In this document: one piece after another, positions 1 to 64,000 of the stretch | Position numbering within the stretch: position 1 is the first letter of the stretch | How the letters are laid out: the number at the start of each line of letters is the position of its first letter | Origin: Embleya hyalina | Lineage (GTDB): Bacteria; Actinomycetota; Actinomycetes; Streptomycetales; Streptomycetaceae | Reading direction: 5' to 3' | NCBI RefSeq assembly: GCF_003967355.1 | Contig: NZ_BIFH01000022.1 | Location: 186,001 to 250,000 of the forward strand | Length of the DNA stretch: 64,000 bases | Position numbers and translations under genes: made by a program | Notes under the pieces: generated by a model | What the model was told of the DNA's origin: nothing | Seen by the model: only the letters and a program-made list of their open reading frames with translations | The model's database searches: none

Positions 1-2
1 CA

Positions 3-554
3 CCCGAGAAGTGGCACTTCCCGTACTACAACGACGAGATGGCCGCCGCCATCGCGAACTCGGCCGAGATCCTGCTGTTCGGCCGCAAGACCTACGACGC
101 CTTCGCCGGCGCGTGGCCGGAGCGGGAGGCGGCCGGAGGCGCGGACGCCGGGTTCGCGCGCATGTTCGGCGACGCCCGCAAGATCGTCGTCTCGAAGCAG
201 GACCTCGAGTTCACCTGGCGCAACTCCGAACAGCTCCGGGGCGAACTCGTGGACGCCGTCACCGCGCTGCGCGAGGAACCGGGTGGCGACGTCTCCATGA
301 GCGGGTCGGTCTCGATCGTCCGCCAACTGCTGGACGCGCACCTGCTCGACGAGTTGCACCTGTTCGTGCACCCGATCGCCGTGCGCTCGGGCATGCGCCT
401 GTTCGAGGAGGCCGAGGACTCGATCCCGCTGCGACTCCTGTCGTCCAAGGCGTTCGAGACCGGAGTGCTCCACCTCGTCTACGCCCGGACCGCGCCGACC
501 GAGGAGACCGGCTACGAGGACGTCAAGGCCCACCTGCCACAGGACGTCGCATAG
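3..554 (+). CDS. RibD/DHFR-fold reductase, 5' end outside window
   Basis: The reading frame is open from the first bases of the window, and the upstream residues (PEKWHFPYYNDEM) continue the protein, so the gene is cut by the window edge and the internal ATG at 39 is not its start. The visible 183 residues show the LLFGRKTYDAF motif of the dihydrofolate-reductase/RibD C-terminal domain and the C-terminal block around VSMSGSVSIVRQLL and LHLFVHPIAV typical of this family. Such proteins bind NAD(P)H; most actinobacterial copies have no proven substrate. A 15-bp hairpin follows the stop. The family call is firm, the specific reaction unknown. Confidence 0.85.
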   Translation, partial: PEKWHFPYYNDEMAAAIANSAEILLFGRKTYDAFAGAWPEREAAGGADAGFARMFGDARKIVVSKQDLEFTWRNSEQLRGELVDAVTALREEPGGDVSMSGSVSIVRQLLDAHLLDELHLFVHPIAVRSGMRLFEEAEDSIPLRLLSSKAFETGVLHLVYARTAPTEETGYEDVKAHLPQDVA

Positions 555-566
555 CGCGCCGACCGC

Positions 567-611
567 ACGGGTTCACCGGCTCCCGACACCACCCCAAGCC
601 GGTGAACCCGT
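567..611 (+). terminator. strong hairpin after the reductase gene
   Basis: A perfect 15-bp inverted repeat (567-581 pairs with 597-611) encloses a 15-nt loop, 13 nt after the stop of the reductase gene. There is no U-tract, as is usual for actinobacterial terminators. Confidence 0.7.
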
Positions 612-707
612 CGTCGACCGGGCGTCGGGGGCATGTGACGGGCCGGGGCCATCCGTGGAAACGGTGCGACCGATGATGGTTGTCCGTGCACGGGAGCGGA
701 GGGGCGC

Positions 708-1499
708 ATGACGCATACGACGACGCGGGACGGGACTCGCATCGCCTACCAGGTCCGAGGCGAGGGAGCGCCACTGGTCCTCCTGGCCGGTCAGGCGAAC
801 AACCACCACTGGTGGGACACCTGCCGTGCCGACTTCCACGCCGCCCGCAGCACCGTCACCCTCGACTACCGGGGCACGGGCGACAGCGACAGGCCCGATC
901 TCCCTTACAGCACCGAACTGTTCGCCTCGGACGTCATCGCCGTCCTCGACGAACTCGGCATCGATCGGGCCGACGTCTACGGCACGTCCATGGGTGGCCG
1001 GGTGGCACAACACATCGCCGCCCGCCACCCGCACCGGGTCGGTGCCCTGGTACTCGGCTGCACCTCACCCGGCGGGCCGCACGGCGTGGAACGCGGTACC
1101 GAGGTTCGCCGTGCCCTGGCCCGGCCCGATCCGGCGGCCGCACGACGGGCCCTGCTGGAGCTGATGTACACCCCGACCTGGCTCGCCGACCATCCCGGCC
1201 CCCACCACACCCTCGGCGATCCCACGATGCCCGCCCACGCCCGGCGCGGTCACCTCGCGGCGAGCAACCGGCACGACGCCTGGAACCTCCTGCCCGACAT
1301 CGACACACCCACACTCGTCGTGCACGGCGGCGACGACCTGCTCAACCCCACCGTCAACGCGACCCTGATCGCCGAGCGCGTTCCCGGAGCCCGACTACAT
1401 CTGATTCCGCGGGCCAGACACGCCTACTTCGAGGAGTTCCGCGCCCACGCGAGCCCCCTCGTCCTGGACTTCCTCACGTCCGCCGCGCACCGCCGGTAG
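708..1499 (+). CDS. alpha/beta-fold hydrolase
   Basis: A 263-aa protein of the alpha/beta hydrolase superfamily. The nucleophile elbow is GTSMGG (Ser), the acid is likely in the GGDDLLNP segment, and the histidine in RARHAYFEEF near the C-terminus. The oxyanion-hole loop is near LLAGQANNHHWW. The ATG at 708 has a good ribosome binding site (GGAGGGG) about 7 nt upstream. It is convergent with the P450 gene, with only about 57 nt between the stops. No cap-domain feature gives the substrate; esterase, lactonase or haloperoxidase-like activity are all possible. Confidence 0.85.
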   Translation: MTHTTTRDGTRIAYQVRGEGAPLVLLAGQANNHHWWDTCRADFHAARSTVTLDYRGTGDSDRPDLPYSTELFASDVIAVLDELGIDRADVYGTSMGGRVAQHIAARHPHRVGALVLGCTSPGGPHGVERGTEVRRALARPDPAAARRALLELMYTPTWLADHPGPHHTLGDPTMPAHARRGHLAASNRHDAWNLLPDIDTPTLVVHGGDDLLNPTVNATLIAERVPGARLHLIPRARHAYFEEFRAHASPLVLDFLTSAAHRR

Positions 1500-1556
1500 G
1501 GGCCGTCCGGTGATGGTCGAGCGGGCGTCGCCGACCGCGCGTCCCGACGGGGCGCG

Positions 1557-2801
1557 CTATGTGACGCCCGCGGTGCCCAGTTCGACCGGGAGGGCGGTGA
1601 GGAAGCGGAAGTTGACCGTGGGTTTCCACGCCAGCGTGTCCCACGCGCCCCGTATCCCCGGGGCCCGGTCCAGCAGCACCTCGAGGAAGATCTCACTCTC
1701 GGACAACGCCAGCGCCGCTCCGAGACAGTAGTGCGCCCCGTGTCCGAAGGCGAGATGGTCGGTGACCCTCCTGGTCACGTCGAGACGGTCCGGATCCGCG
1801 TGGACGAGCGGGTCGCGGTTCCCGGATCCCAGCACCAGGAGCACGGTCTGGCCGGCCCGGAAGCGGGTGTCCAGATAGTCGAAGTCGGCACGAACCGTCC
1901 GCGCGACGAACTGCACCGGGCCGTCGTAGCGGAGCAGTTCCGCGACGGCACCGGGCAGCAGCCCGGGCCGGTCCCGCACGAGGGCGAGCTGATCCGGGTG
2001 TTCCAGCAGGGCGCGTACGGCGTTGGCGAGGAAATGGGTCGTGGTCGCCTGGCCGGCGTCGACGAGCAGGAGGAACGCGGCGAACGACTCGTCCGCGGTG
2101 AGATCGCCCGACCCGTCCGCGAACAGGTTCGGGAACGACCCCCCGACCGGGCGGCCGGCGCCCTTCGCACCCCCGCCGCGCATCGACTCGAACAGCGTGC
2201 GCAGGGCCTCCACACGCGGCAGCTCGCGGGTGGATTGGCCGAAGAACTCGTCGAGCAGACTGCTCCAGTCGTTCAGGAGCCGACGGTGCGAGGCGGGCAC
2301 GCCCAGGAGTTCGGCGATCATCGTGGCGGTCAGGGGGTCCGCCAGATCGCGCAACAGGTCGACGGGCCCCTCGGGCAGGCGGTCGAGCAACTCGTGCAGC
2401 CGTTCGCGGACCACGGCGCGCCAGGGTCCTACCGCCCGTCGACCCAGTGGTTCACGCAGCGGCGCGCGCAGTCGGGTGTGCTCGGGAGGCTCGTGGAACA
2501 GCATCATGCGCGACAGCGGATCCGCCAGCGGCGCCAACAGGCGACGGCGATCCGGCGGCAGCCGGGCCCGGTACGCGCTGACCCGATCCTCGGACAGGTG
2601 GGGATGACGGGACAGCCGGCGGATGTCGGCGTGACCCATCACCGTCCACGCCTGTAGCGCCCGGTCCCAGTGCACCGGTCCCGCCTCGCGCAGACGGCGA
2701 TACAGCGCGTAGGGGTCCCTCGCGTGTCGCGGCTGATAGAGCTCGACCAGCGAGGGCAGCGCCTCGTCCCGGGCCGGTGGGCTCGACGCGCTCGCGCTCA
2801 T
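1557..2801 (-). CDS. cytochrome P450
   Basis: A 414-aa bacterial class I P450. The heme-binding loop is FGHGAHYCLG with the cysteine at about residue 359, and the ExxR motif is ELLR at 288-291. The I-helix motif reads AGQATT at 249-254. Most family members have Glu or Asp where this protein has the second Ala, so the acid of the acid/alcohol proton-relay pair is missing while the Thr is kept. The ATG at 2801 overlaps the thioesterase stop (ATGA), so the gene is probably translationally coupled as the third gene of an A-PCP/thioesterase/P450 operon. By analogy with A-PCP/P450 pairs of novobiocin and nikkomycin pathways, it may hydroxylate an aminoacyl group held on the carrier protein (inference). 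Confidence 0.9.
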   Translation of the reverse strand: MSASASSPPARDEALPSLVELYQPRHARDPYALYRRLREAGPVHWDRALQAWTVMGHADIRRLSRHPHLSEDRVSAYRARLPPDRRRLLAPLADPLSRMMLFHEPPEHTRLRAPLREPLGRRAVGPWRAVVRERLHELLDRLPEGPVDLLRDLADPLTATMIAELLGVPASHRRLLNDWSSLLDEFFGQSTRELPRVEALRTLFESMRGGGAKGAGRPVGGSFPNLFADGSGDLTADESFAAFLLLVDAGQATTTHFLANAVRALLEHPDQLALVRDRPGLLPGAVAELLRYDGPVQFVARTVRADFDYLDTRFRAGQTVLLVLGSGNRDPLVHADPDRLDVTRRVTDHLAFGHGAHYCLGAALALSESEIFLEVLLDRAPGIRGAWDTLAWKPTVNFRFLTALPVELGTAGVT

Positions 2802-3565
2802 CCGGCCTCCCCGACCGTGGTGGCCGACAGCGCGGCGAGGTCGGCGAGCAGGATCCGGCCGAACTCCTCCGGATGCTCCCAGGGGAAGAGGTGGCCGCCG
2901 GGGAAGCGGCGCACGTGTGGGGTACCGAGCACCGCGGCCCCCCAGGCGCTGAGCGCGGGGGCGTCGACGAACGGATCGTCCAGGCCGCCGTACACCACGG
3001 TCCGACACGACAGGGGCCGCCGGGGGCGGCACGGGACCGCCGCCGCGAGGGCGAGGTCGGCGCGCAACATGGGCAACAGCAGCTCGACCAGTTCGGGAAT
3101 CGCGAGGGCGGCGACACTGACAAGCCCGAACACCCGGAGAAAATCCACGAGTTCCGTGTCGGCGAGATCTCCGGTCGGCGGCCACGGCGCGGGCAGATGC
3201 GGTGCGCGGTGCGCGGAGACCACGAGCGGGTCGGGCAGCGCGTACCGCCGCCGCGACATCTCGTGCGTGAGCGTGTGGGCCAGTCCCGCGCCCATGCTGT
3301 GGCCGAAGAGCGCGTACGGTCGCGAACTCGCGATCGGCGCGATCTCGTTCGCGAGGTCCGCGACGAGTTCCTTCGGCCGCGTGTACGGCCGCCGCCGGAC
3401 CAGTTCCTCACGCCCCGGCAGGCGGACCGCGAGCAGCCCGATACCGGCCGCGCTCAGCGCCGGGCCCCATGCGCCGAACGCCCGTGCCGAGCCGCCCGCG
3501 TAGGGCAGGCAGATCAGCACCGGACGGCGGGGATCGTCGCCGAGATCGTTGACCGGTGTGAGCAT
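2798..3565 (-). CDS. type II-like thioesterase
   Basis: A 255-aa thioesterase of the RifR/GrsT type, which hydrolyses acyl or aminoacyl groups from carrier proteins. It has the N-terminal LPYAGGSARAF oxyanion motif, the nucleophile motif GHSMGAG (Ser90), the DDPF acid (about 196) and His225 in FPGGHLFPWEH. The ATG at 3565 is preceded by GAGGA at an 8-nt spacing; an alternative GTG at 3580 overlaps the stop of the adenylation gene (GTGA). It sits between the A-PCP gene and the P450. It could proofread the carrier protein or release the mature hydroxylated product. Confidence 0.9.
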   Translation of the reverse strand: MLTPVNDLGDDPRRPVLICLPYAGGSARAFGAWGPALSAAGIGLLAVRLPGREELVRRRPYTRPKELVADLANEIAPIASSRPYALFGHSMGAGLAHTLTHEMSRRRYALPDPLVVSAHRAPHLPAPWPPTGDLADTELVDFLRVFGLVSVAALAIPELVELLLPMLRADLALAAAVPCRPRRPLSCRTVVYGGLDDPFVDAPALSAWGAAVLGTPHVRRFPGGHLFPWEHPEEFGRILLADLAALSATTVGEAG

Positions 3566-3576
3566 CGGAAAGGTCC

Positions 3577-5385
3577 TCACGCCGGTCGTCGCCCCTCGAC
3601 GGAATGGGACGCGAACCCGTCGAGGTGCTCGGCGAGGCCGTCCGCGGTCGGGTCGATGAAGAACGCGCCGAGGCCGACGTGGACCCCGAACCGGCGATGC
3701 ACATGGGACAGCAGATCGGCGGCGCTCAACGAATGTCCGCCCTGGTCGAAGAAGTTGTCGTGGATGCCGATCGCCGGCAGATGCAGAACCTCCGCCATCA
3801 ACGCGGCCACGATCGCGGCACGTTCCGACACCCCGTCGGGCGCGACCCCGTCGTCGCACCGGTGGTCGGACCGGTCGTCGGCCGCGGCCGCGGGCCGCGG
3901 CGGTGGTACGCGTGCCGCCAGTGCCGCGCGATCGGCCTTGCCGTGGGCGGTGAGCGGGACGGCGTCCACGGTGACCACGATCGAGGGGACGAGATGGGTC
4001 GGCAACCGTTCGGACAGGGCCCGGCGCGTGTCCCGCTCGACCGGGGAGTGGCCGGGTTCGGGGACGACGTAGGCGACCAGGCGCCGATCCTCGCCCCGGG
4101 CGGCGTGGGCCACCACGATCGCCTGCCGGATCCCGGGCAGCGCGGTCAGGGCCGCCTCGACCTCTCCCGGCTCCACCCGTTGGCCGCGGATCTGGACCTG
4201 GTCGTCGAGCCGGCCCAGGTGGAGCAGGGACCCGTCGGACAGCTCACGCACCAGGTCCCCGGTGCGATACCAGCGCCCGACCCCGTCGGCGCCGCCGAGC
4301 GGTCCCACGAACCGCTCCGCCGTGAGCTCCGGCCGGTCCAGATATCCCTGGGCCACGCCGACGCCACCCAGCAGCAGCTCTCCCGGGGCGCCGGGGGGCA
4401 CCGGGCGCAGGTCCGGGTCCACCACCCGCACCGCGGTGCCCGCGACGGGCCGCCCGATGGGGACGCGCCCCTCCTCGACGCGTGCCGGCGCGTACGTCGA
4501 CCACACGGCGCACTCGGTGACGCCGTAGAGGTTGGTCAACCGGTGACGGCCGGCCCACGCGTGTACCAGTTCGGCGGGGCAGTCCTCGCCGGCGACACCC
4601 AACAGCCGCAGCCGAGGGAAACGTTCGGGGGTGAGCACCGCCAGCACCGACGGCACCACGATCGCGTGGGTGATCGACTCCCGCAACACACCGGCCAGCG
4701 GCTCGCCCGGCGTCAGTTCCTCGCGCGGGTACACGCACAACGACGCGCCGTGCGCGAGCGCCAGGGTGAACTCGGCGATCGAGGCGTCGAAGGTGACCGC
4801 CGCGAACTGGAGGACCCGGTCACCCGCGCCGATGTCCAGCACCTCGCGCTGCGCGTGCGCGAGATTGGCCAGACCGGCGTGCCCCACGACCACACCCTTG
4901 GGACGACCACTGGACCCGGAGGTATGGATCACGTAGGCCGCGTCCTCGGCCGACACGATCAGTCCCGGGTCGTCGGCGGGGTGTGCCGCCGCGTCGTCCG
5001 GGTCGACCACGAGGCGTCGGCCGACGGTCGACGGCGGGGGCGTCGTGTCCGAGGACCACAGCACCAGTGCCGCGCCGCACTCGGTGACGATGTCCACCGT
5101 CCGGCGGGAGGCGTCGTCGACGTCGACCGGCACGTATACCCCGCCGGCCTTCCAGATGCCCAGGGCGCAGGTGACGAGAGCCGCGCCGCGCGGGAGGCCC
5201 ACCACCACGCGTTCCCCCGGTCTCAGGCCGCGGGCGAGGAGCAGTCGGGCGATCCGATTGGATCCGGCGTCGAGTTCGGCATACGTGACCGGGCCGCCGG
5301 CGGTCGAAACGGCCACGGTCGCGGGCGCGTCGCGGGCGACGGCCGCGACAAGGGAATGGAAAGGAAGAAACGTGTCGTCGAGCAT
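3577..5385 (-). CDS. free-standing NRPS adenylation-PCP didomain protein
   Basis: A 602-aa protein with an amino-acid adenylation domain (about 1-500) followed by one peptidyl carrier domain. Adenylation motifs are clear: A3 HTSGSSGRPKG (154-164), A5 NLYGVTE, A7 YRTGDL, A8 GRLDDQVQIRG and the A10 lysine in LTAHGKADR. The phosphopantetheine serine is Ser552 in DNFFDQGGHSL. There is no condensation or thioesterase domain. Hand alignment to GrsA gives the provisional specificity residues D-A-A-I-G-A-L-V-W-K, which I cannot assign to an amino acid. Such loaders activate one amino acid for tailoring in trans, here probably by the downstream P450. Confidence 0.9.
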   Translation of the reverse strand: MLDDTFLPFHSLVAAVARDAPATVAVSTAGGPVTYAELDAGSNRIARLLLARGLRPGERVVVGLPRGAALVTCALGIWKAGGVYVPVDVDDASRRTVDIVTECGAALVLWSSDTTPPPSTVGRRLVVDPDDAAAHPADDPGLIVSAEDAAYVIHTSGSSGRPKGVVVGHAGLANLAHAQREVLDIGAGDRVLQFAAVTFDASIAEFTLALAHGASLCVYPREELTPGEPLAGVLRESITHAIVVPSVLAVLTPERFPRLRLLGVAGEDCPAELVHAWAGRHRLTNLYGVTECAVWSTYAPARVEEGRVPIGRPVAGTAVRVVDPDLRPVPPGAPGELLLGGVGVAQGYLDRPELTAERFVGPLGGADGVGRWYRTGDLVRELSDGSLLHLGRLDDQVQIRGQRVEPGEVEAALTALPGIRQAIVVAHAARGEDRRLVAYVVPEPGHSPVERDTRRALSERLPTHLVPSIVVTVDAVPLTAHGKADRAALAARVPPPRPAAAADDRSDHRCDDGVAPDGVSERAAIVAALMAEVLHLPAIGIHDNFFDQGGHSLSAADLLSHVHRRFGVHVGLGAFFIDPTADGLAEHLDGFASHSVEGRRPA

Positions 5386-5644
5386 ATTCCTACTTCCGGA
5401 CAGCGGTGCGTCGAGACGGCGGCAGCCAACCGCCTTCATCCGTCGCGCAGGAAAGCAAGGAGGAAATGCGCACCGATGCCCCGGACTTCGCCGGTGACCA
5501 TCGTGCAAGAGGGCCCGAAAGGGCGTGGGGCGTGCGGATCGCGACGGACACCGCAGGTGCGGCGGGTCGCAGCAGGAGGATCGTGGCACGTCAATAGTCC
5601 TCGCGGCAACAGTCGAAAGCGTTCTTGTCGCACCGTCTACGGGC

Positions 5645-5667
5645 AATTTCGCTCCGTGAGCGAAGTT
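5645..5667. promoter_or_regulatory. imperfect inverted repeat, possible operator
   Basis: Nine-base arms AATTTCGCT and AGCGAAGTT (one mismatch) around CCGTG. The position in a divergent intergenic region and the short spacer fit a regulator binding site. The regulator is unknown. Confidence 0.35.
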
Positions 5668-5771
5668 CCCGATCCGCCGGTGCGCAGGGTGTTCCGGGGT
5701 TCGACGATACGTGCCGGTAAACCCGGAGTGGGTAATGGGAAATCCGCGCGAACGGGGTCCGGCGGATGACG

Positions 5772-5790
5772 AATCCCACCGGGTGGGATT
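5772..5790. promoter_or_regulatory. perfect 19-bp palindrome, likely operator
   Basis: AATCCCACC-G-GGTGGGATT: 9-bp perfect arms around a single central base, about 125 bp upstream of the decarboxylase start. The tight symmetry favours a dimeric repressor site over a terminator, since no gene ends here. Confidence 0.5.
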
Positions 5791-5915
5791 ACCTTCTTGG
5801 GCATCGAAATCCGATATTCCCCACGGTTCGCGTGCGGCCGTCGCGCGCCGTACGCGGGGACGGGGTCGGACACGCTCCGGGACGCGACCGGGGCCGGGAG
5901 GAAGGAGTCACCGGC

Positions 5916-7040
5916 ATGAGTCGACCACCGCGATCCGGGGCGCGAGGACCGGCATTCGCACCATCCCACATGGCCCTGGACGTCGCCGCGGCCCGCGCCG
6001 CGCTCACCGCGACGGCCACCGCGTTCGCCGGCTTCCGGGTCCGCTACGCGGTGAAGGCGAACCCGCATCCGGCGCTGCTGCGATCGTTCGCCGCGCGGGG
6101 GATCGGCTTCGACGTCGCGTCCGTCGCGGAGGCGGACCTGTGCCTGGACGCCGGTGCCGACGCGGCGCACCTGACCTACGGCAACCCCATACGCTCCACC
6201 CGCGACATCGCCCGGGCGTACGACCGCGGTGTGCGCGTGTTCGCGCTCGACACCGCGGACGAGGCCCGTCGACTCGGCGCGGTGGCCCCGGGGGCGGGCG
6301 CGCTGATCCGCCTGGCGGTCGAACCGGCGCCGGCCGGCCGCAAATTCGGCTGCCTGCCCCGCGAGGCGACGACGATCGCGTCGTCGGCGGCACGGGCCGG
6401 ACTCGACGTGGTCGGTCTGGCGCTGCACATCGGTACCCAGCGGCGCGACCCGCGCGCCTGGGACGCCGCCGTCGCCTCCGCCGCCCGCGTGTGGGAGCTG
6501 TTGCGGCGTACGGGGATGAGCCCGCGCGTCCTCGACCTGGGCGGCGGTCTGCCCGCCCGGGACCGCCGGCCGACGCCCCCGCTCACGGAGTTCGCGACCG
6601 CGATCCGCGCGGCCGTCGCGCGGGGATTCGACGAACCCCCGGCGGAGGTGGCGATCAACCCCGGCCGTGTCCTCGTGGCCGAGGCGGCGGTCCTGTTCAC
6701 CACCGTGCACGCCGTGGCGCATCGCGAGGACGCCGTGCGATGGGTCTTCCTCGGCGCGGGCGTCTGGAACGCCGGGCTGGTGGACGGCCGCGACGGCAGA
6801 TTCGAGTACCCGGTCACCGCGCCCGATTTCGCTCCCGACGAGCCCGTCTCGGACGCGCTCCTCGGCGGCCCCACGTGCGACGGCGCCGATGTGCTCCGCG
6901 CAGGCGACCCCTACCGGCTGCCGTCCGCGCTGCGCGAGGGCGACCGCGTCGCGGTGTGGTCCGTCGGCGCCTACACCACGACCACCGCGGCCGTCGGCTT
7001 CAACGGCCTGGCACCGCTGCCCGTCCACGTCGTCGGTTGA
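5916..7040 (+). CDS. PLP-dependent decarboxylase, ornithine/DAP decarboxylase fold
   Basis: A 374-aa fold-type-III PLP enzyme. The PLP lysine is K47 in YAVKANP, His171 in LHIGTQ stacks on the cofactor, the DLGGGLP loop (207-213) binds phosphate, and Cys321 in GPTCDGAD is the second-subunit catalytic cysteine. These are ornithine/diaminopimelate decarboxylase features. The normally invariant EPGR motif reads NPGR, so the Glu that contacts the pyridine nitrogen is Asn248. The ATG at 5916 has AGGAAGGAG 8 nt upstream. It is divergent from the A-PCP/TE/P450 operon and may supply or modify an amino acid or amine for that pathway. Decarboxylation is inferred from family; the Asn could change the chemistry. 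Confidence 0.85.
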   Translation: MSRPPRSGARGPAFAPSHMALDVAAARAALTATATAFAGFRVRYAVKANPHPALLRSFAARGIGFDVASVAEADLCLDAGADAAHLTYGNPIRSTRDIARAYDRGVRVFALDTADEARRLGAVAPGAGALIRLAVEPAPAGRKFGCLPREATTIASSAARAGLDVVGLALHIGTQRRDPRAWDAAVASAARVWELLRRTGMSPRVLDLGGGLPARDRRPTPPLTEFATAIRAAVARGFDEPPAEVAINPGRVLVAEAAVLFTTVHAVAHREDAVRWVFLGAGVWNAGLVDGRDGRFEYPVTAPDFAPDEPVSDALLGGPTCDGADVLRAGDPYRLPSALREGDRVAVWSVGAYTTTTAAVGFNGLAPLPVHVVG

Positions 7041-7106
7041 CACCGGGCCGATACCCCGGCGGCGGGCCGGATCGACGGTGACTTCGACGAGATCCGTGTG
7101 ATCACG

Positions 7107-7135
7107 TTGACCGACCGCCTCGAGAGGCGTAGTTT
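7107..7135 (+). promoter_or_regulatory. sigma70-type promoter of the phosphatase gene
   Basis: TTGACC (7107-7112), a 17-bp spacer and TAGTTT (7130-7135) match the vegetative consensus. A copy of the 15-bp palindromic operator lies directly downstream. The promoter shows that translation must start after about 7145. Confidence 0.7.
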
Positions 7136-7137
7136 AA

Positions 7138-7152
7138 CGAACAAGCGTTTGC
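7138..7152. promoter_or_regulatory. operator site 1 (CGAAC-AAGC-GTTTGC)
   Basis: One of six copies of a 15-bp imperfect palindrome found only in promoter regions of this window. It begins 3 bp after the -10 box, where a bound repressor would block the transcription start of the PAS/SpoIIE gene. Confidence 0.6.
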
Positions 7153-7223
7153 ACGTTTTGGTCGACAGGACCGGCCGCTCGGGAGGAGTGCGAACCGCGA
7201 CCCTCATCGATGAGGTGGATGTC

Positions 7224-9698
7224 ATGGACGTGCTCGGTGGCCCCACTGCCCTGGCCGTCATCGACGAAAGCGGACTCGTCGCCGCGTGGAACCCCGAGGC
7301 GGCCGTACTGCTCGGATACCAGGCGGGCGAGGTGATCGAGCGCCCCGCGCTGCGCCTGCTGGCCCGACCCGCCGACGCGATCGCGGCCCGCGACGTCGCG
7401 CACGGGGTGGGGGAGTGGACCGGAGACCTCCCGCTTCTCCATCGCGACGGTCGCCGTGTGGATGTGCACCTTCGGGCCCAGCGGCTGGCGAGTGGCGGCG
7501 CCCGATTCCAGTGGCTGGTCACCTTCGTCGAGTCGCGGATCGACGCACGGCCCGGGGACCGGGCCATGCTCGACTGGGTGCGCAGCCGTTCCCCCATGGC
7601 GATGACGGTCTACGACACGAACCTGCGGTGCGTGTGGCAGAACGACGCGATGTCCGCGCTCAGCGGTGTCTCGACCGAGGACCTGTGCGGTCCGTGTCCG
7701 CAACGGTTGCCGCGCGGTCCCGACGCGGAGGCATGGGAGCTGCGGATGCGTCGCGTCCTGGAGACGGGCGAACCGTGCCTGGACTTTCGGATCCGCGGTC
7801 GAACCCACGCCGACCCCGATCACGATCACCTGTTCTCCATGTCGGCGTCGTTGCTCCAGGACCGAAACGGGGACGCCGTCGGCGTGTGTACGACGGCGTT
7901 CGACGTCACCGATCGATTTCGCGACCGGGAGCGCCTGGCCCTGCTGAACGAGGCGAGTGTGCGCATCGGCACCACTCTCGACGTGATGCGGACGGCCCAG
8001 GAGCTGACCGACATCGCCGTGCCGCGACTCGCCGACTTCGTCGACGTCGACCTGCTCGACGGCCTGCTGCGCGGGGAGGAGCCCGTTCCCGGACCGATCA
8101 CCGGCACGATGGTGCTGCGGCGGGTCGCCCAGCAGTCCGTGCTTCCCGGGGCGCCCGAGGCGGTGGTGGCGCTGGGGGACGTGGACGTCTACACCGAGTA
8201 CTCCCCGCCGGCGGTGTGCCTGGCCACCGGCCGATCGACGCTGCATCGCACGATGGACGAACCGATCGCCTCGTGGGTCGCCGCCGACCCGGCCCGGGGG
8301 GCGAAGATCACCGAGTACGGATTCCACTCCTGGATGATCGTCCCGGTGCGGGCTCGCGGCCTGACGCTGGGGGTCGTGCTGTTCGGGCGCACGAGGTGCG
8401 AGGAGCCCTTCGAGGAGGCGGACCTGGCGCTCGCGGAGGAACTGGTGGCCCGGGCGGCGGTGTGCCTGGACAACGCCCGGCGCTTCGCCCGCGAGCGCGC
8501 GGCGGCGCTCACCCTGCAGCGCAGTCTGCTGCCGCAGGGTTTGCCGGACCAGGCCGCGGCCGAGGCGGCCTACCGATACCTGCCCGCCGACGTCGAGCTG
8601 GGCGTGGGCGGGGACTGGTTCGACGTCATTCCGCTGTCGGGCGCGCGCGTGGCGCTCGTCGTGGGGGACGTCGTCGGCCACGGTATCCACGCCGCCGCCG
8701 CGATGGGGCGTCTGCGCACCGCCGTGCGTACGCTCGCGGATGTCGATCTGGCCCCCGACGAACTGCTCACCCAGCTCGACGACCTGGTGATCCGGCTGTC
8801 GGCGGAGGCCAACCTCGAGGAGGACTGGGCCGGTGGGGACATCGGGGCGACGTGCCTGTACGCGGTCTACGACCCCGCCTCCAACCGGTGCAGTGTCGCG
8901 CGGGCGGGCCACCCGCCGCCCGCGGTGGTCGGTGCCGACGGCGCGGTGGAACTGCTCGACCTGCCCGCGGGGCCACCGCTGGGGCTGGGCGGGATGCCGT
9001 TCGAGTCGACCGAGGTGGAACTCGCCGAGGGCAGCGTCCTCGCGCTGTACACCGACGGCCTGATCGAGTCCCGCCATCGGGACGTGGACCAGGGGATCGA
9101 CGAGCTGCGCCACGCCCTGGCCGCTCCGGCCCCCTCGCTCGAAGCGATCTGCGACAACGTCATCGCGTCCCTGCTGCCCGACGGGCCGAAGGACGACGTG
9201 GTGCTCCTGCTGGCCCGACCGCGGGCATTTCGCGACGACCAGGTGGCCTCGTGGGAGGTTCCGGCGGAGCCCGAGGTCGTCGCCCGCGTGCGCGCCGAGG
9301 CGGCCCGGCAGCTGACCGAATGGGACCTCGAGGACGCGGTCTTCGGTACGGAGCTGGTCGTCAGTGAGCTCGTCACCAACGCGATCCGCCACGGCGAGGC
9401 GCCCATCAGACTCAGACTCATCCGCGATCGCACCCTGATCTGCGAGGTCTCCGACGGCAGCAACACCGTTCCGCATCTGCGGCGGGCTCGGACCTTCGAC
9501 GAGGGCGGGCGCGGGCTCCTGCTGGTTGCGCAGCTCTCCCAACGCTGGGGCACGCGCCAGTCGCCGATCGGTAAGACCATCTGGTGCGAGCAGGCGCTTC
9601 CCGTCGGGCACGACGCCGCACGGGGCCCTCGTGCGCCGATGCGGATCGGGACGTGGGACGTGTGCGTCGACGACGCGTGCGCGGTGACGAGTCGATAG
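7224..9698 (+). CDS. PAS-PAS-GAF-SpoIIE phosphatase-HATPase signalling protein
   Basis: An 824-aa soluble sensor phosphatase of the actinobacterial type that controls anti-sigma or anti-anti-sigma partners. Domains in order: PAS (about 5-110), PAS (115-235), GAF (240-415), a linker at ALTLQRSLLP, a SpoIIE-type PP2C (430-650, metal-binding GGDWFD and GDVVGHG) and a C-terminal HATPase (670-790, N-box SELVTNAIRHG). The frame is open upstream to a GTG at 7098, but the promoter at 7107-7135 excludes that start. The ATG at 7224 has GAGGTGG 5 nt upstream; a GTG at 7188 is an alternative. The ligand of the PAS/GAF sensors is unknown. Confidence 0.85.
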   Translation: MDVLGGPTALAVIDESGLVAAWNPEAAVLLGYQAGEVIERPALRLLARPADAIAARDVAHGVGEWTGDLPLLHRDGRRVDVHLRAQRLASGGARFQWLVTFVESRIDARPGDRAMLDWVRSRSPMAMTVYDTNLRCVWQNDAMSALSGVSTEDLCGPCPQRLPRGPDAEAWELRMRRVLETGEPCLDFRIRGRTHADPDHDHLFSMSASLLQDRNGDAVGVCTTAFDVTDRFRDRERLALLNEASVRIGTTLDVMRTAQELTDIAVPRLADFVDVDLLDGLLRGEEPVPGPITGTMVLRRVAQQSVLPGAPEAVVALGDVDVYTEYSPPAVCLATGRSTLHRTMDEPIASWVAADPARGAKITEYGFHSWMIVPVRARGLTLGVVLFGRTRCEEPFEEADLALAEELVARAAVCLDNARRFARERAAALTLQRSLLPQGLPDQAAAEAAYRYLPADVELGVGGDWFDVIPLSGARVALVVGDVVGHGIHAAAAMGRLRTAVRTLADVDLAPDELLTQLDDLVIRLSAEANLEEDWAGGDIGATCLYAVYDPASNRCSVARAGHPPPAVVGADGAVELLDLPAGPPLGLGGMPFESTEVELAEGSVLALYTDGLIESRHRDVDQGIDELRHALAAPAPSLEAICDNVIASLLPDGPKDDVVLLLARPRAFRDDQVASWEVPAEPEVVARVRAEAARQLTEWDLEDAVFGTELVVSELVTNAIRHGEAPIRLRLIRDRTLICEVSDGSNTVPHLRRARTFDEGGRGLLLVAQLSQRWGTRQSPIGKTIWCEQALPVGHDAARGPRAPMRIGTWDVCVDDACAVTSR

Positions 9699-9806
9699 CC
9701 GTCGGTCCGACCGCCGTCGGCCTCCGGCGCGCGATGGCGGGCCTCGCGCCGCGAGACGCACCACCCTTTGGGGCAATACGCTCGATAAAGCAATGAAAGG
9801 GAACAT

Positions 9807-11330
9807 ATGCGCACGGTAGCCGACATGGTGCGTCTCAACTCACGCCGCGGCCCGTCCGGCGAAGCCGTGGTGGACGCCCGGGGCAGGCTTTCCCACCGGG
9901 AACTCTCCCACCGTGCCTGGGCCCTGGCCCGGGGGCTGGTCGAGAACGGCGTGCGTCCCGGCGACAGCGTGGGGGTCCTCGCCGGCAACAGCGCGTTCTG
10001 CGCGGAGGCGTTCCTCGGGATCGCGACCGCGGGCGCGGTGTTCGTTCCGTACAACTGGCGATGGTCCACCGCCGAGTTGGTGGCGGGCGTGAACGAGACG
10101 GCGGCTCGGGTCGTGCTGGTGGAGGACATGTTCACCGACGCCTTCGAGGCCGCGCGCGCGACGGGTGATCTGGACGACGTGCGCCTGGTGGTGCCCCAGG
10201 GCGAGCGCTACGAGTCGTTCCTGCGCCCCGGGGGGCCGCCGCCCGTGGACATCGCGCCGAGCGACCCGCTGTGCATCCTGTTCACCGGCGGCACGACGGG
10301 GGTCTCCAAGGGCGTCGTGCTCTCGCACGCGGCCGCCCTGGCGAACATGTGCAACGAGGTGATCGACTGCGGCGTCGGTCGTTCCGCCACCGATCGCGGC
10401 CTGATCACCACGCCGCTGTTCCACTCCGCCGGCCTGCTGTGCTGGTTCCTGCCGCACTACGCCACCGGGGCCACCAGCGTGCTGCTGCACCGCTTCGACG
10501 AGGCGGAGGTGGCCGACGTCGTCGAGCGGGAACGGGTGACGAACATGTTCATGGTGCCGAACATGATCCGGCGCCTGATGAACGCGAACGCCTTCGAGAC
10601 ACCCGGCTTCCGGACATTCTTCCGGGCCCTGCACAGCGGGGCGGGCCTGCTCCGCACCTCGGACAAGCTGGCCCTGGTGGAGGCGATGCCCGACGTCTCG
10701 CTGTACTTTCGCTACGGACTGACCGAGGCCGGCCCCATGGTGACCCGACTGCGTCCGGTCGACATGCTGCGGGAGGACCTCCAAGGCTCCATCGGCAAGG
10801 AGTATCTGCTGGTCGAGGCGCAGATCCAGGACGACGAGGGCAGGGAGGTCGCCCCCGACGAGTCGGGCGAGATCTGCGTGCGGGGGCCGAGCGTGATGTC
10901 CGGCTACTTCAACCGTCCCGAGGAGACCGCGGCGGTATTTCGGGCCGGTTGGCTGCGCACGGGCGATCTCGCGGTGCGCGACCGCGAGGGGTACTTCTAC
11001 TTCCGGGACCGGGCCAAGGAGATGATCAAGAGCGGTGGGGAGAACGTCTACTCCGCCGAGATCGAGCAGGTGTTGCTGACCCACCCGGGGGTGATCGAGG
11101 CGATGGTGGTGGGCACGCCCAGCACGGAATGGGACGAGGAGGTGCGCGCGATCGTGGTCGCGCGTCCCGGACACGCTCCCACGGAGGCGGAACTGCGGGG
11201 CTTCCTCCGCGCCCGGCTCGCCGCCTACAAGGTGCCCAAGCGGGTGGTCTTCCGGGAGGCGTCGCAGATTCCGCGTTCGGCGGTCGGAAAGGCCCTCAAG
11301 GAGCGGCTCAAAAGCGACCTCGGTTGGTGA
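9807..11330 (+). CDS. AMP-forming acyl-CoA synthetase
   Basis: A 507-aa member of the ANL superfamily (medium/long-chain or aryl CoA ligases). ATP-binding motif FTGGTTGVSKGVVLSH, motif YGLTEAGP, hinge LRTGDLAV...YFYFRDRAKEMIKSGGENVY, and the C-terminal lysine in IPRSAVGKALK are all present. It should activate a carboxylic acid to its CoA ester. The start has GAAAGGGA upstream. It is the first enzyme of the 9.8-29 kb catabolic block and directly precedes the TetR gene, so it probably makes the CoA thioester that the carboxylase, dehydrogenase, hydratases and lyase then process (inference). Confidence 0.9.
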   Translation: MRTVADMVRLNSRRGPSGEAVVDARGRLSHRELSHRAWALARGLVENGVRPGDSVGVLAGNSAFCAEAFLGIATAGAVFVPYNWRWSTAELVAGVNETAARVVLVEDMFTDAFEAARATGDLDDVRLVVPQGERYESFLRPGGPPPVDIAPSDPLCILFTGGTTGVSKGVVLSHAAALANMCNEVIDCGVGRSATDRGLITTPLFHSAGLLCWFLPHYATGATSVLLHRFDEAEVADVVERERVTNMFMVPNMIRRLMNANAFETPGFRTFFRALHSGAGLLRTSDKLALVEAMPDVSLYFRYGLTEAGPMVTRLRPVDMLREDLQGSIGKEYLLVEAQIQDDEGREVAPDESGEICVRGPSVMSGYFNRPEETAAVFRAGWLRTGDLAVRDREGYFYFRDRAKEMIKSGGENVYSAEIEQVLLTHPGVIEAMVVGTPSTEWDEEVRAIVVARPGHAPTEAELRGFLRARLAAYKVPKRVVFREASQIPRSAVGKALKERLKSDLGW

Positions 11331-11346
11331 GCCGTCCCATGCTGAG

Positions 11347-11361
11347 CGGACGTTCGTTTGT
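11347..11361. promoter_or_regulatory. operator site 2 (CGGAC-GTTC-GTTTGT), tetR promoter
   Basis: The 15-bp motif lies inside a longer inverted repeat with 7-bp arms (11346-11352 GCGGACG and 11363-11369 CGTCCGC). A candidate -10, TACGAT, is at 11370-11375, so the site covers the -35/spacer area of the tetR promoter. This arrangement suits autorepression. Confidence 0.6.
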
Positions 11362-11419
11362 TCGTCCGCTACGATGGATCCGGTTCTCGCCTCACCGAAC
11401 GAGCCGATTGGAGTTGATC

Positions 11420-12052
11420 ATGCCTCGCCCGACCGGCGGCGTACGGACCGCCGACGCCATGCACGAAGCAGCGGCCGAACTCTTCTATCTGCATGGATAC
11501 GAGGCGACGAGTCTGCGGCAGGTCGCCGCGCGGATCGACATCCAGGTGGGCAGTCTCTACAACCACATCAACGGCAAGGACGACCTGCTCCGCAACATCA
11601 TGCTCGGCGTGATGAACGACCTTCTCGCCGCTCAGCGCACCGCGCTTCGGGGGCGGACCGACGTGGTGGACCGGCTGCGGGCGGCCATCGACTGCCACAT
11701 CCGCTTCCACGCGGGCAAGGCTCGCGAGGTGTTCATCGGCAACTCCGAGCTCAGGTCCCTCGGCGACAAGGACCGCCGCACCGTGGTGGCCAAGCGCGAC
11801 CAGTACGAGAAGGTGCTGCGCGTCCTGGTCGAGGAGGCCGCGGCGCAGGGGCGGGCGGACGTGGTGGACACGCGGTTGAGCGTGTACGCGATCGTCGCGA
11901 TCGGCACGCATGTGTCCACGTGGTACCGGCCGCAGGGCGAGTTGTCGATCGATCAGATCGTGGCCAAGAACATCGTGTTGTGTCTGCGGCAACTGGGCGT
12001 CTCCGCCGACGAGATCGAGGCCATCGAGGCCGCCTCCGCGGTGGGGGCCTGA
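11420..12052 (+). CDS. TetR-family transcriptional regulator
   Basis: A 210-aa regulator. The N-terminal helix-turn-helix (about 8-55) reads AAELFYLHGYEATSLRQVAA and then VGSLYNHINGKDDLL. The C-terminal ligand domain resembles regulators of acyl-CoA metabolism (TetR_C_33/KstR2-like), which usually bind an acyl-CoA or free acid. The ATG at 11420 has GGAG 6 nt upstream. It lies between the CoA ligase and the FAH/carboxylase operon, with a copy of the 15-bp palindrome in its own promoter. I infer that it is the repressor for all six copies. A 14-bp hairpin ends the unit. Confidence 0.9.
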   Translation: MPRPTGGVRTADAMHEAAAELFYLHGYEATSLRQVAARIDIQVGSLYNHINGKDDLLRNIMLGVMNDLLAAQRTALRGRTDVVDRLRAAIDCHIRFHAGKAREVFIGNSELRSLGDKDRRTVVAKRDQYEKVLRVLVEEAAAQGRADVVDTRLSVYAIVAIGTHVSTWYRPQGELSIDQIVAKNIVLCLRQLGVSADEIEAIEAASAVGA

Positions 12053-12070
12053 CCGTCCGGAACAGTTTTG

Positions 12071-12104
12071 GCGCCCGGTCCGAGCCTGTGCTCGGGCCGG
12101 GCGC
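12071..12104 (+). terminator. hairpin terminator after tetR
   Basis: A 14-bp stem (12071-12084 with 12091-12104, one G-U pair) with a 6-nt loop, 18 nt after the tetR stop. It isolates tetR from the FAH operon promoter that follows. Confidence 0.8.
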
Positions 12105-12122
12105 TTCGTCGTTCGTCCCCCA

Positions 12123-12152
12123 TTGACCGATCCGGGGCGTTCCACATAGATT
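12123..12152 (+). promoter_or_regulatory. sigma70-type promoter of the FAH/carboxylase operon
   Basis: TTGACC (12123-12128), an 18-bp spacer and TAGATT (12147-12152). The operator at 12159-12173 follows 6 bp later, covering the expected start of transcription. Confidence 0.75.
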
Positions 12153-12158
12153 GAAAAA

Positions 12159-12173
12159 CAAGCGATCGTTTGT
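12159..12173. promoter_or_regulatory. operator site 3 (CAAGC-GATC-GTTTGT)
   Basis: The best copy of the motif: with one base on each side it gives the near-perfect palindrome ACAAGCGATCGTTTGT. It lies between the -10 box and the ribosome binding site (AAGGAG, 12179-12184 area) of the FAH gene. Confidence 0.7.
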
Positions 12174-12188
12174 ATCAAGGAGTGTCGC

Positions 12189-13028
12189 ATGCGATTGGCC
12201 ACCGTCCGGCAGGGCAACGGCACACGCGCGGTCGTCGTCGGCGCGGACCACCTGGAGCTTCTGCCCCACCCCGACGTCGGATCGCTGCTCGTCGCGTCGG
12301 CCCGACGGGGCGGCGACGGCCTGCGCGACCTCTCCGGCACCAGGATCGCGGGCCTTCGCGCGGAATTCGCGCCGGTGGTCCCGCGACCGTCGAAGGTGTT
12401 GTGCGTCGGGCTCAACTACCGGGACCACATCTTCGAGATGAGCCGAGTGCCCCCCGAGTACCCCACACTCTTCGCCAAGTTCGGCGACACGCTGATGGGG
12501 GCGGATGACGACCTCGTGTTGCCGAGCGGGTCCACGTCCGTGGACTGGGAGGCCGAACTCGCCGTCGTCGTCGGTCGCACCGTGCGTCATGCGAGTGTGA
12601 GCGAGGCCGGCGACGCGATCGCCGGTTTCACCGTCGCCAACGATGTGTCGATGCGCGACTGGCAGCACCGCAGCGGTCAATGGCTCCAGGGCAAGGCGTT
12701 CGACGCCACCACTCCGCTCGGGCCCGTCCTGGTCACCCCCGACGAACTCGACGGCGCGGCGAACCTGGGGATCACCTGCACCGTCGACGGTGTGCTCAAG
12801 CAGCGCAGCAGCACGTCCCAACTGCTCTTCGCGCCGGCCGACCTCATCGCCTACGTCTCGCGGTTCACCACGCTGCGCCCGGGCGACATCGTGCTGACCG
12901 GCACCCCGGGCGGTGTGGGGGCGGCGCGCAAACCCCCCGAGTTCCTGCGCGCCGGCCAGGTACTGGAGACCACGATCGAGGGCATCGGCACCTGTCGCAA
13001 CACCTGCGTCCAGGAAGCGAGCGCGTGA
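12189..13028 (+). CDS. fumarylacetoacetate-hydrolase-family protein
   Basis: A 279-aa FAH-fold enzyme. The conserved VGLNYRDH start, the metal-binding acids in [11 protein letters not shown] and NDVSMRDWQ, the [11 protein letters not shown] segment and [14 protein letters not shown] are all present. FAH enzymes hydrolyse C-C bonds of acyl-pyruvates, or act as decarboxylases, hydratases or isomerases on dicarboxylic ring-cleavage products. It is the first gene after the operator-controlled promoter and its TGA overlaps the ATG of the biotin carboxylase gene. The substrate is not predictable; a role on a ring-cleavage or keto-acid intermediate is inferred. Confidence 0.9.
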
Positions 13029-14827
13029 TGACCTTCGCGAAGGTATTGGTGGCCAACCGGGGCGAGATCGCGGTCCGGGTCCTGCGCACGTGCCGCGAAC
13101 TGGGGCTCTCCTCGGTCGCCGTGTACTCCGAGCCCGACCGCGGCGCGCTGCACGTGCGGGTCGCCGACGAGGCCGTGGCGATCGGCGGGATCACCCCGGC
13201 CGAGAGCTACCTCGACATCGCCGCGATCCTCGCCGCCGCCGCCGCGTCCGGGGCCGATGCCGTGCACCCCGGCTACGGGTTCCTCGCCGAGAACGCGGAC
13301 TTCGCCCGCGCGGTCGAGGAGGCGGGGCTGGTCTTCGTCGGCCCCTCCTCCGGCGCGATCCACGTCATGGGGGAGAAGGTCGCGGCCCGCAAGGTCGCGC
13401 TGGCCGCCGACGTACCACTCATCCCGGGCACGACGACTCCCGTCACGCGCGCCGACGAGGTCCTGGCCTTCGGCGCGGAACACGGATACCCGCTGCTGAT
13501 CAAGGCGTCGTACGGCGGTGGAGGGCGCGGCATGCGCACCGTCGCCGCGGCGGAGGAGGTCGAACAGGCGTTGCGGGCCACCGCGCGGGAGGCCGCGGCG
13601 GCGTTCGGCAACGGGGACGTGTACGTCGAACGTTTCCTCGGCGGGGCACGTCACGTCGAGGTACAGGTGTTCGCGGACGGCCACGGCCACACGATCTGGC
13701 TGGGCGATCGCGACTGCTCGGTCCAGCGGCGGCACCAAAAGCTCGTCGAGGAGTCCCCGGCCCCCGGGCTGTCCGCCGAACTGCGCGTCGCCATGGGCGA
13801 GGCCGCGGTGCGGCTGGCGCGCGCGGTGGACTACGTCGGCGCGGGGACCGTGGAGTTCCTCGTCGACGGCGACGACTTCTACTTCCTGGAGATGAACACG
13901 CGCATCCAGGTCGAGCATCCCGTGACCGAGGAGGTCCTCGGCCTCGATCTGATCGCCGAACAGCTGAGGGTCGCCGCAGGGTCGCCGCTGACCGTGACCG
14001 AGTCGGGGCCCGCGCCCCGGGGTCACGCCATCGAGTGCCGGATCAACGCCGAGGACACCGCCGGAGGGCTCTTCGTGCCGGTACCCGGTCGGATCACGGA
14101 TCTTCGGGTGCCCCCGCGACCGGGCGTGCGCTTCGACACCGGCTACGAGAGCGGGGACGAGGTCCAGCCGTACTACGACAGCCTCATCGGCAAGCTGCTG
14201 GTCTGGGCCCCCGATCGCGCGACCGCGCTGCGTCGATTGCGGGCGGCGGTCGACGAACTGGTGATCTCGGGACCGCCGACCACCGCGACGGCCGTCGCGG
14301 CGGTGCTGGACCATCCCGATTTCGCGGCGGTCGCGATCTCGACGCGTTGGCTCGAGACCCGCGTGGAGTTCCCTTCGTCCGCCTCGCGTGACGATCAGGG
14401 GCACATCGCCGACGATCCGGGCGAGGACGGCGGCACCGGGCGGGAACGGGTGTGGGTGGCGGGTCGCCCGTACACCATCGCCCACCACGGCGGCCCTTCC
14501 TCGGGCGCTCCGGCCGCCGGCGCCACGCTCGGCCCCGTCGCCGGGCGAGCGCGTGGCGGTGGGTCGGGCCGCGGGCCCCGCAAGGCCGCGGGCGCGGTCG
14601 GCGACGGCACCGTGGCCAGCCCGATGCAGGGGACCGTGGTGGCGGTGAACGTCGGCGACGGCGAGCGCGTGGCCGCGGGCCAAGTCCTGTTCGTGGTCGA
14701 GGCGATGAAGATGCAGAATCCGGTCCGCGCCGTGAGGGCGGGTGTCGTGGCCGGCCTGAAGGTGGTGGTGGGCAGCGTCGTGGCCGCCGGGGAGGCACTC
14801 GCCCTCATCGCGTCGGATCCGGGATGA
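13028..14827 (+). CDS. acyl-CoA carboxylase alpha subunit (biotin carboxylase-BCCP)
   Basis: A 599-aa fused biotin carboxylase and biotin carrier protein. It has the N-terminal [11 protein letters not shown], the ATP-grasp glycine loop GGGGRGMR (about residue 163), [14 protein letters not shown], and the C-terminal biotinylation motif EAMKMQN with the biotin lysine at about 560. A low-complexity Gly/Ala/Arg linker (about 480-530) joins the halves. It carboxylates biotin with ATP and bicarbonate and must pair with a carboxyltransferase, most likely the one at 16933. The start overlaps the FAH stop. Length is near the family norm for actinobacterial AccA-type subunits. Confidence 0.93.
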
Positions 14828-14883
14828 CCGGGCAGCCGGCCCCGTCGTCCACCGAGTGATCGCCGTTTCGTCCGGGAGTCGCC

Positions 14884-15774
14884 ATGAAACCGTACCGTTC
14901 GATGTTGTTCGTACCCGGGCACAAGCCGCCCTGGGTGGCCAAGGCCCTGCGCTCCGGCGCCCACGCGCTGATCCTCGACCTGGAGGACGCGGTACCCGAA
15001 TCCGCCAAGGACCGGGCACGCGAGGCCGTGTCAGATGTGATCCGACACCTCGGGTGGGGCCGGGTGGGGGTGTTCGTGCGGGTCAACGCGCTGGACACCG
15101 AGCACTTCGCGAAGGACGTCGCGGCCGTCGTGCATCCGGGGCTGACCGGGCTGCTGCTGCCCAAGGTCGACGGTCGCGACGACGTGGTGGCCTACGACGC
15201 GCTGGTCACGGCGGCCGAGATCGAGCGCGGCATGCCTCGCGGCGGGGTGGGACTCGTGCCCTGCCTGGAGACCGCGCGGTCGATCTCGGCCGTGGACGCG
15301 ATCGCGACGGGCCCGCGGGTGACGTCGCTGATGGCGGCGGCGGCCAGGGACGCGGACGTCTCGCGCGACGTGGGATTTCGTTGGACGCCGACCGGAGAGG
15401 AGACGCTGTACCTGCGCAGCAGGATCGTTCTCGCGGCCCGGGCGGCCGGTCTGCGCCACATCGTCCTCGGCCTGTGGCAGGACGTGGACGATCTCGCGGG
15501 CCTGCGCGCCTTCGCCCGGTCCAACAGCGGGCTCGGCTTCGGTGGTCAGGTCCTCATCCATCCCTCGCACGTCGAGGTCGTCAACGAGGAGTACGCGATC
15601 GGCGACGCCGAACGCGATCGACTCCGCAGACTGGTCGAGACCTACGAGCACGCCGCCGGATCGGGGCAGGGCGCGGTCCGGTTCGAAGGTGATCACATCG
15701 ACCTGGCCCACGTGCGCCACGCACGAGACCTGCTGGCCGCGTCCCACGTCGACGAGGAGGTCGAAGCGCTGTGA
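14884..15774 (+). CDS. CitE-like CoA-ester lyase (HpcH/HpaI family)
   Basis: A 296-aa TIM-barrel protein of the HpcH/HpaI aldolase/CitE family. The N-terminal [11 protein letters not shown], the LDLEDAVP motif with Mg-binding acids, and the C-terminal [18 protein letters not shown] segment are diagnostic. Relatives cleave citryl-CoA, malyl-CoA or beta-methylmalyl-CoA. With a MaoC hydratase coupled directly downstream, the pair resembles hydratase/lyase couples such as mesaconyl-CoA hydratase with methylmalyl-CoA lyase: hydration of an unsaturated dicarboxyl-CoA, then retro-aldol or Claisen cleavage (inference). Confidence 0.88.
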
Positions 15775-16247
15775 GCGGACGTCATTTCGAGGAGTTCACC
15801 GTCGGTGAGGTCGTGCGCCACAGTGTCACGCGCACCGTCACCGAGACCGACAACCTGCTGTTCACCACGCTGACGATGAATCCGCAACCGCTGCACCTGG
15901 ACGAGGAGTTCGCCAAAGCCTCGATCTACGGCCGGCGCATCGTCAACAGTGTGTTCACCCTGGGCCTGGTGGCGGGACTGCACGTGGCGGACCTGACCCT
16001 GGGCACGACCCTGGGAAACCTGGGCTTCGAGGACGTGTCCTTCCCCCGCCCGGTGTTCGTCGGCGACACGCTCAGGGTGGAGAGCGAGGTGCTGGAGAAA
16101 CGGCTGTCGAAGTCCCGTCCGGACGCCGGGATCGTCCGCCTCGAACATCGTGCGTACAACCAGGACGGGGAACTGGTGTGCAGCCTGCGGCGGGTCGCGC
16201 TGATGCGGCGTCGGCACGGGGCCGACGCCGCATCCGGTGGTCCGTGA
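15771..16247 (+). CDS. MaoC-family dehydratase (hydratase)
   Basis: A 158-aa hot-dog-fold protein with the MaoC hydratase signature: [11 protein letters not shown] carries the catalytic Asp/His pair region, followed by [14 protein letters not shown]. The GTG start overlaps the lyase stop (GTGA), so the two are translationally coupled. It most resembles mesaconyl-CoA hydratase-type MaoC proteins. It likely adds water across an enoyl-CoA double bond to make the beta-hydroxyacyl-CoA that the CitE-like lyase cleaves. The substrate chain is unknown. Confidence 0.88.
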
Positions 16248-16339
16248 GCCGCGCCTGCGGCGGGAGCCCTCGACCCGTACGCCGGACGGGCGGCCCGGGA
16301 TCGTCGTCCCGGTCCGCGCGTCGCGGCGTCACAGGGGGG

Positions 16340-16834
16340 TCAAACCTCCCGGCACGCGACCAGGAAGCTGCCGGTGAACGTCATCACCGTGCGCGCGTGC
16401 TGGTCGACGGTGGTGTAGGCCAGCGTCCACAGCCCCCGACCGGGTTTCGAGGTCCGCCGGGCCGCGACGAGTTCGGCGGTGGGTCGGATGGTGTCGCCGA
16501 TCCGGACCGGCGCGTGGGCGCGCACCTCGTCCAACCCCAGCCACGCCTGCACGTTGCCGAACCACCCGGTCTGGGTCAGCAGGCCCAGACTGAGCGACAA
16601 CGAGAGCGGGCCGTGCCCGACGCGACCACCGAAGCCGGTGCTCGCCGCGTACTCCTCGTCCAGATGCAGTGACACCCAATCCCCGGTGAGCCCGGCCCAG
16701 GTCACCAGGTGGGCGTCGGTGACCGTCACCCCCGGGCCGCGCAGGACGTCACCGACGGCGAGGTCCTCCCAGTAGTGGCTCGACTGACCGGTGACCTCGA
16801 ATCGCGAGATCTTCGTCGGTTGGTCCACGGACAT
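16340..16834 (-). CDS. MaoC-family dehydratase
   Basis: A 164-aa second MaoC hot-dog protein, on the minus strand. It has the motif DWVSLHLDEEYAASTGFGGRVGHGPL, with the usual hydratase Asp/His positions, and a good ribosome binding site (GGGAGGG). It is divergent from the carboxyltransferase gene and shares operator site 4 with it, so it should be co-induced. It is clearly a different paralogue from the MaoC at 15771 and may act on an earlier or later enoyl-CoA of the same route. Confidence 0.87.
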   Translation of the reverse strand: MSVDQPTKISRFEVTGQSSHYWEDLAVGDVLRGPGVTVTDAHLVTWAGLTGDWVSLHLDEEYAASTGFGGRVGHGPLSLSLSLGLLTQTGWFGNVQAWLGLDEVRAHAPVRIGDTIRPTAELVAARRTSKPGRGLWTLAYTTVDQHARTVMTFTGSFLVACREV

Positions 16835-16854
16835 CGAATCCCTCCCTTAACTTA

Positions 16855-16869
16855 CAAGCGTTCGTTCGC
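16855..16869. promoter_or_regulatory. operator site 4 (CAAGC-GTTC-GTTCGC), divergent promoters
   Basis: The motif sits midway between the divergent MaoC and carboxyltransferase genes. On the plus strand TTAACT (16847-16852), a 17-bp spacer and TAAGCT (16870-16875) could be a promoter with the operator filling the spacer, so one bound dimer could block both directions. Confidence 0.6.
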
Positions 16870-16932
16870 TAAGCTAAAGCGCACCTTCGAGGGCGGTCAA
16901 GCAGGCGAACCCGTCGGAATCGGATGTGACGT

Positions 16933-18465
16933 ATGGCGCGAACTGTGCACGACGAGCTGCGGGATCGCCTCGCCCACGCTCGCCTCGGGGGATCGGCCGA
17001 GGCCCGGGAGAAGGTCTCGGCGTCCGGGAAGCTGCTGGTGCGTCGACGACTGGAGCTGCTCTTCGACGAGGGCTGGTCGTTCGAGGACGGTCTGCTCGCG
17101 CGGTTCGACGAGGGGCTGCCCGGAGACGCGGTGGTCACCTGCTTCGGCAGGGTCGACGGGCGCGATGTCGCCGTCGTCGCCAACGACTTCACCGTCAAGG
17201 CGGGCACCTGGGGCAAACGCACCTTCGAGAAGATCGTGCGCACCCAGGAGATCGCCGACGAGACCGGGATGCCCCTGGTCTATCTCTTCGACTCCGCCGG
17301 CGCTCGCATCGACGAGCAGTTCGAGAGTTACGCGGGGCGCCGGGCCTGGGGCAACATCTTCTACAACCAGGTGCAGATGTCGGGCCGGATTCCCCAGGTC
17401 TGCGCGCTCTTCGGTCCATCGCCGGCGGGCTCGGCCTACGTTCCCGCGCTGTGCGACTACACCGTCATGGTGCGCGGCCACGCGACCGCCTACCTGGGAT
17501 CGCCCCGCCTGGCCGAGATGGTGACGGGGGAGCGGGTCACCCTGGAGGAGATGGGCGGCGCCGAGATGCACTGCACCACCTCGGGCCTGGGCGACTGCCT
17601 CGTCGAGGACGACGAGGAGGCGATAGCGGCGATTCGGGTCTGGCTGTCGTATCTGCCGTCCGACTGGCGCGGTTCCCCGCCCGCGGTCGACGCCCGGCCG
17701 CCGGGCTCCGCGCGCACGGTCGAGGAGGTGGTGCCACTGAGCGAGTCGGAGGTCTACGACGTCCACGAGTTGATCGACGCGCTGGTGGACGAGGACAGCT
17801 TCTTCCCCTACAAGGAACTCTTCGCCCCCGAACTGGTCACCGGGTTCGCCCGGCTGGGCGGACGAAGCGTGGGCCTGGTGGCGAATCAGTCCGTCTCCCG
17901 CGGCGGCGTCATCTTCCCCGACTCCTCCGACAAGGCCGCCCGGTTCATCTGGATCTGCAACGCCTACAACATCCCGCTCGTCTTCCTGGTCGACATCGCC
18001 GGCTACATGATCGGGTCCGAGGTCGAACGCAAGGGCATCATCCGACACGGGGCCAAGATGCTCTTCGCCGTCGCCGAGAGCCGGGTGCCGAGGATCGCCG
18101 TGCTGATCCGCAAGGCCTACGGCGGCGGCTATCTGGCCATGTCGGGAGCGCCCATGAGACCCGACGCGGTGATCGCCCTGCCGACCGCCAAACCCGCTCT
18201 CATGGGACCGGACGCGGCCGTCAACGGCATCCACTACAACCGCATCCAGGCCATCGCGGACCCCGACGAACGCAAAAGATTCATCGCGGAGAAGCAGGCC
18301 GAGTACGCGGCCGACATCGACGTCTTCAAGATCGCGAACGAGAACGCGGTCGAAGCGGTGGTGCCCGCGAACCATCTGCGTGCCGAACTGATCGAGAGAT
18401 TGCACGTGTATCGGCGCCGGCCCGCCACAGGCGCCGCCCGACGCCAGGCGATCACCCCGGTCTGA
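16933..18465 (+). CDS. acyl-CoA carboxylase beta subunit (carboxyltransferase)
   Basis: A 510-aa carboxyltransferase of the propionyl-/methylcrotonyl-CoA carboxylase beta family. The N-terminal half has FDSAGARIDEQFESYAGRRA and the SAYVPALCDYTVMV oxyanion region; the C-terminal half has the second crotonase-like fold with GVIFPDSSDKAARFI and KAYGGGYLAMSG. It moves carboxyl from biotin to an acyl-CoA. The RIDEQFESYAGRRAWGNIF stretch is more like methylcrotonyl/geranyl types than PccB, but substrate specificity cannot be read by eye. It partners with the biotin carboxylase at 13028 and is controlled by operator site 4. Confidence 0.92.
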   Translation: MARTVHDELRDRLAHARLGGSAEAREKVSASGKLLVRRRLELLFDEGWSFEDGLLARFDEGLPGDAVVTCFGRVDGRDVAVVANDFTVKAGTWGKRTFEKIVRTQEIADETGMPLVYLFDSAGARIDEQFESYAGRRAWGNIFYNQVQMSGRIPQVCALFGPSPAGSAYVPALCDYTVMVRGHATAYLGSPRLAEMVTGERVTLEEMGGAEMHCTTSGLGDCLVEDDEEAIAAIRVWLSYLPSDWRGSPPAVDARPPGSARTVEEVVPLSESEVYDVHELIDALVDEDSFFPYKELFAPELVTGFARLGGRSVGLVANQSVSRGGVIFPDSSDKAARFIWICNAYNIPLVFLVDIAGYMIGSEVERKGIIRHGAKMLFAVAESRVPRIAVLIRKAYGGGYLAMSGAPMRPDAVIALPTAKPALMGPDAAVNGIHYNRIQAIADPDERKRFIAEKQAEYAADIDVFKIANENAVEAVVPANHLRAELIERLHVYRRRPATGAARRQAITPV

Positions 18466-18596
18466 ATCGTCGGCGACACCCGGGCGCGACGGGCGTGCCC
18501 GTCCCCACGGGCGCGCACGACGGGCACGGCCGGCCCGCGGTCCCGACCCCGACGAAGTCGGAGTCCATCCCATCCCCCCTGTCACAGGAGTTCACC

Positions 18597-19022
18597 ATGG
18601 CAACCGAGAACAACCGTCCCTTCGTGGTGCGCGCGGGCACCGAGACCGAGCAGACCGCGCAGTCCGAGGGCGCCCGACGACTGGCGGGGGTGAGCCCGGG
18701 CGCCACCCCGAGCAGCCGGATCTGGCTGGGCAAGGTCTCGAACGCCCCGGGGTACCGGTCGGTGCCGCATCACCACGGCGAGGCCGAGACGGCCGGATAC
18801 GTCCTCAAAGGGCGGGCGCGGATCTACTTCGGGCGCGCGTACCGCGAGTTCGTCGACCTGGAGGCGGGCGACTTCGTGTTCGTCCCGCCGAGGATCCCGC
18901 ACATCGAGGCCAACCTCAGCGACGACGCGGAACTGGTGTGGCTGACCGCCCGCACGCCGGACAACGTCGTGGTCAATCTGCCGGACGTCGACGACGCCGA
19001 CCTTCCAGGAGGAGCGCGATGA
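18597..19022 (+). CDS. cupin-domain protein
   Basis: A 141-aa single-domain cupin. Motif 1 is SVPHHHGEAETAGYVLKGRARIYFG with the His/Glu metal ligands, and motif 2 is DFVFVPPRIPHIEANL with the last His. The ATG at 18597 has AGGAG upstream, and the stop overlaps the monooxygenase ATG (ATGA). Members with this layout often bind a small ligand or isomerise sugars or keto acids; here it travels with an LLM oxygenase, suggesting an accessory or dioxygenase role (inference). The 131-bp gap before it holds only GC-rich repeats of GGGCG type. Confidence 0.85.
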   Translation: MATENNRPFVVRAGTETEQTAQSEGARRLAGVSPGATPSSRIWLGKVSNAPGYRSVPHHHGEAETAGYVLKGRARIYFGRAYREFVDLEAGDFVFVPPRIPHIEANLSDDAELVWLTARTPDNVVVNLPDVDDADLPGGAR

Positions 19023-19909
19023 CCCGGTTGGGCGTGGCGGTGGCCAACACCGGGGAGCGAGCGGTGCGGCCCGGCGTGGTGGCCATGGCGACCACGGCCG
19101 AGGAGGCGGGCGCGGACTCCCTGCACATCTCCGACCACGTGCTCCTGGTCGAGGGCGCCACGTCGCGCTATCCGTACGCGGAGGACGGCAGGTTCCCGTG
19201 GCCTCCCGATCTCGACGTGTTCGACCCCCTGGTCGCGTGCGCCTGGATCGCGGCGCACACCCGGCGCGTCGAGGTGGGCCCGTCGGTGCTCGTGCTTCCG
19301 CAACGACATCCGTTCGAGGTCGCCAAGACCGCCGCGACCATCGACCGCCTCTCGGGCGAGCGGCTGTTCCTGGGCGTCGGCGCCGGGTGGCTCGCCGAGG
19401 AGTTCGCCGCCCTCGGCCGGGACTTCCCCTCCCGTGTGGCACGCATGCACGAGGCCGTGGAGGTGTTGCGGCGCGCCTGGTCGGGGGATCGACGCGCCTA
19501 TGAGGGCGAGCACTTCCGGTACGGTCCGGGCGTGCACTGCCGACCCCTGCCGGCCCGGCCCGGCGGTGTGCCGCTGCTGTTCGGCGGCATGTCGAAGGCC
19601 GCGCTCAAGCGGGCGGCGACGATGGGCGACGGCTGGATCGCGCTGGCGACTCCGAGCCAGTCGCCGCGAGGCCCCGGGGAGAGCCTGCGCCGGGCGGAGG
19701 AACTGTTGCACACGGCGGGACGCGGGCGCGACAGGTTCCGCGCGGTGCTCAGGATCACCGCGACCACGCCCCAGGACCTCCCCGATCTGCCGGAGCGCGT
19801 CGTGGAGTACGCGGCCCTGGGCTTCGACGAGATCGTCGTCGATCCGCTGTGGCGCGACCTCGACGAGGCGGCGGGCGTGGTGGGCGCGTGCAGGCGCGCC
19901 CTGGGGTGA
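19019..19909 (+). CDS. LLM-class (luciferase-like) F420/FMN-dependent oxidoreductase
   Basis: A 296-aa TIM-barrel flavin or F420 enzyme. The motifs GADSLHISDHVLL, RRVEVGPSVLVLPQRHPFEVAKTAATIDRLSGERLFLGVGAGW and PLLFGGMSKAALKRAA are characteristic of the actinobacterial F420-dependent LLM family. The ATG at 19019 has AGGAGG 5 nt upstream and overlaps the cupin stop. It could oxidise an alcohol or ketone, or insert oxygen into a ring, early in the pathway. The cofactor choice is not proven by sequence. Confidence 0.88.
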   Translation: MTRLGVAVANTGERAVRPGVVAMATTAEEAGADSLHISDHVLLVEGATSRYPYAEDGRFPWPPDLDVFDPLVACAWIAAHTRRVEVGPSVLVLPQRHPFEVAKTAATIDRLSGERLFLGVGAGWLAEEFAALGRDFPSRVARMHEAVEVLRRAWSGDRRAYEGEHFRYGPGVHCRPLPARPGGVPLLFGGMSKAALKRAATMGDGWIALATPSQSPRGPGESLRRAEELLHTAGRGRDRFRAVLRITATTPQDLPDLPERVVEYAALGFDEIVVDPLWRDLDEAAGVVGACRRALG

Positions 19910-19934
19910 TCGACACGTGCCCGACATCGGGGTC

Positions 19935-19940
19935 TTGACA
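19935..19940 (+). promoter_or_regulatory. -35 box upstream of the NTF2-fold gene
   Basis: A consensus TTGACA about 65 bp before the start codon. A matching -10 is less clear (TATGTC at a 15-bp spacing or TCCTAT at 19). Operator site 5 follows at 19967. Confidence 0.45.
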
Positions 19941-19966
19941 CCTCGCGCTGTCGGGTATGTCCTATG

Positions 19967-19981
19967 CGAACAATCGTTTGT
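19967..19981. promoter_or_regulatory. operator site 5 (CGAAC-AATC-GTTTGT)
   Basis: A copy of the 15-bp palindrome between the TTGACA box and the start of the NTF2-fold gene. It differs from site 3 only in the left half and spacer. Confidence 0.6.
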
Positions 19982-20004
19982 ACATCATGGTGCAGGGAGA
20001 TCCC

Positions 20005-20529
20005 GTGGACGCTCTGGAAGCTCGCATCGCGAAGCTCGAGGCGATCGAGGACATCAAACGACTGAAGCAGCACCACATCGAGCTGACCGATGCCGGGTAC
20101 CTCGTCGACGCGCTCGTCGACCTGTGGTGCGAGGACGGGACCTGGCTCGGGGTCTTCACCGACATCGACGACCCCCTGGAGGCGGGAAGCCGCGGCCAGA
20201 CCCGCTACCACGGTCACGACGAGATCCGGAGGTTCTGGGAACTCAACGGCCGACTCTACGACTTCGTCCTGCACGTGATGATCCCGCTGGACATCCGGGT
20301 CAACGACGACCTGGAGACCGCGACGGGCACGTGGAAGTGGCTGATGCCGTCCACGCGCGACGTCGACGGCGTGCCGACCGCGACCTGGCTGGGCGGCACG
20401 CAGTCCGACGAGTACCGCAGGGTCGACGGGGTCTGGAAGTTCTACACCGTGCAGGTGCACGCGGACCTCGTCGCCACCCACCTGGGCGGCTGGGTCCCGA
20501 GCCGATACATCGAGGAATCGCCCGTCTAG
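20005..20529 (+). CDS. NTF2/SnoaL-fold protein
   Basis: A 174-aa protein of the nuclear-transport-factor-2-like/SnoaL group (scytalone dehydratase, ring-hydroxylating beta subunit and limonene-epoxide-hydrolase fold). It starts with the helix EARIAKLEAIEDIKRLKQHH and has WCEDGTWLGVF, HGHDEIRRFWE and VDGVWKFY strands typical of the cone. I chose the GTG at 20005 because AGGGAGA lies 4 nt upstream and operator site 5 rules out starts before 19982; an ATG at 19987 is possible. Operator control suggests it belongs to the catabolic set, perhaps as a dehydratase or epoxide hydrolase. Confidence 0.8.
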   Translation: MDALEARIAKLEAIEDIKRLKQHHIELTDAGYLVDALVDLWCEDGTWLGVFTDIDDPLEAGSRGQTRYHGHDEIRRFWELNGRLYDFVLHVMIPLDIRVNDDLETATGTWKWLMPSTRDVDGVPTATWLGGTQSDEYRRVDGVWKFYTVQVHADLVATHLGGWVPSRYIEESPV

Positions 20530-20687
20530 GACCGTCGGAGCGGATCGATCCCGCCGGAGTGTCCCGGTACGACCGATCGAACGGTCCAGCGCGTCGAAGC
20601 GATCAACTCGGGGGAGTGATCGAGACTCCCGTCTCGCGAACGACGATCCTCGGACGCCTTTCGTCGACCCGAAGCGACGAACCAAGA

Positions 20688-20702
20688 AAAGCAATCGTTA
20701 GT
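20688..20702. promoter_or_regulatory. operator site 6 (AAAGC-AATC-GTTAGT)
   Basis: The weakest of the six copies, 25 bp before the substrate-binding-protein start and inside a longer GAAAA...TTTTC symmetry. No good -10/-35 pair was found around it. Confidence 0.5.
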
Positions 20703-20726
20703 TTTTCAATCGCGAGGGAGATCGAG

Positions 20727-21851
20727 ATGCGATCCAAGAGTTGGAGCGCCGCGCGTGGCTGGGCCGCCGGCGTCGCGGCGCTGGGCATGGTGCTCGCCGG
20801 CTGCGCCGAAACCAAGACATCCGAGACAAGCGGCAACAGCGCCCCGAACAACGGCGCCCCGGCCCCCGGGGCCGCCCCCGCGGGAGCGCCGGGCGATATC
20901 GCCTCCCTGTGCGGGACACGACCCATCAAGATCGCGTTCGCCAAGGGCAAGGGCGACAGCTGGACCAAGATCACCCTGGCCGAGCTGAAGAAGGAGGCCG
21001 CGAAGTGTCCCAACATCAAGGCGACCCTGTACACCGACGCCGGCGGTGACCAGACCAAGTCACTGTCCGACATCAACAGCCTGGTGGCGCAGGACGTCGA
21101 CATCATCGTCGTGATGGCCGAGTTCGGCGCCGCCCAACTGTCGGCGATGCGCTCCGCCGTCAAGTCGGGCACCAAGGTCATCGCCCTGATCGACGATCCC
21201 GGGGGCAAGGCCGGCACGGACTACACCGACATGGTCCTGCCCGACACCGAGGCGACCGGCCGGGCCTGGGCCGAATGGATCGGCAAGGTCGCCCCCAGCG
21301 GCAAGGCCGTGTTCCTGGGAGGCGTTCCGGGAGCCCAGTCCAGCCAACAGTTCTTCAAGCCGGTGCAGGCGGCGCTGGCGGCCTACCCCAACGTCAAGCT
21401 CGTCGAGAACCGGGTCGTGGACACCGACTGGGAACCCGGCAAGCGCAAGCAGGTCATGTCCGGTCTGCTCGCCAAGTACGGGCGCATCGACGTGGTCATC
21501 TCCGACTACGGCGCCATCGACAACGCCACCCTGGACGCCTACAAGCAGGCCGGCATGGCACCTCCGGCGCTGGCGGCCGTCGCGAGTTCCAACGGAACCG
21601 CGTGCTACTGGAAGTCGACGCCCTTCCCGTACATGTCGATCGACGGCCAGGTCAAGCTCGCCGCCGTCGCGCTGCGCAAGGGCCTGGCGGCGCTCAACAA
21701 CATCACCGACACCGAGCCGTCCGTGGTTCCGATGCCCGTCGAGGTCGACACCGCGGCCAACAAGAATCCGGTCTGCTCGCCGAACCTGCCGCCCGACGCC
21801 TCCCTCGGATCGAGCCTGACTCCGGCGGAACTGGACTCCATCTTCAAGTAG
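20727..21851 (+). CDS. ribose-type ABC transporter substrate-binding lipoprotein
   Basis: A 374-aa secreted lipoprotein: signal peptide with lipobox VLAGC (Cys26), a Pro/Ala/Gly-rich linker (30-50), then a periplasmic-binding-protein type 1 fold (RPIKIAFAKGKGDSWTKI, VDIIVVMAEFGAAQLSAMRSAVKSGTKVIAL, AVFLGGVPGAQSS). It captures the substrate for the permeases encoded next. Family members bind sugars, autoinducer-2 or other small polar compounds; the operator and neighbours suggest that here it takes up the pathway's substrate rather than a sugar (inference). Start ATG has AGGGAG upstream. Confidence 0.9.
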   Translation: MRSKSWSAARGWAAGVAALGMVLAGCAETKTSETSGNSAPNNGAPAPGAAPAGAPGDIASLCGTRPIKIAFAKGKGDSWTKITLAELKKEAAKCPNIKATLYTDAGGDQTKSLSDINSLVAQDVDIIVVMAEFGAAQLSAMRSAVKSGTKVIALIDDPGGKAGTDYTDMVLPDTEATGRAWAEWIGKVAPSGKAVFLGGVPGAQSSQQFFKPVQAALAAYPNVKLVENRVVDTDWEPGKRKQVMSGLLAKYGRIDVVISDYGAIDNATLDAYKQAGMAPPALAAVASSNGTACYWKSTPFPYMSIDGQVKLAAVALRKGLAALNNITDTEPSVVPMPVEVDTAANKNPVCSPNLPPDASLGSSLTPAELDSIFK

Positions 21852-21964
21852 GCATGCCCGCGACCCGGTATCCGGCGACCGACTCCAACGGGGGCGCCGG
21901 AGCCCAGCGGACGAAGGCCCGGCCGCGCGCCGGGCGCACCCCACGATTCGGAAGGGAACACCCG

Positions 21965-24454
21965 ATGCTCCAGTCGACCGCAGGACTGACGATCCACGGG
22001 GTCAGCAAGGCGTTTCCGGGAGTACAGGCCCTGTCGGACGTCGATCTGCACGTCGAGCCCGGCCGTATCCACGGTCTGGTCGGCGAGAACGGGGCGGGCA
22101 AGTCGACCATGATGGCGGTCGCGGCGGGGATCATCACACCGGACACCGGTGAGGTGACCATCGGAGGGGAACCGCTGCGACCGGCCACACCCCGACGAGC
22201 CAGAACCCTCGGCCTGGCGATCGTCCGCCAGGAACCGGCCCTGCTTCCCGACCTGAGCGTCGCGGAGAACCTCTGTCTCGGCGTTCCGGAGGCCCACCGG
22301 CCGCGCCCGGGCCACCGGAACGCGTGGGCCCGACGCCAACTGACGACATGGGGTGGCGCGGTGCCCTTCGACATCGGCACCCGGGTCGCCGAACTCGTCC
22401 CCGAGCACCGCTTCCTGGTCGAGATCACCAAGGCGTTCGCGGCCGAACCCGTGGCCCTGATTCTCGACGAACCGACCGAGCACCTCGCGGCCCAGGACAC
22501 CGCCCGCCTGTTCGAGCACGTGCGCCGGGTCGCCGCCGCCGGAACCGCGGTCGTCTACATCTCGCACCGCATCCGCGAGGTCCGGGCCATCGCCGGCGAA
22601 CTCACCATCCTGCGCGACGGGCGCGTGGTGGCGCACGAGGCGTCGGCCGGCGACCTGTCCGAACAACGCATCATCGACCTCATCGTGGGACGGCCGATGG
22701 AGATGGCCTTCCCCGACCGCCCCGACCACATCGACCCCACCCCGCACGTCGAACTCGTCGACTTCGCCGGCCCCGGATTCGCCCCGATCACGATGACGGC
22801 CGCACGCGGAGAGATCGTCGGGCTGGCCGGGGTCGACGGCAACGGACAGAAGGACTTCCTGCGGGCCCTCGCCGGCCGCCGATCCAACCGCGGGCACGTG
22901 CGCGTCGACGGCAGGCCGATCGTGCTCACCTCGCCCTCGCGCGCGCTGGAGGCGCGGATCGCCCACATCCCCGGCGATCGACATCGGGAGGGGATCCTGC
23001 CCGACCTGTCCGTTCGGGAGAACGTCGCGCTGCGCCAACTGCCGCAACTCTCCCACCACGGCCTCGTGCGACGCCGACCGGACGCCGCCGCGGCACGATC
23101 GGCCGTCGCCCGATACGGCATCCGGACACCCGACATCGAAACCCCCATCTCCAGCCTCTCCGGAGGCAACCAGCAAAAGAGCGTCCTGGCGGGCGTCCTG
23201 GCCACCAAACCCCGGGTACTGCTCGCCGAGGAGCCCACCCAGGGCGTCGACGTCGGGGCACGCGTGGACATCTACACCGTCCTGCGCGAGGCCGCCGACG
23301 CCGGCACGACCGTCTTCCTGCTCTCCTCCGACAGCCTGGAACTCGCGGGCCTGTGCGACCGGGTGATGATCTTCTCCCGGGGACAGGTCGTGCGCACCCT
23401 CGACGTCGGCGAGGTCGCGGAGCACACCATCACCGAGGCGGCCGTCACCGCCACCACCGTCCGGGAACGGCGCACGACCGCGAACCCGCGCCTGCTCACC
23501 TGGTTGGCCCGGGACTCCGCACCCGGCGTGCTGGTGGGCGCGGTGGTCACCCTCCTGGGCCTGTACGCCGCCGTGGCCAACGACGCCTACCTCACCCACC
23601 GCAACCTGCAGGGCATGCTCACGTTGGTCGTCGCCCTCGGACTGGCCGGGATCGCCCAGCAGTTCGTCATGATGACCGGCGGGATCGACCTGTCCGTGGG
23701 CCCCCTCATGGGCCTCCTCGTCGTCGTCGAGTCGTACTACCTCGTCGACGGATCCGCCCCCGCGCACCAGGCACTCGGATGGCTGCTCCTGTTCGCCATC
23801 GCGGCGGCGGTCGGGCTGGTGAACTGGTTCCTCGTCGAAGTCGTCGGACTGGCCGCCATGGTGGCCACCCTCGCCACCTACATGGCCCTCCAGGGCATAG
23901 CGCTCACGCTGCGCCCCACGCCCGGCGGCCTCATCTCGGTGCGACTGGCGGACCGGATCACCACGGCCGTCGGTTTCGTGCCGGTCGGTCTGCTCGGCCT
24001 GGTCGCGGTCGCCGTCGTGTTGCAACGACTGCTGCGTCGATCCCTGTGGGGCCTGTCCATCCGTGCGGTGGGCTCCCGGCCCGACGCGGCGTTCGCGACC
24101 GGCGTCAACCCGGCCCTCACCCGTCTGAAGGCCTATCTCGCCTGCTCGTTGTTCGCCGCGTTGGCCGCCATCCCCCTCCTGGCGCAGGTCGGCTCCGGGG
24201 TCGCCTCGGCCGGCAACACATACACCCTCGGCAGCGTCGCGGCGGCCGTGATCGGCGGCGCGAGCATCTTCGGCGGTCGCGGCTCGTTCGTGGGACCGGT
24301 CCTGGGCGCGCTGCTGATCCAGCAGGTCGCCACCGTGACCGCGTTCCTGCACCTGACCATCGCCTGGCAGTCCTACCTGCTCGGCGGCATGATCATCGTG
24401 GCCGTCGCCGCCTACTCCCGCAGCCGCCGCAGTATCGAGGCGGGTGCGTCGTGA
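21965..24454 (+). CDS. fused ABC transporter ATPase (two NBDs) and permease
   Basis: An 829-aa fusion of RbsA- and RbsC-like proteins, which are normally separate. NBD1 (about 1-245) has Walker A GENGAGKST and Walker B LILDEPTEHL, but its signature region reads AELVPEHRFLVE instead of an LSGGQ-like sequence. NBD2 (250-500) has the degenerate Walker A GVDGNGQKDF common in RbsA and an intact LSGGNQQKSVL. Residues 520-829 form about eight to nine membrane helices with the RbsC motif MMTGGIDLSVGPLMGL. The frame is continuous. The start at 21965 follows GAAGGGA. It works with the binding protein upstream and the second permease downstream. Confidence 0.9.
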   Translation: MLQSTAGLTIHGVSKAFPGVQALSDVDLHVEPGRIHGLVGENGAGKSTMMAVAAGIITPDTGEVTIGGEPLRPATPRRARTLGLAIVRQEPALLPDLSVAENLCLGVPEAHRPRPGHRNAWARRQLTTWGGAVPFDIGTRVAELVPEHRFLVEITKAFAAEPVALILDEPTEHLAAQDTARLFEHVRRVAAAGTAVVYISHRIREVRAIAGELTILRDGRVVAHEASAGDLSEQRIIDLIVGRPMEMAFPDRPDHIDPTPHVELVDFAGPGFAPITMTAARGEIVGLAGVDGNGQKDFLRALAGRRSNRGHVRVDGRPIVLTSPSRALEARIAHIPGDRHREGILPDLSVRENVALRQLPQLSHHGLVRRRPDAAAARSAVARYGIRTPDIETPISSLSGGNQQKSVLAGVLATKPRVLLAEEPTQGVDVGARVDIYTVLREAADAGTTVFLLSSDSLELAGLCDRVMIFSRGQVVRTLDVGEVAEHTITEAAVTATTVRERRTTANPRLLTWLARDSAPGVLVGAVVTLLGLYAAVANDAYLTHRNLQGMLTLVVALGLAGIAQQFVMMTGGIDLSVGPLMGLLVVVESYYLVDGSAPAHQALGWLLLFAIAAAVGLVNWFLVEVVGLAAMVATLATYMALQGIALTLRPTPGGLISVRLADRITTAVGFVPVGLLGLVAVAVVLQRLLRRSLWGLSIRAVGSRPDAAFATGVNPALTRLKAYLACSLFAALAAIPLLAQVGSGVASAGNTYTLGSVAAAVIGGASIFGGRGSFVGPVLGALLIQQVATVTAFLHLTIAWQSYLLGGMIIVAVAAYSRSRRSIEAGAS

Positions 24455-25569
24455 GCGACATCGCCGCGTCCACCATCGCGGAACCGAACGAGACGAACCC
24501 GCGGCCGACCCGGGCCCGCCGACGGCGCGCGGCGCACGAGGGCTACCGGGGCATCTGGATCGCCACCCTGGCCGTCTTCGGCGCCGGCGCCGTCTTCGCC
24601 GACGGCACCCTGACTTCGGCCGCGTTGTCCAGCATGCTCCCGTTCGCGAGCGTGCTGGCCCTCGCGGCGGCCGGGCAGACCCTGGTCATCCAGTCACGCG
24701 GAATCGACCTGTCGGTGCCCGGTGTCATGTCGTTGACCGCACTCGTGTTCGCCAAGCAGACGGCGTCGGGCACGCCGATTCCGCTCGCGATCCTCGCCGC
24801 CTGCGGCGTGGCGCTGGTGTGCGGAGCGCTGAACGGCGTGCTCGTCGCGGTCGTGGGGATCACGCCCCTGGTGGCGACCCTGGCCACCGGTTCGTTGCTG
24901 GTCGGCGCCGAGCACAGCTACAGCTCGGGCTTTCCGATCACCGTCACGGACTCCATCCACCACGCCGCGTCGAGCAGCCGTCTCGGTATCCCCAACACGG
25001 TCTACCTCGCCGTGCTCGTGGTGGCGGCGGTGGCGGTGATCTCCCGCTTCACCGTCGTGGGGCGCCGCTTCGTGGCCGCGGGCGCGAGCCCCGCCACCGC
25101 CCGCGCCGCCGGGATCAGGGTCACCCGCTACACCATCGGGACCTACATGTGCGCCGCGCTGTGCTACGCCGCGGCCGGCATGGTGCTGGCGGCCTACGTG
25201 GGCACCGCCGACATCGGCGCGGGCAACAGCTACCTGCTGCCGGTCATCGCGGCCGTGGTGATCGGCGGAACCGCCTTCACGGGCGGCCGGGGCAGCGTCG
25301 TGGCCACCGCGGTCGGCGCGTTGTTCCTGTCGCAGCTCGATCAGCTGCTCTTCACCATGGGGCTGCCCACCTCGCTGCGACTGCTCGTGCAAAGTTGCGC
25401 GCTCGTGGCCGCCACCGGCGCCCGCCGACTCCGGTCGACCCGCCCGTTCACCGGCTCCGCGCCCCGGAAAACCCAGATGAATGGGTATGAAACCTCACAG
25501 CCGACCGATATTCCACCAGAACCCGACCCGGACGAGAGCCGTCTGTCGTCGTCGAAAGCGAGAGGTTGA
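24451..25569 (+). CDS. ribose-type ABC transporter permease
   Basis: A 372-aa RbsC-family permease with about eight to nine membrane helices. The family motif is SRGIDLSVPGVMSLTAL, and TAFTGGRGSVVATAVGAL lies near the end. The GTG at 24451 overlaps the stop of the fused ATPase-permease (GTGA), so subunits are made in register. With the membrane half of the fusion it forms a heterodimeric channel. The C-terminal tail after about residue 325 is hydrophilic, unlike the family, and runs up to the ribosome binding site of the aldehyde dehydrogenase gene. Confidence 0.9.
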   Translation: MSDIAASTIAEPNETNPRPTRARRRRAAHEGYRGIWIATLAVFGAGAVFADGTLTSAALSSMLPFASVLALAAAGQTLVIQSRGIDLSVPGVMSLTALVFAKQTASGTPIPLAILAACGVALVCGALNGVLVAVVGITPLVATLATGSLLVGAEHSYSSGFPITVTDSIHHAASSSRLGIPNTVYLAVLVVAAVAVISRFTVVGRRFVAAGASPATARAAGIRVTRYTIGTYMCAALCYAAAGMVLAAYVGTADIGAGNSYLLPVIAAVVIGGTAFTGGRGSVVATAVGALFLSQLDQLLFTMGLPTSLRLLVQSCALVAATGARRLRSTRPFTGSAPRKTQMNGYETSQPTDIPPEPDPDESRLSSSKARG

Positions 25570-25571
25570 CC

Positions 25572-27050
25572 ATGTCGCTCCTGGCCAAGGCGGATACCGC
25601 CCTGGGGACCGTGATTCCCAAGCTCCACATCGACGGCGCGTGGACCGACGCCGTCTCGGGTCGTACGTTCGCGGTGGTCGATCCGTCCACCGGTCGTGAG
25701 ATCGCCCGAGTCGCCGAGGGTGACGCCCCCGACGTGGACCTGGCGGTCCGCGCCGCCCGCAGGGCCTTCGAGAGCGGCCCGTGGTCGCGGATGACGCCCG
25801 CGGACCGCTCGCGCGTCGTGTGGCGGATCGGCGACCTCCTGGAGGAGCACGCCGAGGAATTCGCCCTGCTGGAGACCATCGACGTCGGGAAACCGATCAC
25901 CGCCTCCCGCGCGGCCGACGTTCCGTTGAGCGCCGACTACTTCCGGTACATGGCCGGGTGGGCCACCCGCATGGGCGGATCGACCGTCGACATCTCCCAA
26001 CCCGGGGAGTGGCACGCGTTCACCCTCCGTGAGCCGATCGGCGTGGTGGGGCAGATCATCCCCTGGAACTTTCCGCTGCTGATGGCGGCGTGGAAGCTCG
26101 CCCCGGCACTGGTCACGGGCAACACCGTCGTCCTCAAGCCCGCCGAGGACACGCCGCTGACCGCGCTGCGCCTGGCCGCGATCTGTGAGCTGGCCGGTGT
26201 ACCCGCGGGCGTGGTCAACGTGGTCACCGGGTTCGGACCCACCGCGGGAGCCGCGCTCGCCGCGCACCCGGGCGTCGACAAGATCGCCTTCACCGGCTCC
26301 ACGGGCGTCGGCAAGCGCGTCGTGGAAGCCGCCGTCGGAAACCTGAAGAAGGTCTCCCTCGAACTGGGCGGCAAATCGCCGAACATCATCTTCCCCGACG
26401 CCGACCTGGACCAGGCGATCCTCGGCGCGTCGCAGGGCATCTTCTACAACGCCGGCGAGGCATGCACCGCGGGCTCGCGCCTGTACGTGCACCACCGCGT
26501 CCTCGACCGGGTCCTCGACGGCGTGAGCGACTTCGCTCGGGCGATCAAGGTGGGACCCACGCTCGACCCGGAGACCACGATGGGACCCGTCGTGTCGCAG
26601 CGGCATCTCGACCGGGTGCTCGACTACCTCAGGGTCGGCGCCGACGAAGGGGCGAAGACGCTGCTGGGCGGCAACCGGGTCGACACGGACGGCTTCTACC
26701 TCGACCCCACCGTGTTCGTCGACACCCGACCGGACATGCGCGTGGTCCGCGAGGAGATCTTCGGGCCGGTCCTGGTCGCCCAGCCCTTCTCCGACCTGGA
26801 CGACATCGCCCGGATCGCCAACGACTCCCCGTACGGACTGGCCGCGGGCATCTGGACCAAGGACCTCTCGCTCGCACACCGGATGATTCGCCGGTTGCGC
26901 GCGGGCGCGGTGTACGTCAACTCGTACAACACCACCGACGCCGCGCTCCCGTTCGGGGGCTATCGGCAATCGGGATGGGGCCGTGAGCACGGCGAATCCG
27001 CGCTCGACCTCTACACCGAGACCAAGGGCGTCTCGATCTTTCTGGGCTGA
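25572..27050 (+). CDS. NAD(P)-dependent aldehyde dehydrogenase
   Basis: A 492-aa ALDH superfamily enzyme. NAD-binding and catalytic motifs are clear: IPWNFPLLMAAWKLAPAL, FTGSTGVGKRV, the general-base Glu in LELGGKSPN, and the nucleophile Cys in NAGEACTAGSR. It oxidises an aldehyde to the acid. The ATG at 25572 (3 nt after the permease stop) with GAGAGG upstream is preferred over a TTG two codons earlier. It is probably co-transcribed with the importer, so the substrate or an early intermediate is likely an alcohol or aldehyde. Confidence 0.92.
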   Translation: MSLLAKADTALGTVIPKLHIDGAWTDAVSGRTFAVVDPSTGREIARVAEGDAPDVDLAVRAARRAFESGPWSRMTPADRSRVVWRIGDLLEEHAEEFALLETIDVGKPITASRAADVPLSADYFRYMAGWATRMGGSTVDISQPGEWHAFTLREPIGVVGQIIPWNFPLLMAAWKLAPALVTGNTVVLKPAEDTPLTALRLAAICELAGVPAGVVNVVTGFGPTAGAALAAHPGVDKIAFTGSTGVGKRVVEAAVGNLKKVSLELGGKSPNIIFPDADLDQAILGASQGIFYNAGEACTAGSRLYVHHRVLDRVLDGVSDFARAIKVGPTLDPETTMGPVVSQRHLDRVLDYLRVGADEGAKTLLGGNRVDTDGFYLDPTVFVDTRPDMRVVREEIFGPVLVAQPFSDLDDIARIANDSPYGLAAGIWTKDLSLAHRMIRRLRAGAVYVNSYNTTDAALPFGGYRQSGWGREHGESALDLYTETKGVSIFLG

Positions 27051-27065
27051 GGATTTCGGGGACCG

Positions 27066-27095
27066 GGACCGGCGGCCCGCATCGACCGCCGGTCC
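27066..27095 (+). terminator. hairpin after the aldehyde dehydrogenase gene
   Basis: A perfect 10-bp stem (27066-27075 with 27086-27095) with a 10-nt loop, 15 nt after the stop. It may partly end the importer/ALDH transcript. Confidence 0.6.
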
Positions 27096-27135
27096 ACGCG
27101 ACAGGAACGCACGATCTTCACGAAGGGCCACTCCC

Positions 27136-28398
27136 ATGCCGGTCGACTTCTCTCTCACGGACGAACAACTGCAAGCCCGCGCCCAGGCCCGCGCCTTCGC
27201 CGAGGCTCACCTGACCAAGGTCGCCGCCACCATCGCCGGTCTGCCCACCCCGGAGGAACGTTTCCGGGCGATTCGGCCCTTCTACGAGGAGATGGTCCGT
27301 GCGGGCTTCCTCAAGGGCCTGATCCCCGAGGCCGACGGCGGAACCGGCGTCGGCCTGCTCGACCTGGCGATCACCGGGGAGGAGATCACCGCCGTGGACG
27401 TCAACGTCTCGTGCGGGCTCTTCTCCTCCGGCCTGGGCCTGCAACCGCTGCTCCACTGGGGCACGCCGGAACAGAAGGCGCGACTGCTGACACCGTTCCT
27501 CGTCGACGACGGCGCGCCCTTGTGCGCGTTCGCCTTCAGCGAGGTCGGCGGGACCGCGAACTTCGACAACCCCGACCCCGAGGGCGGCATTCGCACCATC
27601 GCGCGCCGCGAGGGCGACGAGTGGGTCATCAGCGGACGCAAGCAGTTCACCACCAACGGCGCCGGCTGGGACGGCAACGGCGCCGACCTGTACACCGTGG
27701 TGTGTCGCACGGATCCGACCCGACCGCCGCAAAGCTCGCTCGCCGTGATCGCGGTACCGGGTCCGGCCGAGGGCATCCACGTGGGACGGGCCCTGGACAC
27801 CATGGGCCACCGCGCCGCGCTCTCCCCCCAGGTCACCTTCGACGAGGTACGGGTACCGGTCGACAACATCCTCGGTGCGCCGGGGGACGGCATCGAGATC
27901 CTGACCCGGACGTTCTCCTGGAGCGCGGCCCTGGTCGGCTCGGGATGCGTCGCGGTGATGAAGGCCGCCTTCGACGCGGCACTGGAGTTCGCCCGCACCG
28001 AACGTCGCGGCGGCAGCGCGCCCATCATCACCCATCAGAACGTGGGCTATGGGCTCGCCGACGTCAAGACGCGCATCGAGGCCGCCCGATATCTGACGTG
28101 GAAGGCGTGCCACTACTTCGAGGCGACCGGCGGGCTCGGATCGGAAATTCCCGTCATGTCCAAGATCTTCGCGTCCGAGACCGCGGTGCGCGTGATCGTG
28201 GACCTCATGGAGATCGTCGGCGTGGAAAGTTACGCGACGGATCTGCCGTTCACGGGATTCATGCAGGACGCGTTGGCGTTTCCGCTCTACGACGGAGGCA
28301 ACATGGGCATCCGTCGCCGCCAGTTGCACGAACTGTTCACTCTTCCCTCCTACGACGCGGCAGCGGCCGCAGAGGGTCGTGTGTCGGCAAGTGATTGA
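27136..28398 (+). CDS. acyl-CoA dehydrogenase
   Basis: A 420-aa flavin enzyme of the acyl-CoA dehydrogenase family, making a trans-2-enoyl-CoA and passing electrons to ETF. It has the helical N-terminal domain, the FAD-binding CAFAFSEVGGTANFDN and WVISGRKQFTTN strands, and a C-terminal helical domain ending in PLYDGGNMGIRRRQ. The usual catalytic Glu position (YEGT in MCAD) is Asp here, as far as hand alignment shows. It may feed the MaoC hydratases or the carboxylase. Confidence 0.9.
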   Translation: MPVDFSLTDEQLQARAQARAFAEAHLTKVAATIAGLPTPEERFRAIRPFYEEMVRAGFLKGLIPEADGGTGVGLLDLAITGEEITAVDVNVSCGLFSSGLGLQPLLHWGTPEQKARLLTPFLVDDGAPLCAFAFSEVGGTANFDNPDPEGGIRTIARREGDEWVISGRKQFTTNGAGWDGNGADLYTVVCRTDPTRPPQSSLAVIAVPGPAEGIHVGRALDTMGHRAALSPQVTFDEVRVPVDNILGAPGDGIEILTRTFSWSAALVGSGCVAVMKAAFDAALEFARTERRGGSAPIITHQNVGYGLADVKTRIEAARYLTWKACHYFEATGGLGSEIPVMSKIFASETAVRVIVDLMEIVGVESYATDLPFTGFMQDALAFPLYDGGNMGIRRRQLHELFTLPSYDAAAAAEGRVSASD

Positions 28399-28405
28399 AC
28401 GTGTA

Positions 28406-28439
28406 GGTGCCGAACCGGACGGAACGCCGGTTCGGCACC
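28406..28439 (+). terminator. 13-bp hairpin between acyl-CoA dehydrogenase and SDR genes
   Basis: A perfect 13-bp stem (28406-28418 with 28427-28439) with an 8-nt loop, filling the gap between the two genes. It could end most transcripts before the SDR gene or stabilise the upstream mRNA end. Confidence 0.65.
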
Positions 28440-28461
28440 GATGGTTTCGAAGGAGAAACAC

Positions 28462-29124
28462 ATGTCCGGTGCAATCGTCGTCGGCGTCGGTCCGGGCATC
28501 GGCCTGTCCGTCGCCCGCAGGTTCGCCAACGAGGGCCTGCCGGTGACCGTGCTGGCACGAACGGCCGAGACCATCGACCGTGCCACCGCGGATCTCGCCG
28601 CCTCGGGCGCGCGGGTTCGGGGCATTCGAGCCGACGTCACCGACGAGCGGGCGCTGCGCGAGGCGTTGGACACCGCCGTCGCCCACGAAGGCGTGCCCGA
28701 CGTCCTCGTCTACAACGTGGGCCTGATCCGGGCCGACGCTCCCGGCGAGCTCTCGATCGCAGACCACCTGGAGGCATGGAAGATCAACGTCGGCGGGGCG
28801 ATGACCGCGGCCACCCACATCGGCTCTCGGATGGTCGACGCCGGCAAGGGAACCATCGTCTTCACGGGAGGAATGCCCAACCCCGAACCCACTCTGACGA
28901 GCCTGTCGCTCGGCAAGGCCGGACTGCGGGCGTTCGCCGAACTACTGGGCCGGTCCTACGGGCCGGCCGGGGTCCACGTCGCGACGGTCACCGTGTGCGG
29001 TCCGGTCGCCCCCGGCACCGAGTACGACCCCGACGCCATCGCCGAGCACTACTGGCGCCTGCACACCCAGGCCGTGCAGGCATGGGAGCACGAGGTCGTC
29101 TTCGCGGGAGAGCCCGTGGCCTGA
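28462..29124 (+). CDS. short-chain dehydrogenase/reductase, catalytic Tyr missing
   Basis: A 220-aa SDR with the N-terminal nucleotide-binding loop GVGPGIG (8-14) and the ADVTDERAL and YNVG segments of the Rossmann fold. The active-site YxxxK should fall at 148-152, but the sequence reads LSLGK: the Lys is kept and the Tyr is Leu. The ATG at 28462 has AAGGAG 6 nt upstream. It may be a non-redox SDR (binding or isomerase role) or use another residue. It lies just after a strong hairpin, so its expression may differ from the dehydrogenase before it. Confidence 0.85.
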   Translation: MSGAIVVGVGPGIGLSVARRFANEGLPVTVLARTAETIDRATADLAASGARVRGIRADVTDERALREALDTAVAHEGVPDVLVYNVGLIRADAPGELSIADHLEAWKINVGGAMTAATHIGSRMVDAGKGTIVFTGGMPNPEPTLTSLSLGKAGLRAFAELLGRSYGPAGVHVATVTVCGPVAPGTEYDPDAIAEHYWRLHTQAVQAWEHEVVFAGEPVA

Positions 29125-29211
29125 TCGACCGCCACGCGGGGGCGGGGCCCGTTCCGCAGTCGCTCCGAGAGCCGGAGCCGACGCCGGGACGGGCCCGCCG
29201 GTGATGCCGTC

Positions 29212-29678
29212 GACCCGAAGCGATTCATCGACGGCGGTCGGCCGACGAGTCGCGAGGCGATCGAGTCGCAAACCCTGCCGAGGTTCCTGCACGTGCGTCC
29301 GGGCCTGGGACATCCGGGGTATTGGATCGCCGAGGAACGATCCGCAGGCGCGTTCGTGGGCTGGTTCGCGTTCCGCCCCTCGTCGACGACAGTCCCGCGG
29401 TGGTGGAACTCGGATACCGACTGCGCAAGGCGCCCTGGGGAGTCGGATACGCCACCGAGGGTTCCCGCGCCCTGATCGACAAGGGCTTCGCCGAACTCGG
29501 CGTCGAGCGGGTCACCGCCAACACGATGACCGTCAACACGGGATCGCGGCGGGTGATGGAAAAGGTGGGCCTGACCTTCGTCCGGACCTTCTTCGAGGAC
29601 TGGCCGGAGGAGATCGAGGGCTCCGAGCACGGCGACGTCGAGTACGAACTCACCCGAGACCGGTGGCAGCGCCGGTGA
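29212..29678 (+). pseudogene. GNAT acetyltransferase remnant, 5'-truncated and frameshifted
   Basis: Two frames together spell one RimJ/RimL-like acetyltransferase. Frame 1 (29212 to about 29384) gives RFIDGGRPTSREAIE and GYWIAEERSAGAFVGWFAFRP; frame 3 (about 29385-29678) continues with VELGYRLRKAPWGVGYATEG and GSRRVMEKVGLTFVRTF. The shift lies near 29380-29390. The usual first 40-60 residues of the family are absent; the open frame runs back into the SDR stop without them or a plausible start. It is a decayed gene unless the sequence has errors. Confidence 0.75.
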
Positions 29679-30091
29679 CGACCGGCTCGCGGGACGCCGC
29701 GGGGCGACGCGACCGGGCACGGGCGGGGCGCGGATCGGCGCGCCCCGCCCGTCGGCACCACCGGGGTTCGAGGCGGCGGTAGCCGATCCCCCCGGCCGAC
29801 GCCCGCGTGAGCCCCGGTGCGGCCGCACGCGGGTGCGCCGAGCCTGACCCCGGCGGTGGTGGGAACACCGGTCGTACGCCGAACAGAGGGCTGGGTGCCC
29901 GCGCCCGGCTGCGGCACGCTGGTGATCGGCCCGCCCGCCGGGGAGTCGACGGCACCGTCGGGCATTGCGCGACGTTCGATCGCGCGATGCTCCACGAGCA
30001 CCGTCGCGGCCCGTGCGGCGCCCACCTTCGACTCCACCGAATCGTGAGCCGGCGTGCCCGGGGGCCGATCGTTCTGGAGAGGAGCCCATCA
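29679..30091. other. 413-bp stretch without a supported gene
   Basis: It contains the strong hairpin at 29720-29751 and then GC-rich sequence with several overlapping open frames of no recognisable family. The last 30 bases hold the MFS ribosome binding site (GGAGAGGAG). I see no gene here. Confidence 0.5.
29720..29751 (+). terminator. 13-bp hairpin after the GNAT remnant
   Basis: A perfect 13-bp GC-only stem (29720-29732 with 29739-29751) with a 6-nt loop, about 42 nt after the pseudogene stop. Confidence 0.75.
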
Positions 30092-31552
30092 ATGTCGAGC
30101 AGTCCGGCAGCGAGCGAGCAGCGACCGGGAAGCGGAGCGGCGTGCACACCCGAGGCGGAGTCATCCGAAATCGGCGCGGATTCCCCACGCTGGTCGTCGA
30201 GACTGTGGATCTCGATCCTGATCTTCAGCGGGGTGATCCTGCTCGACGGGCTCGACATCTCGATGGTCGTCGTGGCCATTCCCGAGATTCGGCACGAACT
30301 CGGCATGAGCGCGGCCACCGCGCAGTGGCTGGTGGGCGCCTACATCCTGGCCTTCGGCGGATTCCTGCTGCTGGGCGGACGGGTGGCCGACCTGTTCGGC
30401 CGGCGGCGCGTACTGGTGCTCGCGATGGCCGCGTTCGCGATCGTGTCGCTGCTCGGCGTGTTCGCCGACGCCGCGGCCCCGCTGATCGTCTCGCGCTTCG
30501 TCAAGGGCATGGCGGCCGGCTTCGCCGCACCGGCGGCCATGTCGCTGCTGACCACGACGTTCCCCGAAGGCCCGCAGCGGAACAAGGCGTTCGGGATCTT
30601 CAACGTCTTCGAGGCCTCGGGATACTCCTCCGGGCTCCTGGTGGGCGGCTTGCTCGCGGGGCTGAACTGGCGATTCATCTTCGTCCTGCCGATCCCGCTG
30701 TCCGTCCTGCTGCTCCTGGGCGCACTGCGATTCCTGCCGCCGGACCCGCCGCGCCCCCGGCGTCAACGCCTCGACGTCGGGGGCGCGCTGACGCTGCTCG
30801 CGGGCATGCTGCTTCTGGTGTTCACGGTGGTCTCCACGGCGGAGACGGGCTGGACCTCGCCGCGTACTCTCGGCGGATTCGCCCTGTCCGGACTCCTGTT
30901 GGCGTCCTTCGTCGTGATCGAGCGCACGGTGAGGGAGCCACTGATCCGCCTGGGCGTCTTCCGCAACCGAACGCTGGTGGTCGCGAACATCGGCATCGCC
31001 CTCCTGTACGGAGGTGCGATGGGCTTCCAGTTCGTGCTCGCGCTGTACCTCCAGGATCTCCAGGGATGGCGCCCCTGGCAGATGGCACTGGTGCTCCTGC
31101 CGGCGGGCCTGACGGTGGTCGCCGTCGGACCTGGGCTCGGGGCGCTGATGAACAGGTTCGGAGTCGACCGGGTCCTGATGGTCGGGCTCGTCGCGTTCCT
31201 GCCGTGCTACCTGCTGATGCTGCGCATCGGGCCCGAGCCCGACCTGTGGACGGTGCTGCTGCCCGCGTCCGTGCTCTGGGGAGTGGGCTTCGCCTTCAGC
31301 ATCGCCGCGCTCATGGTCGCCGGCACCGCCGGGGTGGCGGACGAGGAGCAGGGACTCGCGGCCGGCCTGCTCAACAGCTCGCTCCAGATCGGCGGTGCCT
31401 TCGGCCTCGCCGTCGTCACCGCCGCGATCACGCCGGGCACGGAACTGTCCATGCTCCGACCGGGATTGCTCGTCATCCTGGCCCTCGCGATCCTGACCCT
31501 CTCGACCCGCTTCATCCGCACCGGCAACCGGCCCCCGACGAACCCGGATTGA
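30092..31552 (+). CDS. MFS transporter, DHA2 (EmrB/QacA) drug:H+ antiporter type
   Basis: A 486-aa membrane protein with about 14 predicted helices. The DHA2 motif C-like region LDGLDISMVVVAIPEI and the motif A loop GGRVADLFGRRRVLV follow the first helices, as in QacA/EmrB exporters. It likely exports a hydrophobic drug or metabolite. The ATG at 30092 has GGAGAGGAG upstream. No regulator is adjacent in intact form. A methyltransferase-like gene begins 28 nt downstream, perhaps in the same transcript. Confidence 0.88.
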   Translation: MSSSPAASEQRPGSGAACTPEAESSEIGADSPRWSSRLWISILIFSGVILLDGLDISMVVVAIPEIRHELGMSAATAQWLVGAYILAFGGFLLLGGRVADLFGRRRVLVLAMAAFAIVSLLGVFADAAAPLIVSRFVKGMAAGFAAPAAMSLLTTTFPEGPQRNKAFGIFNVFEASGYSSGLLVGGLLAGLNWRFIFVLPIPLSVLLLLGALRFLPPDPPRPRRQRLDVGGALTLLAGMLLLVFTVVSTAETGWTSPRTLGGFALSGLLLASFVVIERTVREPLIRLGVFRNRTLVVANIGIALLYGGAMGFQFVLALYLQDLQGWRPWQMALVLLPAGLTVVAVGPGLGALMNRFGVDRVLMVGLVAFLPCYLLMLRIGPEPDLWTVLLPASVLWGVGFAFSIAALMVAGTAGVADEEQGLAAGLLNSSLQIGGAFGLAVVTAAITPGTELSMLRPGLLVILALAILTLSTRFIRTGNRPPTNPD

Positions 31553-31579
31553 CGGCTGTGCCATGGGATACTCGGCCGG

Positions 31580-32165
31580 ATGGGTTCCAGGTACGAGCCG
31601 CTCGTGTTCGACGCCATCCCGCCCGGCTGCACGGGGGCGGTGGACGTGGGTTGCGGCAACGGCGGCCTCACCCGCGAACTGCGCCGGAGGGGCATCCCCG
31701 AGGTCGTCGGCATCGATCGGGATCGGCCGTGCGTCGAACGATGCAGAGCCCACCCCGAAGCCGGTGACATCGACTACGTCATCGGCGACGTGGTCACCGG
31801 CCGGCCGGCACCGTCGAGCTTCGATCTGGTGAGCGCCGTCGCCTCGCTGCATCACATGGATGCCCGCGCCGGACTCGTCGGGCTGCGGCAACTGGTGGCG
31901 CCGGGCGGCGTCCTGGTCGTCATCGGCATGGCCAGGCCCGAACTGCCCAAGGACATCCCGGTCGAGGTGGCAGCCCAGATCGTCGGTCGGGTTCGGCCGA
32001 AGCGGAACCGGAACAACGACACGCCCACGGCCCCGATCGTCTGGCCGCCGCCGGAGCGTTACGCCACGATGCGGCGGCCTGGCCGTCGAGCTGCTTCCGG
32101 GCGTGCGGTGGCGGCGGCACCTGTTGTGGCGGTACTCCCTGGTGTGGACGAATCCGAAACGGTGA
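31580..32165 (+). pseudogene. SAM-dependent methyltransferase with C-terminal frameshift
   Basis: A class I methyltransferase: motif I VDVGCGNGGLTREL, acidic residue in VVGIDRD, motif VSAVASLHHM and PGGVLVVIGM. The start frame runs on to 32215 as a low-complexity Arg/Pro tail. After about 32080 the +1 frame instead encodes LAVELLPGVRWRRHLLWRYSL and ends at 32165, the C-terminus normally seen in this family. One extra base (or two lost) near 32075-32085 therefore explains both frames. It is either a recent frameshift or a sequence error. Confidence 0.7.
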
Positions 32166-32250
32166 CGGACAGGCCCGCGCGCCTGCCGGGCCCAGGGCCG
32201 GGTTCTCGGCCGTGACGAACGGCGTTGTCCGGATGGAGGTGGTGGTCGGC

Positions 32251-33312
32251 ATGGCGGTGTCGTGGGCGACGCGGACGTTGCTCGACAGGTACGTCGATGA
32301 TCCGTCGACGGTGACCTGTCGGTGGGAGTCGACGGTCGTGGACGTGGTGTTGCGACACGGGTCGCGGTCCGACGTGGAGGCGCTGCTCCCGGTGTTCGTC
32401 GACGATCCCGCGGCTCGCGCGAATCTGGTTCCGATCTTCGCTCGGTACGGCGATATCGGTGTGGCCGAGCGCCTGTTGGACGTCGGTGTCGAGGCGGGCC
32501 GGCTGCGCGACGATGTGCCGACCGAGGTGCTGCGCGCCGTCGGCTACCTGGGGTGCGAGTCGGCCGAACGGATCCTGTGGGAGCACGTCGAGGGTGCGTC
32601 CTCGTACTCGTACCACACGTCGATGGACGCGTGCCTGGGCCTGCTGCACCTGTCGTGTCGAGGTCTGCGCACCGAGATCGCGGAGGCTCTGGAACGGCAC
32701 GCCGGGTCCCACCTGTTTCCCGAGTTCCTGCCGGTCCTCGCCGGCAAGACGGGTGATCCGTCGTGGTTGGGAAGGCTCGTCGAGTGGGGCGAGACCCGTG
32801 CGTCCACGGACTGCAACGGCGGGCTGATTCTCGGCATCGCGTTGCACGGCGACGCCGGTCGCGCCGAGTTCGCGCGACTGTTGTGGAATCCGCACTGGGA
32901 GGCGTACGGCGGCGGGACGGGATCGGACCGGTGGGCGTATGCGGGCGCGCGTGCGTTGGGGCTCGGCATGCCGCGGTTGTACGCCGATCTGATCGCGGCG
33001 TTGAACTCCGATACGGACCCCGAGCGTCAACGGCACTGCATCGCGACGTTCACCGCTCTCCTGCGTCATTGGGAGAACCGGGAATGGCTCGGCCTGCGCA
33101 TGGCGCCGGAGCCGGATGAGAGCGGCGACGCGCTGTGTGATCTCTTGTTCGAATGGTCCTCGCCCCACGAGGACGACTCGTTGATCGGCCTGGCGCGCCG
33201 GGTGCTCGACGGCGACGATGACGGGCTTGTCGCCGAATTGTACCACCTGGAGGCGCTGCTACGAAGGAACGCGCGACACGAGATGGAGCTCCGAGCGATC
33301 ACGTCCCGTTGA
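32251..33312 (+). CDS. HEAT-repeat-like protein of unknown function
   Basis: A 353-aa helical protein with repeated helix pairs (SDVEALLPVFVDDPAARANLVPIFARYGDIGVAERLLD and following), resembling HEAT/armadillo-type scaffold proteins. There is no signal peptide or membrane segment. The ATG at 32251 has GGAGGTGG about 8-10 nt upstream; the frame is open back to a GTG at 32212. I recognise no catalytic motif. It may be a binding scaffold. It is convergent with the lipoprotein gene at 33349. Confidence 0.7.
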   Translation: MAVSWATRTLLDRYVDDPSTVTCRWESTVVDVVLRHGSRSDVEALLPVFVDDPAARANLVPIFARYGDIGVAERLLDVGVEAGRLRDDVPTEVLRAVGYLGCESAERILWEHVEGASSYSYHTSMDACLGLLHLSCRGLRTEIAEALERHAGSHLFPEFLPVLAGKTGDPSWLGRLVEWGETRASTDCNGGLILGIALHGDAGRAEFARLLWNPHWEAYGGGTGSDRWAYAGARALGLGMPRLYADLIAALNSDTDPERQRHCIATFTALLRHWENREWLGLRMAPEPDESGDALCDLLFEWSSPHEDDSLIGLARRVLDGDDDGLVAELYHLEALLRRNARHEMELRAITSR

Positions 33313-33348
33313 CGGGTGCGTGTACCCCGGCCGGTCGAGCGCCGCGGA

Positions 33349-34011
33349 TCAGAGGCCGAACATCTGGCGCCGCACGGTGAGGAGAGCGTCGATCAGCTCC
33401 TGCGTCGAGGCGTAGCCGGTGGCGGTGCCCATGGCCAGGAAGTTCTTCTCGTCGCCCCATAGACACATCATCACGGCGTCGGCGCCCGTCGTCGCCCAGC
33501 AACGGAACGCGCCCGGCGAGGTGACCTTTCCGGTGTCGACCGGCTTCGCCTGGGGGAACGAGATCTTCTCGACGTACGCCTGCGGCCCGAGTTGGCCCGG
33601 CTGCCCCGTCGACACGAACACCATCTTCGCCTCGTTGTCGGCGCTCGGCCCGAAGACCGCGGTCTGCACCTGGGTGAGCCCCTTCGTGTGCAGCGCGTTC
33701 TGCAGACCGACCAGTGAGGACACCTTGGGCGCGTTCTTCTGCTCCAGCCGCTGGTGTCCCGCGACCTGCGCCGGGAACTCGACCCCCGTCGGCTTGGCGG
33801 GCGCGGTCACGGCGGACGTCGGCTTCGTGCGGTCCGTCCCACTCGGGGAGGGAGCGGAAGTGGCCGATGTCGACGCGGTCGAGGGGGCTGCCGAAGGGGT
33901 GTCGTCCTTGTTCCCGCAACCGCCCAGGGCCAGGACGGCCGTTGTGGCCAGAGCCGCGACGAGGGTGGTCGTGCTCCGGCGGCGCGTCGTGGCCTCGACA
34001 AAAGAGCGCAT
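33349..34011 (-). CDS. secreted lipoprotein of unknown function
   Basis: A 220-aa lipoprotein: basic N-terminus, hydrophobic helix and lipobox LALGGC (Cys32), then a Ser/Thr/Pro/Ala-rich linker (35-75) and a globular domain with two cysteines (RCWATTG and MMCLWG) that may pair. The start is set by GAGGA 6 nt upstream of the ATG at 34011. Similar actinobacterial proteins are annotated as hypothetical, some as septum- or cell-wall-associated. It is divergent from a small secreted protein gene across about 220 bp. Confidence 0.8.
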   Translation of the reverse strand: MRSFVEATTRRRSTTTLVAALATTAVLALGGCGNKDDTPSAAPSTASTSATSAPSPSGTDRTKPTSAVTAPAKPTGVEFPAQVAGHQRLEQKNAPKVSSLVGLQNALHTKGLTQVQTAVFGPSADNEAKMVFVSTGQPGQLGPQAYVEKISFPQAKPVDTGKVTSPGAFRCWATTGADAVMMCLWGDEKNFLAMGTATGYASTQELIDALLTVRRQMFGL

Positions 34012-34228
34012 CGTCCGTCCTCGGTGTGGTGTGAGTGGAAACTCAGCTTCGACGGAGACGCGGTGCCTGGCTTGGAAGAACACGACCTTCGATGGTTGCC
34101 GGACGAGTTGCCCGTGTACCCGGCCCGTTGGGTCCTCACCCGGAATGGGACCCCTGTACTCGACGCATTTCTCCTATGGGGACGGGCGAGCGGAGCCGAA
34201 TCATTTCTTCTACACCCTAGGAGCGAAC

Positions 34229-34594
34229 ATGAGCAAATCAGCGATAGCGAAGAGCTTTGCCCTGGCGATGGTTCTCGTCGGTGGCGGCGCAGCCCTCGCG
34301 CCCGCCGCACAGGCAGCCCCGGTGCCGACCGGGCCGTACGTGAGGTCGGTGTACAAGTGCGTGGGCGGTATCACCGGGGACGGGGTGAATTTTCGCTCGG
34401 GGCCGGGCGCGGGGTACGCGGTCTACGGATCCCTGTATCGAGGAAACACCGTTCAGGGCTATTGGGGCGCCAGTCCCGACTTGCGGATCTCGACGAACGG
34501 CTACAAGTACGTGTTCAGCTTCCGTCACGGTCGCTGGGGCTGGGTGTCGTCGACGTGGGTGGTCAACTATGCCGCCACATGCGTTCCGGCCTGA
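34229..34594 (+). CDS. small secreted SH3-like protein
   Basis: A 121-aa exported protein with a typical signal peptide ending near AQAAPV (about 30). The mature part of about 90 residues resembles a bacterial SH3 domain: GDGVNFRSGPGAGYAVYGSLYRGNTVQGY, then GRWGWVSSTWVVNY. Two cysteines (YKC and ATC) could form a disulfide. SH3b proteins bind cell wall or act as modulators. The ATG at 34229 has TAGGAG upstream. Confidence 0.8.
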   Translation: MSKSAIAKSFALAMVLVGGGAALAPAAQAAPVPTGPYVRSVYKCVGGITGDGVNFRSGPGAGYAVYGSLYRGNTVQGYWGASPDLRISTNGYKYVFSFRHGRWGWVSSTWVVNYAATCVPA

Positions 34595-34682
34595 TCTCCC
34601 TGGCGCCACGGGAGGACGGTCTCGGCGGAACCCGTGTAATCCGGGTGTGCCCTGAAGACGAGAAGACGAAGAGCGGGTTCGA

Positions 34683-35030
34683 ATGACCGAAGTGAATGTG
34701 CCGCCGGCGTATGTCGTGGCGATCCTGGCGAATGTAGCCCCGCACGCGGAGGTCGACGAATACCTCGATCGTGTACAGGACACGTTGGCTCCCTTCTCCG
34801 GGCGATACCTCGTCCACGGAGGGGAGTCGGAGGTATTGGAGCATCCTTGGACCGGGTCCCTGGTCGTGATCGCGTTCCCGAGCAGGGCCGCCGCGATCTC
34901 CTGGTACGAGTCTCCCGCCTACCGGGACATCATCGCTCTGCGCACGGCGCACATGGACAGCTCGTTGGTGATCGTCGACGGTGTCCCCGAGGGCTACGTG
35001 TCCGGCGCCACCTCGACCTCGGTCGGGTGA
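34683..35030 (+). CDS. DUF1330-like small protein
   Basis: A 115-aa ferredoxin-like alpha/beta-barrel protein: YVVAILANVAPHAEVDEYLDRVQDTLAPFSGRYLVHGG, then GSLVVIAFPSRAAAISWYESPAYRDIIALRTAHMDSSLVIVDGV. This is the standard DUF1330/EthD-type pattern. The function is unknown for nearly all members. It is followed by a strong bidirectional hairpin and is convergent with the flavin oxidase gene. Confidence 0.85.
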   Translation: MTEVNVPPAYVVAILANVAPHAEVDEYLDRVQDTLAPFSGRYLVHGGESEVLEHPWTGSLVVIAFPSRAAAISWYESPAYRDIIALRTAHMDSSLVIVDGVPEGYVSGATSTSVG

Positions 35031-35062
35031 GGCGGGGAGCGGCACCATCGTTGCGTCGGTGA

Positions 35063-35096
35063 GGGACCGCGGGGCGGTGGCCCGCCCCGCGGTCCC
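35063..35096. terminator. 15-bp hairpin between convergent genes
   Basis: A perfect 15-bp stem (35063-35077 with 35082-35096) with a 4-nt loop. It lies between the DUF1330 stop at 35030 and the oxidase stop at 35135, so it can end both transcripts. Confidence 0.8.
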
Positions 35097-35134
35097 TTCG
35101 GTCGTCGGCGCTTCCCGCTCCGTCCCGAACAGCC

Positions 35135-36610
35135 TCAGAAGATGCCGACTCCGGGGGCGAGGATGCCGTCCGGATCGTAGCGCTGCCTGCGTCTGACGAG
35201 TTCGGGCCAGCGAGCACCGAACTGGCGTTTCCAGTCCGCGCGATCGAAGTCGAGCGTTCCGATCGGATACCGCGTCCCGCCTGCGGCGCGGGCCCGGTCG
35301 AAGAGCGTGCGATTGCGCGCCTTCATAGCCGAGGCGAAGCCGGCCGGCGGGGTATCGGTGGGCGAACTGGTCAGGATGTCGAAGAGGAAGACCCAGGTGT
35401 TCGAATCCGGGACGTTGAAGAAGGGCCGGGTGAGCTTGGCGCGTTGTTGCGGGAACAGGAGCAGGAATCCCGAGGGACCCACGTCCTCGGGGGTCAGCGT
35501 GGGCAGCACCGCGCCGACGAATCCTTCGATGGTGCTGTCGGGCAGCCAAACGTCGAACCATGGTTTGACCAGGCGTTCGTACCCGCTCGTGGCGTCGATG
35601 ACGTTGTTGATCCGCTCCAGGTACGCCGCGAAGGGCAGGTCCACGACGGACGCCTCGGTGGGGGAGACGCTCAGATCGCGCAACAGTCGAGCCGAATTCG
35701 GGGACGACGGGGCGTCGTAGTAGGAGACGGCCTGGAGCAGGTAGTCCCAACCCGTCGGCCCCGGCGCCCAGATGTTGTAGACCTCGTCGAGCTCTCCCCG
35801 GCGCAGCAGTGTGCGCAGGTCGCGGAAGAAGCGTGCGTTGTCGGTGTATCTGAGGGTGTGGATCCGCGCCGCCGTGGGTGCGCGGACGAGGTCGACCCTG
35901 GCGCGGGTGATCACTCCGCACTGCCCGAGGCCGCCCAGCATCACCTCGAACAGTTCGCGGTTCTCGGTCGCCGAACAGATCAGCGATTCGCCGGTGCCGG
36001 TGACCACTTCGAGGCGGCGGACCCGGTCGATCTGAGCGCCTTGCGCGAAGCGCCCGGAGACACCGCCGACCGACAGTGTCCCGGCCACGGACAGATTCGT
36101 GTAGTCCGTGAGCTGGGGCGGGACCAGGCCCTGGGCCAGCGTCGCCCGTACGAGGTCACTCCACAGCACGCCGGCGTCGACGTCGGCGCCGGCGGGTCCG
36201 ATCGAGTGGATGCGATTCAGCGATCCGGTCGCGATGACGAGCCCGGGGGACAGGCTTTGGCCGTCGGTCGTGTGTCCGGCCCCGCGCGCGGCCACCTTGA
36301 TGCCGTTGCGTCGGGCGAACCGGATCATCGTCTGGATGTCTGCCGTCGATCCCGGATGCAGTACCGCTCGCGGCACCACCCGGGTCAGGTTGCCGTTGTC
36401 CACGGCGACGGCCTGGCGCGAGGGCTCGTCGAGCAGCAGTTCACCGTCCAGGCGTGGAACCGCGTCGAACGCGGAAGAGCCGGCTTCGGCCGCGGCGGCC
36501 CGGGTGATCCACCGCCCGGAGAGGGTATCGATGCCGACGACCGTCGCCGTGGCGGCGAGCCCGCGGGCGAAGGTGCGGCGACTGATGTCGGGGAGACTCC
36601 GATCGGACAT
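35135..36610 (-). CDS. Tat-exported FAD-linked oxidase, cytokinin-dehydrogenase-like
   Basis: A 491-aa flavin oxidase of the VAO/PCMH family. The twin-arginine signal ISRRTFARGLAATA opens the protein, so it is exported folded with FAD. The FAD domain has VAARGAGHTTDGQ, where the His is at the place of covalent FAD attachment in cytokinin dehydrogenase and berberine-bridge relatives, and LSVAGTLSVGGVSG. The C-terminus YDPDGILAPGVGIF matches the cytokinin dehydrogenase end. It could oxidise a cytokinin, alcohol or amine outside the cell. Substrate is inferred only. Confidence 0.85.
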   Translation of the reverse strand: MSDRSLPDISRRTFARGLAATATVVGIDTLSGRWITRAAAAEAGSSAFDAVPRLDGELLLDEPSRQAVAVDNGNLTRVVPRAVLHPGSTADIQTMIRFARRNGIKVAARGAGHTTDGQSLSPGLVIATGSLNRIHSIGPAGADVDAGVLWSDLVRATLAQGLVPPQLTDYTNLSVAGTLSVGGVSGRFAQGAQIDRVRRLEVVTGTGESLICSATENRELFEVMLGGLGQCGVITRARVDLVRAPTAARIHTLRYTDNARFFRDLRTLLRRGELDEVYNIWAPGPTGWDYLLQAVSYYDAPSSPNSARLLRDLSVSPTEASVVDLPFAAYLERINNVIDATSGYERLVKPWFDVWLPDSTIEGFVGAVLPTLTPEDVGPSGFLLLFPQQRAKLTRPFFNVPDSNTWVFLFDILTSSPTDTPPAGFASAMKARNRTLFDRARAAGGTRYPIGTLDFDRADWKRQFGARWPELVRRRQRYDPDGILAPGVGIF

Positions 36611-36703
36611 GGGTGAGGTTCTCCTCTCGCTTCGCCGAGTCGACAGGGTGTTCGTCCCGACGGAACGGAACCTCGTTCATCCGACTCCGCGCACGATTGA
36701 TTG

Positions 36704-36728
36704 CTACCGCAACATTCCTTGGCGGTAG
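36704..36728. repeat. inverted repeat upstream of the flavin oxidase
   Basis: Seven-base arms CTACCGC and GCGGTAG around 11 nt, in a locally less GC-rich stretch about 100 bp upstream of the oxidase start. It may be an operator or leader structure. Confidence 0.3.
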
Positions 36729-36886
36729 TTCCGATCCTGGTGTCCCCAAGCGCGCTTCCGATCGGACAAACGCGTCGCGAACGGCCATTGCGCCCACGGC
36801 GGCGGGCGTTCTCGCCACTGCCGGATGCAGCCCTGATCCGTCGCGACGTCGAGCGTCGGTGCGCTCTGTGAGGGTGCCGGTGATCC

Positions 36887-39787
36887 ATGCACCACCGAAA
36901 CGACAGTGAGGCATTGTTCGTGTTGTTGACTCGTAGGCAGAACAACCGCATTCGGATCATGTGTGAAAGAGCCGACCGAGTCGGATGGCGGCCGGTCGAT
37001 GGCGAACGCGCGGACGCGTCATCGGTCCTGGAGGTCGTCGCGGGCCGCTGCGAAGAGGGGATATCGGCTCCCCGGTGCGAGTATTCGGTGAACGCACCCG
37101 GTCTTCCCAATCCGGACATGCTCCGGTTGGACGTGTGCGTCGACGGCCGCGCCGTCGAGTTCGCCGGAGTGGTGCGAGACGGTCGCGCATTCATTGACGA
37201 GGCCGGCTTCGAGACGTTCGGGCGGCTCGTCGACCTGCTGCTCGCCGGGCCCGAGATGATCGCGGCGGGCGCGGCCGGCCCCTGGTCGGACCGGATCCGA
37301 CGCGAGACGCACATGTACGTCCGGGAAGCGGGCGGCGAGTGGCTTTCGCTGGGGCGTGGGCCGGGGCGCACCCGGACCCCGGCCGAGGATCCGCGAGCCA
37401 CGCCGCTCCTGGCGGCGCTGACGACGGATCACGCCCCGGTGGTGGCCGGCACGACGCCGGCGGCGGACGAACCGCGGGCACGCGCTCGGGCTTGGGCCGA
37501 GACGATGCGTCGAGGCGGATGGCGGGCCGTGGTGCGCCGAACCAAGCGAGGCGAACTCGGCCTCGAGGTGCTCGCGGAGGTCGCCCGCAAACACCCCGGC
37601 GTACCGCGTCAGCGGTGCGCCTACGTGCTCACCGGGGACCCGCGCGTGCCGGAGGCACTGCGGTGGCGATCCGACGAGTTGTACACGTCGTGGTCGAAGT
37701 TCGACTTCCTCGTGGACCTGCGAGGGCTCGACGATCCGCGCCTGCCTGCCGACGCGCCGCTCGACGACCCGGCGGCGGCGCGGGCCGCGAAGGCCGCGGA
37801 CGTTCTGGCGGGCACGGCGCCCGGCGCCATGGACACCCTGCGGGCGCTGACCACCGTCGCCTCCGTGTACGAGCGCACATGGGAACCGACACGACCCGTC
37901 TTCGTCGTACGCACATTTCGGGGGCTGCCGAATCCCCCGGCCCGCCCCCTCGACGAGATCGTGACGATGCTCCAGGGCAATCCCGACGACGGCGCACTGT
38001 GGCTGGAGACCGGGTTCGCCGCGTACGACGCTTGCCTGCTCCACGTGACGGACACCGCGTTCCGGCGGGCGACGGAACTGGGCGCCGGAGGTGGTCTGCC
38101 CCGACTATGGCGAGCCTGGCTGTCGTGCCGGCACGATCCGCACCGGGCGCTTCGGGAATCGGACGTGGCCGCCACCGAAGGGGGAGTGACCGGCGCGGCC
38201 CGGCACTTGCAGGCCCATGTCCACGAGGCCCTGCTCCGCGACCCGGACACCGCACTGGGCTACTACGCCCAGGCCACGGCGGACGGCTCCGGATCCGTGG
38301 GCGCCTGGATCGACCACGGGGCGCTGCTGCTGCGTCGGAGCCGACACGACGAAGCGATCCGGGTGTTCACCGAGGCGCTGGAGCAGCACCCGGACGGTCG
38401 ACTCTGGCACTGGCTGGGGTACGCCCGCCTCATGGCGGGTGAGACGGACGCCGCGTTGGACTGCGTCGAGCAGGCGCTGCGGGTGCGGCCCGGGATGGTA
38501 CGCGAGATCGTCGACGACAACGACCTCGCCCCGCTGCGGGAACACCCGCGATTTCGCGCACTGCCCGCGCTGGCCGAGGAATACGCGGGCCCCTACCACC
38601 GGGCGGTTCGCGCCGGGCTGCGTCCGGACGGCGAGCGCACCCCGCCCCGCACCGACCCCGCCGCGGCGGTCGCCGCGGTCGAGCGACTGCGCGATACGTA
38701 CAGCAACTACGAGCCGTGCGTCGTGGAAGCGAAGCGCCTGGGCGACGGCACGATCGACCCCACCCTTCGAGCCGTCCTCGCCAAGGTTGGACTCCCCCGC
38801 TACATGGGCACGTTCCACGTCGCCCACGAGATCACCCACGGCGACCAGGCACTTCAGCGGTATTCGGGCGGCGAGAATCCCGACGGCTGGGGCGGGCTGT
38901 CGCAACTCGGTTCGTTCTACGAGGACCCCTACCGGGGGGTGGCCGTCGACGGCGAGACCGGCGAGGTGTTCGTGACCCGACACGACCGGCCACCGACCTA
39001 CCTCGCCCCGGACGTTGCGACATTCCTCGCCACCCTGTGCGAGGAAGCGGGCGAACACGAGTGGCGCATCGCCCCCAACGGTCTGGACCGCCTGGACGAT
39101 GTCTCCGGGATCGGCGCCGGCCGCCTCCGGCTGATCGTCGACGGGCTCGACGAGGTCGACCGTGCGCGACTGATCCTGTTCCTGAAGCGGCACGGAGCAC
39201 TGCTGTACCACCTCGAGATGAAGCGCTTCGGTTTCACGAGAACCGACTTCTCGGGTTTCGACTTCGCCGCCCATTGCCCGAACCTGCGCGTCTTGAACCT
39301 CCGTGGCGCGACGGTCGACGAGTCCGTGTTCGCGCACCCCGCGCTGGAGCGATTCGCGCTGGAGGAGGGCCACTACCGGGGCGCCCGGGACATCCGCGTC
39401 GGCACCTTCGTCGACGTCGACGGCCGGGACGGAACCCGGCTTCGCGAAATCTCGTTCCGGGACTGCGTGGTCGAGGCCGACACACTGCTGGTCGGGCCGC
39501 ACGCGCGACTGGTGGACTTCAGGAACGTACTCGACGAGGACTACAGCGAAGCCTTCCCCGGGCGCCTGGAGTTCGCCGGTTGTGAGGACCTGCACCGGAT
39601 CCACATCAACGCGGTGACGTACTGGGAGTTGACTCTTCGCGGTCATCTCCCGCGACTGCGCGAGGTCGAACAGGACGCCACCCCGTACGGCGCGTTCACC
39701 AGCACGGTGGTGGACGCCTCCGCGAAGGACGAAGCACGCTACCTGCGCCTGATCAAGAAGGGGACGGACTTCACCAAATACTGGTGA
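36887..39787 (+). CDS. large TPR / SUKH-like / repeat protein, unknown function
   Basis: A 966-aa soluble protein I do not recognise as a whole. About 470-560 are two or three tetratricopeptide repeats (GAWIDHGALLLRRSRHDEA, ALEQHPDGRLWHWLGYARLM). About 610-730 resembles a SUKH (SMI1/KNR4) immunity-type domain, ending GVAVDGETGEVFVT. About 760-940 looks like leucine-rich or beta-helix repeats (CPNLRVLNLRGATVDESVF). No catalytic motif or signal peptide is visible. The first 24 codons have few G/C third positions, so ATG 36959 is a real alternative start; neither has a good ribosome binding site. It may be an immunity or protein-binding scaffold. Confidence 0.75.
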   Translation: MHHRNDSEALFVLLTRRQNNRIRIMCERADRVGWRPVDGERADASSVLEVVAGRCEEGISAPRCEYSVNAPGLPNPDMLRLDVCVDGRAVEFAGVVRDGRAFIDEAGFETFGRLVDLLLAGPEMIAAGAAGPWSDRIRRETHMYVREAGGEWLSLGRGPGRTRTPAEDPRATPLLAALTTDHAPVVAGTTPAADEPRARARAWAETMRRGGWRAVVRRTKRGELGLEVLAEVARKHPGVPRQRCAYVLTGDPRVPEALRWRSDELYTSWSKFDFLVDLRGLDDPRLPADAPLDDPAAARAAKAADVLAGTAPGAMDTLRALTTVASVYERTWEPTRPVFVVRTFRGLPNPPARPLDEIVTMLQGNPDDGALWLETGFAAYDACLLHVTDTAFRRATELGAGGGLPRLWRAWLSCRHDPHRALRESDVAATEGGVTGAARHLQAHVHEALLRDPDTALGYYAQATADGSGSVGAWIDHGALLLRRSRHDEAIRVFTEALEQHPDGRLWHWLGYARLMAGETDAALDCVEQALRVRPGMVREIVDDNDLAPLREHPRFRALPALAEEYAGPYHRAVRAGLRPDGERTPPRTDPAAAVAAVERLRDTYSNYEPCVVEAKRLGDGTIDPTLRAVLAKVGLPRYMGTFHVAHEITHGDQALQRYSGGENPDGWGGLSQLGSFYEDPYRGVAVDGETGEVFVTRHDRPPTYLAPDVATFLATLCEEAGEHEWRIAPNGLDRLDDVSGIGAGRLRLIVDGLDEVDRARLILFLKRHGALLYHLEMKRFGFTRTDFSGFDFAAHCPNLRVLNLRGATVDESVFAHPALERFALEEGHYRGARDIRVGTFVDVDGRDGTRLREISFRDCVVEADTLLVGPHARLVDFRNVLDEDYSEAFPGRLEFAGCEDLHRIHINAVTYWELTLRGHLPRLREVEQDATPYGAFTSTVVDASAKDEARYLRLIKKGTDFTKYW

Positions 39788-39798
39788 ACCGTCCCGGT

Positions 39799-39838
39799 GG
39801 ACGTACTGCGAGCCGCGACACCGGCCCGCAGTACGTCC
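39799..39838 (+). terminator. 12-bp hairpin after the 966-aa protein gene
   Basis: A perfect 12-bp stem (39799-39810 with 39827-39838) with a 16-nt loop, 12 nt after the stop. The rest of the gap to 40119 holds no supported gene. Confidence 0.7.
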
Positions 39839-40118
39839 GCGGGTCTACCGGGTGTGCGGAGGCGTCCGATGGCACGGACCGGAGTTCGGATTGCTTCGTG
39901 TCCTCGTCCCGCGCCGGTGGTCCACTCGCTCGCCGGGACCATGGCGTTCGCGCGCTCCGTCGGGTGCTGCCGACATCCGCAGGCCGGCGGACTCCGGCGG
40001 TACGCCCTCGCTCCGGCGGTACCCGGACGGGTTCGCCCACGTGCGCGGCAACCGGTCCACCCGATGTGGGTCCGAGTGGACCACTTGCGTGGACCTATCC
40101 GCGCCTAGCGTTGTCGCC

Positions 40119-40523
40119 ATGATCGAAAAGCGCGGTGGGATCGTACTTACCTCCCTCCTTCACCAGATTCCGCCGTTCCTGCCCACACCCGGCGAGGCGA
40201 TGGTCATGACCGTCGAATTGCCGCCGGGCGACGCGGGAACCCCTCCCCATCGACACTCGGGTCCGGTTTTCGGCTACATGCTCGAAGGCGAGATGGTGTT
40301 CGAACTCGAAGGCGAGCCCGAACGGATCATCCGTGCCGGTGAGGCGTTCTGGGAGCCGGGCGGCGACGTCATCCACTATCAGGCCGGCAACAACCTCGCG
40401 GACGCGTGGAGCCGCTTCGTGGTGGTGATGGTCGGCGTTCCCGGCGAACCCATGCTCACCATCGTCGAGGAGGAGGAACTGCTCGCACGGCGCGATCGGC
40501 GGGCGCCTCGACCGACCCCGTGA
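40119..40523 (+). CDS. cupin-domain protein
   Basis: A 134-aa single cupin. Metal ligands lie in PPHRHSGPVFGYMLEGEMVFELEG (motif 1) and in the motif 2 segment GGDVIHYQAGN. Proteins of this type are common in actinobacteria near dehydrogenases and epimerases and may be quercetinase- or isomerase-like, but no function is firm. A NAD-dependent epimerase gene follows 69 nt downstream and may share its transcript. A candidate -10, TAGCGT, lies at 40106-40111. Confidence 0.85.
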   Translation: MIEKRGGIVLTSLLHQIPPFLPTPGEAMVMTVELPPGDAGTPPHRHSGPVFGYMLEGEMVFELEGEPERIIRAGEAFWEPGGDVIHYQAGNNLADAWSRFVVVMVGVPGEPMLTIVEEEELLARRDRRAPRPTP

Positions 40524-40592
40524 GCCCCGCCCGCGCATCGCCGGCGGCGCGGACGCCTCCGCCGCCGCCCCGACCGAAAGCCGAATCCCGAC

Positions 40593-41447
40593 ATGCATGT
40601 TCTCCTCGCCGGCTCGACCGGCGTCCTCGGCAGGCGGGTCGTGCCCGCGCTCGTGGCCGCGGGGCATCGCGTCACCGCGCTGACCCGCCGCGCGGACGCC
40701 GCGGTCGACCCGCGCGCACCCGGCGTCACGGTCGTGTCCGCAGACGTCTACAACCGCGAGTCGCTCGCCCGCGCGGTGGCACGGGCCGAACCCGACGTCG
40801 TGATGCATCAACTCACCGACCTGTCCCGGGCCGACCTCGAGGCCAACGCGAGGATGCGCCGGGTCGGTACCCGCAATCTCGTCGACGCCGCCCACGCGGC
40901 GGGAGTGCGGCGCATCGTGGCCCAGAGCATCGCGTGGGTGTACGAGGCGGGTGACGAGCCCGCCGACGAGACGACGCCGCTCGACGACACGACGACCCAG
41001 CCCCGGCGCGGCACGATCGAGGGTGTGATCGCCCTGGAGACGGCGGTACGCGAGGCACCCGAGTGGGTGGTGCTGCGCTACGGCCTGCTCTACGGCCCGG
41101 ACACCTGGTACGCGAAGGACGGAATCAAGGCGGACGACGCGCGAGCGGGCCGACTGCCCGGTGGGCGCGACGTGTCGAGCTTCGTACACGTCGACGACGC
41201 CGCCGAGGCGGCGGTGGCCGCGTTGCACTGGCCGTCCGGCGTCGTGAACGTGGTCGACGACGAACCGGCGACCGCCGACGCGTGGGCACCGGTGTTCGCC
41301 CGAGCGGTGGGCGCGCCACCGCCCGCGACGGTGGGCGACGCGCCCCGCGCCGACTGGGCCCGAGGCGCGGACAACCATTTCGCCCGCAAACACCTCGGGT
41401 GGTCTTTGACCCACCCCTCCTGGCGATCCGGGTTCGACACCCTGTAG
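40593..41447 (+). CDS. NAD-dependent epimerase/dehydratase-family protein
   Basis: A 284-aa extended SDR. The NAD-binding start VLLAGSTGVLGRRVVPALVAAGH is intact, and the family's VVSADVYNRESLARAVA and SFVHVDDAAEAAVAAL segments follow. The usual YxxxK catalytic pair is not evident near SIAWVYEAGDE, so the protein may be an atypical SDR that acts as an isomerase or regulator. It is convergent with the MocR gene, separated by a strong 12-bp hairpin. Confidence 0.85.
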   Translation: MHVLLAGSTGVLGRRVVPALVAAGHRVTALTRRADAAVDPRAPGVTVVSADVYNRESLARAVARAEPDVVMHQLTDLSRADLEANARMRRVGTRNLVDAAHAAGVRRIVAQSIAWVYEAGDEPADETTPLDDTTTQPRRGTIEGVIALETAVREAPEWVVLRYGLLYGPDTWYAKDGIKADDARAGRLPGGRDVSSFVHVDDAAEAAVAALHWPSGVVNVVDDEPATADAWAPVFARAVGAPPPATVGDAPRADWARGADNHFARKHLGWSLTHPSWRSGFDTL

Positions 41448-41484
41448 ACCGGACGACCCCGAGGGGCCGCCCGGTCGGATCGCC

Positions 41485-41513
41485 GCGCGCGGCGCCGACC
41501 AGGCGCCGCGCGC
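41485..41513. terminator. 12-bp bidirectional hairpin between convergent genes
   Basis: A perfect 12-bp GC-only stem (41485-41496 with 41502-41513) with a 5-nt loop, between the epimerase and MocR stops. Confidence 0.8.
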
Positions 41514-41626
41514 CCATCCACGGCGTCGCGTCCGGCACGTCCGACCCGGCATGGGCCTCGACCGCGCCGTGCGACCGCGCGTATCGACGTCCGGGAGCCG
41601 TCGGCACGTGCCGGGCGGTCGACGGG

Positions 41627-43096
41627 TCAGGGCCGGGAGGCGGTGGGACCCGCCCGTGGTCCCTCGGCCTCCAGCACGTCGCCGAGCAGGTCCAGGGCCT
41701 GTCTCCAGGCGTGCGGTGGTGGTGTGGCGTAGCCGAGGACGAGTGCGGCCGGGGCCGAGGGGTCGGGTGGATGGCGATAGCCGGACGTATGCAGGCCCTG
41801 CAGCCGCAGTCCCACGTACGCGCCGGCGGCGACCAGTCGACGTTCGTGCTCGGCGGAGGGCACGGGCAACAACGCGTGCAGGCCGGCCGCCGCGCCCCCG
41901 AGCACGAGTCCGGTGACCGCGCGGACACGGTCGGCGAGTTCGCCGCGCCGCCGCCGGTACACCGCGCGCACGCGGCGCACGTGCCGGTCGTAGTCGCCGC
42001 GGGCGACCAGGTCGGCGAGCGTCAACTGCTCGATCACGGACACGCCCGCGCCGCTGTCGCGGATCGCCGCCGACACCGGCGCGCGCAGCGCGGGCGGCAC
42101 GACGAGCCAGCCGAGACGCAGACCCGGCGCGAGGGCCTTGCTGGCACTGCCGGCGAACACGACCCGTTCGGGGTCGAGCGCCTGGAGCGCCCCCACCGGT
42201 CTGCCGTCGTAGCGGAACTCGCCGTCGTAGTCGTCCTCGATCAGGAAACCCTCGGTGCGTCGGGCCCAGGCGACGAACTCGCCACGCCGTGCGGGCGACA
42301 GCACGACACCACTGGGGTGCTGGTGCGCCGGTGTGAGCAACGCGACCCCCGTTTCGGCGGTGAGGTCGGCCGGATCGGCGCCGAACTCGTCGACAGGCAG
42401 CGGCACGCAGGTCAGGCCCGCCGCCGTGAGCAGTTCGCGATGCCGGGCGAGCCCCGGGTCCTCGGTCGCGGCCTCCCGTACCCCCGAGTCCCGCAACGCG
42501 CGTGCCAGCAACGCGAGTCCGTGGCTGAATCCCGCGGTGACGACGACCGCGTCCGGAGTGACCCGCACACCCCTGGCCCGCGCGGCGTACGCGGCCACGC
42601 TCGCGCGCAGGGTCGCGCTCCCCTCGAAGTCACCGTAGTCGAGGACTCCCGCCTCGGCGCGGGCCAGCACGCGACGGACACTCGTCGCCCACGCGGTCCG
42701 TGGGAACGACGCGAGGTCGGGTCGACCGGGCCGCAGGTCGACCCGCCAACGGTGTTCGGTCGGCGCCCGCTCGGACCGGCGATCGACGTCGACCGATTCG
42801 GGAACGTTCACGTGCGCCACACGCGTGCCGGAGCCCGACGAGCCGATCAACCAGCCCTCGGCGGCGAGTTGGGTGTACGCGCGGACGATCGTGCCACGAG
42901 CCAGCCCCAGATCCGACGCCAGCGCGCGTGATCCCGGCAGGCGTGTCCCGGCGGCGAGCCGGCCCGAGCGTACCGCCTCGCGCAACGCGTCCTCGAGGGA
43001 GCGGCCGGTCCCGGCCGCCCGTCGCACGAGGTCGATGTGGAGATCGACGCCGGCGACACGCGCCCCCTCGCCATGCCCGCGGCGGGAGGCGGTCAA
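41627..43096 (-). CDS. MocR/PdxR-type GntR regulator with aminotransferase domain
   Basis: About 489 aa: an N-terminal GntR winged helix (LEDALREAVRSGRLAAGTRLPGSRALASDLGLARGTIVRAY) and a fold-type-I aminotransferase domain with the PLP lysine in FAGSASKALAPGLRLGW. MocR proteins use PLP or an amino-compound adduct as a signal, often to control vitamin B6 or amine metabolism. No ATG fits; the TTG at 43096 overlaps the stop of the upstream GNAT gene (TTGA) and gives coupling. A GTG further in (DLVRR) is an alternative. The pairing with a GNAT is common in actinobacteria, where the regulator may control it. Confidence 0.85.
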   Translation of the reverse strand: MTASRRGHGEGARVAGVDLHIDLVRRAAGTGRSLEDALREAVRSGRLAAGTRLPGSRALASDLGLARGTIVRAYTQLAAEGWLIGSSGSGTRVAHVNVPESVDVDRRSERAPTEHRWRVDLRPGRPDLASFPRTAWATSVRRVLARAEAGVLDYGDFEGSATLRASVAAYAARARGVRVTPDAVVVTAGFSHGLALLARALRDSGVREAATEDPGLARHRELLTAAGLTCVPLPVDEFGADPADLTAETGVALLTPAHQHPSGVVLSPARRGEFVAWARRTEGFLIEDDYDGEFRYDGRPVGALQALDPERVVFAGSASKALAPGLRLGWLVVPPALRAPVSAAIRDSGAGVSVIEQLTLADLVARGDYDRHVRRVRAVYRRRRGELADRVRAVTGLVLGGAAAGLHALLPVPSAEHERRLVAAGAYVGLRLQGLHTSGYRHPPDPSAPAALVLGYATPPPHAWRQALDLLGDVLEAEGPRAGPTASRP

Positions 43097-43674
43097 CGGG
43101 CGGCGGAGGGGTCGTTCACGGCGGGGTGCCGCGGCCCGACGAAGACGGTGAGGCCCGAGTCGTCGGTGCCGAGGCGATGCCATCCGGCGCGTTCGTAGAA
43201 GCGGACGGCCAGGTCGACGTGAGCGGACGTCAGCAGCCAGCACCTCCCGGAGGGGGCGTCGTCGGTCGCCGCCGCCAGCAGCGCGCGGCCCACTCCCGCG
43301 CCCCGGACACCGGGACGCACCGCCAGTTCGTCCACCTCCCGGGCGCCGCACAACCATGCCTCGGTGCGCTCGGCCCCCACGATCGCCGCGACCCGCGCGT
43401 AGCTGCGTGTGGTCGGGAACACCGAGGGCGTCGTCCAGGCGACGGCGAAGCCCAGCACGTCGTCGTTCTCGGCGACCGTGACGGCGAATCCGTCACGTCG
43501 GCGGTCGGCGTCGAGGCGCTCCAGGTACCGCTCGGCCGCCGTCTCGTCCTCGTTCCACGGCTCCGCGCAGAACACCGCCCGGTAGACGTCGCGCATCCCC
43601 TCCAGACGCGCCGGTAGGTCGGCGGGCGACAAACGGTGGATCTCGATGTCCGACACCTGTTCGCGTTCCTTCAT
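43093..43674 (-). CDS. GNAT-family N-acetyltransferase
   Basis: A 193-aa acetyltransferase. The CoA-binding motif A is VDELAVRPGVRGAGVGRALLAAA, and motif B is HVDLAVRFYERAGWHRLG. The substrate is unknown. I chose the ATG at 43674 because GGAGA lies about 10 nt upstream; an in-frame ATG at 43710 is less likely. It is transcribed ahead of, and overlaps, the MocR gene. Confidence 0.85.
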   Translation of the reverse strand: MKEREQVSDIEIHRLSPADLPARLEGMRDVYRAVFCAEPWNEDETAAERYLERLDADRRRDGFAVTVAENDDVLGFAVAWTTPSVFPTTRSYARVAAIVGAERTEAWLCGAREVDELAVRPGVRGAGVGRALLAAATDDAPSGRCWLLTSAHVDLAVRFYERAGWHRLGTDDSGLTVFVGPRHPAVNDPSAAR

Positions 43675-43756
43675 GTTCGCCGTGCTCTCCTGATTCCATC
43701 GAGGTTCCATGGACGACGTCTCGGGTACGGGCGTCGGTGCCCGGACGCGGGCGGGT

Positions 43757-45865
43757 TCATCCCCGGTGGGACGTCGACCCCCGATCGGGGCTTCGGTGCG
43801 GGAGGATCACGGCGTCCAGCGCGAGCAGACCCTCGGCCGTGGCCCGGACCGGATTGATGTCGACCTCCCCCACATGCGGATTCTCCGTCATCAGCCGACC
43901 CAACCCGACGAGCAGGGTGATCGTCTCCTCCTCGGGTACCGGCGCCCTGCCCCGGGCCCCGGCCCGGACGGGCTCGGGGAGTTGCCGGTACATCTCGCGC
44001 GCCTCGGCCCGACTCAGCGGAGCGGCCCGTACCGCGGGCGGTGCCTGGGTCGCCACGTCCACTCCGCCGACCCCGAGCAGCACGAACGGACCGAAGGACG
44101 CGTCGCGCACCGCGCCCACGATCAACTCGGTACCGGCAGGCGCCAGTTCCTCCAGCAGGTAGCGGGGACTCGCGTCGATGCCGGCCGCGTCGATGCGTCG
44201 CAGGGCGTGGTCCAGGTCCGCCCGCGTCGCGACGCCCACGTGGACGGCATCGATGTCGGACTTGTGCAGCACCCGCGCGTCGCACAGTTTCACCACGACG
44301 GGGTTCCCGAGCTCGGCCATGGCGGCGTGCGCCCGGGCGTGGGTCGAGGCGACGATCCGCCGCGGGCTGCGCAGGCCGAGGCCGGCGAGGACGGTCTTGG
44401 CCTGATCCTCGTCCAGCGCGCCGCGGTCGGGTACGGCCGGGCCCGTCGGGTCCGTGGGCACCACGATCGCGGACATCCGGCCGAGGGCGCGGGCGTGGGC
44501 GTCGTCGAGGAGGGCGCGCAATCCGGTGACGCCGCGTTCGGGCGCGGTGTAGACGGGGATGCCGGCGGCGCGAAGCGCGGTCCGTTGCGGCAGCACATCC
44601 CGATCGAGCCCGCCGGTGACGAACACGGTGCACGCGTGTCGTTCCTCGGCCAGGTGTGCGACGGTGTCCGGAGTGCCGGCCTCCTGGAGGGTGTAGACGA
44701 GGGTCGCGTCGATGCGCGGGTCCGCGCCGACGGCTTCGACCACCTGCGGGAACGTCGTGTCGGGGCGACCGGTGTCCACGGGGTTGCGCTGATAGGTCAG
44801 CGGCGGCAGCAACTCGGCCAATCGTGCGGTGGTGGACTCGGTCAGCGGCGGCAGCCGGGTTCCCGTGGCGCGCAGCCGGTCGGCGACGAGCAGACCGGGG
44901 CCGGCCTGGCCGGTGACGACCGCGACGCCCGGGTCGAACAGGGCGGGCAGGCGCCGGTGCGCCAGCGCGGCGACCGCGTCCACGAGTTCGCCCAGGGTGT
45001 CCACGACCACCGCTCCCGCCTGTCGCAACGCGGCGCGGGCCAGCGTCCAGTCGCCGGTCAACGCGCCCGTGTGCGAACGGGCGAAGTCGCCGACGTCGGC
45101 GCGGCCGACCTTCAGGGCGACCACCGGTTTGACGGCGGTCGCCCGTCGTACGGCATCGGCGAGTGCGCGGCCGTCGCGGACGCCCTCGATGTGCAGGGCG
45201 ATGACGGTGGTGTCCTCGTCGTGGGCGAGATGGTCCAAGACGTCGACGAAGTCCACGTCGACGGCGTTGCCCAGGCCGACCGCGAGGCTGATCCCGATGT
45301 CGTCGGCGTGCAGGAGGAAGGACAGCGCGAGGTTCATGCCGCCGCTCTGCGCGATGATGCCGACCGGGCCGGGTCGCAACTCGCCGACGGAGGGCATGAA
45401 GTTGGCCCGCGCCCGGGCGGCCGGGTGGACGAATCCCGACGTATTGGGTCCGAGCAGTCGGATGCCCGAGGAGGCGACGACCGCGCGGAGTTCGTCCTGG
45501 AGCGCCGTACCCGCCGGACCGCTCTCGGCGAATCCGCCGGAGCACACGAGCACGGCCCCGACACCGGCCCTCGCGCACTCCGCGACCGTCCGGGCGACGG
45601 CCGCGGGCGGGACCGCGAGGATCGCCAGGTCGACGCGCTCGGGGATCTCGCCCACGGTGCGGTACGCCCGTCGTCCGTTGATGCGACCCGCTCGCGGGTT
45701 GACGGGATGAAGGTTCGGAAAGTCGTCGAGCGCGACCGTCATGGCGTGCCCCGCCTTGTCCGGGGAGGCCGACGCGCCGATCACGGCGATCGATCGGGGT
45801 GCGAACAGTCGCGCGAGATCCCGCCCGGGGGGCGGATCCGCCGCGGGGATCGGTGAAGTGCTCAT
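43757..45865 (-). CDS. ADP-forming acyl-CoA ligase (CoA-binding, ATP-grasp fusion)
   Basis: A 702-aa NDP-forming acyl-CoA synthetase: CoA-binding domain (RSIAVIGASASPDKAGHAM, about 22-120), ligase domain with GIIAQSGGMNLALSFLLH and SHTGALTGDW (about 150-290), a second flavodoxin-like domain, and an ATP-grasp (about 490-690, VVVKLCDARVLHKSDI and EVDINPVRA). It forms CoA esters with ATP giving ADP. It is last in the aromatic-acid operon, start overlapping the monooxygenase stop (ATGA). It could turn salicylyl-AMP or salicylate into salicylyl-CoA, as in the Streptomyces sdg pathway (inference). Confidence 0.85.
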   Translation of the reverse strand: MSTSPIPAADPPPGRDLARLFAPRSIAVIGASASPDKAGHAMTVALDDFPNLHPVNPRAGRINGRRAYRTVGEIPERVDLAILAVPPAAVARTVAECARAGVGAVLVCSGGFAESGPAGTALQDELRAVVASSGIRLLGPNTSGFVHPAARARANFMPSVGELRPGPVGIIAQSGGMNLALSFLLHADDIGISLAVGLGNAVDVDFVDVLDHLAHDEDTTVIALHIEGVRDGRALADAVRRATAVKPVVALKVGRADVGDFARSHTGALTGDWTLARAALRQAGAVVVDTLGELVDAVAALAHRRLPALFDPGVAVVTGQAGPGLLVADRLRATGTRLPPLTESTTARLAELLPPLTYQRNPVDTGRPDTTFPQVVEAVGADPRIDATLVYTLQEAGTPDTVAHLAEERHACTVFVTGGLDRDVLPQRTALRAAGIPVYTAPERGVTGLRALLDDAHARALGRMSAIVVPTDPTGPAVPDRGALDEDQAKTVLAGLGLRSPRRIVASTHARAHAAMAELGNPVVVKLCDARVLHKSDIDAVHVGVATRADLDHALRRIDAAGIDASPRYLLEELAPAGTELIVGAVRDASFGPFVLLGVGGVDVATQAPPAVRAAPLSRAEAREMYRQLPEPVRAGARGRAPVPEEETITLLVGLGRLMTENPHVGEVDINPVRATAEGLLALDAVILPHRSPDRGSTSHRG

Positions 45866-47451
45866 CGGCCGGCCTTTCCGCGAACGTGTGCTCCGGGGAC
45901 GGCGCCGGTTCGGGACGTGTCCTCGGTGTCGTCGGGCACCACGAGCAGATCGGCGCGCCCGGCCAGGAGCAGTGTCGCGAGGTGTTCGACGTCGGTCGTG
46001 TCCACCACCAGGGCCACCGGCACGTGTGCCCGGATCCTGGTCAACTCGGCGAGCAGCAGTGCCGCGGTGTGGGCGACCGGATCGGTGCCGGCGGCGCGTA
46101 CGACGATCAGCGGGGGTGCGGGGGATCGTTTTTCCAGGTCGTCGAGGACGTCCGGGACGGATCCGGTGTGCGAGGGCGCGGTGATCCACAGCGCCTGCGG
46201 GCAGGCGTCGACCAACGCGGTCTCGGTCGGGGTGCGGTCGGGCAGCGTGTGCCCGCCCAGTCGAAGGGGCAGGCGCAGCACGGCCGCCGAGTCCGGCACG
46301 TTGTGCCGGCGCAGGGCCTCCGCGCCGAATCGGGCGTCGCCCGCGGCGAGTCGATCGAAGGTCACCCGGCCGCTGCGGGTGAGGAAGTGCACGGCGAACT
46401 GCCGCGGGTCGAGTCCGGTGTAGCTGCCGAAGTGCTCCCACCAGGTGAGGCTGGGCAGGGCGGCGTCCTGAATTCTCGCCACGCCCGGCCTGCGGGTGTG
46501 TTCGAAGGTGCGGATGGCGTCGGGGAGTTCCGCGTCGGACGCGGTCGCGACCGCGTCGGCGAGAGCCAGAGCGTCTTCGATGGCCATGGTGGTGCCCGAT
46601 CCCACGGAGAAGTGGGCCGTGTGTGCCGCGTCGCCGATCAGGACCGTGCGGTCGTGGCACCAGGACCCGGCCCGAACGGTGCTGAAGCGTGCCCAACGGG
46701 AGTTGTTCGTCAGCAGCCGTGCCCCGTCCAGTCCGTCCGCGAACAGTCGTTGCATCGCGATGCGGCTGGGCTCGTCGCTGTGGCCCGGGGGCAGTTCGCC
46801 GACGCTGTCGAGGCCCGAGCGTCGCCAGGTGGACTCGTCGCACTCGACGACGAACGTGCTGCTGAAGTCGTCGTAGGGGTAGGCGTGCGCGGCGAACCAG
46901 CCGGCTTCGGCGCGCTCGAAGAGGAAGGTCATGGAGTCGAACGCACGGTCGGCGCCGAACCAGATGTAGCGGGCGGTGGCCATCTCGATCGTGGGTCGGA
47001 AGGACTCGGCGTGCGCCTGGCGGGTGCGGCTGTTGAGGCCGTCGGCGCCGACGACCAGGTCGTGGGTGTCTTCGAGGTCGAGGGCGTCCACCTCGGTGTG
47101 ATAGCGGAGCCCGACGCCGGCGGTGTGTGCCCGGTCGCGCAGGAGCGCGAGCAGGTTTCTGCGGGAGATGGCGGAGAATCCCTGCCCGGCGCAGCGCATC
47201 CGCTCGCCCTCGAGGCGGATCTCGATGTCGTCCCAGTGCACGCCGTTCTCGCGAAGGGCGCTGCCGAGGCGGAGATCGGCTCCGTGTAGACGGGAGAGCT
47301 TGGCCGCGGAGAAGACGACGCCGAAGCCGAAGCTCTCGTCGGGGCCGTTGCGTTCGAACAGGTCCACCGACGTGTCGGGGCGGCGCTCGCGGATCAGCGC
47401 CGCCGCGAGCAGGCCGCCGGGGCCGCCGCCGACGACCGCGATCCGGGTCAT
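45862..47451 (-). CDS. FAD monooxygenase, salicylyl-CoA 5-hydroxylase-like
   Basis: A 529-aa class A flavin monooxygenase. It has the dinucleotide motif VVGGGPGGLLAA, the FGFGVVFS stretch seen in salicylyl-CoA and anthraniloyl-CoA hydroxylases, and the GD motif VLIGDAAHTAHFSVGSGT with MAIEDALALA. Residues after about 380 form an extra domain of about 150 aa with RHNV at its start; it is far shorter than the Old-Yellow-Enzyme half of anthraniloyl-CoA monooxygenases. Its start overlaps the FAH stop (ATGA). With gentisate dioxygenase next door, salicylyl-CoA to gentisyl-CoA hydroxylation is the likely reaction. Confidence 0.85.
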   Translation of the reverse strand: MTRIAVVGGGPGGLLAAALIRERRPDTSVDLFERNGPDESFGFGVVFSAAKLSRLHGADLRLGSALRENGVHWDDIEIRLEGERMRCAGQGFSAISRRNLLALLRDRAHTAGVGLRYHTEVDALDLEDTHDLVVGADGLNSRTRQAHAESFRPTIEMATARYIWFGADRAFDSMTFLFERAEAGWFAAHAYPYDDFSSTFVVECDESTWRRSGLDSVGELPPGHSDEPSRIAMQRLFADGLDGARLLTNNSRWARFSTVRAGSWCHDRTVLIGDAAHTAHFSVGSGTTMAIEDALALADAVATASDAELPDAIRTFEHTRRPGVARIQDAALPSLTWWEHFGSYTGLDPRQFAVHFLTRSGRVTFDRLAAGDARFGAEALRRHNVPDSAAVLRLPLRLGGHTLPDRTPTETALVDACPQALWITAPSHTGSVPDVLDDLEKRSPAPPLIVVRAAGTDPVAHTAALLLAELTRIRAHVPVALVVDTTDVEHLATLLLAGRADLLVVPDDTEDTSRTGAVPGAHVRGKAGR

Positions 47452-48321
47452 GGCGCGATCACACCCGTGCGACGGGATCGCGGCCCCGGACGACCGGCGT
47501 ACGGGACGGCGCCGCTCGCGTCGACGGTGACGTCGAGCCGGCCGATCCGTTCGATCTCCACGGAGATCGTCCCCGCGTCGTTGATGGGGCCGACGCCGGC
47601 CGGTGTCCCGGTGAGGATCACGTCCCCGGGCCAGAGCGTCATGACGGAACTGGTGTACGCGGATCAGGTCGGCCACGCCGAAGATCAGGTCGCCGGTGTT
47701 GGTCTCCTGTCGCAGTTCGCCGTCCACGCGGCAGCGCATCGTCAAATTGCCGGGGTCGGGTACCTCGTCGGCGGTGACGACCCAGGGGCCCAGGGGGGTG
47801 AAGGTGTCGAAGGACTTGCGGGTGGAGCGGTCCTCCGTGGACCGCACGGTGATGTCGAGCGCGCAGGTGTAGCCGAAGACGTACTCCAGTGCGTCGTCGG
47901 CGGCGACGTTTCGGGCGGTCCGGCCGATGACGACGGCCAGTTCGCCCTCCTGATCGGTGCGCACGTCGCTGTACGGCAGGCGCACCCGCTCCCGGGGGCC
48001 GATCACCGAGGAGGCGGCCTTGAGGAAGATCCCGAGCTCGGTGATGCTTCGGCTCACCGCCATCTCGGCCTGATGGTCGGCGTAGTTGACCGGCGCGCCG
48101 ATGATCTTGGGCGGTCGGGGCAGGGGCGCTCGTGTCCGCACCTCGTGCAGCGGAATGGGAGCGGTCCGGGTGCCCGGGGCGGGCAGTGGTCCCCGGCTCT
48201 CGATCAGGCGGTGCAGGGGGCCCGCCGCGTCCGGGGGTCCGGCGATCGTGTCGGTGACGTCGACGATGTGGTCCTCGTCGACGACGCCGAGCCGGTGGGA
48301 GTCGAAAACCGCGAGGCGCAT
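47448..48321 (-). pseudogene. FAH-family hydrolase (fumarylpyruvate hydrolase-like), frameshifted
   Basis: The frame from the ATG at 48321 encodes an FAH-fold protein (PPKIIGAPVNYADHQAE, TDQEGELAVVIGR, CALDITVRSTEDRS, FDTFTPLGPWVV) up to DLIR. The last 65 or so residues (YTSSVMTLWPGDVILTGTPAGVGPIN) follow in another frame and end at 47448. One extra base in GCGG near 47659-47662 accounts for the shift; without it the protein is 290 aa and its stop overlaps the monooxygenase ATG, as expected in this operon. It should hydrolyse fumarylpyruvate to fumarate and pyruvate, the last gentisate step. Either a real mutation or a sequence error. Confidence 0.85.
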
Positions 48322-48327
48322 TCGTCC

Positions 48328-49383
48328 TCACCCCATTCTTTCGGTCAGGGTTTCCCGGTAGAGGCCCAGGGCGCGCAGTACCGGCTCGTTGCTGTAGGAG
48401 AAGACGAACGCGTCCTCGGTGCGGCTGGTGTTGGTCAGTTCGCACCAGGCCCACCCGGGGACGGCGAACACGTCCTTGTCCCGCCAGTCCAGTGTTCGTC
48501 CGTCCACGAGCGCGGTTCCGCGTCCGCTGACGACGTGGTGGATCGTGCCCGGCGTGCGCCGGCGCGCGGCACCGCGGAAGCCCGGTGGGAGCCGCTGTAT
48601 TCGGCAGGAGAGCGTGGGCATGACCGGGCCGCCGCTCCACGGATCGGTGTACTCGAGCACGATGCCGTCGACGTCGCTGCCGACCGCGTCGTGGGCGATG
48701 GCGTCGAAGGCCCGCCGGGTTTCCTCCCAGGTGTGGTTGCCCACGAGGGACGCCGTCGCGCGCTCGGTGTCCCACGCCGGTACGAGCCGTCCGTGTACGT
48801 ATTGGGAGGCGGGCAGGTCGCGGGGCGCGCGGATGTCCTGGGAACGTTGGTCGTACGTCTCGAAGAAACCGGCTTCGAGAGCGTTCACGAGGGGGTAGTC
48901 GAGGGCGTCGAGCCACATCATGGGGCCGGTTCCCTCGTGCCGGTGGTCGTGCCAGCTCCACCCCGGGGTGAGCAGCAGGTCGCCCGGTCGCATCCGGAGG
49001 CGCGCGCCGTCGACGGTGGTGTACGCGCCTTCCCCTTCGATGACGAAACGGAACGCGCCCGCGCTGTGTCGGTGGGCCTGGGCGGTCTCGCCCGGAGTGA
49101 CGACCTGGATGCCGGCGTACAGCGAATTCACGGTGGCGGGCGGGTCCTGCATGCCGGGGTTGACGAGCATCAGTACGCGCCGTTCGGCCTCTTCCAGGGA
49201 CAGCGCCTGCGCGAAGTGCAGCAGGTGGGGGCGTAGTTCGTGATACCGCCAGAGGAACGGCACGGCGAGGCTGTGCGGTTCGGCCGGAAACAGGTTTCGG
49301 TAGTAACGCCAGAGGGGTTCTACTCCGAGTCGACCGAGGTCGGCGTAGGAGCGTTCGTTCGCGGTGTGCGGGGGTGTCGTCAT
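48328..49383 (-). CDS. gentisate 1,2-dioxygenase
   Basis: A 351-aa bicupin dioxygenase. It opens the gentisate ring to maleylpyruvate with a non-heme Fe(II). The iron ligands are in AQAHRHSAGAFRFVIEGEGAYT (motif 1) and PGWSWHDHRHEG (motif 2) of the first cupin, and the LWRYYRNLFP and PFLWRYHELRP N-terminal segments match the family. I chose the ATG at 49383; a GTG at 49398 is also open. It lies between the AMP ligase and the FAH gene in one operon. Confidence 0.88.
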   Translation of the reverse strand: MTTPPHTANERSYADLGRLGVEPLWRYYRNLFPAEPHSLAVPFLWRYHELRPHLLHFAQALSLEEAERRVLMLVNPGMQDPPATVNSLYAGIQVVTPGETAQAHRHSAGAFRFVIEGEGAYTTVDGARLRMRPGDLLLTPGWSWHDHRHEGTGPMMWLDALDYPLVNALEAGFFETYDQRSQDIRAPRDLPASQYVHGRLVPAWDTERATASLVGNHTWEETRRAFDAIAHDAVGSDVDGIVLEYTDPWSGGPVMPTLSCRIQRLPPGFRGAARRRTPGTIHHVVSGRGTALVDGRTLDWRDKDVFAVPGWAWCELTNTSRTEDAFVFSYSNEPVLRALGLYRETLTERMG

Positions 49384-49407
49384 GGTCTTTGTCACCACGC
49401 TGTCGTG

Positions 49408-51063
49408 TCAGGGGTGGATCGCATGGCCCTGTCGTCGGGCCGCGTCGGTCCGCAGCGCCGCCTTGTCGATCTTGCCGACGTTGGTCGTGGGCATGCGCGT
49501 GATCACGTGGATCACGTCGGGAAGCTTGTGCACGGCCATGCCCGCGCGCGTCATGTGTTCCCGAAGAGCCTCGGGGGACGGTTCGGTGTCGGGTTTGGCC
49601 ACGATGTAGAGGCAGATCACCTCGCCCAGGACCGGGTCGGGGGACGGCACCGCGGCCGCGTCGGAGACGGCGGGGTGTCCGTAGGCGAAGTTCTCGATCT
49701 CCTCGGCCGAGATCTTCTCGCCGCCGCGGTTGATGATGTCCTTGACGCGGCCCTCGACCACGAGGTTGCCGGACGGGTGAAGGCGCACGATGTCGCCGGT
49801 GCGGTACCAGCCGTCCGCCGTGAACGCGCGGGCGTTGTGCTCGGGCGCGCGGTAGTAGCCGCGAATCGTGTAGGGACCCCGGGTCAGCAGCTCGCCGGTG
49901 TGTCCGTCGGGTACGTCCCGGTCGCTCGGGTCCACGATGCGGATCTCGTCGTCGGGGCACACCGGCCGGCCCTGGGTCCCGTGCCGCACGGTGTCGGGGT
50001 CGTCGAGGCGGGTGTAGTTGATCAGGCCCTCCGCCATCCCGAAGCCCTGTTGCACGCGGACCCCGAGCGCGGGTTCCACCCGGCGGGCCAGTTCCGGGGC
50101 CAGCCGTGATCCGCCGACGGCCAGGGCACGCAGGCTGGACAGGTCGTATCCGGTGGTCCGGGCCGCTTCGGCCCAGCGGTGCGCGACCGCGGGCACCACG
50201 GCGGTGTCGGTGACCGCGTGCCGTTCGATCAACGCGAAGGCCCGGTCGGGAGCCGGGCTGTCGGACATCACCACGGTTCCGCCCGCGAAGAGCACGCCCA
50301 GGATGCCGGGACACGCGAGCGCGAAGTTGTGCGCCGCGGGGAGGGCGATCAGATACACGGTGTTCTCGGTGATGCCGCACACGTCGGCGGTGGCTCGGGC
50401 GTTGAGGGCGTAGTCGTCGTGGGTGCGCGCGATGAGCTTGGGTCGGCCGGTCGTCCCGCCCGAGAGCAGGAGCAGCGCGGGGTCGTCGGGCGCGGGGGTG
50501 TGCGGGCGGATGCTCGAACGCGCCGTCGTGGGATCGCCGTCTTCGCGGATGGCGAGGCGGAACCGGTCCGGGGGTGTCGCTTCGCCCGCGACCAGCACAT
50601 GCCGTAGCGACGGCGTCCGTGCCGCGATCTCGTCGGCCATCGCGAGGTGGTCGAAGTCCCGGTAGCGCGTCGGTACCGCGTAGGCACGGGCGTCGGTGAT
50701 GTCGAACAGGTGGCGGATGTCGGCCTGTCGGTGCTGGGTCAGGGCCATCACGGGGACGACACCGATGCGCAGGCAGGCGAGCGTCAGGATGACGAACTCG
50801 GCCGTGTTCGGCAGTTGCACGACGACGACGTCACCGCGTCCGAGGCCGCGCCCGAGGAGTCGGGCGGCCAGGAGGTCGGCGGTGTCGTCGAGGTTCCGGT
50901 AGGTCCGGCGCTCGTCCCCGTCGATCAGTGCGACGCGGTCGGGGGTGCGTTCGGCGCGTTCCCGGAACTCGGTGCCCAGCGTGCGGCCACGCCAGAGTCC
51001 GCGCTCGCGGTACCGGCGGGCGACCTCGTCCGGCCAAGGGGTGAAACCGGTTCGTACGTCCAT
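49408..51063 (-). CDS. salicylyl-/2,3-dihydroxybenzoyl-AMP ligase-like enzyme
   Basis: A 551-aa ANL-superfamily aryl-acid adenylating enzyme. The N-terminal [20 protein letters not shown] resembles EntE/DhbE, with the ATP motif [17 protein letters not shown], the [15 protein letters not shown] core and the hinge [32 protein letters not shown]. EntE-type enzymes activate salicylate or 2,3-dihydroxybenzoate. Here it is first in a catabolic operon, consistent with SdgA-type salicylyl-AMP formation, not siderophore assembly. The ATG at 51063 has GAGGA 5 nt upstream. Confidence 0.88.
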
Positions 51064-51154
51064 GTCGTCCTCGGATTTCCGTCGTCGCCGAAGTCTCGAG
51101 CCCGGTCACCGGCGTCCTCGGCGGGACCCGCATACGTAAACTGAAACACGAAGA

Positions 51155-51169
51155 AGAACGTTCGTCAAT
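51155..51169. promoter_or_regulatory. partial match to the operator motif, in the aryl-acid operon promoter
   Basis: AGAAC-GTTC-GTCAAT keeps the left half and spacer of the 15-bp motif but not the right half; GAACGTTC is a perfect 8-bp palindrome. On the minus strand a TTGACG box (51161-51166 area) and a TTCAGT about 17 bp on suggest a promoter for the operon with this element in its spacer. Confidence 0.3.
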
Positions 51170-51211
51170 TGTCTTGTTACATGTCGCGGAGGTGGGGCGC
51201 TGTGGCCGGGT

Positions 51212-52117
51212 TCACGGCAGGCGCGGCAGGGGGCGAACGGGGGTCGCCGGACCGCCGTGGCCCGGAGCCGGCATGTCGGAGGTGACCTGTCGGTAGTGCC
51301 GCCTCGCCGCGTCACGCAGTGTCGCGAACACCTCCAACATGAGGCCGTGCGCACGGGAGGCCGGCCAGTCCCGCGGCAACAACCGCGCGGGCAGGTCGGG
51401 GTCCAGGAACAAGAACTTGCGATACTCGTGGATCACCCGCGTGCGCACCACGAACGCCCGAGGCGGCGGCGGGGGATCGGTCCGCAGGCGCTCGAGCGCC
51501 GACTCCCACCGATCGATGTAGTCGCGATAGCCGGCCGCGAGCGTGTCGAGATCCCAACAGCGTGCGGCCCGATCCCGATCCTCCCGGGGGCTCAACGATC
51601 GGGCGACCAGTCGGTCGTACTGCACGTCCGGCTCGGCCGCGAGGATCTCGGTCGCCTCCGCCAGGCGGTCCCGGGGCGAAATCCACGTCGACGGCGCGAG
51701 CGGCCCGAAGCCCAACCAGGTGAGGCGCTTGCGAAGCCGGGCGCGCGTTGCCCGCTCGGTCTCCGGGACCGAGAAGATCACCATGTGCCAATCACCGGAC
51801 CATCGGTCGTGCGGGCCGCCCATGATGCGCGCGTACCCCTCGTCGAGGAGCGACCAACCACGCTCCGAGGGCAGGTAGAGGCTCATGCGGCCGGACTTGA
51901 CGGTCTCGAACCAGCCTTCGCGCCGCAGTCGCGACATGAGCACGCGCAGTGAGTCCGGGGGCACGTCGAACGGCTCGAGCAGGCGCGAGAGCGCCTGCAG
52001 GGTGATGTAGCCGGTGTCGGTGCGCACGTACTCGCCGAACACGTCGAACACCAGCGAACGAGGCGAGTTCTCGCCCGCCCCGCCTCCCGCCGCCGTCACC
52101 GTCGCGGTATCGCGCAT
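51212..52117 (-). CDS. PaaX-family transcriptional regulator
   Basis: A 301-aa GntR-like winged-helix repressor of the PaaX family. Its N-terminal domain (PRSLVFDVFGEYVRTDTGYITLQALSRLLEPFDVPPDSLRVLMSRLRREGWF) and its middle WHMVIFSVPETERATRARLRKRLTWLGFGPLAPSTWISPRD are diagnostic. PaaX proteins respond to aryl-CoA esters such as phenylacetyl-CoA. The ATG at 52117 has GAGGGG 9 nt upstream. It lies between the salicylate/gentisate operon and the MFS permease and likely senses salicylyl-CoA or gentisyl-CoA (inference). Confidence 0.9.
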   Translation of the reverse strand: MRDTATVTAAGGGAGENSPRSLVFDVFGEYVRTDTGYITLQALSRLLEPFDVPPDSLRVLMSRLRREGWFETVKSGRMSLYLPSERGWSLLDEGYARIMGGPHDRWSGDWHMVIFSVPETERATRARLRKRLTWLGFGPLAPSTWISPRDRLAEATEILAAEPDVQYDRLVARSLSPREDRDRAARCWDLDTLAAGYRDYIDRWESALERLRTDPPPPPRAFVVRTRVIHEYRKFLFLDPDLPARLLPRDWPASRAHGLMLEVFATLRDAARRHYRQVTSDMPAPGHGGPATPVRPLPRLP

Positions 52118-52227
52118 CGGAACACCCCTCGCTCGTCGCCGTACAGGCGATCGCCTCGTCGTGCGGTCGTGGGCCGGCGTGGACACCCACCCTGTGCCGG
52201 GCATCCGTGAAGCGGCTTCCACGATGA

Positions 52228-52278
52228 ACTATATGTGACAAGTTCATTGACGATCGTCTCATCGGGCGTTACACATAT
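52228..52278. promoter_or_regulatory. divergent PaaX/permease promoter and palindromes
   Basis: Within the 316-bp gap 52118-52433, which holds no gene, lie a minus-strand -10 TATAGT (52228-52233), separated repeats ATATGTG (52231-52237) and CACATAT (52272-52278), and the perfect 10-bp palindrome GACGATCGTC (52249-52258). A plus-strand TTGACG is at 52247-52252. This is the likely PaaX control site. Confidence 0.45.
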
Positions 52279-52433
52279 TCCACCGCTTGCGTGCCGGGGG
52301 TCCACGCAACCGGCCCCGCCGTCGCCACACCCGCGTGCCGCGATCCGCAGACGATCCGCACGCCCACCCGAGGTGCGGACGACGGCCGGGCCGGCACATC
52401 CGGGCGAGTCCACTCACGTCATCGGAGACTGTG

Positions 52434-53798
52434 ATGAGTGAAACGCGGCAATCACAAGCCTGGCCGAGATCCGGCCTTCTCGTGGTCTTCCTCTGTTTCG
52501 TGACGGTCGTGTTCGACGGATACGACCTGATCGTCTACGGAGCCGTCATCCCCGTACTCCTCAAGGAGCCCGGCTGGTCCCTGAGCGTGGCCGAGGCGGG
52601 CACGATCGGCAGCTACGGACTGACCGGGATGCTCATCGGGGCCCTGGTCGCGGGGACGATCACCGACATCATCGGCCGAAGGCCGACGATCCTGCTGTGC
52701 CTGGGCTGGTTCTCGGTGGCGATGGGCGCGTGCGCGTTCGCGCCCTCGCCCGAGTGGCTCGGCGCCCTGCGGTTCGTCGCGGGACTGGGTCTCGGCGGCG
52801 TGATTCCGACCGCCACGGCGTTGACCCTGGAGTACGCCCCCGCCCATCGACGCAGCTTCACGTACGCCCTGATGTTCTCGGGATGGGCGGTCGGCGGCGC
52901 CCTGGCCGCCGTCGCCGCCCGTTCGTTGCTGCCGGACTTCGGATGGCGGGGAATGTTCGCGCTCGGAGCGGCACCCCTGCTCGTACTCCCCGTCATGCTC
53001 AAGGCCCTCCCCGAGTCCGTCCACTTCCTGCGCACCCGAGGTCGGTTCGCCGAAGCCGACGAACTCGCGTACCGCATGGGGCTGCCGGCACCGATCCGCC
53101 CACCCGTGCGGCCGACCGTCGAGGCTCGCGCGTCGCGCGGGCAGTCGGTCGGCTCGCTGTTCGTCGCGCGCTACCGTGCGACCACCGTCGTCTTCTGGGT
53201 CACCTGCTTCCTCGGGCTCCTGCTCGTCTACGGGTTGAACACGTGGCTGCCCCAGATCATGCTCAAGGCCGGCTTCTCGCTGGGAGCCTCGTTGAGCTTC
53301 CTGCTCGCCCTCAACGCTGGGACCATCCTCGGCGCGCTCGTGATGGCCCGGGCCGCCGACAGGTGGAGCGCCAAACCGGCGATCGTGGCGATGTTCGTGA
53401 CAGCCGCGGCCTGCATCGCCGGGCTGAGCACCCGACCGCCCGAGGCGATCGCCTACCTGCTGGTGATCGGCGCCGGCTTCGGCGTCGGCACGCAGATCCT
53501 CCTCAACTCCTACATCGGCATGTCGTATCCGGTGAAGGCACGTGCGACGGCCCTGGGATGGTCGCTGGGTGTCGGGCGCCTGGGGGCCATCCTCGGGCCC
53601 ACGATCGGAGGGCACCTGGTCGCGGCCGAACTCGCGCCCGAATGGAACTTCCATTTCTTCGCCGCGATCGCCCTCATCGCCGCGGCCGCCGTCGCCCTGG
53701 TCCCCCGCACGACCACGGCGCCCGAACCCGCCGAGGCACCCGAACCGCACGACGACATCGCGGACATCGAGCCGCATCGACACGAGAACCGACACTGA
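52434..53798 (+). CDS. MFS aromatic-acid:H+ symporter
   Basis: A 454-aa, 12-helix transporter of the AAHS family (PcaK, BenK, MhbT, GenK type). It has the first-helix VVFDGYDLIVYGAVIPVLL, the loop GTITDIIGRRPTIL and LPESVHFLRTRGR after helix 6. It imports an aromatic acid, here most likely salicylate, gentisate or 3-hydroxybenzoate for the linked operon. The ATG at 52434 has CGGAGA upstream. It is divergent from paaX. The C-terminal tail is acidic and His-rich. Confidence 0.9.
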   Translation: MSETRQSQAWPRSGLLVVFLCFVTVVFDGYDLIVYGAVIPVLLKEPGWSLSVAEAGTIGSYGLTGMLIGALVAGTITDIIGRRPTILLCLGWFSVAMGACAFAPSPEWLGALRFVAGLGLGGVIPTATALTLEYAPAHRRSFTYALMFSGWAVGGALAAVAARSLLPDFGWRGMFALGAAPLLVLPVMLKALPESVHFLRTRGRFAEADELAYRMGLPAPIRPPVRPTVEARASRGQSVGSLFVARYRATTVVFWVTCFLGLLLVYGLNTWLPQIMLKAGFSLGASLSFLLALNAGTILGALVMARAADRWSAKPAIVAMFVTAAACIAGLSTRPPEAIAYLLVIGAGFGVGTQILLNSYIGMSYPVKARATALGWSLGVGRLGAILGPTIGGHLVAAELAPEWNFHFFAAIALIAAAAVALVPRTTTAPEPAEAPEPHDDIADIEPHRHENRH

Positions 53799-53845
53799 TC
53801 GCGCGTGCGACCGGGCGGGGGCGGCCGGCCCACGCCCGGGTTCGC

Positions 53846-54805
53846 TCAGTCGTGTACGGAGAGCACGATCTTGCCCGTGGTGCGGCCGAGTTCGCCGAGG
53901 TCGTGGGCCTTCGCCGCGTCCGCGAGAGGGAGCACCGTCGAAACGTGGACGCGCAGGTCGTCCCGCTCGACGAGTTCGGTGATCTCGCGCAGGTCGGCGG
54001 CGTCGGGTTCGACGAGTACGAACACCGCGCGCACACCGGCCGCACGGGCCTGTTCGTAGGGGAAGTCGTCCGCCGGAGGGATGATCGTCACCAGCGTCCC
54101 GCCCTCGCGCAACGTCCGCAGCGACCGGAGCGGATAGTCGCCGCCGATCGTGTCCAGGACCACGTCCACGTCGCGCACCACCTCGGCGAAGTCGACATCG
54201 GTGTAGTCCACCACCTCGGCCACGCCCAGTCCGCGCAGGAACTCGTGCTTGGCGGGGCTCGCGGTGCCGATCACGTGCGCGCCGCGCGCCGCCGCGATCT
54301 GCGCCGCCAGGTGGCCGACGCCGCCCGCCGCGCCGTGGATCAGGACGCGTTGCCCCGGGGCGACGTCGGCCGTGACGACCAGCGCCTGCCACGCGGTCAA
54401 CGCGGCGAGGGGCAGCGCGGCGGCGTGCACGTGGTCGAGCCCGCGCGGCAGGCGCGCGAAGTGGCGCGAGGGGGCCGTGACGTACTCCGCGTACGCGCCC
54501 GCGGGATGCGGGAAGCGGGCCATGCCGTACACGTCGTCCCCGGGGGCGAGGGAGGTCACGCCCAGGCCCACGGCCTCGACGACGCCCGCCACGTCGTAGC
54601 CGACCGTGTACGGCGGATCCTGGTGCACGAACCCGCCCCTGGTGCGGGTCTTCCAGTCGATCGGGTTCACACCCGCGGCGTGCACGCGCACCAGGACCTC
54701 GGTGGGGCCCGGCTCGGGACGTTCGACCTCGACCAGCCGAAGCACGTCGGAACCCCCGGCCACGTCGTGGCGGATCGCACGCATCAGAACCGGGGTGGTG
54801 GTCAT
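53846..54805 (-). CDS. NADP-dependent quinone oxidoreductase (zinc-type ADH family)
   Basis: A 319-aa medium-chain reductase of the quinone oxidoreductase group. The N-terminal VHAAGVNPIDWKTRTRGG, the coenzyme domain VLIHGAAGGVGHLAAQIAAARGAHVIGTAS, and the absence of zinc-ligand cysteines fit enoyl or quinone reductases. The likely start is the ATG at 54805; in-frame ATGs at 54811 and beyond exist. The gene is probably unlinked to the aromatic operon and convergent with the permease gene. Confidence 0.88.
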   Translation of the reverse strand: MTTTPVLMRAIRHDVAGGSDVLRLVEVERPEPGPTEVLVRVHAAGVNPIDWKTRTRGGFVHQDPPYTVGYDVAGVVEAVGLGVTSLAPGDDVYGMARFPHPAGAYAEYVTAPSRHFARLPRGLDHVHAAALPLAALTAWQALVVTADVAPGQRVLIHGAAGGVGHLAAQIAAARGAHVIGTASPAKHEFLRGLGVAEVVDYTDVDFAEVVRDVDVVLDTIGGDYPLRSLRTLREGGTLVTIIPPADDFPYEQARAAGVRAVFVLVEPDAADLREITELVERDDLRVHVSTVLPLADAAKAHDLGELGRTTGKIVLSVHD

Positions 54806-54956
54806 GCTCATCCTCATTCTCATCGCAACCGGCCATGGACCGTCCCCGCACGCTCCATGGACACCGACACCGAAGGGGCCGGACGACGACCGCACCGTGT
54901 TCGATCGACATCGAACACGGCGGCCGGGAAGAAGGGTTCGCGCACGAGGACATGCC

Positions 54957-54976
54957 CGTCCGGGACTTCCCGGACG
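54957..54976. terminator. 8-bp hairpin after the metallophosphoesterase gene
   Basis: CGTCCGGG and CCCGGACG arms with loop ACTT, downstream of the minus-strand phosphoesterase stop at 55059 and 150 bp before the oxidoreductase start. No gene is seen in the 253-bp gap. Confidence 0.5.
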
Positions 54977-55058
54977 TGACGACGATCGTTCTTCACACTC
55001 GCGCACCCATAGGAAAAGAGCGCCAAGACGTGGGGAACCCGCCCGTCGCGTTCCGCAC

Positions 55059-55844
55059 CTATGCGTGTCGGTCGCCACCCACACGGGCGTCGTTCGCGCC
55101 CACCACGCGGTAGTGCGTCGTCAACCGGCCCGAGTCCCAGACGTTGAACGTCAACATCGGTGGCAGCAACGGGTCGATGTGACCCGCGTGCTCGTCACGT
55201 TCCCACGGCAACCGCACCGTGGAGACGATCCCGGGAGCGAGCAGGAGGGGCCTGCCGGCGAACGTCGTGGCGGCCGGACTGTGCACGTGCCCGCACAGCA
55301 GCGCGGCGACGTTCGGATGACGCTCGACCAGGTCCGCCAGGTCGGCCTCGCCGAATTGGCGGATGACGTCGAGCGTGGGGATCCGCAACTCCACCGGAGG
55401 ATGGTGGAAGGCGATGAACACCGGTACGTCGGAAGGCGTTTCGTCGAGAACGCCCGACAACCACGCCAGTGTCTCGGGCGCGAGCAGACCGTCGTGTCGC
55501 CCCGGGATCGACGAGTCGCACATCGCGTACACCGCGGACTCGGTGCGCAGCACCTGGTTGACGGGGGTGTCGTCGTCGGCGGATCCGCCCAGCAGGCCGG
55601 CGCGGTACGGGCCCCGCACATCGTGATTGCCGGGACCGATCAGGACCGGGTGTCGCGAAGCGAGCACGGTCCGGGCCGTGTCGTACTCGGCGGCGGTGCC
55701 GTTGTCCGCGATGTCCCCGGTGACCAGGATCGCGTCGAGGTCGTGCGGAAGCGCGTCGAGGTGGTCCATCGCCGCTCGGGCGCGCTCGACGCTGCGTGCG
55801 CCGCCGTCGAAGTGGGTGTCGCTGAGATGAGCGAACACGATCAT
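55059..55844 (-). CDS. CpdA-like metallophosphoesterase
   Basis: A 261-aa calcineurin-like phosphoesterase. The five metal-binding blocks are present: HLSDTHFD, LVTGDIAD, GPGNHDV, FHHPP and CGHVHSP. This is the class III cyclic-nucleotide phosphodiesterase (CpdA/Icc) pattern, so 3',5'-cAMP or another phosphodiester is a possible substrate, but many members act on other substrates. Two His and Asp ligands in each block are intact. It stands alone between the oxidoreductase and the repeat-flanked propeller gene. Confidence 0.88.
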   Translation of the reverse strand: MIVFAHLSDTHFDGGARSVERARAAMDHLDALPHDLDAILVTGDIADNGTAAEYDTARTVLASRHPVLIGPGNHDVRGPYRAGLLGGSADDDTPVNQVLRTESAVYAMCDSSIPGRHDGLLAPETLAWLSGVLDETPSDVPVFIAFHHPPVELRIPTLDVIRQFGEADLADLVERHPNVAALLCGHVHSPAATTFAGRPLLLAPGIVSTVRLPWERDEHAGHIDPLLPPMLTFNVWDSGRLTTHYRVVGANDARVGGDRHA

Positions 55845-56007
55845 GCTGTCGATTCCCTCGGATCGGGAGAACGGGTTCCGTGTCCGTGTCGGGACTGCCG
55901 GACCACCGGACTGCGGGGTGTGGCGAAGACGGTCGCGTGCGGAGGTTTCACCGTTGACGGAAGGACATCCGTGGCGACGCCGGACAGTCTGATCGCGCTC
56001 GGCGGCC

Positions 56008-56031
56008 GGCTGCCAGGAGAATCACGACACG
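56008..56031 (+). repeat. 24-bp direct repeat, left copy
   Basis: Identical over 24 bp to 57453-57476 in the same orientation, with further similarity on the left side (GCTCGGCGG). It covers the stop codon of the propeller-like gene at 56022-56024. Confidence 0.85.
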
Positions 56032-57143
56032 GCGCGCAGTCGCCACCGTTGCAGTCGACCGCCCGGGACGCAGGTCACCCAGGTGCCGTCACCGGCGCCG
56101 GCGATGCCTACGTCGCACCCCTGGTATGTGCTTGCGCCGAAGATGCTTGTCGGCGGGTAGGACACCGGTCCGTAGACGTGAGGCGGGTCCACCCGGAACA
56201 GCAGATGTGGACGGTGGCAAGCTTCCGAGAGGCTGTCGCAGCCGGCGAGAGCGAGGTTCGGAGTGAGCAGGCAGGCGGTCGAGATGTCCAGGTCATAGCC
56301 GTGGTACGGATGGTCGTCCCAGTCCGCTTCCGGTGCTTCCTCGACGTCGGCCTCCACCGCGATGGTCGACACAGTGCCGCTGCGGAAGTCGCCCGCGACC
56401 AACTCGCACGCGTTGTGGGCGAGCCAGCGTTCGCCGCTGGGATGGATGTCGACGGGCTTCATCCAGCCTGTCACGACGACCGTCTCGGAGCCGTTGTCCC
56501 AGCGGACCCACCGGCAGGACCAGCCGTCGTGCCCGTCGAATGACCCGTAGCTGGCGTGCTCGCCGTCAGGGTGAAGGAACACGCGGCTGTGGCACCGGTA
56601 TTCGGTTGCTGTACGGGCCGTTGTACGCCAGTCGCTCACATCGAGCACATGACGATCGACGCCGAACGGCGGGCGGAACGGATATGCGTCTCGCGGCAAT
56701 GCGTCGGTGTCCGTGGGCCTCGGCACGAATGCCCACAACGAGGTGCCGTCGGGGGTGAACACAGCGCATCCCGCCACATCGTTCGTTCCCTCGATGGAGG
56801 GCACGGTGTGGGTCACCTGCCACTGCACCTCACCGCTGCGATCAATCACCACAATACGGTCGGTTACGGCGAATGCCGCGAACCTCAGGTCCGGACTGAC
56901 GTCAACCCGGCACGTTTGGCCGCCGACACCGGAAGCGGGCTTCTCCCGGAGGATCGCCGCCGGGAGCGGGAAGCTTCCCGTCACGGCGAGCCGGCCATCC
57001 ATCAACAGCAACTCACCGGCGGCCGACCGTGCCGCCCACCCGCCCCCGCCGATCCGATGCGGCACGTCGAGGACCGGCTCGGCCGATTCACCGATCAGCT
57101 CGACCTCGATGGGAGTTGTCGACGCCATCGGGTCAGCATGCAT
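56022..57143 (-). CDS. beta-propeller-like protein of unknown function
   Basis: A 373-aa protein I do not recognise by name. Its repeated strand pattern (RFAAFAVTDRIVVIDRSGEVQWQVTH, CAVFTPDGTSLWAFVP, HSRVFLHPDGEHASYG, VDIHPSGERWLAH, LLFRVDPP) is typical of WD40/YVTN-type propellers. There is no signal peptide or catalytic motif. The ATG at 57143 has AGGG upstream; ATG 57128 is an alternative. Third-position GC looks lower than in neighbouring genes. It is enclosed by 24-bp direct repeats, one of which includes its stop codon, which suggests acquisition or duplication of this segment. Confidence 0.7.
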   Translation of the reverse strand: MHADPMASTTPIEVELIGESAEPVLDVPHRIGGGGWAARSAAGELLLMDGRLAVTGSFPLPAAILREKPASGVGGQTCRVDVSPDLRFAAFAVTDRIVVIDRSGEVQWQVTHTVPSIEGTNDVAGCAVFTPDGTSLWAFVPRPTDTDALPRDAYPFRPPFGVDRHVLDVSDWRTTARTATEYRCHSRVFLHPDGEHASYGSFDGHDGWSCRWVRWDNGSETVVVTGWMKPVDIHPSGERWLAHNACELVAGDFRSGTVSTIAVEADVEEAPEADWDDHPYHGYDLDISTACLLTPNLALAGCDSLSEACHRPHLLFRVDPPHVYGPVSYPPTSIFGASTYQGCDVGIAGAGDGTWVTCVPGGRLQRWRLRAVS

Positions 57144-57252
57144 TCCGGGCACCCTTGGCTTTGGTCGGAGCGGGACTACGTGATGGCGACGGGCAGGGAC
57201 GGCCACGCCGACCATCGCGATGACGAGCGAAGATCGTCCGGCGTGGTGACGC

Positions 57253-57273
57253 GACCGAGCGTAACGCTCGGTC
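57253..57273. repeat. 9-bp stem palindrome, 3-nt loop
   Basis: GACCGAGCG-TAA-CGCTCGGTC. It lies upstream of the propeller gene and downstream of the LuxR-type gene, so it may be a terminator for the latter or an operator. Confidence 0.55.
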
Positions 57274-57298
57274 GATCGCCGGTGCCACTCGTGATGTG

Positions 57299-57319
57299 GG
57301 TACCGATCATTTCGGTACC
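57299..57319. repeat. 8-bp stem palindrome, 5-nt loop
   Basis: GGTACCGA-TCATT-TCGGTACC, 26 bp to the right of the previous palindrome. The pair of hairpins is unusual in this otherwise empty gap. Confidence 0.5.
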
Positions 57320-57452
57320 GGGCTTGTGCCTCACCCGACTGCTGTGCCGTAGGACTTCAAACTCCAAGGCGAGTAAATCGAATCGTCCACACCGCGGGCC
57401 GTTGCCGAGACCATGCCAGGTTCGCAGACAGGTACTTCGTGCTCGGCGGGGT

Positions 57453-57476
57453 GGCTGCCAGGAGAATCACGACACG
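57453..57476 (+). repeat. 24-bp direct repeat, right copy
   Basis: Second copy of the repeat at 56008-56031, 1445 bp away and in the same orientation. The right copy lies between the LuxR-type regulator stop and the palindromes, outside any gene. Confidence 0.85.
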
Positions 57477-57526
57477 ACACGGACGATCGGCGGTGGACTC
57501 GCCGGGGGCGCGTGGCGCGTGGTCGG

Positions 57527-60283
57527 TCAGTTGTGGGGGTCGCGTGCGCGGGAGTGGACCAGGACGGCGAGTTCGGTGCGGTTGGCGACGCCGAGCTTGG
57601 CGAGGATGTGGGACATGTGGACCTTGACCGTGCTGCGTGAGACGAAGAGTTGCTCGGCGATCTCGGGGTTGAGCAGTCCGTCGGCGGCGAGCAGGGCCAC
57701 CCTGGATTCGGTGGGCGTCAGGCTCTCCCAGCCGCGGGACGCGCGGGACCGGGGGTTGTGCGTGTCGCGGGCGTACACGGCGGCGTCCGGGAGCGACATC
57801 GCGGCGCCGTCGGCGAGGGCCCGGGAGAGCGCGGGCTCGTCGAGGGCGTCGGTCGCGACGGCGCGCCTGCCGCTCCAATAGGTGTCCTCCAGCGGGACGC
57901 GAACGACGCCCGACGCGTCGCGGGCCGCGTCGACGGCCGCGAACAGCGTGACGGCGCGCCGGTATTCGGCCCGCTCGACGGCCGCGCTCGCGACGAGTTC
58001 GGCGGCGGTGACGGCCTCGAGCCACCATCCTTCCCCACAACTCGTGGTCAGCGCGTCCAGGGCGGTGATCTCGGCCGTCCCCGGGTCGTGTTCCCACAGT
58101 GCGGCGCGTGCGGTGCCCAGGGTGGCCACCGTGGCGGCGTATCGATTCCCCAGCCGATCGGCGATGCGGGTCACGTGGGCGGCGTGCTCGCGGGCGCCCG
58201 CGGGATCGGCCGAGGCGAGCGCGGCGAGCATCAGGATCGACTGGGCCTGCCAGGCCAGGAAGCCGGCGCCCTCCCGTTCGTCGGCGTACACGCGCTCGGC
58301 CCACGCGCGGGCGGCGTCGAGGTCGCCGGCGGCCAGTTCGGCGTAGGCGAGTGCCTTGATCAGCAGTCCGCACGCCCAGCGCATCGGTTCGCGCGTGACG
58401 CGCTCGAACTCGGCGAGAGCCAGTTCCCGGGCCCGGTGCGGATCCCCCCGAAGGGCCGCCGTCGTCGAGAGCACCTGCACGCGGCAGGTCAGCGCGAACG
58501 CGGCGGCCTCGCCCGCGTTGCCGGCCACCGCGGGCACCATGGCGTCCGCCAGTCGCAGCGTCTCGGCGACGTCGCCCGTCGAGCGGGCGCCGACCGCCAG
58601 GCACCACAGCGTGAGCGAGCGCACGCCGTCGAAGTCGATGGCCGCCGCCGCGTCGAGTGCCTGACGCGCGATGTCGGACAGCAGCGGGAAGTCGCCCTGC
58701 CAGAGCAGGCTCAACGTGTAGCAGCCCAGCGCGTCCGCGAGGGCGAGGTTGTCGTGCGCGCCCTTGGCCAGGTCGACCGCCGCACGGAACATCGGTTGTG
58801 CCAGGGGCGGATCGGTGATGCAGATGAAGTTGGCCAGCCGAAGGAGGGCGTGCGAAAGGGCTCTTCGGTCCCCGGAGCGCTTCGCGATCTCGATCGCCTC
58901 GGTGGCCGCCGCCTCGGTGCCGGGAAGGTCGCCCGTCCAAAAGGTCAACGTCGAGCGGACGGCCAGCGTCATCGCCCGTGCGGGGTGGGCGGTGTCCGGG
59001 ACCGCCGCCAACGCCCGGCCCGTGGCCTCCACTCCTTCGGTTAGCGAGCCGCACATGCGCCAGTAGGAGCCCAGAGCGGCGGTGATGCGCAACGCGTCGA
59101 CGGAGCCGGCGGCGCAGGCGCTCTCCAGCGCGGCCCGCAGGTTCGGCATCTCCACGTCGATCAGCCGGCGCCTGTCCACGCTCAGGGCCCACAGCTCCAG
59201 ATCCGCCCGTTCCGCGAGAGCCGCGAAGTAGGCGACGTGTCGCTCGTTCACGCGGACGAAGTCCCGCGAGGTCTCGTCGGCGCCGAGCAGCCCGGTGGCG
59301 TACTGCCGCATCGGGAGCAGCATCCGATAGCGCGTGTCGCGGGATTTGCCGTCCGCGACGATCAGGGACTTGTCGACCAGTGCGGCCAGCGTGTCGCGTA
59401 CCCACCTCGCGGTGGGTTCCTCGTCGCCGCACACCGCCTCAGCCGCGTCCGCCGTCCATCCGTCGGTGAACACCGACACGCGCGCGAACAGCAGCTTTTC
59501 CCGGTCGGAGAGCAGGGCGTGGCTCCAGTCCAGGCAACGGCGCATCGTCCGGTGACGGGCCTCGCCCCGGGTGGGGCCGCCCGCCAGCAGGCGCAGATCC
59601 AATCCGTCGGCGATCTCGCGGAGTGTCATCATGCGCGTGCGTGCCGCGGCCAGTTCGATCGCGAGGGGGAATCCGTCCAGCGCGCGCACGATGCGCTCGA
59701 CGTCCGCCCGGGTCTCCGGGGTCCGTACGAGGTCGCCGCGTACGAGTTCGACCCGATCGACGAACAGGCGTGTCGCGTCGGAGGGGTCGTGTGCGTCCCC
59801 GGCGCCCACCGTCAGTGGTGGAACGCGCCATACGCGCTCGTCGCGAGTGTGCAGGGGAACCCGGCTGGTGGCCAGCACGCGGGCGCGGGGGCACGCCGTC
59901 AGGAACGTGTCGGCCACTCTCGCCGCGGCGGCCGGCAGGTGTTCGCAGGTGTCCAGCACGATCACCGCCGACCTCTCCCGCAGGTCGTGGAGCGCGGCGC
60001 GCAAGGGTGTCCGCCCGGGTTTGACGCCCGGGGACACGGCCTCGAGCACGGCCGCGTCGACCAGGCGTTCGTCGGCGAGCGCGCCCAGATCCACGAAGAC
60101 CACGTCCGCGTCGGGATCCTCGGTGGCCAACGCCAGGGCCAGGCGGGTCTTGCCGATCCCACCGGGGCCCACGAGCGTCAACAGGCGCCGGCCGTCGCGC
60201 AGGAGCGGACGCAAGGCATCCAGTTCCGAGGCCCGACCGACGAAGTTCGTCAGCAGGGTCGGCCGAGAGCGTGGGTTCACCAT
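57527..60283 (-). CDS. LuxR-family regulator with AAA/NB-ARC ATPase and TPR-like region
   Basis: A 918-aa regulator of the LAL/MalT-like, AfsR-related group. Walker A GPGGIGKT is at 39-46, and the Walker-B-like stretch SAVIVLDTCEH and LATSRVPL follow in the ATPase. A long helical, TPR-like central part (about 380-800) includes ETLRLADAMV and similar repeats. The C-terminal LuxR HTH is LTPTESRVALLAADGLLNPEIAEQLFVSRSTVKVHMSHIL. Such proteins sense a ligand and bind DNA in an ATP-dependent manner. No target operon is obvious from this window; the small unknown genes that follow in the divergent direction are candidates. Confidence 0.88.
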   Translation of the reverse strand: MVNPRSRPTLLTNFVGRASELDALRPLLRDGRRLLTLVGPGGIGKTRLALALATEDPDADVVFVDLGALADERLVDAAVLEAVSPGVKPGRTPLRAALHDLRERSAVIVLDTCEHLPAAAARVADTFLTACPRARVLATSRVPLHTRDERVWRVPPLTVGAGDAHDPSDATRLFVDRVELVRGDLVRTPETRADVERIVRALDGFPLAIELAAARTRMMTLREIADGLDLRLLAGGPTRGEARHRTMRRCLDWSHALLSDREKLLFARVSVFTDGWTADAAEAVCGDEEPTARWVRDTLAALVDKSLIVADGKSRDTRYRMLLPMRQYATGLLGADETSRDFVRVNERHVAYFAALAERADLELWALSVDRRRLIDVEMPNLRAALESACAAGSVDALRITAALGSYWRMCGSLTEGVEATGRALAAVPDTAHPARAMTLAVRSTLTFWTGDLPGTEAAATEAIEIAKRSGDRRALSHALLRLANFICITDPPLAQPMFRAAVDLAKGAHDNLALADALGCYTLSLLWQGDFPLLSDIARQALDAAAAIDFDGVRSLTLWCLAVGARSTGDVAETLRLADAMVPAVAGNAGEAAAFALTCRVQVLSTTAALRGDPHRARELALAEFERVTREPMRWACGLLIKALAYAELAAGDLDAARAWAERVYADEREGAGFLAWQAQSILMLAALASADPAGAREHAAHVTRIADRLGNRYAATVATLGTARAALWEHDPGTAEITALDALTTSCGEGWWLEAVTAAELVASAAVERAEYRRAVTLFAAVDAARDASGVVRVPLEDTYWSGRRAVATDALDEPALSRALADGAAMSLPDAAVYARDTHNPRSRASRGWESLTPTESRVALLAADGLLNPEIAEQLFVSRSTVKVHMSHILAKLGVANRTELAVLVHSRARDPHN

Positions 60284-60355
60284 GGCGTTCGCCCCGGCTC
60301 GGGACGAGCCGACGATCGCCTTTCGGCCACCCTCGCCCGGCGTTCCATGGGTGAT

Positions 60356-61069
60356 TTATACGTGTCCGACCGGCGGTGGGCAAGCCGCCGGGTACACGTC
60401 GTGCGTGTCGCGCTCGGGGGAAATCGAGCCATCGCCCGTGTGCCGGTCGGGGCGCGGACGCGGCGTGGTGTCGTGGGCGGCGGTCGGTGACGGTTGCGCG
60501 TCGACCGGTCGATCCAGGCGGTACAGGTAGTGCAACGGGGGATCGACGGGGTTGTCCGGCTCCATGGCGCCTTCGCCGACCCGGGTGAAGCCGACACGTT
60601 CGAGCACGCGCCACGAGGCGATGTTGCCGGCCGCGACGGCGACCACGATCGCGGGCGTCCGGGCTCGGGCGGCCCAGGTGTCCGCCACGACGGCCCGGAT
60701 CATCGCCGTGCCGACGCCGCGTCCCACCAGGCCCGGGTCGCCGACCAGATAGTCGATGGTCACGGATTCGGCGGGTACCTCGATGAACTCCTCGAACTCC
60801 GCGAGGTACTCGGGATAGTCCGCCAGGCGCGAGCGCTGGACCAGGCCCACCGGCGTCCCGTCGCGCAGCGCGAGCAGGTCCTCCGACGGCTCCAGGCCGT
60901 CCGCGGCGTCGCCGAAGTCGCGGGCCACCGCTTCGGGTTCCGTCTCGTGGTTCCACCAGCGGCGCACGTGCGGCCGCGACAACCAGGAGGCGAGGAGAGG
61001 AAAATCGGCGCGGAGCACCCGGCGAAATCGGAAGTGGGCCGGCGCGGGCCCGGGCTCGACGTCCTGCAT
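60356..61069 (-). CDS. GNAT acetyltransferase, aminoglycoside AAC(6')-like
   Basis: A 237-aa acetyltransferase of the Acetyltransf_8/AAC(6')-Ib-type. It has the SRPHVRRWWNHE motif, SVTIDYLVGDPGLVGRGVGTAMIRAVV (motif A) and NIASWRVLERVGFTRVGEG (motif B). Relatives acetylate aminoglycosides or act on siderophore hydroxylysine; a resistance role is possible but unproven. The last 50 or so residues are Pro/Arg/Asp-rich and probably disordered, unlike the family. The ribosome binding site for ATG 61069 is weak. Confidence 0.85.
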   Translation of the reverse strand: MQDVEPGPAPAHFRFRRVLRADFPLLASWLSRPHVRRWWNHETEPEAVARDFGDAADGLEPSEDLLALRDGTPVGLVQRSRLADYPEYLAEFEEFIEVPAESVTIDYLVGDPGLVGRGVGTAMIRAVVADTWAARARTPAIVVAVAAGNIASWRVLERVGFTRVGEGAMEPDNPVDPPLHYLYRLDRPVDAQPSPTAAHDTTPRPRPDRHTGDGSISPERDTHDVYPAACPPPVGHV

Positions 61070-61268
61070 GTCTGTCACCGTTTCGTGCGGGGCGAACGGT
61101 GGTCGTCCCTCGTGTGGGGCACGACCCGGTCCGCGGCGACCCGATGCCCGTCGGGTCGCCGGGCCGACATCGTACGCCGCGCGGTGGGAGATCGGTGGGT
61201 CGCGCCGGCGGGTCCGGTCGGTGCCCCCGCGACGAGGGGCCGAAAACGGTCCTGTATAGGCTCCCGCG

Positions 61269-62672
61269 ATGCGTGAAAAGGGCAGCGCCGGCGCCGGTCC
61301 CGTTCCCCCGTGGCCCACCTACGAGGCGTTCCTGCGCGAACACGGCGATCCGGCACCGGATTCCGGATGCGGCGCATCCTGCGGGCGCGCCGGCCACGTG
61401 TGCGACGACCCGGGTCGGGTGATCGTGCGGGGCTGGTCGCGGCGGATGGACGAGGTGTCCGCCGCGGCGGGCCTGCTCGAACACTGGCTGCCGGCGCCGT
61501 CGGGGGCCGACGGGTCGACGTGGCGGGTGTCCGTGTTCCGTACGACATCCGGTGGGGCGAGCCGGGCGAGCGATCGTGACCGCGCGCCGATCGACGCCCT
61601 GGCGGAGGTCACGGGCGTCGCCGGGTACCCGGGGGTGTTCGTCGACGCCGGAGCGGCCGGACGACGACACCCCGTCGCGGTACGACCGCTTCCCTCCGCC
61701 GTCGGAGCGGCCCCGACGGTCCCGACGCACGGGGACGAGCGGCCCATCGTCGCCGGGGTCACGCGATCGCTCGTGGCGACACTCGACCCCGGCGGAGAGG
61801 CGACAAACGACGTCCGGGTCCGGCTGCTCGTCGCGCATCTCGCCGGTGTGCTCGTCCGCGACGGGGGTCACGAAGTGCTGTGGGTGGACGTCGCCCACGA
61901 GCCCGGCGGCGACCCGATCGACGGCGAGCTGCACCTGCTGTTTCGTCACCGCGACGGCCCGATCACCCGGCTGGCGGTGGCGCCCGTACGCACACACGCC
62001 GAGGGCCGCGCACGGCCGGATCCGGCCTGTGTCCTGGCCGGCCATCGCGGATGCGGCTCGCTGGGCGAGGAGGACCATCGCCGCGCCGCCTTCCGTACGC
62101 GAACCGCCTGTACCACCGCGCTCCTCGCCGAATTCCTGAACCTGAACAACAACGAGCCGATGACCTGCACGGTCGCGGTCGAACCCCACGGTCTCGACTT
62201 GCCCGACGATCCGCGGGCCGACGACCGGGAGGTGTGGACCCGGTTCCGCGCCTCACCGCTGTGGAGCGAGATCCGGGAAGGTACTGAACTCCCTTATGAA
62301 TCATGGGAGTTCGATCACAACCACCACGACGACGGGCTGTTCCGGGTGGACGCCTCGGGCCTGACCGCGCTCGTGGACGCCGTTCGGGAGGAACTCGTGG
62401 GCAGCCACATGATGTCGTCCGGCCACGACGAGGCGAGGACGTCGGCCGATCCGACCGGACACCTCCTCCCATGGCTCGTCCGCGATCTCTTCGCCGAGGT
62501 GACCTACCGGGTCTTCGGCGCCGTGCCCGAGGCACCACGACTCGCCTACGCCGCGGGACTGCCCTTCCACTGGTTCGACGGCGAGTACACCGAGGACCGG
62601 CAGGACTTCGGCGTCCTGGTCCTGGTCGGCCCCGAAAACGTAGGCATCGTCACCATCGACGCCCGCGCGTGA
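61269..62672 (+). CDS. hypothetical protein
   Basis: A 467-aa soluble protein I do not recognise. The N-terminus has four cysteines in CGASCGRAGHVC (about 34-45), which could bind a metal. Later come DHNHHDDGLFRVD and a stretch with FEVTYRVFGAV- and GEYTEDRQDFGVLVLVGPEN-like segments. There is no signal peptide or membrane helix. It lies divergent from the GNAT gene and is convergent with the gene pair at 62718-63703. Confidence 0.65.
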   Translation: MREKGSAGAGPVPPWPTYEAFLREHGDPAPDSGCGASCGRAGHVCDDPGRVIVRGWSRRMDEVSAAAGLLEHWLPAPSGADGSTWRVSVFRTTSGGASRASDRDRAPIDALAEVTGVAGYPGVFVDAGAAGRRHPVAVRPLPSAVGAAPTVPTHGDERPIVAGVTRSLVATLDPGGEATNDVRVRLLVAHLAGVLVRDGGHEVLWVDVAHEPGGDPIDGELHLLFRHRDGPITRLAVAPVRTHAEGRARPDPACVLAGHRGCGSLGEEDHRRAAFRTRTACTTALLAEFLNLNNNEPMTCTVAVEPHGLDLPDDPRADDREVWTRFRASPLWSEIREGTELPYESWEFDHNHHDDGLFRVDASGLTALVDAVREELVGSHMMSSGHDEARTSADPTGHLLPWLVRDLFAEVTYRVFGAVPEAPRLAYAAGLPFHWFDGEYTEDRQDFGVLVLVGPENVGIVTIDARA

Positions 62673-62717
62673 TCGACCGGACGGACCTCGACACACGTCC
62701 AACAGACGGTCGGTGCG

Positions 62718-63245
62718 TCAGCGCACGGCCTCCAACACGGCCTCGCACAGCGCGACGTCCACGGCGTCGACAGGGACGAGCAGATCGGCCTCGAGCAGCA
62801 GGATCGTCGCCTCGGGGCGGATGTCGTAGAACTCGACGACCTCCTTGAGCCCCATCCCGGTCCGGATGATCCCGACACCCCGACCGGTCGACCCGTCGAG
62901 GCCCCGGGTGAGCCACCAGAGGCCGTCCATCACATACATCGCGTCGACCTCGTCGAACGCGCCCAGACGCCACGCCCGGGCCACCATGCCGCAGACGGTG
63001 TCCCAGAACAACGGCGCCGGCGAGCCCGCGAGGGCCCGCCGGCTTCGCTCGGCGAGGCGGACGACCATGGCGTCCACACCCGCCTCCGAGGGCGCGCCCA
63101 TCGCGGCGAGATCGACGACCACCGACCAGTCGCAGCCCAGACGCACGAGACGGTTCGCGATCCCCGGCCAACCGTCGTGCGCGATCTCGCCGGCGGGACC
63201 GGTGGCCAGGGAATGAATCACCTGGACCAATCCCGGAGCCGTCAC
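62718..63245 (-). CDS. hypothetical protein coupled to a PadR gene
   Basis: A 175-aa predicted helical protein (IHSLATGPAGEIAHDGWPGIANRLVRLG, CGMVARAWRLGAFDEVDAMYVMDGLWWL, RTGMGLKEVVEFYDIRPEATILLLEADLLVPVD). The GTG at 63245 overlaps the stop of the PadR gene (GTGA), so the two are made together. I see no catalytic motif. It may be the effector or partner of the regulator. Confidence 0.65.
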   Translation of the reverse strand: MTAPGLVQVIHSLATGPAGEIAHDGWPGIANRLVRLGCDWSVVVDLAAMGAPSEAGVDAMVVRLAERSRRALAGSPAPLFWDTVCGMVARAWRLGAFDEVDAMYVMDGLWWLTRGLDGSTGRGVGIIRTGMGLKEVVEFYDIRPEATILLLEADLLVPVDAVDVALCEAVLEAVR

Positions 63246-63703
63246 GACCGTGGGGTGTACACGCGAGACACCGACGTACCACCCTTCCCACCCGGCGGGT
63301 CGAGCTCCCCGCGGGCCACCTCGCTCGACGGCGCCGGCGCGCCGGCGCCGTCGTCGACCGCCCCCGCTGCCCGTGACCCGGTCGCGCGCGAGGGAGGCTC
63401 GGCGGCCAGTGCCTCACGCACCGACTCCATCACGAGCCGACGCTCCTCCGCCAACACCTGTTCCGCTCTCGCCGTGACCCGGTACACCCGACGGATCGTG
63501 CCCTCGACCACCCGCTGCTCCGACACCAGCAGTTCCTCCGCCTCCATACGGCGCAGCGTGGGGTACAGCACCCCGCCGGTCACCTCGTACCCGAGCCCCG
63601 TCAGACTCCGCAGCAGACTCGCCCCGTGAGCCGAACCGCCCGCGGCGGTCAGCCGCAGGACGTGTGATCGCAACGCCGCCCGTGTCGGCCTGCCCGTCCC
63701 CAT
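63242..63703 (-). CDS. PadR-family transcriptional regulator
   Basis: A 153-aa winged-helix regulator. The N-terminal HTH runs about 5-70: VLRLTAAGGSAHGASLLRSLTGLGYEVTGGVLYPTLRRMEAEELLVSEQ, then RRVYRVTARAEQVLAEERR. The region after about 110 is disordered (Pro/Gly/Ala). PadR proteins repress in response to a phenolic acid or antibiotic. I chose the ATG at 63703; the frame is open upstream but without homology. It is first in a two-gene unit. Confidence 0.85.
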   Translation of the reverse strand: MGTGRPTRAALRSHVLRLTAAGGSAHGASLLRSLTGLGYEVTGGVLYPTLRRMEAEELLVSEQRVVEGTIRRVYRVTARAEQVLAEERRLVMESVREALAAEPPSRATGSRAAGAVDDGAGAPAPSSEVARGELDPPGGKGGTSVSRVYTPRS

Positions 63704-64000
63704 CACGACGCTCCGCGACCAGGCTCGTCGCACGGAGCCGACCGGCCTCGAACCCCGACCGGACCGGTGCTCCCGCGAACCGCGCGAGCGGCACACGATT
63801 CGACCCGCCTCCCGCGTTTCCCCGCATTGTGTTCCACGCCCGGTACCGTGTCCCGCGGACTGCGGGACCCGCTTGTAGAAACCCGCCGCCGGCCACGAAG
63901 TCCCCGTCGCGGCCCGGGAGTACGGGTATCGGATCGTTGTGGCGACCGCGGTGGACGTCCGGGCCTTCGGCTCTTGTTCCCCCGGCCCGTGTTCGGGTCC
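63704..64000. other. 297-bp end of window without a supported gene
   Basis: Upstream of the PadR gene on the minus strand. GC-rich frames exist on both strands, but none has a family motif or a ribosome binding site; a gene starting beyond the edge cannot be excluded. Confidence 0.4.

Follow-up and report, generated by a model that had tools for sequence, protein, structure and literature searches.

A 16-bp palindrome stands at six promoters within 13.6 kb of the window (the whole 64-kb stretch of DNA that was analysed), and these six sites are real, far beyond chance expectation. From comparison of sequences across genomes we infer, with a probability of about 0.88, that the TetR protein encoded among them (Table 1) binds the palindrome at all six promoters, represses them, and is released by a CoA thioester of the pathway. 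A TetR dimer, or overlapping dimers, would occupy each site; the predicted targets are tetR itself, a PAS-GAF-SpoIIE phosphatase gene, an operon of FAH, biotin-carboxylase, CitE and MaoC genes, the divergent second MaoC and carboxyltransferase genes, an NTF2-fold gene and an ABC-importer operon. Bound repressor would exclude RNA polymerase until the substrate of the pathway, as its CoA thioester, freed the operator.

The operator and its promoters

The element reads ACGAACGnnCGTTCGT as the consensus of the relatives and RCRARCRWTCGTTYGY in its window form, with half-site ACRARC and a 4-nt spacer. The first-pass annotation had claimed six copies of a 15-mer, CRARC-N4-GTTNGY, and the element is indeed present at all six places; the 15-mer as written fits four of them exactly, those at 11347 (CGGAC...) and 20688 (AAAGC...) departing by one mismatch each. 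A palindromic de novo search of 97 intergenic stretches from six orthologous loci, with the window left out, returned ACGAACGnnCGTTCGT with a log-likelihood ratio of 129.7, compared with 45–62 for six dinucleotide shuffles of the same set. When a matrix learnt de novo from the six relatives' loci, again without the window, was run over the 64 kb, its nine top scores all fell at the six places and the next two (18610 and 49343) within genes. Operator 4 reaches 17.2 bits at a 4-bp offset (16850). The site that the annotation had put at 11347, in the tetR promoter, is there, in a register that is less certain: the matrix prefers 11350 (17.7 bits) to 11346 (13.2 bits for the earlier 11346–11361). 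A 24-bp palindrome, GCGGACG-N10-CGTCCGC (11346–11369), read from the sequence, encloses it.

The promoter form TTGACC-N17/18-TAGNTT has three matches in the 64 kb, each adjoining an operator, and none in 100 shuffles. Two are those already noted before the sites at 7138 and 12159; the third lies beside the site at 16855, rightly placed by the annotation between divergent genes, which encode the second MaoC-like protein (−) and the carboxyltransferase (+). Operator 1 begins 1 bp past its −10 hexamer and 71 bp upstream of the ATG at 7224, and operator 3 begins 5 bp past the −10 of the FAH/carboxylase operon. With three operators thus 1–5 bp downstream of a promoter, the transcription start would be covered, and repression by this means is therefore likely. 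The longest mechanical open reading frames start at 7098 and 19957 and would overlap operators 1 and 5; starts at 7224 and 20005 were chosen by eye for ribosome-binding sites. With the chosen starts, none of the six sites touches a gene (naive chance 8e-8; intergenic share of 5766–29124, 6.5%), which agrees, as far as the six sites go, with the earlier statement that the motif was noticed nowhere inside a gene; the 15-mer also fits at 56420, in a gene.

Table 1 Operators, promoters and genes, in window coordinates (bits, orthologue matrix; mismatches, to the 16-mer)
Feature	Position	Strand	Remarks
Promoter	7107–7135	+	TTGACC-N17-TAGTTT; phosphatase gene
Operator 1	7137–7152	+	ACGAACAAGCGTTTGC; 1 mismatch; 17.4 bits
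PAS-PAS-GAF-SpoIIE-HATPase_c_2 protein	7224–9698	+	824 aa from chosen start
AMP-binding acyl-CoA ligase	9807–11330	+	54–59% identical in 5 actinobacterial loci
Operator 2 (tetR promoter)	11350–11365	+	ACGTTCGTTTGTTCGT; register favoured by orthologue matrix
TetR repressor	11420–12052	+	210 aa; TetR_N + TetR_C_24
Promoter	12123–12152	+	TTGACC-N18-TAGATT; FAH/carboxylase operon
Operator 3	12158–12173	+	ACAAGCGATCGTTTGT; 0 mismatches; 20.1 bits, the window's top score
Likely operon	12189–16247	+	FAH hydrolase to MaoC hydratase, the four genes below
FAH-family hydrolase	12189–13028	+	first gene of likely operon
Biotin carboxylase-BCCP	13028–14827	+	likely operon
CitE-like lyase	14884–15774	+	likely operon
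MaoC hydratase	15771–16247	+	likely operon
Second MaoC-like protein	16340–16834	−	divergent
Operator 4	16854–16869	.	ACAAGCGTTCGTTCGC; between divergent genes; 0 mismatches; 16.7 bits
Promoter	16871–16900	−	TTGACC-N18-TAGCTT; leftward; operator 4 begins 1 bp past its −10
Acyl-CoA carboxylase carboxyltransferase subunit	16933–18465	+	79–85% identical in 4 orthologous loci
Cupin	18597–19022	+	
LLM-class F420-type oxidoreductase	19019–19909	+	
Operator 5	19966–19981	+	GCGAACAATCGTTTGT; 0 mismatches; 19.4 bits
SnoaL_4/NTF2-fold protein	20005–20529	+	start as chosen
Operator 6	20687–20702	+	AAAAGCAATCGTTAGT; two mismatches; 16.4 bits
Sugar-type ABC importer	20727–25490	+	three genes, below
ABC binding protein	20727–21851	+	
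ABC ATPase-permease fusion	21965–24454	+	
Probable second permease	24453–25490	+	by eye; no Pfam hit
Aldehyde dehydrogenase	25572–27050	+	
Acyl-CoA dehydrogenase	27136–28398	+	
SDR	28462–29124	+	

The tetR and ABC-importer sites are the poorest fits to the window's motif. Even the loose motif fits each of them only with a mismatch, the importer site has two to the 16-mer, and a pattern search of the 64 kb found no TTGACC-TAGNTT form at either promoter. It is conceivable, though unlikely, that the true operators are only those at 7137, 12158, 16854 and 19966 and that these two are chance look-alikes. Both, however, are among the six best places of the 64 kb by a matrix learnt elsewhere, and relatives too carry the operator upstream of tetR (L020, L021, the second copy in L022, L039, L040 and L042). 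Importer genes preceded by the operator are likewise known from relatives, a Liv-type ABC system in L035 and a TRAP system in L022. We prefer the reading with all six sites.

TetR proteins and operators in other genomes

The window TetR scores 7.9e-12 for TetR_N and 8e-29 for TetR_C_24, and its recognition helix (residues 41–50) reads IQVGSLYNHI. Palindromic sites near its gene lie at 11350 and, at the next promoter, at 12158. The best of five fold models (pLDDT 80.9; range 64.6–80.9) has TetR-family regulators as its top fold matches and resembles PfmR, AibR with isovaleryl-CoA, KstR2 and FadR with stearoyl-CoA; the likeness to the CoA-thioester-bound AibR and FadR structures would fit the predicted acyl-CoA effector.

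We compared 26 TetR hits in 24 loci and sought the operator within 600 bp of each gene; the pairs L034/L035, L027/L036 and L028/L037 are duplicate entries for one place each and were counted once, and L025 is the window itself. All eight TetRs with a ..SLYNHI helix (window excluded) have the operator, here motif A, within this distance, five of these genes coming from loci that trained the matrix. Their hosts extend from Pseudonocardia to Rhodococcus and Methylobacterium, in the latter two on plasmids (7 loci, several families, two phyla). In a sister clade, where the helix is IRGPSLYKHV, all nine TetRs examined have a pair of RCTA-N8-TAGY boxes instead, so that helix and operator pair in 17/17 TetRs bearing one helix or the other (8 with motif A, 9 with the sister box). 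The single-TetR regulon proposed in the first-pass annotation is thus well supported by this cross-genome comparison. Eight further TetRs of the 26 have neither motif A nor the sister box. The L043 locus (TetR 38% identical) contains the operator, with none within 600 bp of tetR, and was counted apart from the motif-A group. The Paracoccus and Ciceribacter TetRs (L045, L046), which have no motif A within 600 bp, are placed in a 12-row clade holding motif-A proteins (support 82/86), and each has a different residue at helix position 48.

Consistent differences between the motif-A and sister clades occur at helix residues 43, 44 (G/A vs P), 48 (N vs K) and 50, and the pair is thus a natural test of how a TetR operator changes. 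Against the proposed link, helix and operator may have changed jointly in no more than a single event; two sister clades differing in both are a simple case for a TetR recognition code.

These pairings also bear on whether the operator, though real, is read by another regulator, such as another TetR of the genome, which we regard as quite improbable. A first look with the TetR query gave 169 candidates in the genome, at most 10 of which were scored, so that many paralogues may exist, and the tetR-promoter site is the lowest of the six by the window's own matrix (19.1). Yet the operator travels with window-type TetRs in 7 other loci, sister TetRs with a different helix have a different box, and an unsystematic look through the partly annotated operator-bearing loci noticed no second regulator common to them. 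Binding by the window TetR itself is the most reasonable explanation.

Occurrence of the palindrome in the genome

The 15-mer, whose random spread through the genome the annotation had named as a ground for refutation, is unspecific: 212 + 191 matches rule it out as a specific motif on its own. The 16-mer RCRARCRWTCGTTYGY with at most one mismatch gave 22 rows, or 19 distinct places, in the 12-Mb genome, compared with 1 for the reversed pattern. Five of the 19 fall in this 13.6-kb stretch, 20687 being absent with its two mismatches. By a rough gene caller the other 14, one of them at window position 49347, comprise 9 plainly genic places, 1 within a doubtful open reading frame (L019) and 4 intergenic places (L008, L009, L014, L018). 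Of the 11 sites that score at least 15 by the window matrix in three annotated loci, 10 are intergenic (Fisher 4e-7). A covariance model built from the relatives' sites on sequence alone recovered five of the six places in the window (20687 missed, 11350 matched along half of the model), with 49349 and 6081 ranking next; over the genome, with 150 of 2830 first-look candidates scored and a background probably ill-suited to GC-rich DNA, it gave no significant match (best E 7.7, in a gene).

There is next to no chance that the palindromes simply reflect the composition and codon use of GC-rich DNA, as the 403 loose matches and the 9 genic places might suggest, since with the chosen starts no site touches a gene, the sites are richer in A+T than the window (70.7% GC), and the motif was recovered from relatives without the window.

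Pathway, known regulators and the phosphatase

The gene content indicates degradation of a CoA-linked compound by a pathway hitherto undescribed, under an ordinary type of control, and the cluster of acyl-CoA ligase, biotin carboxylase/carboxyltransferase, MaoC and CitE-like lyase genes looks horizontally acquired. The substrate would be a branched acid, undergoing ligation, dehydrogenation, carboxylation, hydration and lyase cleavage. The genes from aldehyde dehydrogenase to SDR are perhaps downstream members of the importer's transcription unit; no operator was found for the AMP-ligase gene itself. In the relatives the operator precedes carboxyltransferase, biotin carboxylase, AMP-ligase and tetR genes, plus a transporter of another type, so that three different transporter types stand behind it in three hosts. 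The Methylobacterium TetR relatives adjoin isovaleryl-CoA dehydrogenase and carboxylase genes. Methylcrotonyl-CoA carboxylase proper was rejected: the carboxyltransferase is nearest to propionyl-CoA-type enzymes, with AccD1 lower and methylcrotonyl- and geranyl-types lower still. A search of open PMC papers found none joining monoterpene, mycofactocin and TetR, and none on this TetR group. What emerges is an operator, with a list of the genes behind it, for a TetR group that spreads with a carboxylase-based degradation pathway through actinobacteria and plasmids, and so the regulator, operator and likely inducer class are directly testable.

The operator class is already known. PaaR (TTHA0973), a TetR repressor of Thermus thermophilus, has the operator 5'-CNAACGNNCGTTNG-3' (Sakamoto et al., as quoted in PMC6651687) and, by a reference title in the same paper, phenylacetyl-CoA as effector. 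This sequence corresponds to the central 14 bp of the consensus ACGAACGnnCGTTCGT, a likeness in operator sequence; single window sites depart from it, for example with R at the fifth base, and PaaR, as quoted there, controls phenylacetate genes, whereas no paa genes were recognised among the annotated genes of 5766–29124. Among the papers listed as matching the operator letters, none is on TetR regulators by title. PfmR (TTHB023), also from T. thermophilus, gives the strongest of the profile matches to solved structures (3vpr, E 9e-40); it comes third with a single-sequence search and is the second-ranked fold match. According to the extract of PMC7022988, it has a 16-bp palindromic operator at several promoters, but its consensus is CTGACCG-like rather than ACGAACG-like and its targets are fatty-acid and phenylacetate genes. 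The isovaleryl-CoA complex of Myxococcus xanthus AibR matches the fold model with TMt 0.91 and rmsd 1.8 (~27% identity), and its ligand is a substrate of isovaleryl-CoA dehydrogenase, whose gene neighbours the Methylobacterium relatives; AibR represses in the ligand-bound state (PMC6018408, in extract). BkaR of mycobacteria (Rv2506/MSMEG_4718) represses itself and an accD1-citE type cluster (PMC3920632, in extract). It was rejected as the same regulator because its operator, given there as GTTA-N-T-N4-A-N-TAAC, is unlike the window's; its protein sequence is also less closely related (4g12, E 6e-8; 6yj2, of the same sequence, is titled BkaR). LiuQ, a TetR protein known from comparative genomics to regulate the degradation of branched-chain amino acids and, among the classes studied, unique to beta-proteobacteria (PMC5343134, in extract), shares its theme with the Methylobacterium neighbours.

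The PAS-GAF-SpoIIE phosphatase behind one operator is the least ordinary feature of the regulon. PAS-GAF-SpoIIE-HATPase phosphatases act in sigma-factor partner switching; if the proposed regulon is correct, one nutrient signal would be linked to sigma-factor control. Tentatively, and at somewhat less than even odds, the repressor of a mobile pathway may put adjacent genes under its operator, so that the inducer also switches a general stress or developmental programme. Long-standing membership of the gene in the regulon was rejected: the 10 loci compared hold no relative of it, and no site of at least 17 bits occurs at the 11 examined of 38 other matches in the genus. The gene has 12 further matches in its own genome, and the two examined have no operator nearby. 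Weaker matches of 16.4 (L053), 15.4 (L052) and 13.9 (L051) bits lie ~1.2 kb upstream of the matched phosphatase stretch.

Operator sequence and its recovery from relatives

The repeated element proposed in the first-pass annotation is present at all six of its coordinates on direct reading of the sequence. Its 15-mer is exact at four of them, with one mismatch each at 11347 and 20688; a more accurate definition of the element is a 16-bp palindrome in which ACRARC half-sites flank a four-base spacer. Exact matches of the loose 15-mer are common (212 + 191 in the 12,054,215-base genome), and the statement that it avoids genes holds for the six sites, given the starts chosen here, but not for an exact, intragenic match at 56420. 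The 16-mer RCRARCRWTCGTTYGY, allowing at most one mismatch, occurs at 19 distinct genome places (22 rows), five of them sites of this cluster, and its reversed-pattern control gave one match in the same genome; because the pattern was derived from the window sites themselves, this count measures specificity and is no independent test.

An independent test used a motif learnt with the window excluded, from six orthologous loci found via the TetR protein (L020, L021, L035, L039, L040, L043). A palindromic expectation-maximisation search of their 97 intergenic stretches, delimited by public annotation (L039, L040, L043) or a rough gene caller (L020, L021, L035), returned ACGAACGnnCGTTCGT with a log-likelihood ratio of 129.7; six dinucleotide-shuffled control sets reached 45–62, with a comparable motif in none. 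On the window, the top nine scores of this matrix all fall at the six operator places, and the ranks just below, 18610 and 49343, are both intragenic. Intergenic sequence makes up 6.5% of the region, yet none of the six operators lies in a gene with the starts chosen here. Two of these starts, 7224 and 20005, were preferred by us to those of longer, mechanically called ORFs, which would cover the sites. In the three publicly annotated loci, 10 of the 11 sites to which the window's own matrix gives a score of 15 or higher lie between genes (Fisher 4e-7).

The operator class is already known, since the Thermus PaaR operator, reported as CNAACGNNCGTTNG (PMC6651687), matches the inner 14 bp of the consensus found here. 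No paper on this TetR group was among the matches listed for the operator sequence in open PMC.

Promoters and proposed repression

The 64 kb contain exactly three matches to TTGACC-N17/18-TAGNTT, and none of 100 shuffles contains any. Such promoters do lie upstream of the operators at 7138 and 12159, as first annotated, with gaps of 1 and 5 bp; the third, absent from that account, serves the leftward MaoC2 gene. Transcription from these promoters would start inside the operator, and steric blocking by the repressor would then be the natural reading. The pattern was not found at 19966 or 20687 in the 64-kb search, and the tetR site lies, by eye, upstream of a possible TACGAT -10. Among relatives, some sites only have a TANNNT hexamer no more than 7 bp from the operator, so placement of the operator after the -10 need not be a general rule. 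The palindrome spanning overlapping operator-like registers in the tetR promoter may accommodate a pair of dimers, or a different regulator may bind there.

Coordinates and loci of operators, promoters and neighbouring features (window positions unless a locus is named)
Feature	Place	Strand	Remark
Nine top-scoring positions, relatives' matrix	12158, 19966, 11350, 7137, 16850/16854, 20687		plus 4-bp offsets 12154, 7141
Promoter	7107-7135	+	operator 7137 begins 1 bp past -10
Promoter	12123-12152	+	operator 12158 begins 5 bp past -10
Promoter	16900-16871	-	operator 16869-16854 begins 1 bp past -10
24-bp palindrome	11346-11369		GCGGACG-N10-CGTCCGC, tetR promoter
Decarboxylase-like gene	5766-7040		pyridoxal-dependent (Orn/DAP/Arg decarboxylase fold), just upstream of phosphatase; without own operator
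Single operator-like intergenic sites elsewhere in genome (rough gene caller)	L008, L009, L014, L018, each 1501-1516		by eye, L018 90 bp upstream of FAD-type monooxygenase-like gene, L014 between hydrolase-like and acetyltransferase-like genes
Operator before carboxyltransferase	L020, L021, L035
Operator before biotin carboxylase	L020, L021, L035, L039
Operator before tetR	L020, L021, L022, L039, L040, L042
Operator before aldehyde dehydrogenase	L039
Operator before transporter	L035, L022		Liv-type ABC importer (L035); TRAP transporter (L022), its binding protein gene in place of other hosts' ABC importer
Two TetR copies flanking cluster	L022:10004-10624, 19302-19907		Corynebacterium MAG; operators near each
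TetR relative divergent from isovaleryl-CoA dehydrogenase/carboxylase/HMG-CoA lyase cluster	L040:1208-11982		Methylobacterium plasmid; the 172 bp between them carry two ACGAAC-N4-GTTCGT operators
Sister-clade boxes, examples	L036:9730, 9817; L041:9838, 9924		RCTA-N8-TAGY
CCAAGCGATCGTTCGG	L044:7715-7730		near TetR gene, helix ..IYHH/LYHH
CCGAACGATCGCTCGG	L023:10582-10597		near TetR gene, helix ..IYHH/LYHH

Recognition helix, operator type and likely effector

TetR homologues from a contig search (five loci), plasmids (16 records, 10 fetched) and further genomes gave 26 matches in 24 loci, scanned up to 600 bp each side of each tetR. Motif A, the 16-bp operator, lies near all eight genes with helix ..SLYNHI (17.1–23.3 bits; L020, L021, L022 with two genes, L035, L039, L040, L042), all initially selected with the window matrix and five belonging to matrix-training loci; the untrained ones are the L022 pair and L042, which is close to L040 though outside the training set. 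With helix IRGPSLYKHV (L026–L033, L041), exactly two RCTA-N8-TAGY boxes are nearby in 9/9 genes, and motif A never scores above 10.0 within 600 bp either side. No such box occurs in the window or anywhere in L020, L021, L022, L035, L039, L040 and L043. L043 (VQAGSLYNYF) has motif A within the locus, none near its tetR, and the other eight TetRs, with different helices, have neither element within 600 bp (best A score 13.8).

In the TetR tree the motif-A and box-B (RCTA-N8-TAGY) groups are each confined to one side of a branch, so the joint change of helix and operator may be a single event. L045 and L046 fall inside the clade containing A proteins (support 82/86), yet lack motif A within 600 bp; at helix residue 48 they have S and Q, respectively, in place of N. 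Residue 42 is not decisive, because L020 has R there and still motif A, and residues 44 and 48 are the favoured candidates for operator choice. CCAAGCGATCGTTCGG and CCGAACGATCGCTCGG possibly represent a third operator class.

The window TetR has TetR_N and TetR_C_24 domains. Its closest solved structures are 3vpr, 3him and 5k7f by profile search and 4mxm, 4mo7 and 3vpr by single-sequence search, and its fold model (pLDDT 80.9, built from four sequences) matches 3him, PfmR, AibR with isovaleryl-CoA, PfiT, KstR2, FadR and BkaR. Such structural matches make a CoA thioester the likely effector. AibR serves as a caution, since ligand can also strengthen repression (PMC6018408).

Genes of the putative regulon and their spread

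Relatives keep a core of AMP-ligase, TetR and biotin carboxylase-BCCP. The CitE-like lyase and MaoC also occur in L020, L021, L022 and L035 and the cupin in L020, L021 and L035, and the window carboxyltransferase is 79–85% identical to those of L020, L021, L035 and L039. The relatives' operators precede the same genes as in the window; the transporter differs between L035 and L022 and thus varies with the host, the operator staying constant.

A relative of the PAS-GAF-SpoIIE-HATPase protein behind the operator at 7137 is absent from all 10 loci compared. Its phosphatase family has 13 matches in its own genome, and other matches in the genus are at best 57% identical. None of 11 related phosphatase loci (of 38 other matches) has an operator site of at least 17 bits; the best score 16.4 (L053), 15.4 (L052) and 13.9 (L051), with the matched stretch lying ~1.2 kb downstream in each case. 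The phosphatase gene appears to be of local origin and to have been captured by the operator.

With at most ten candidates scored per genome, the TetR (E <= 1e-45) was found in 1/297 genomes of the window's own taxonomic family and the carboxyltransferase (E <= 1e-200) in 1/150, each time the window's genome. Given this rarity and the close relatives that occur in other families and on a plasmid of Rhodococcus, horizontal acquisition of the cluster is likely.

The CitE-like and MaoC proteins resemble the mycobacterial arrangement around Rv2498c. That protein is reported to act in leucine and itaconate breakdown (PMC6689899). The window carboxyltransferase, however, is closest to propionyl-CoA types.
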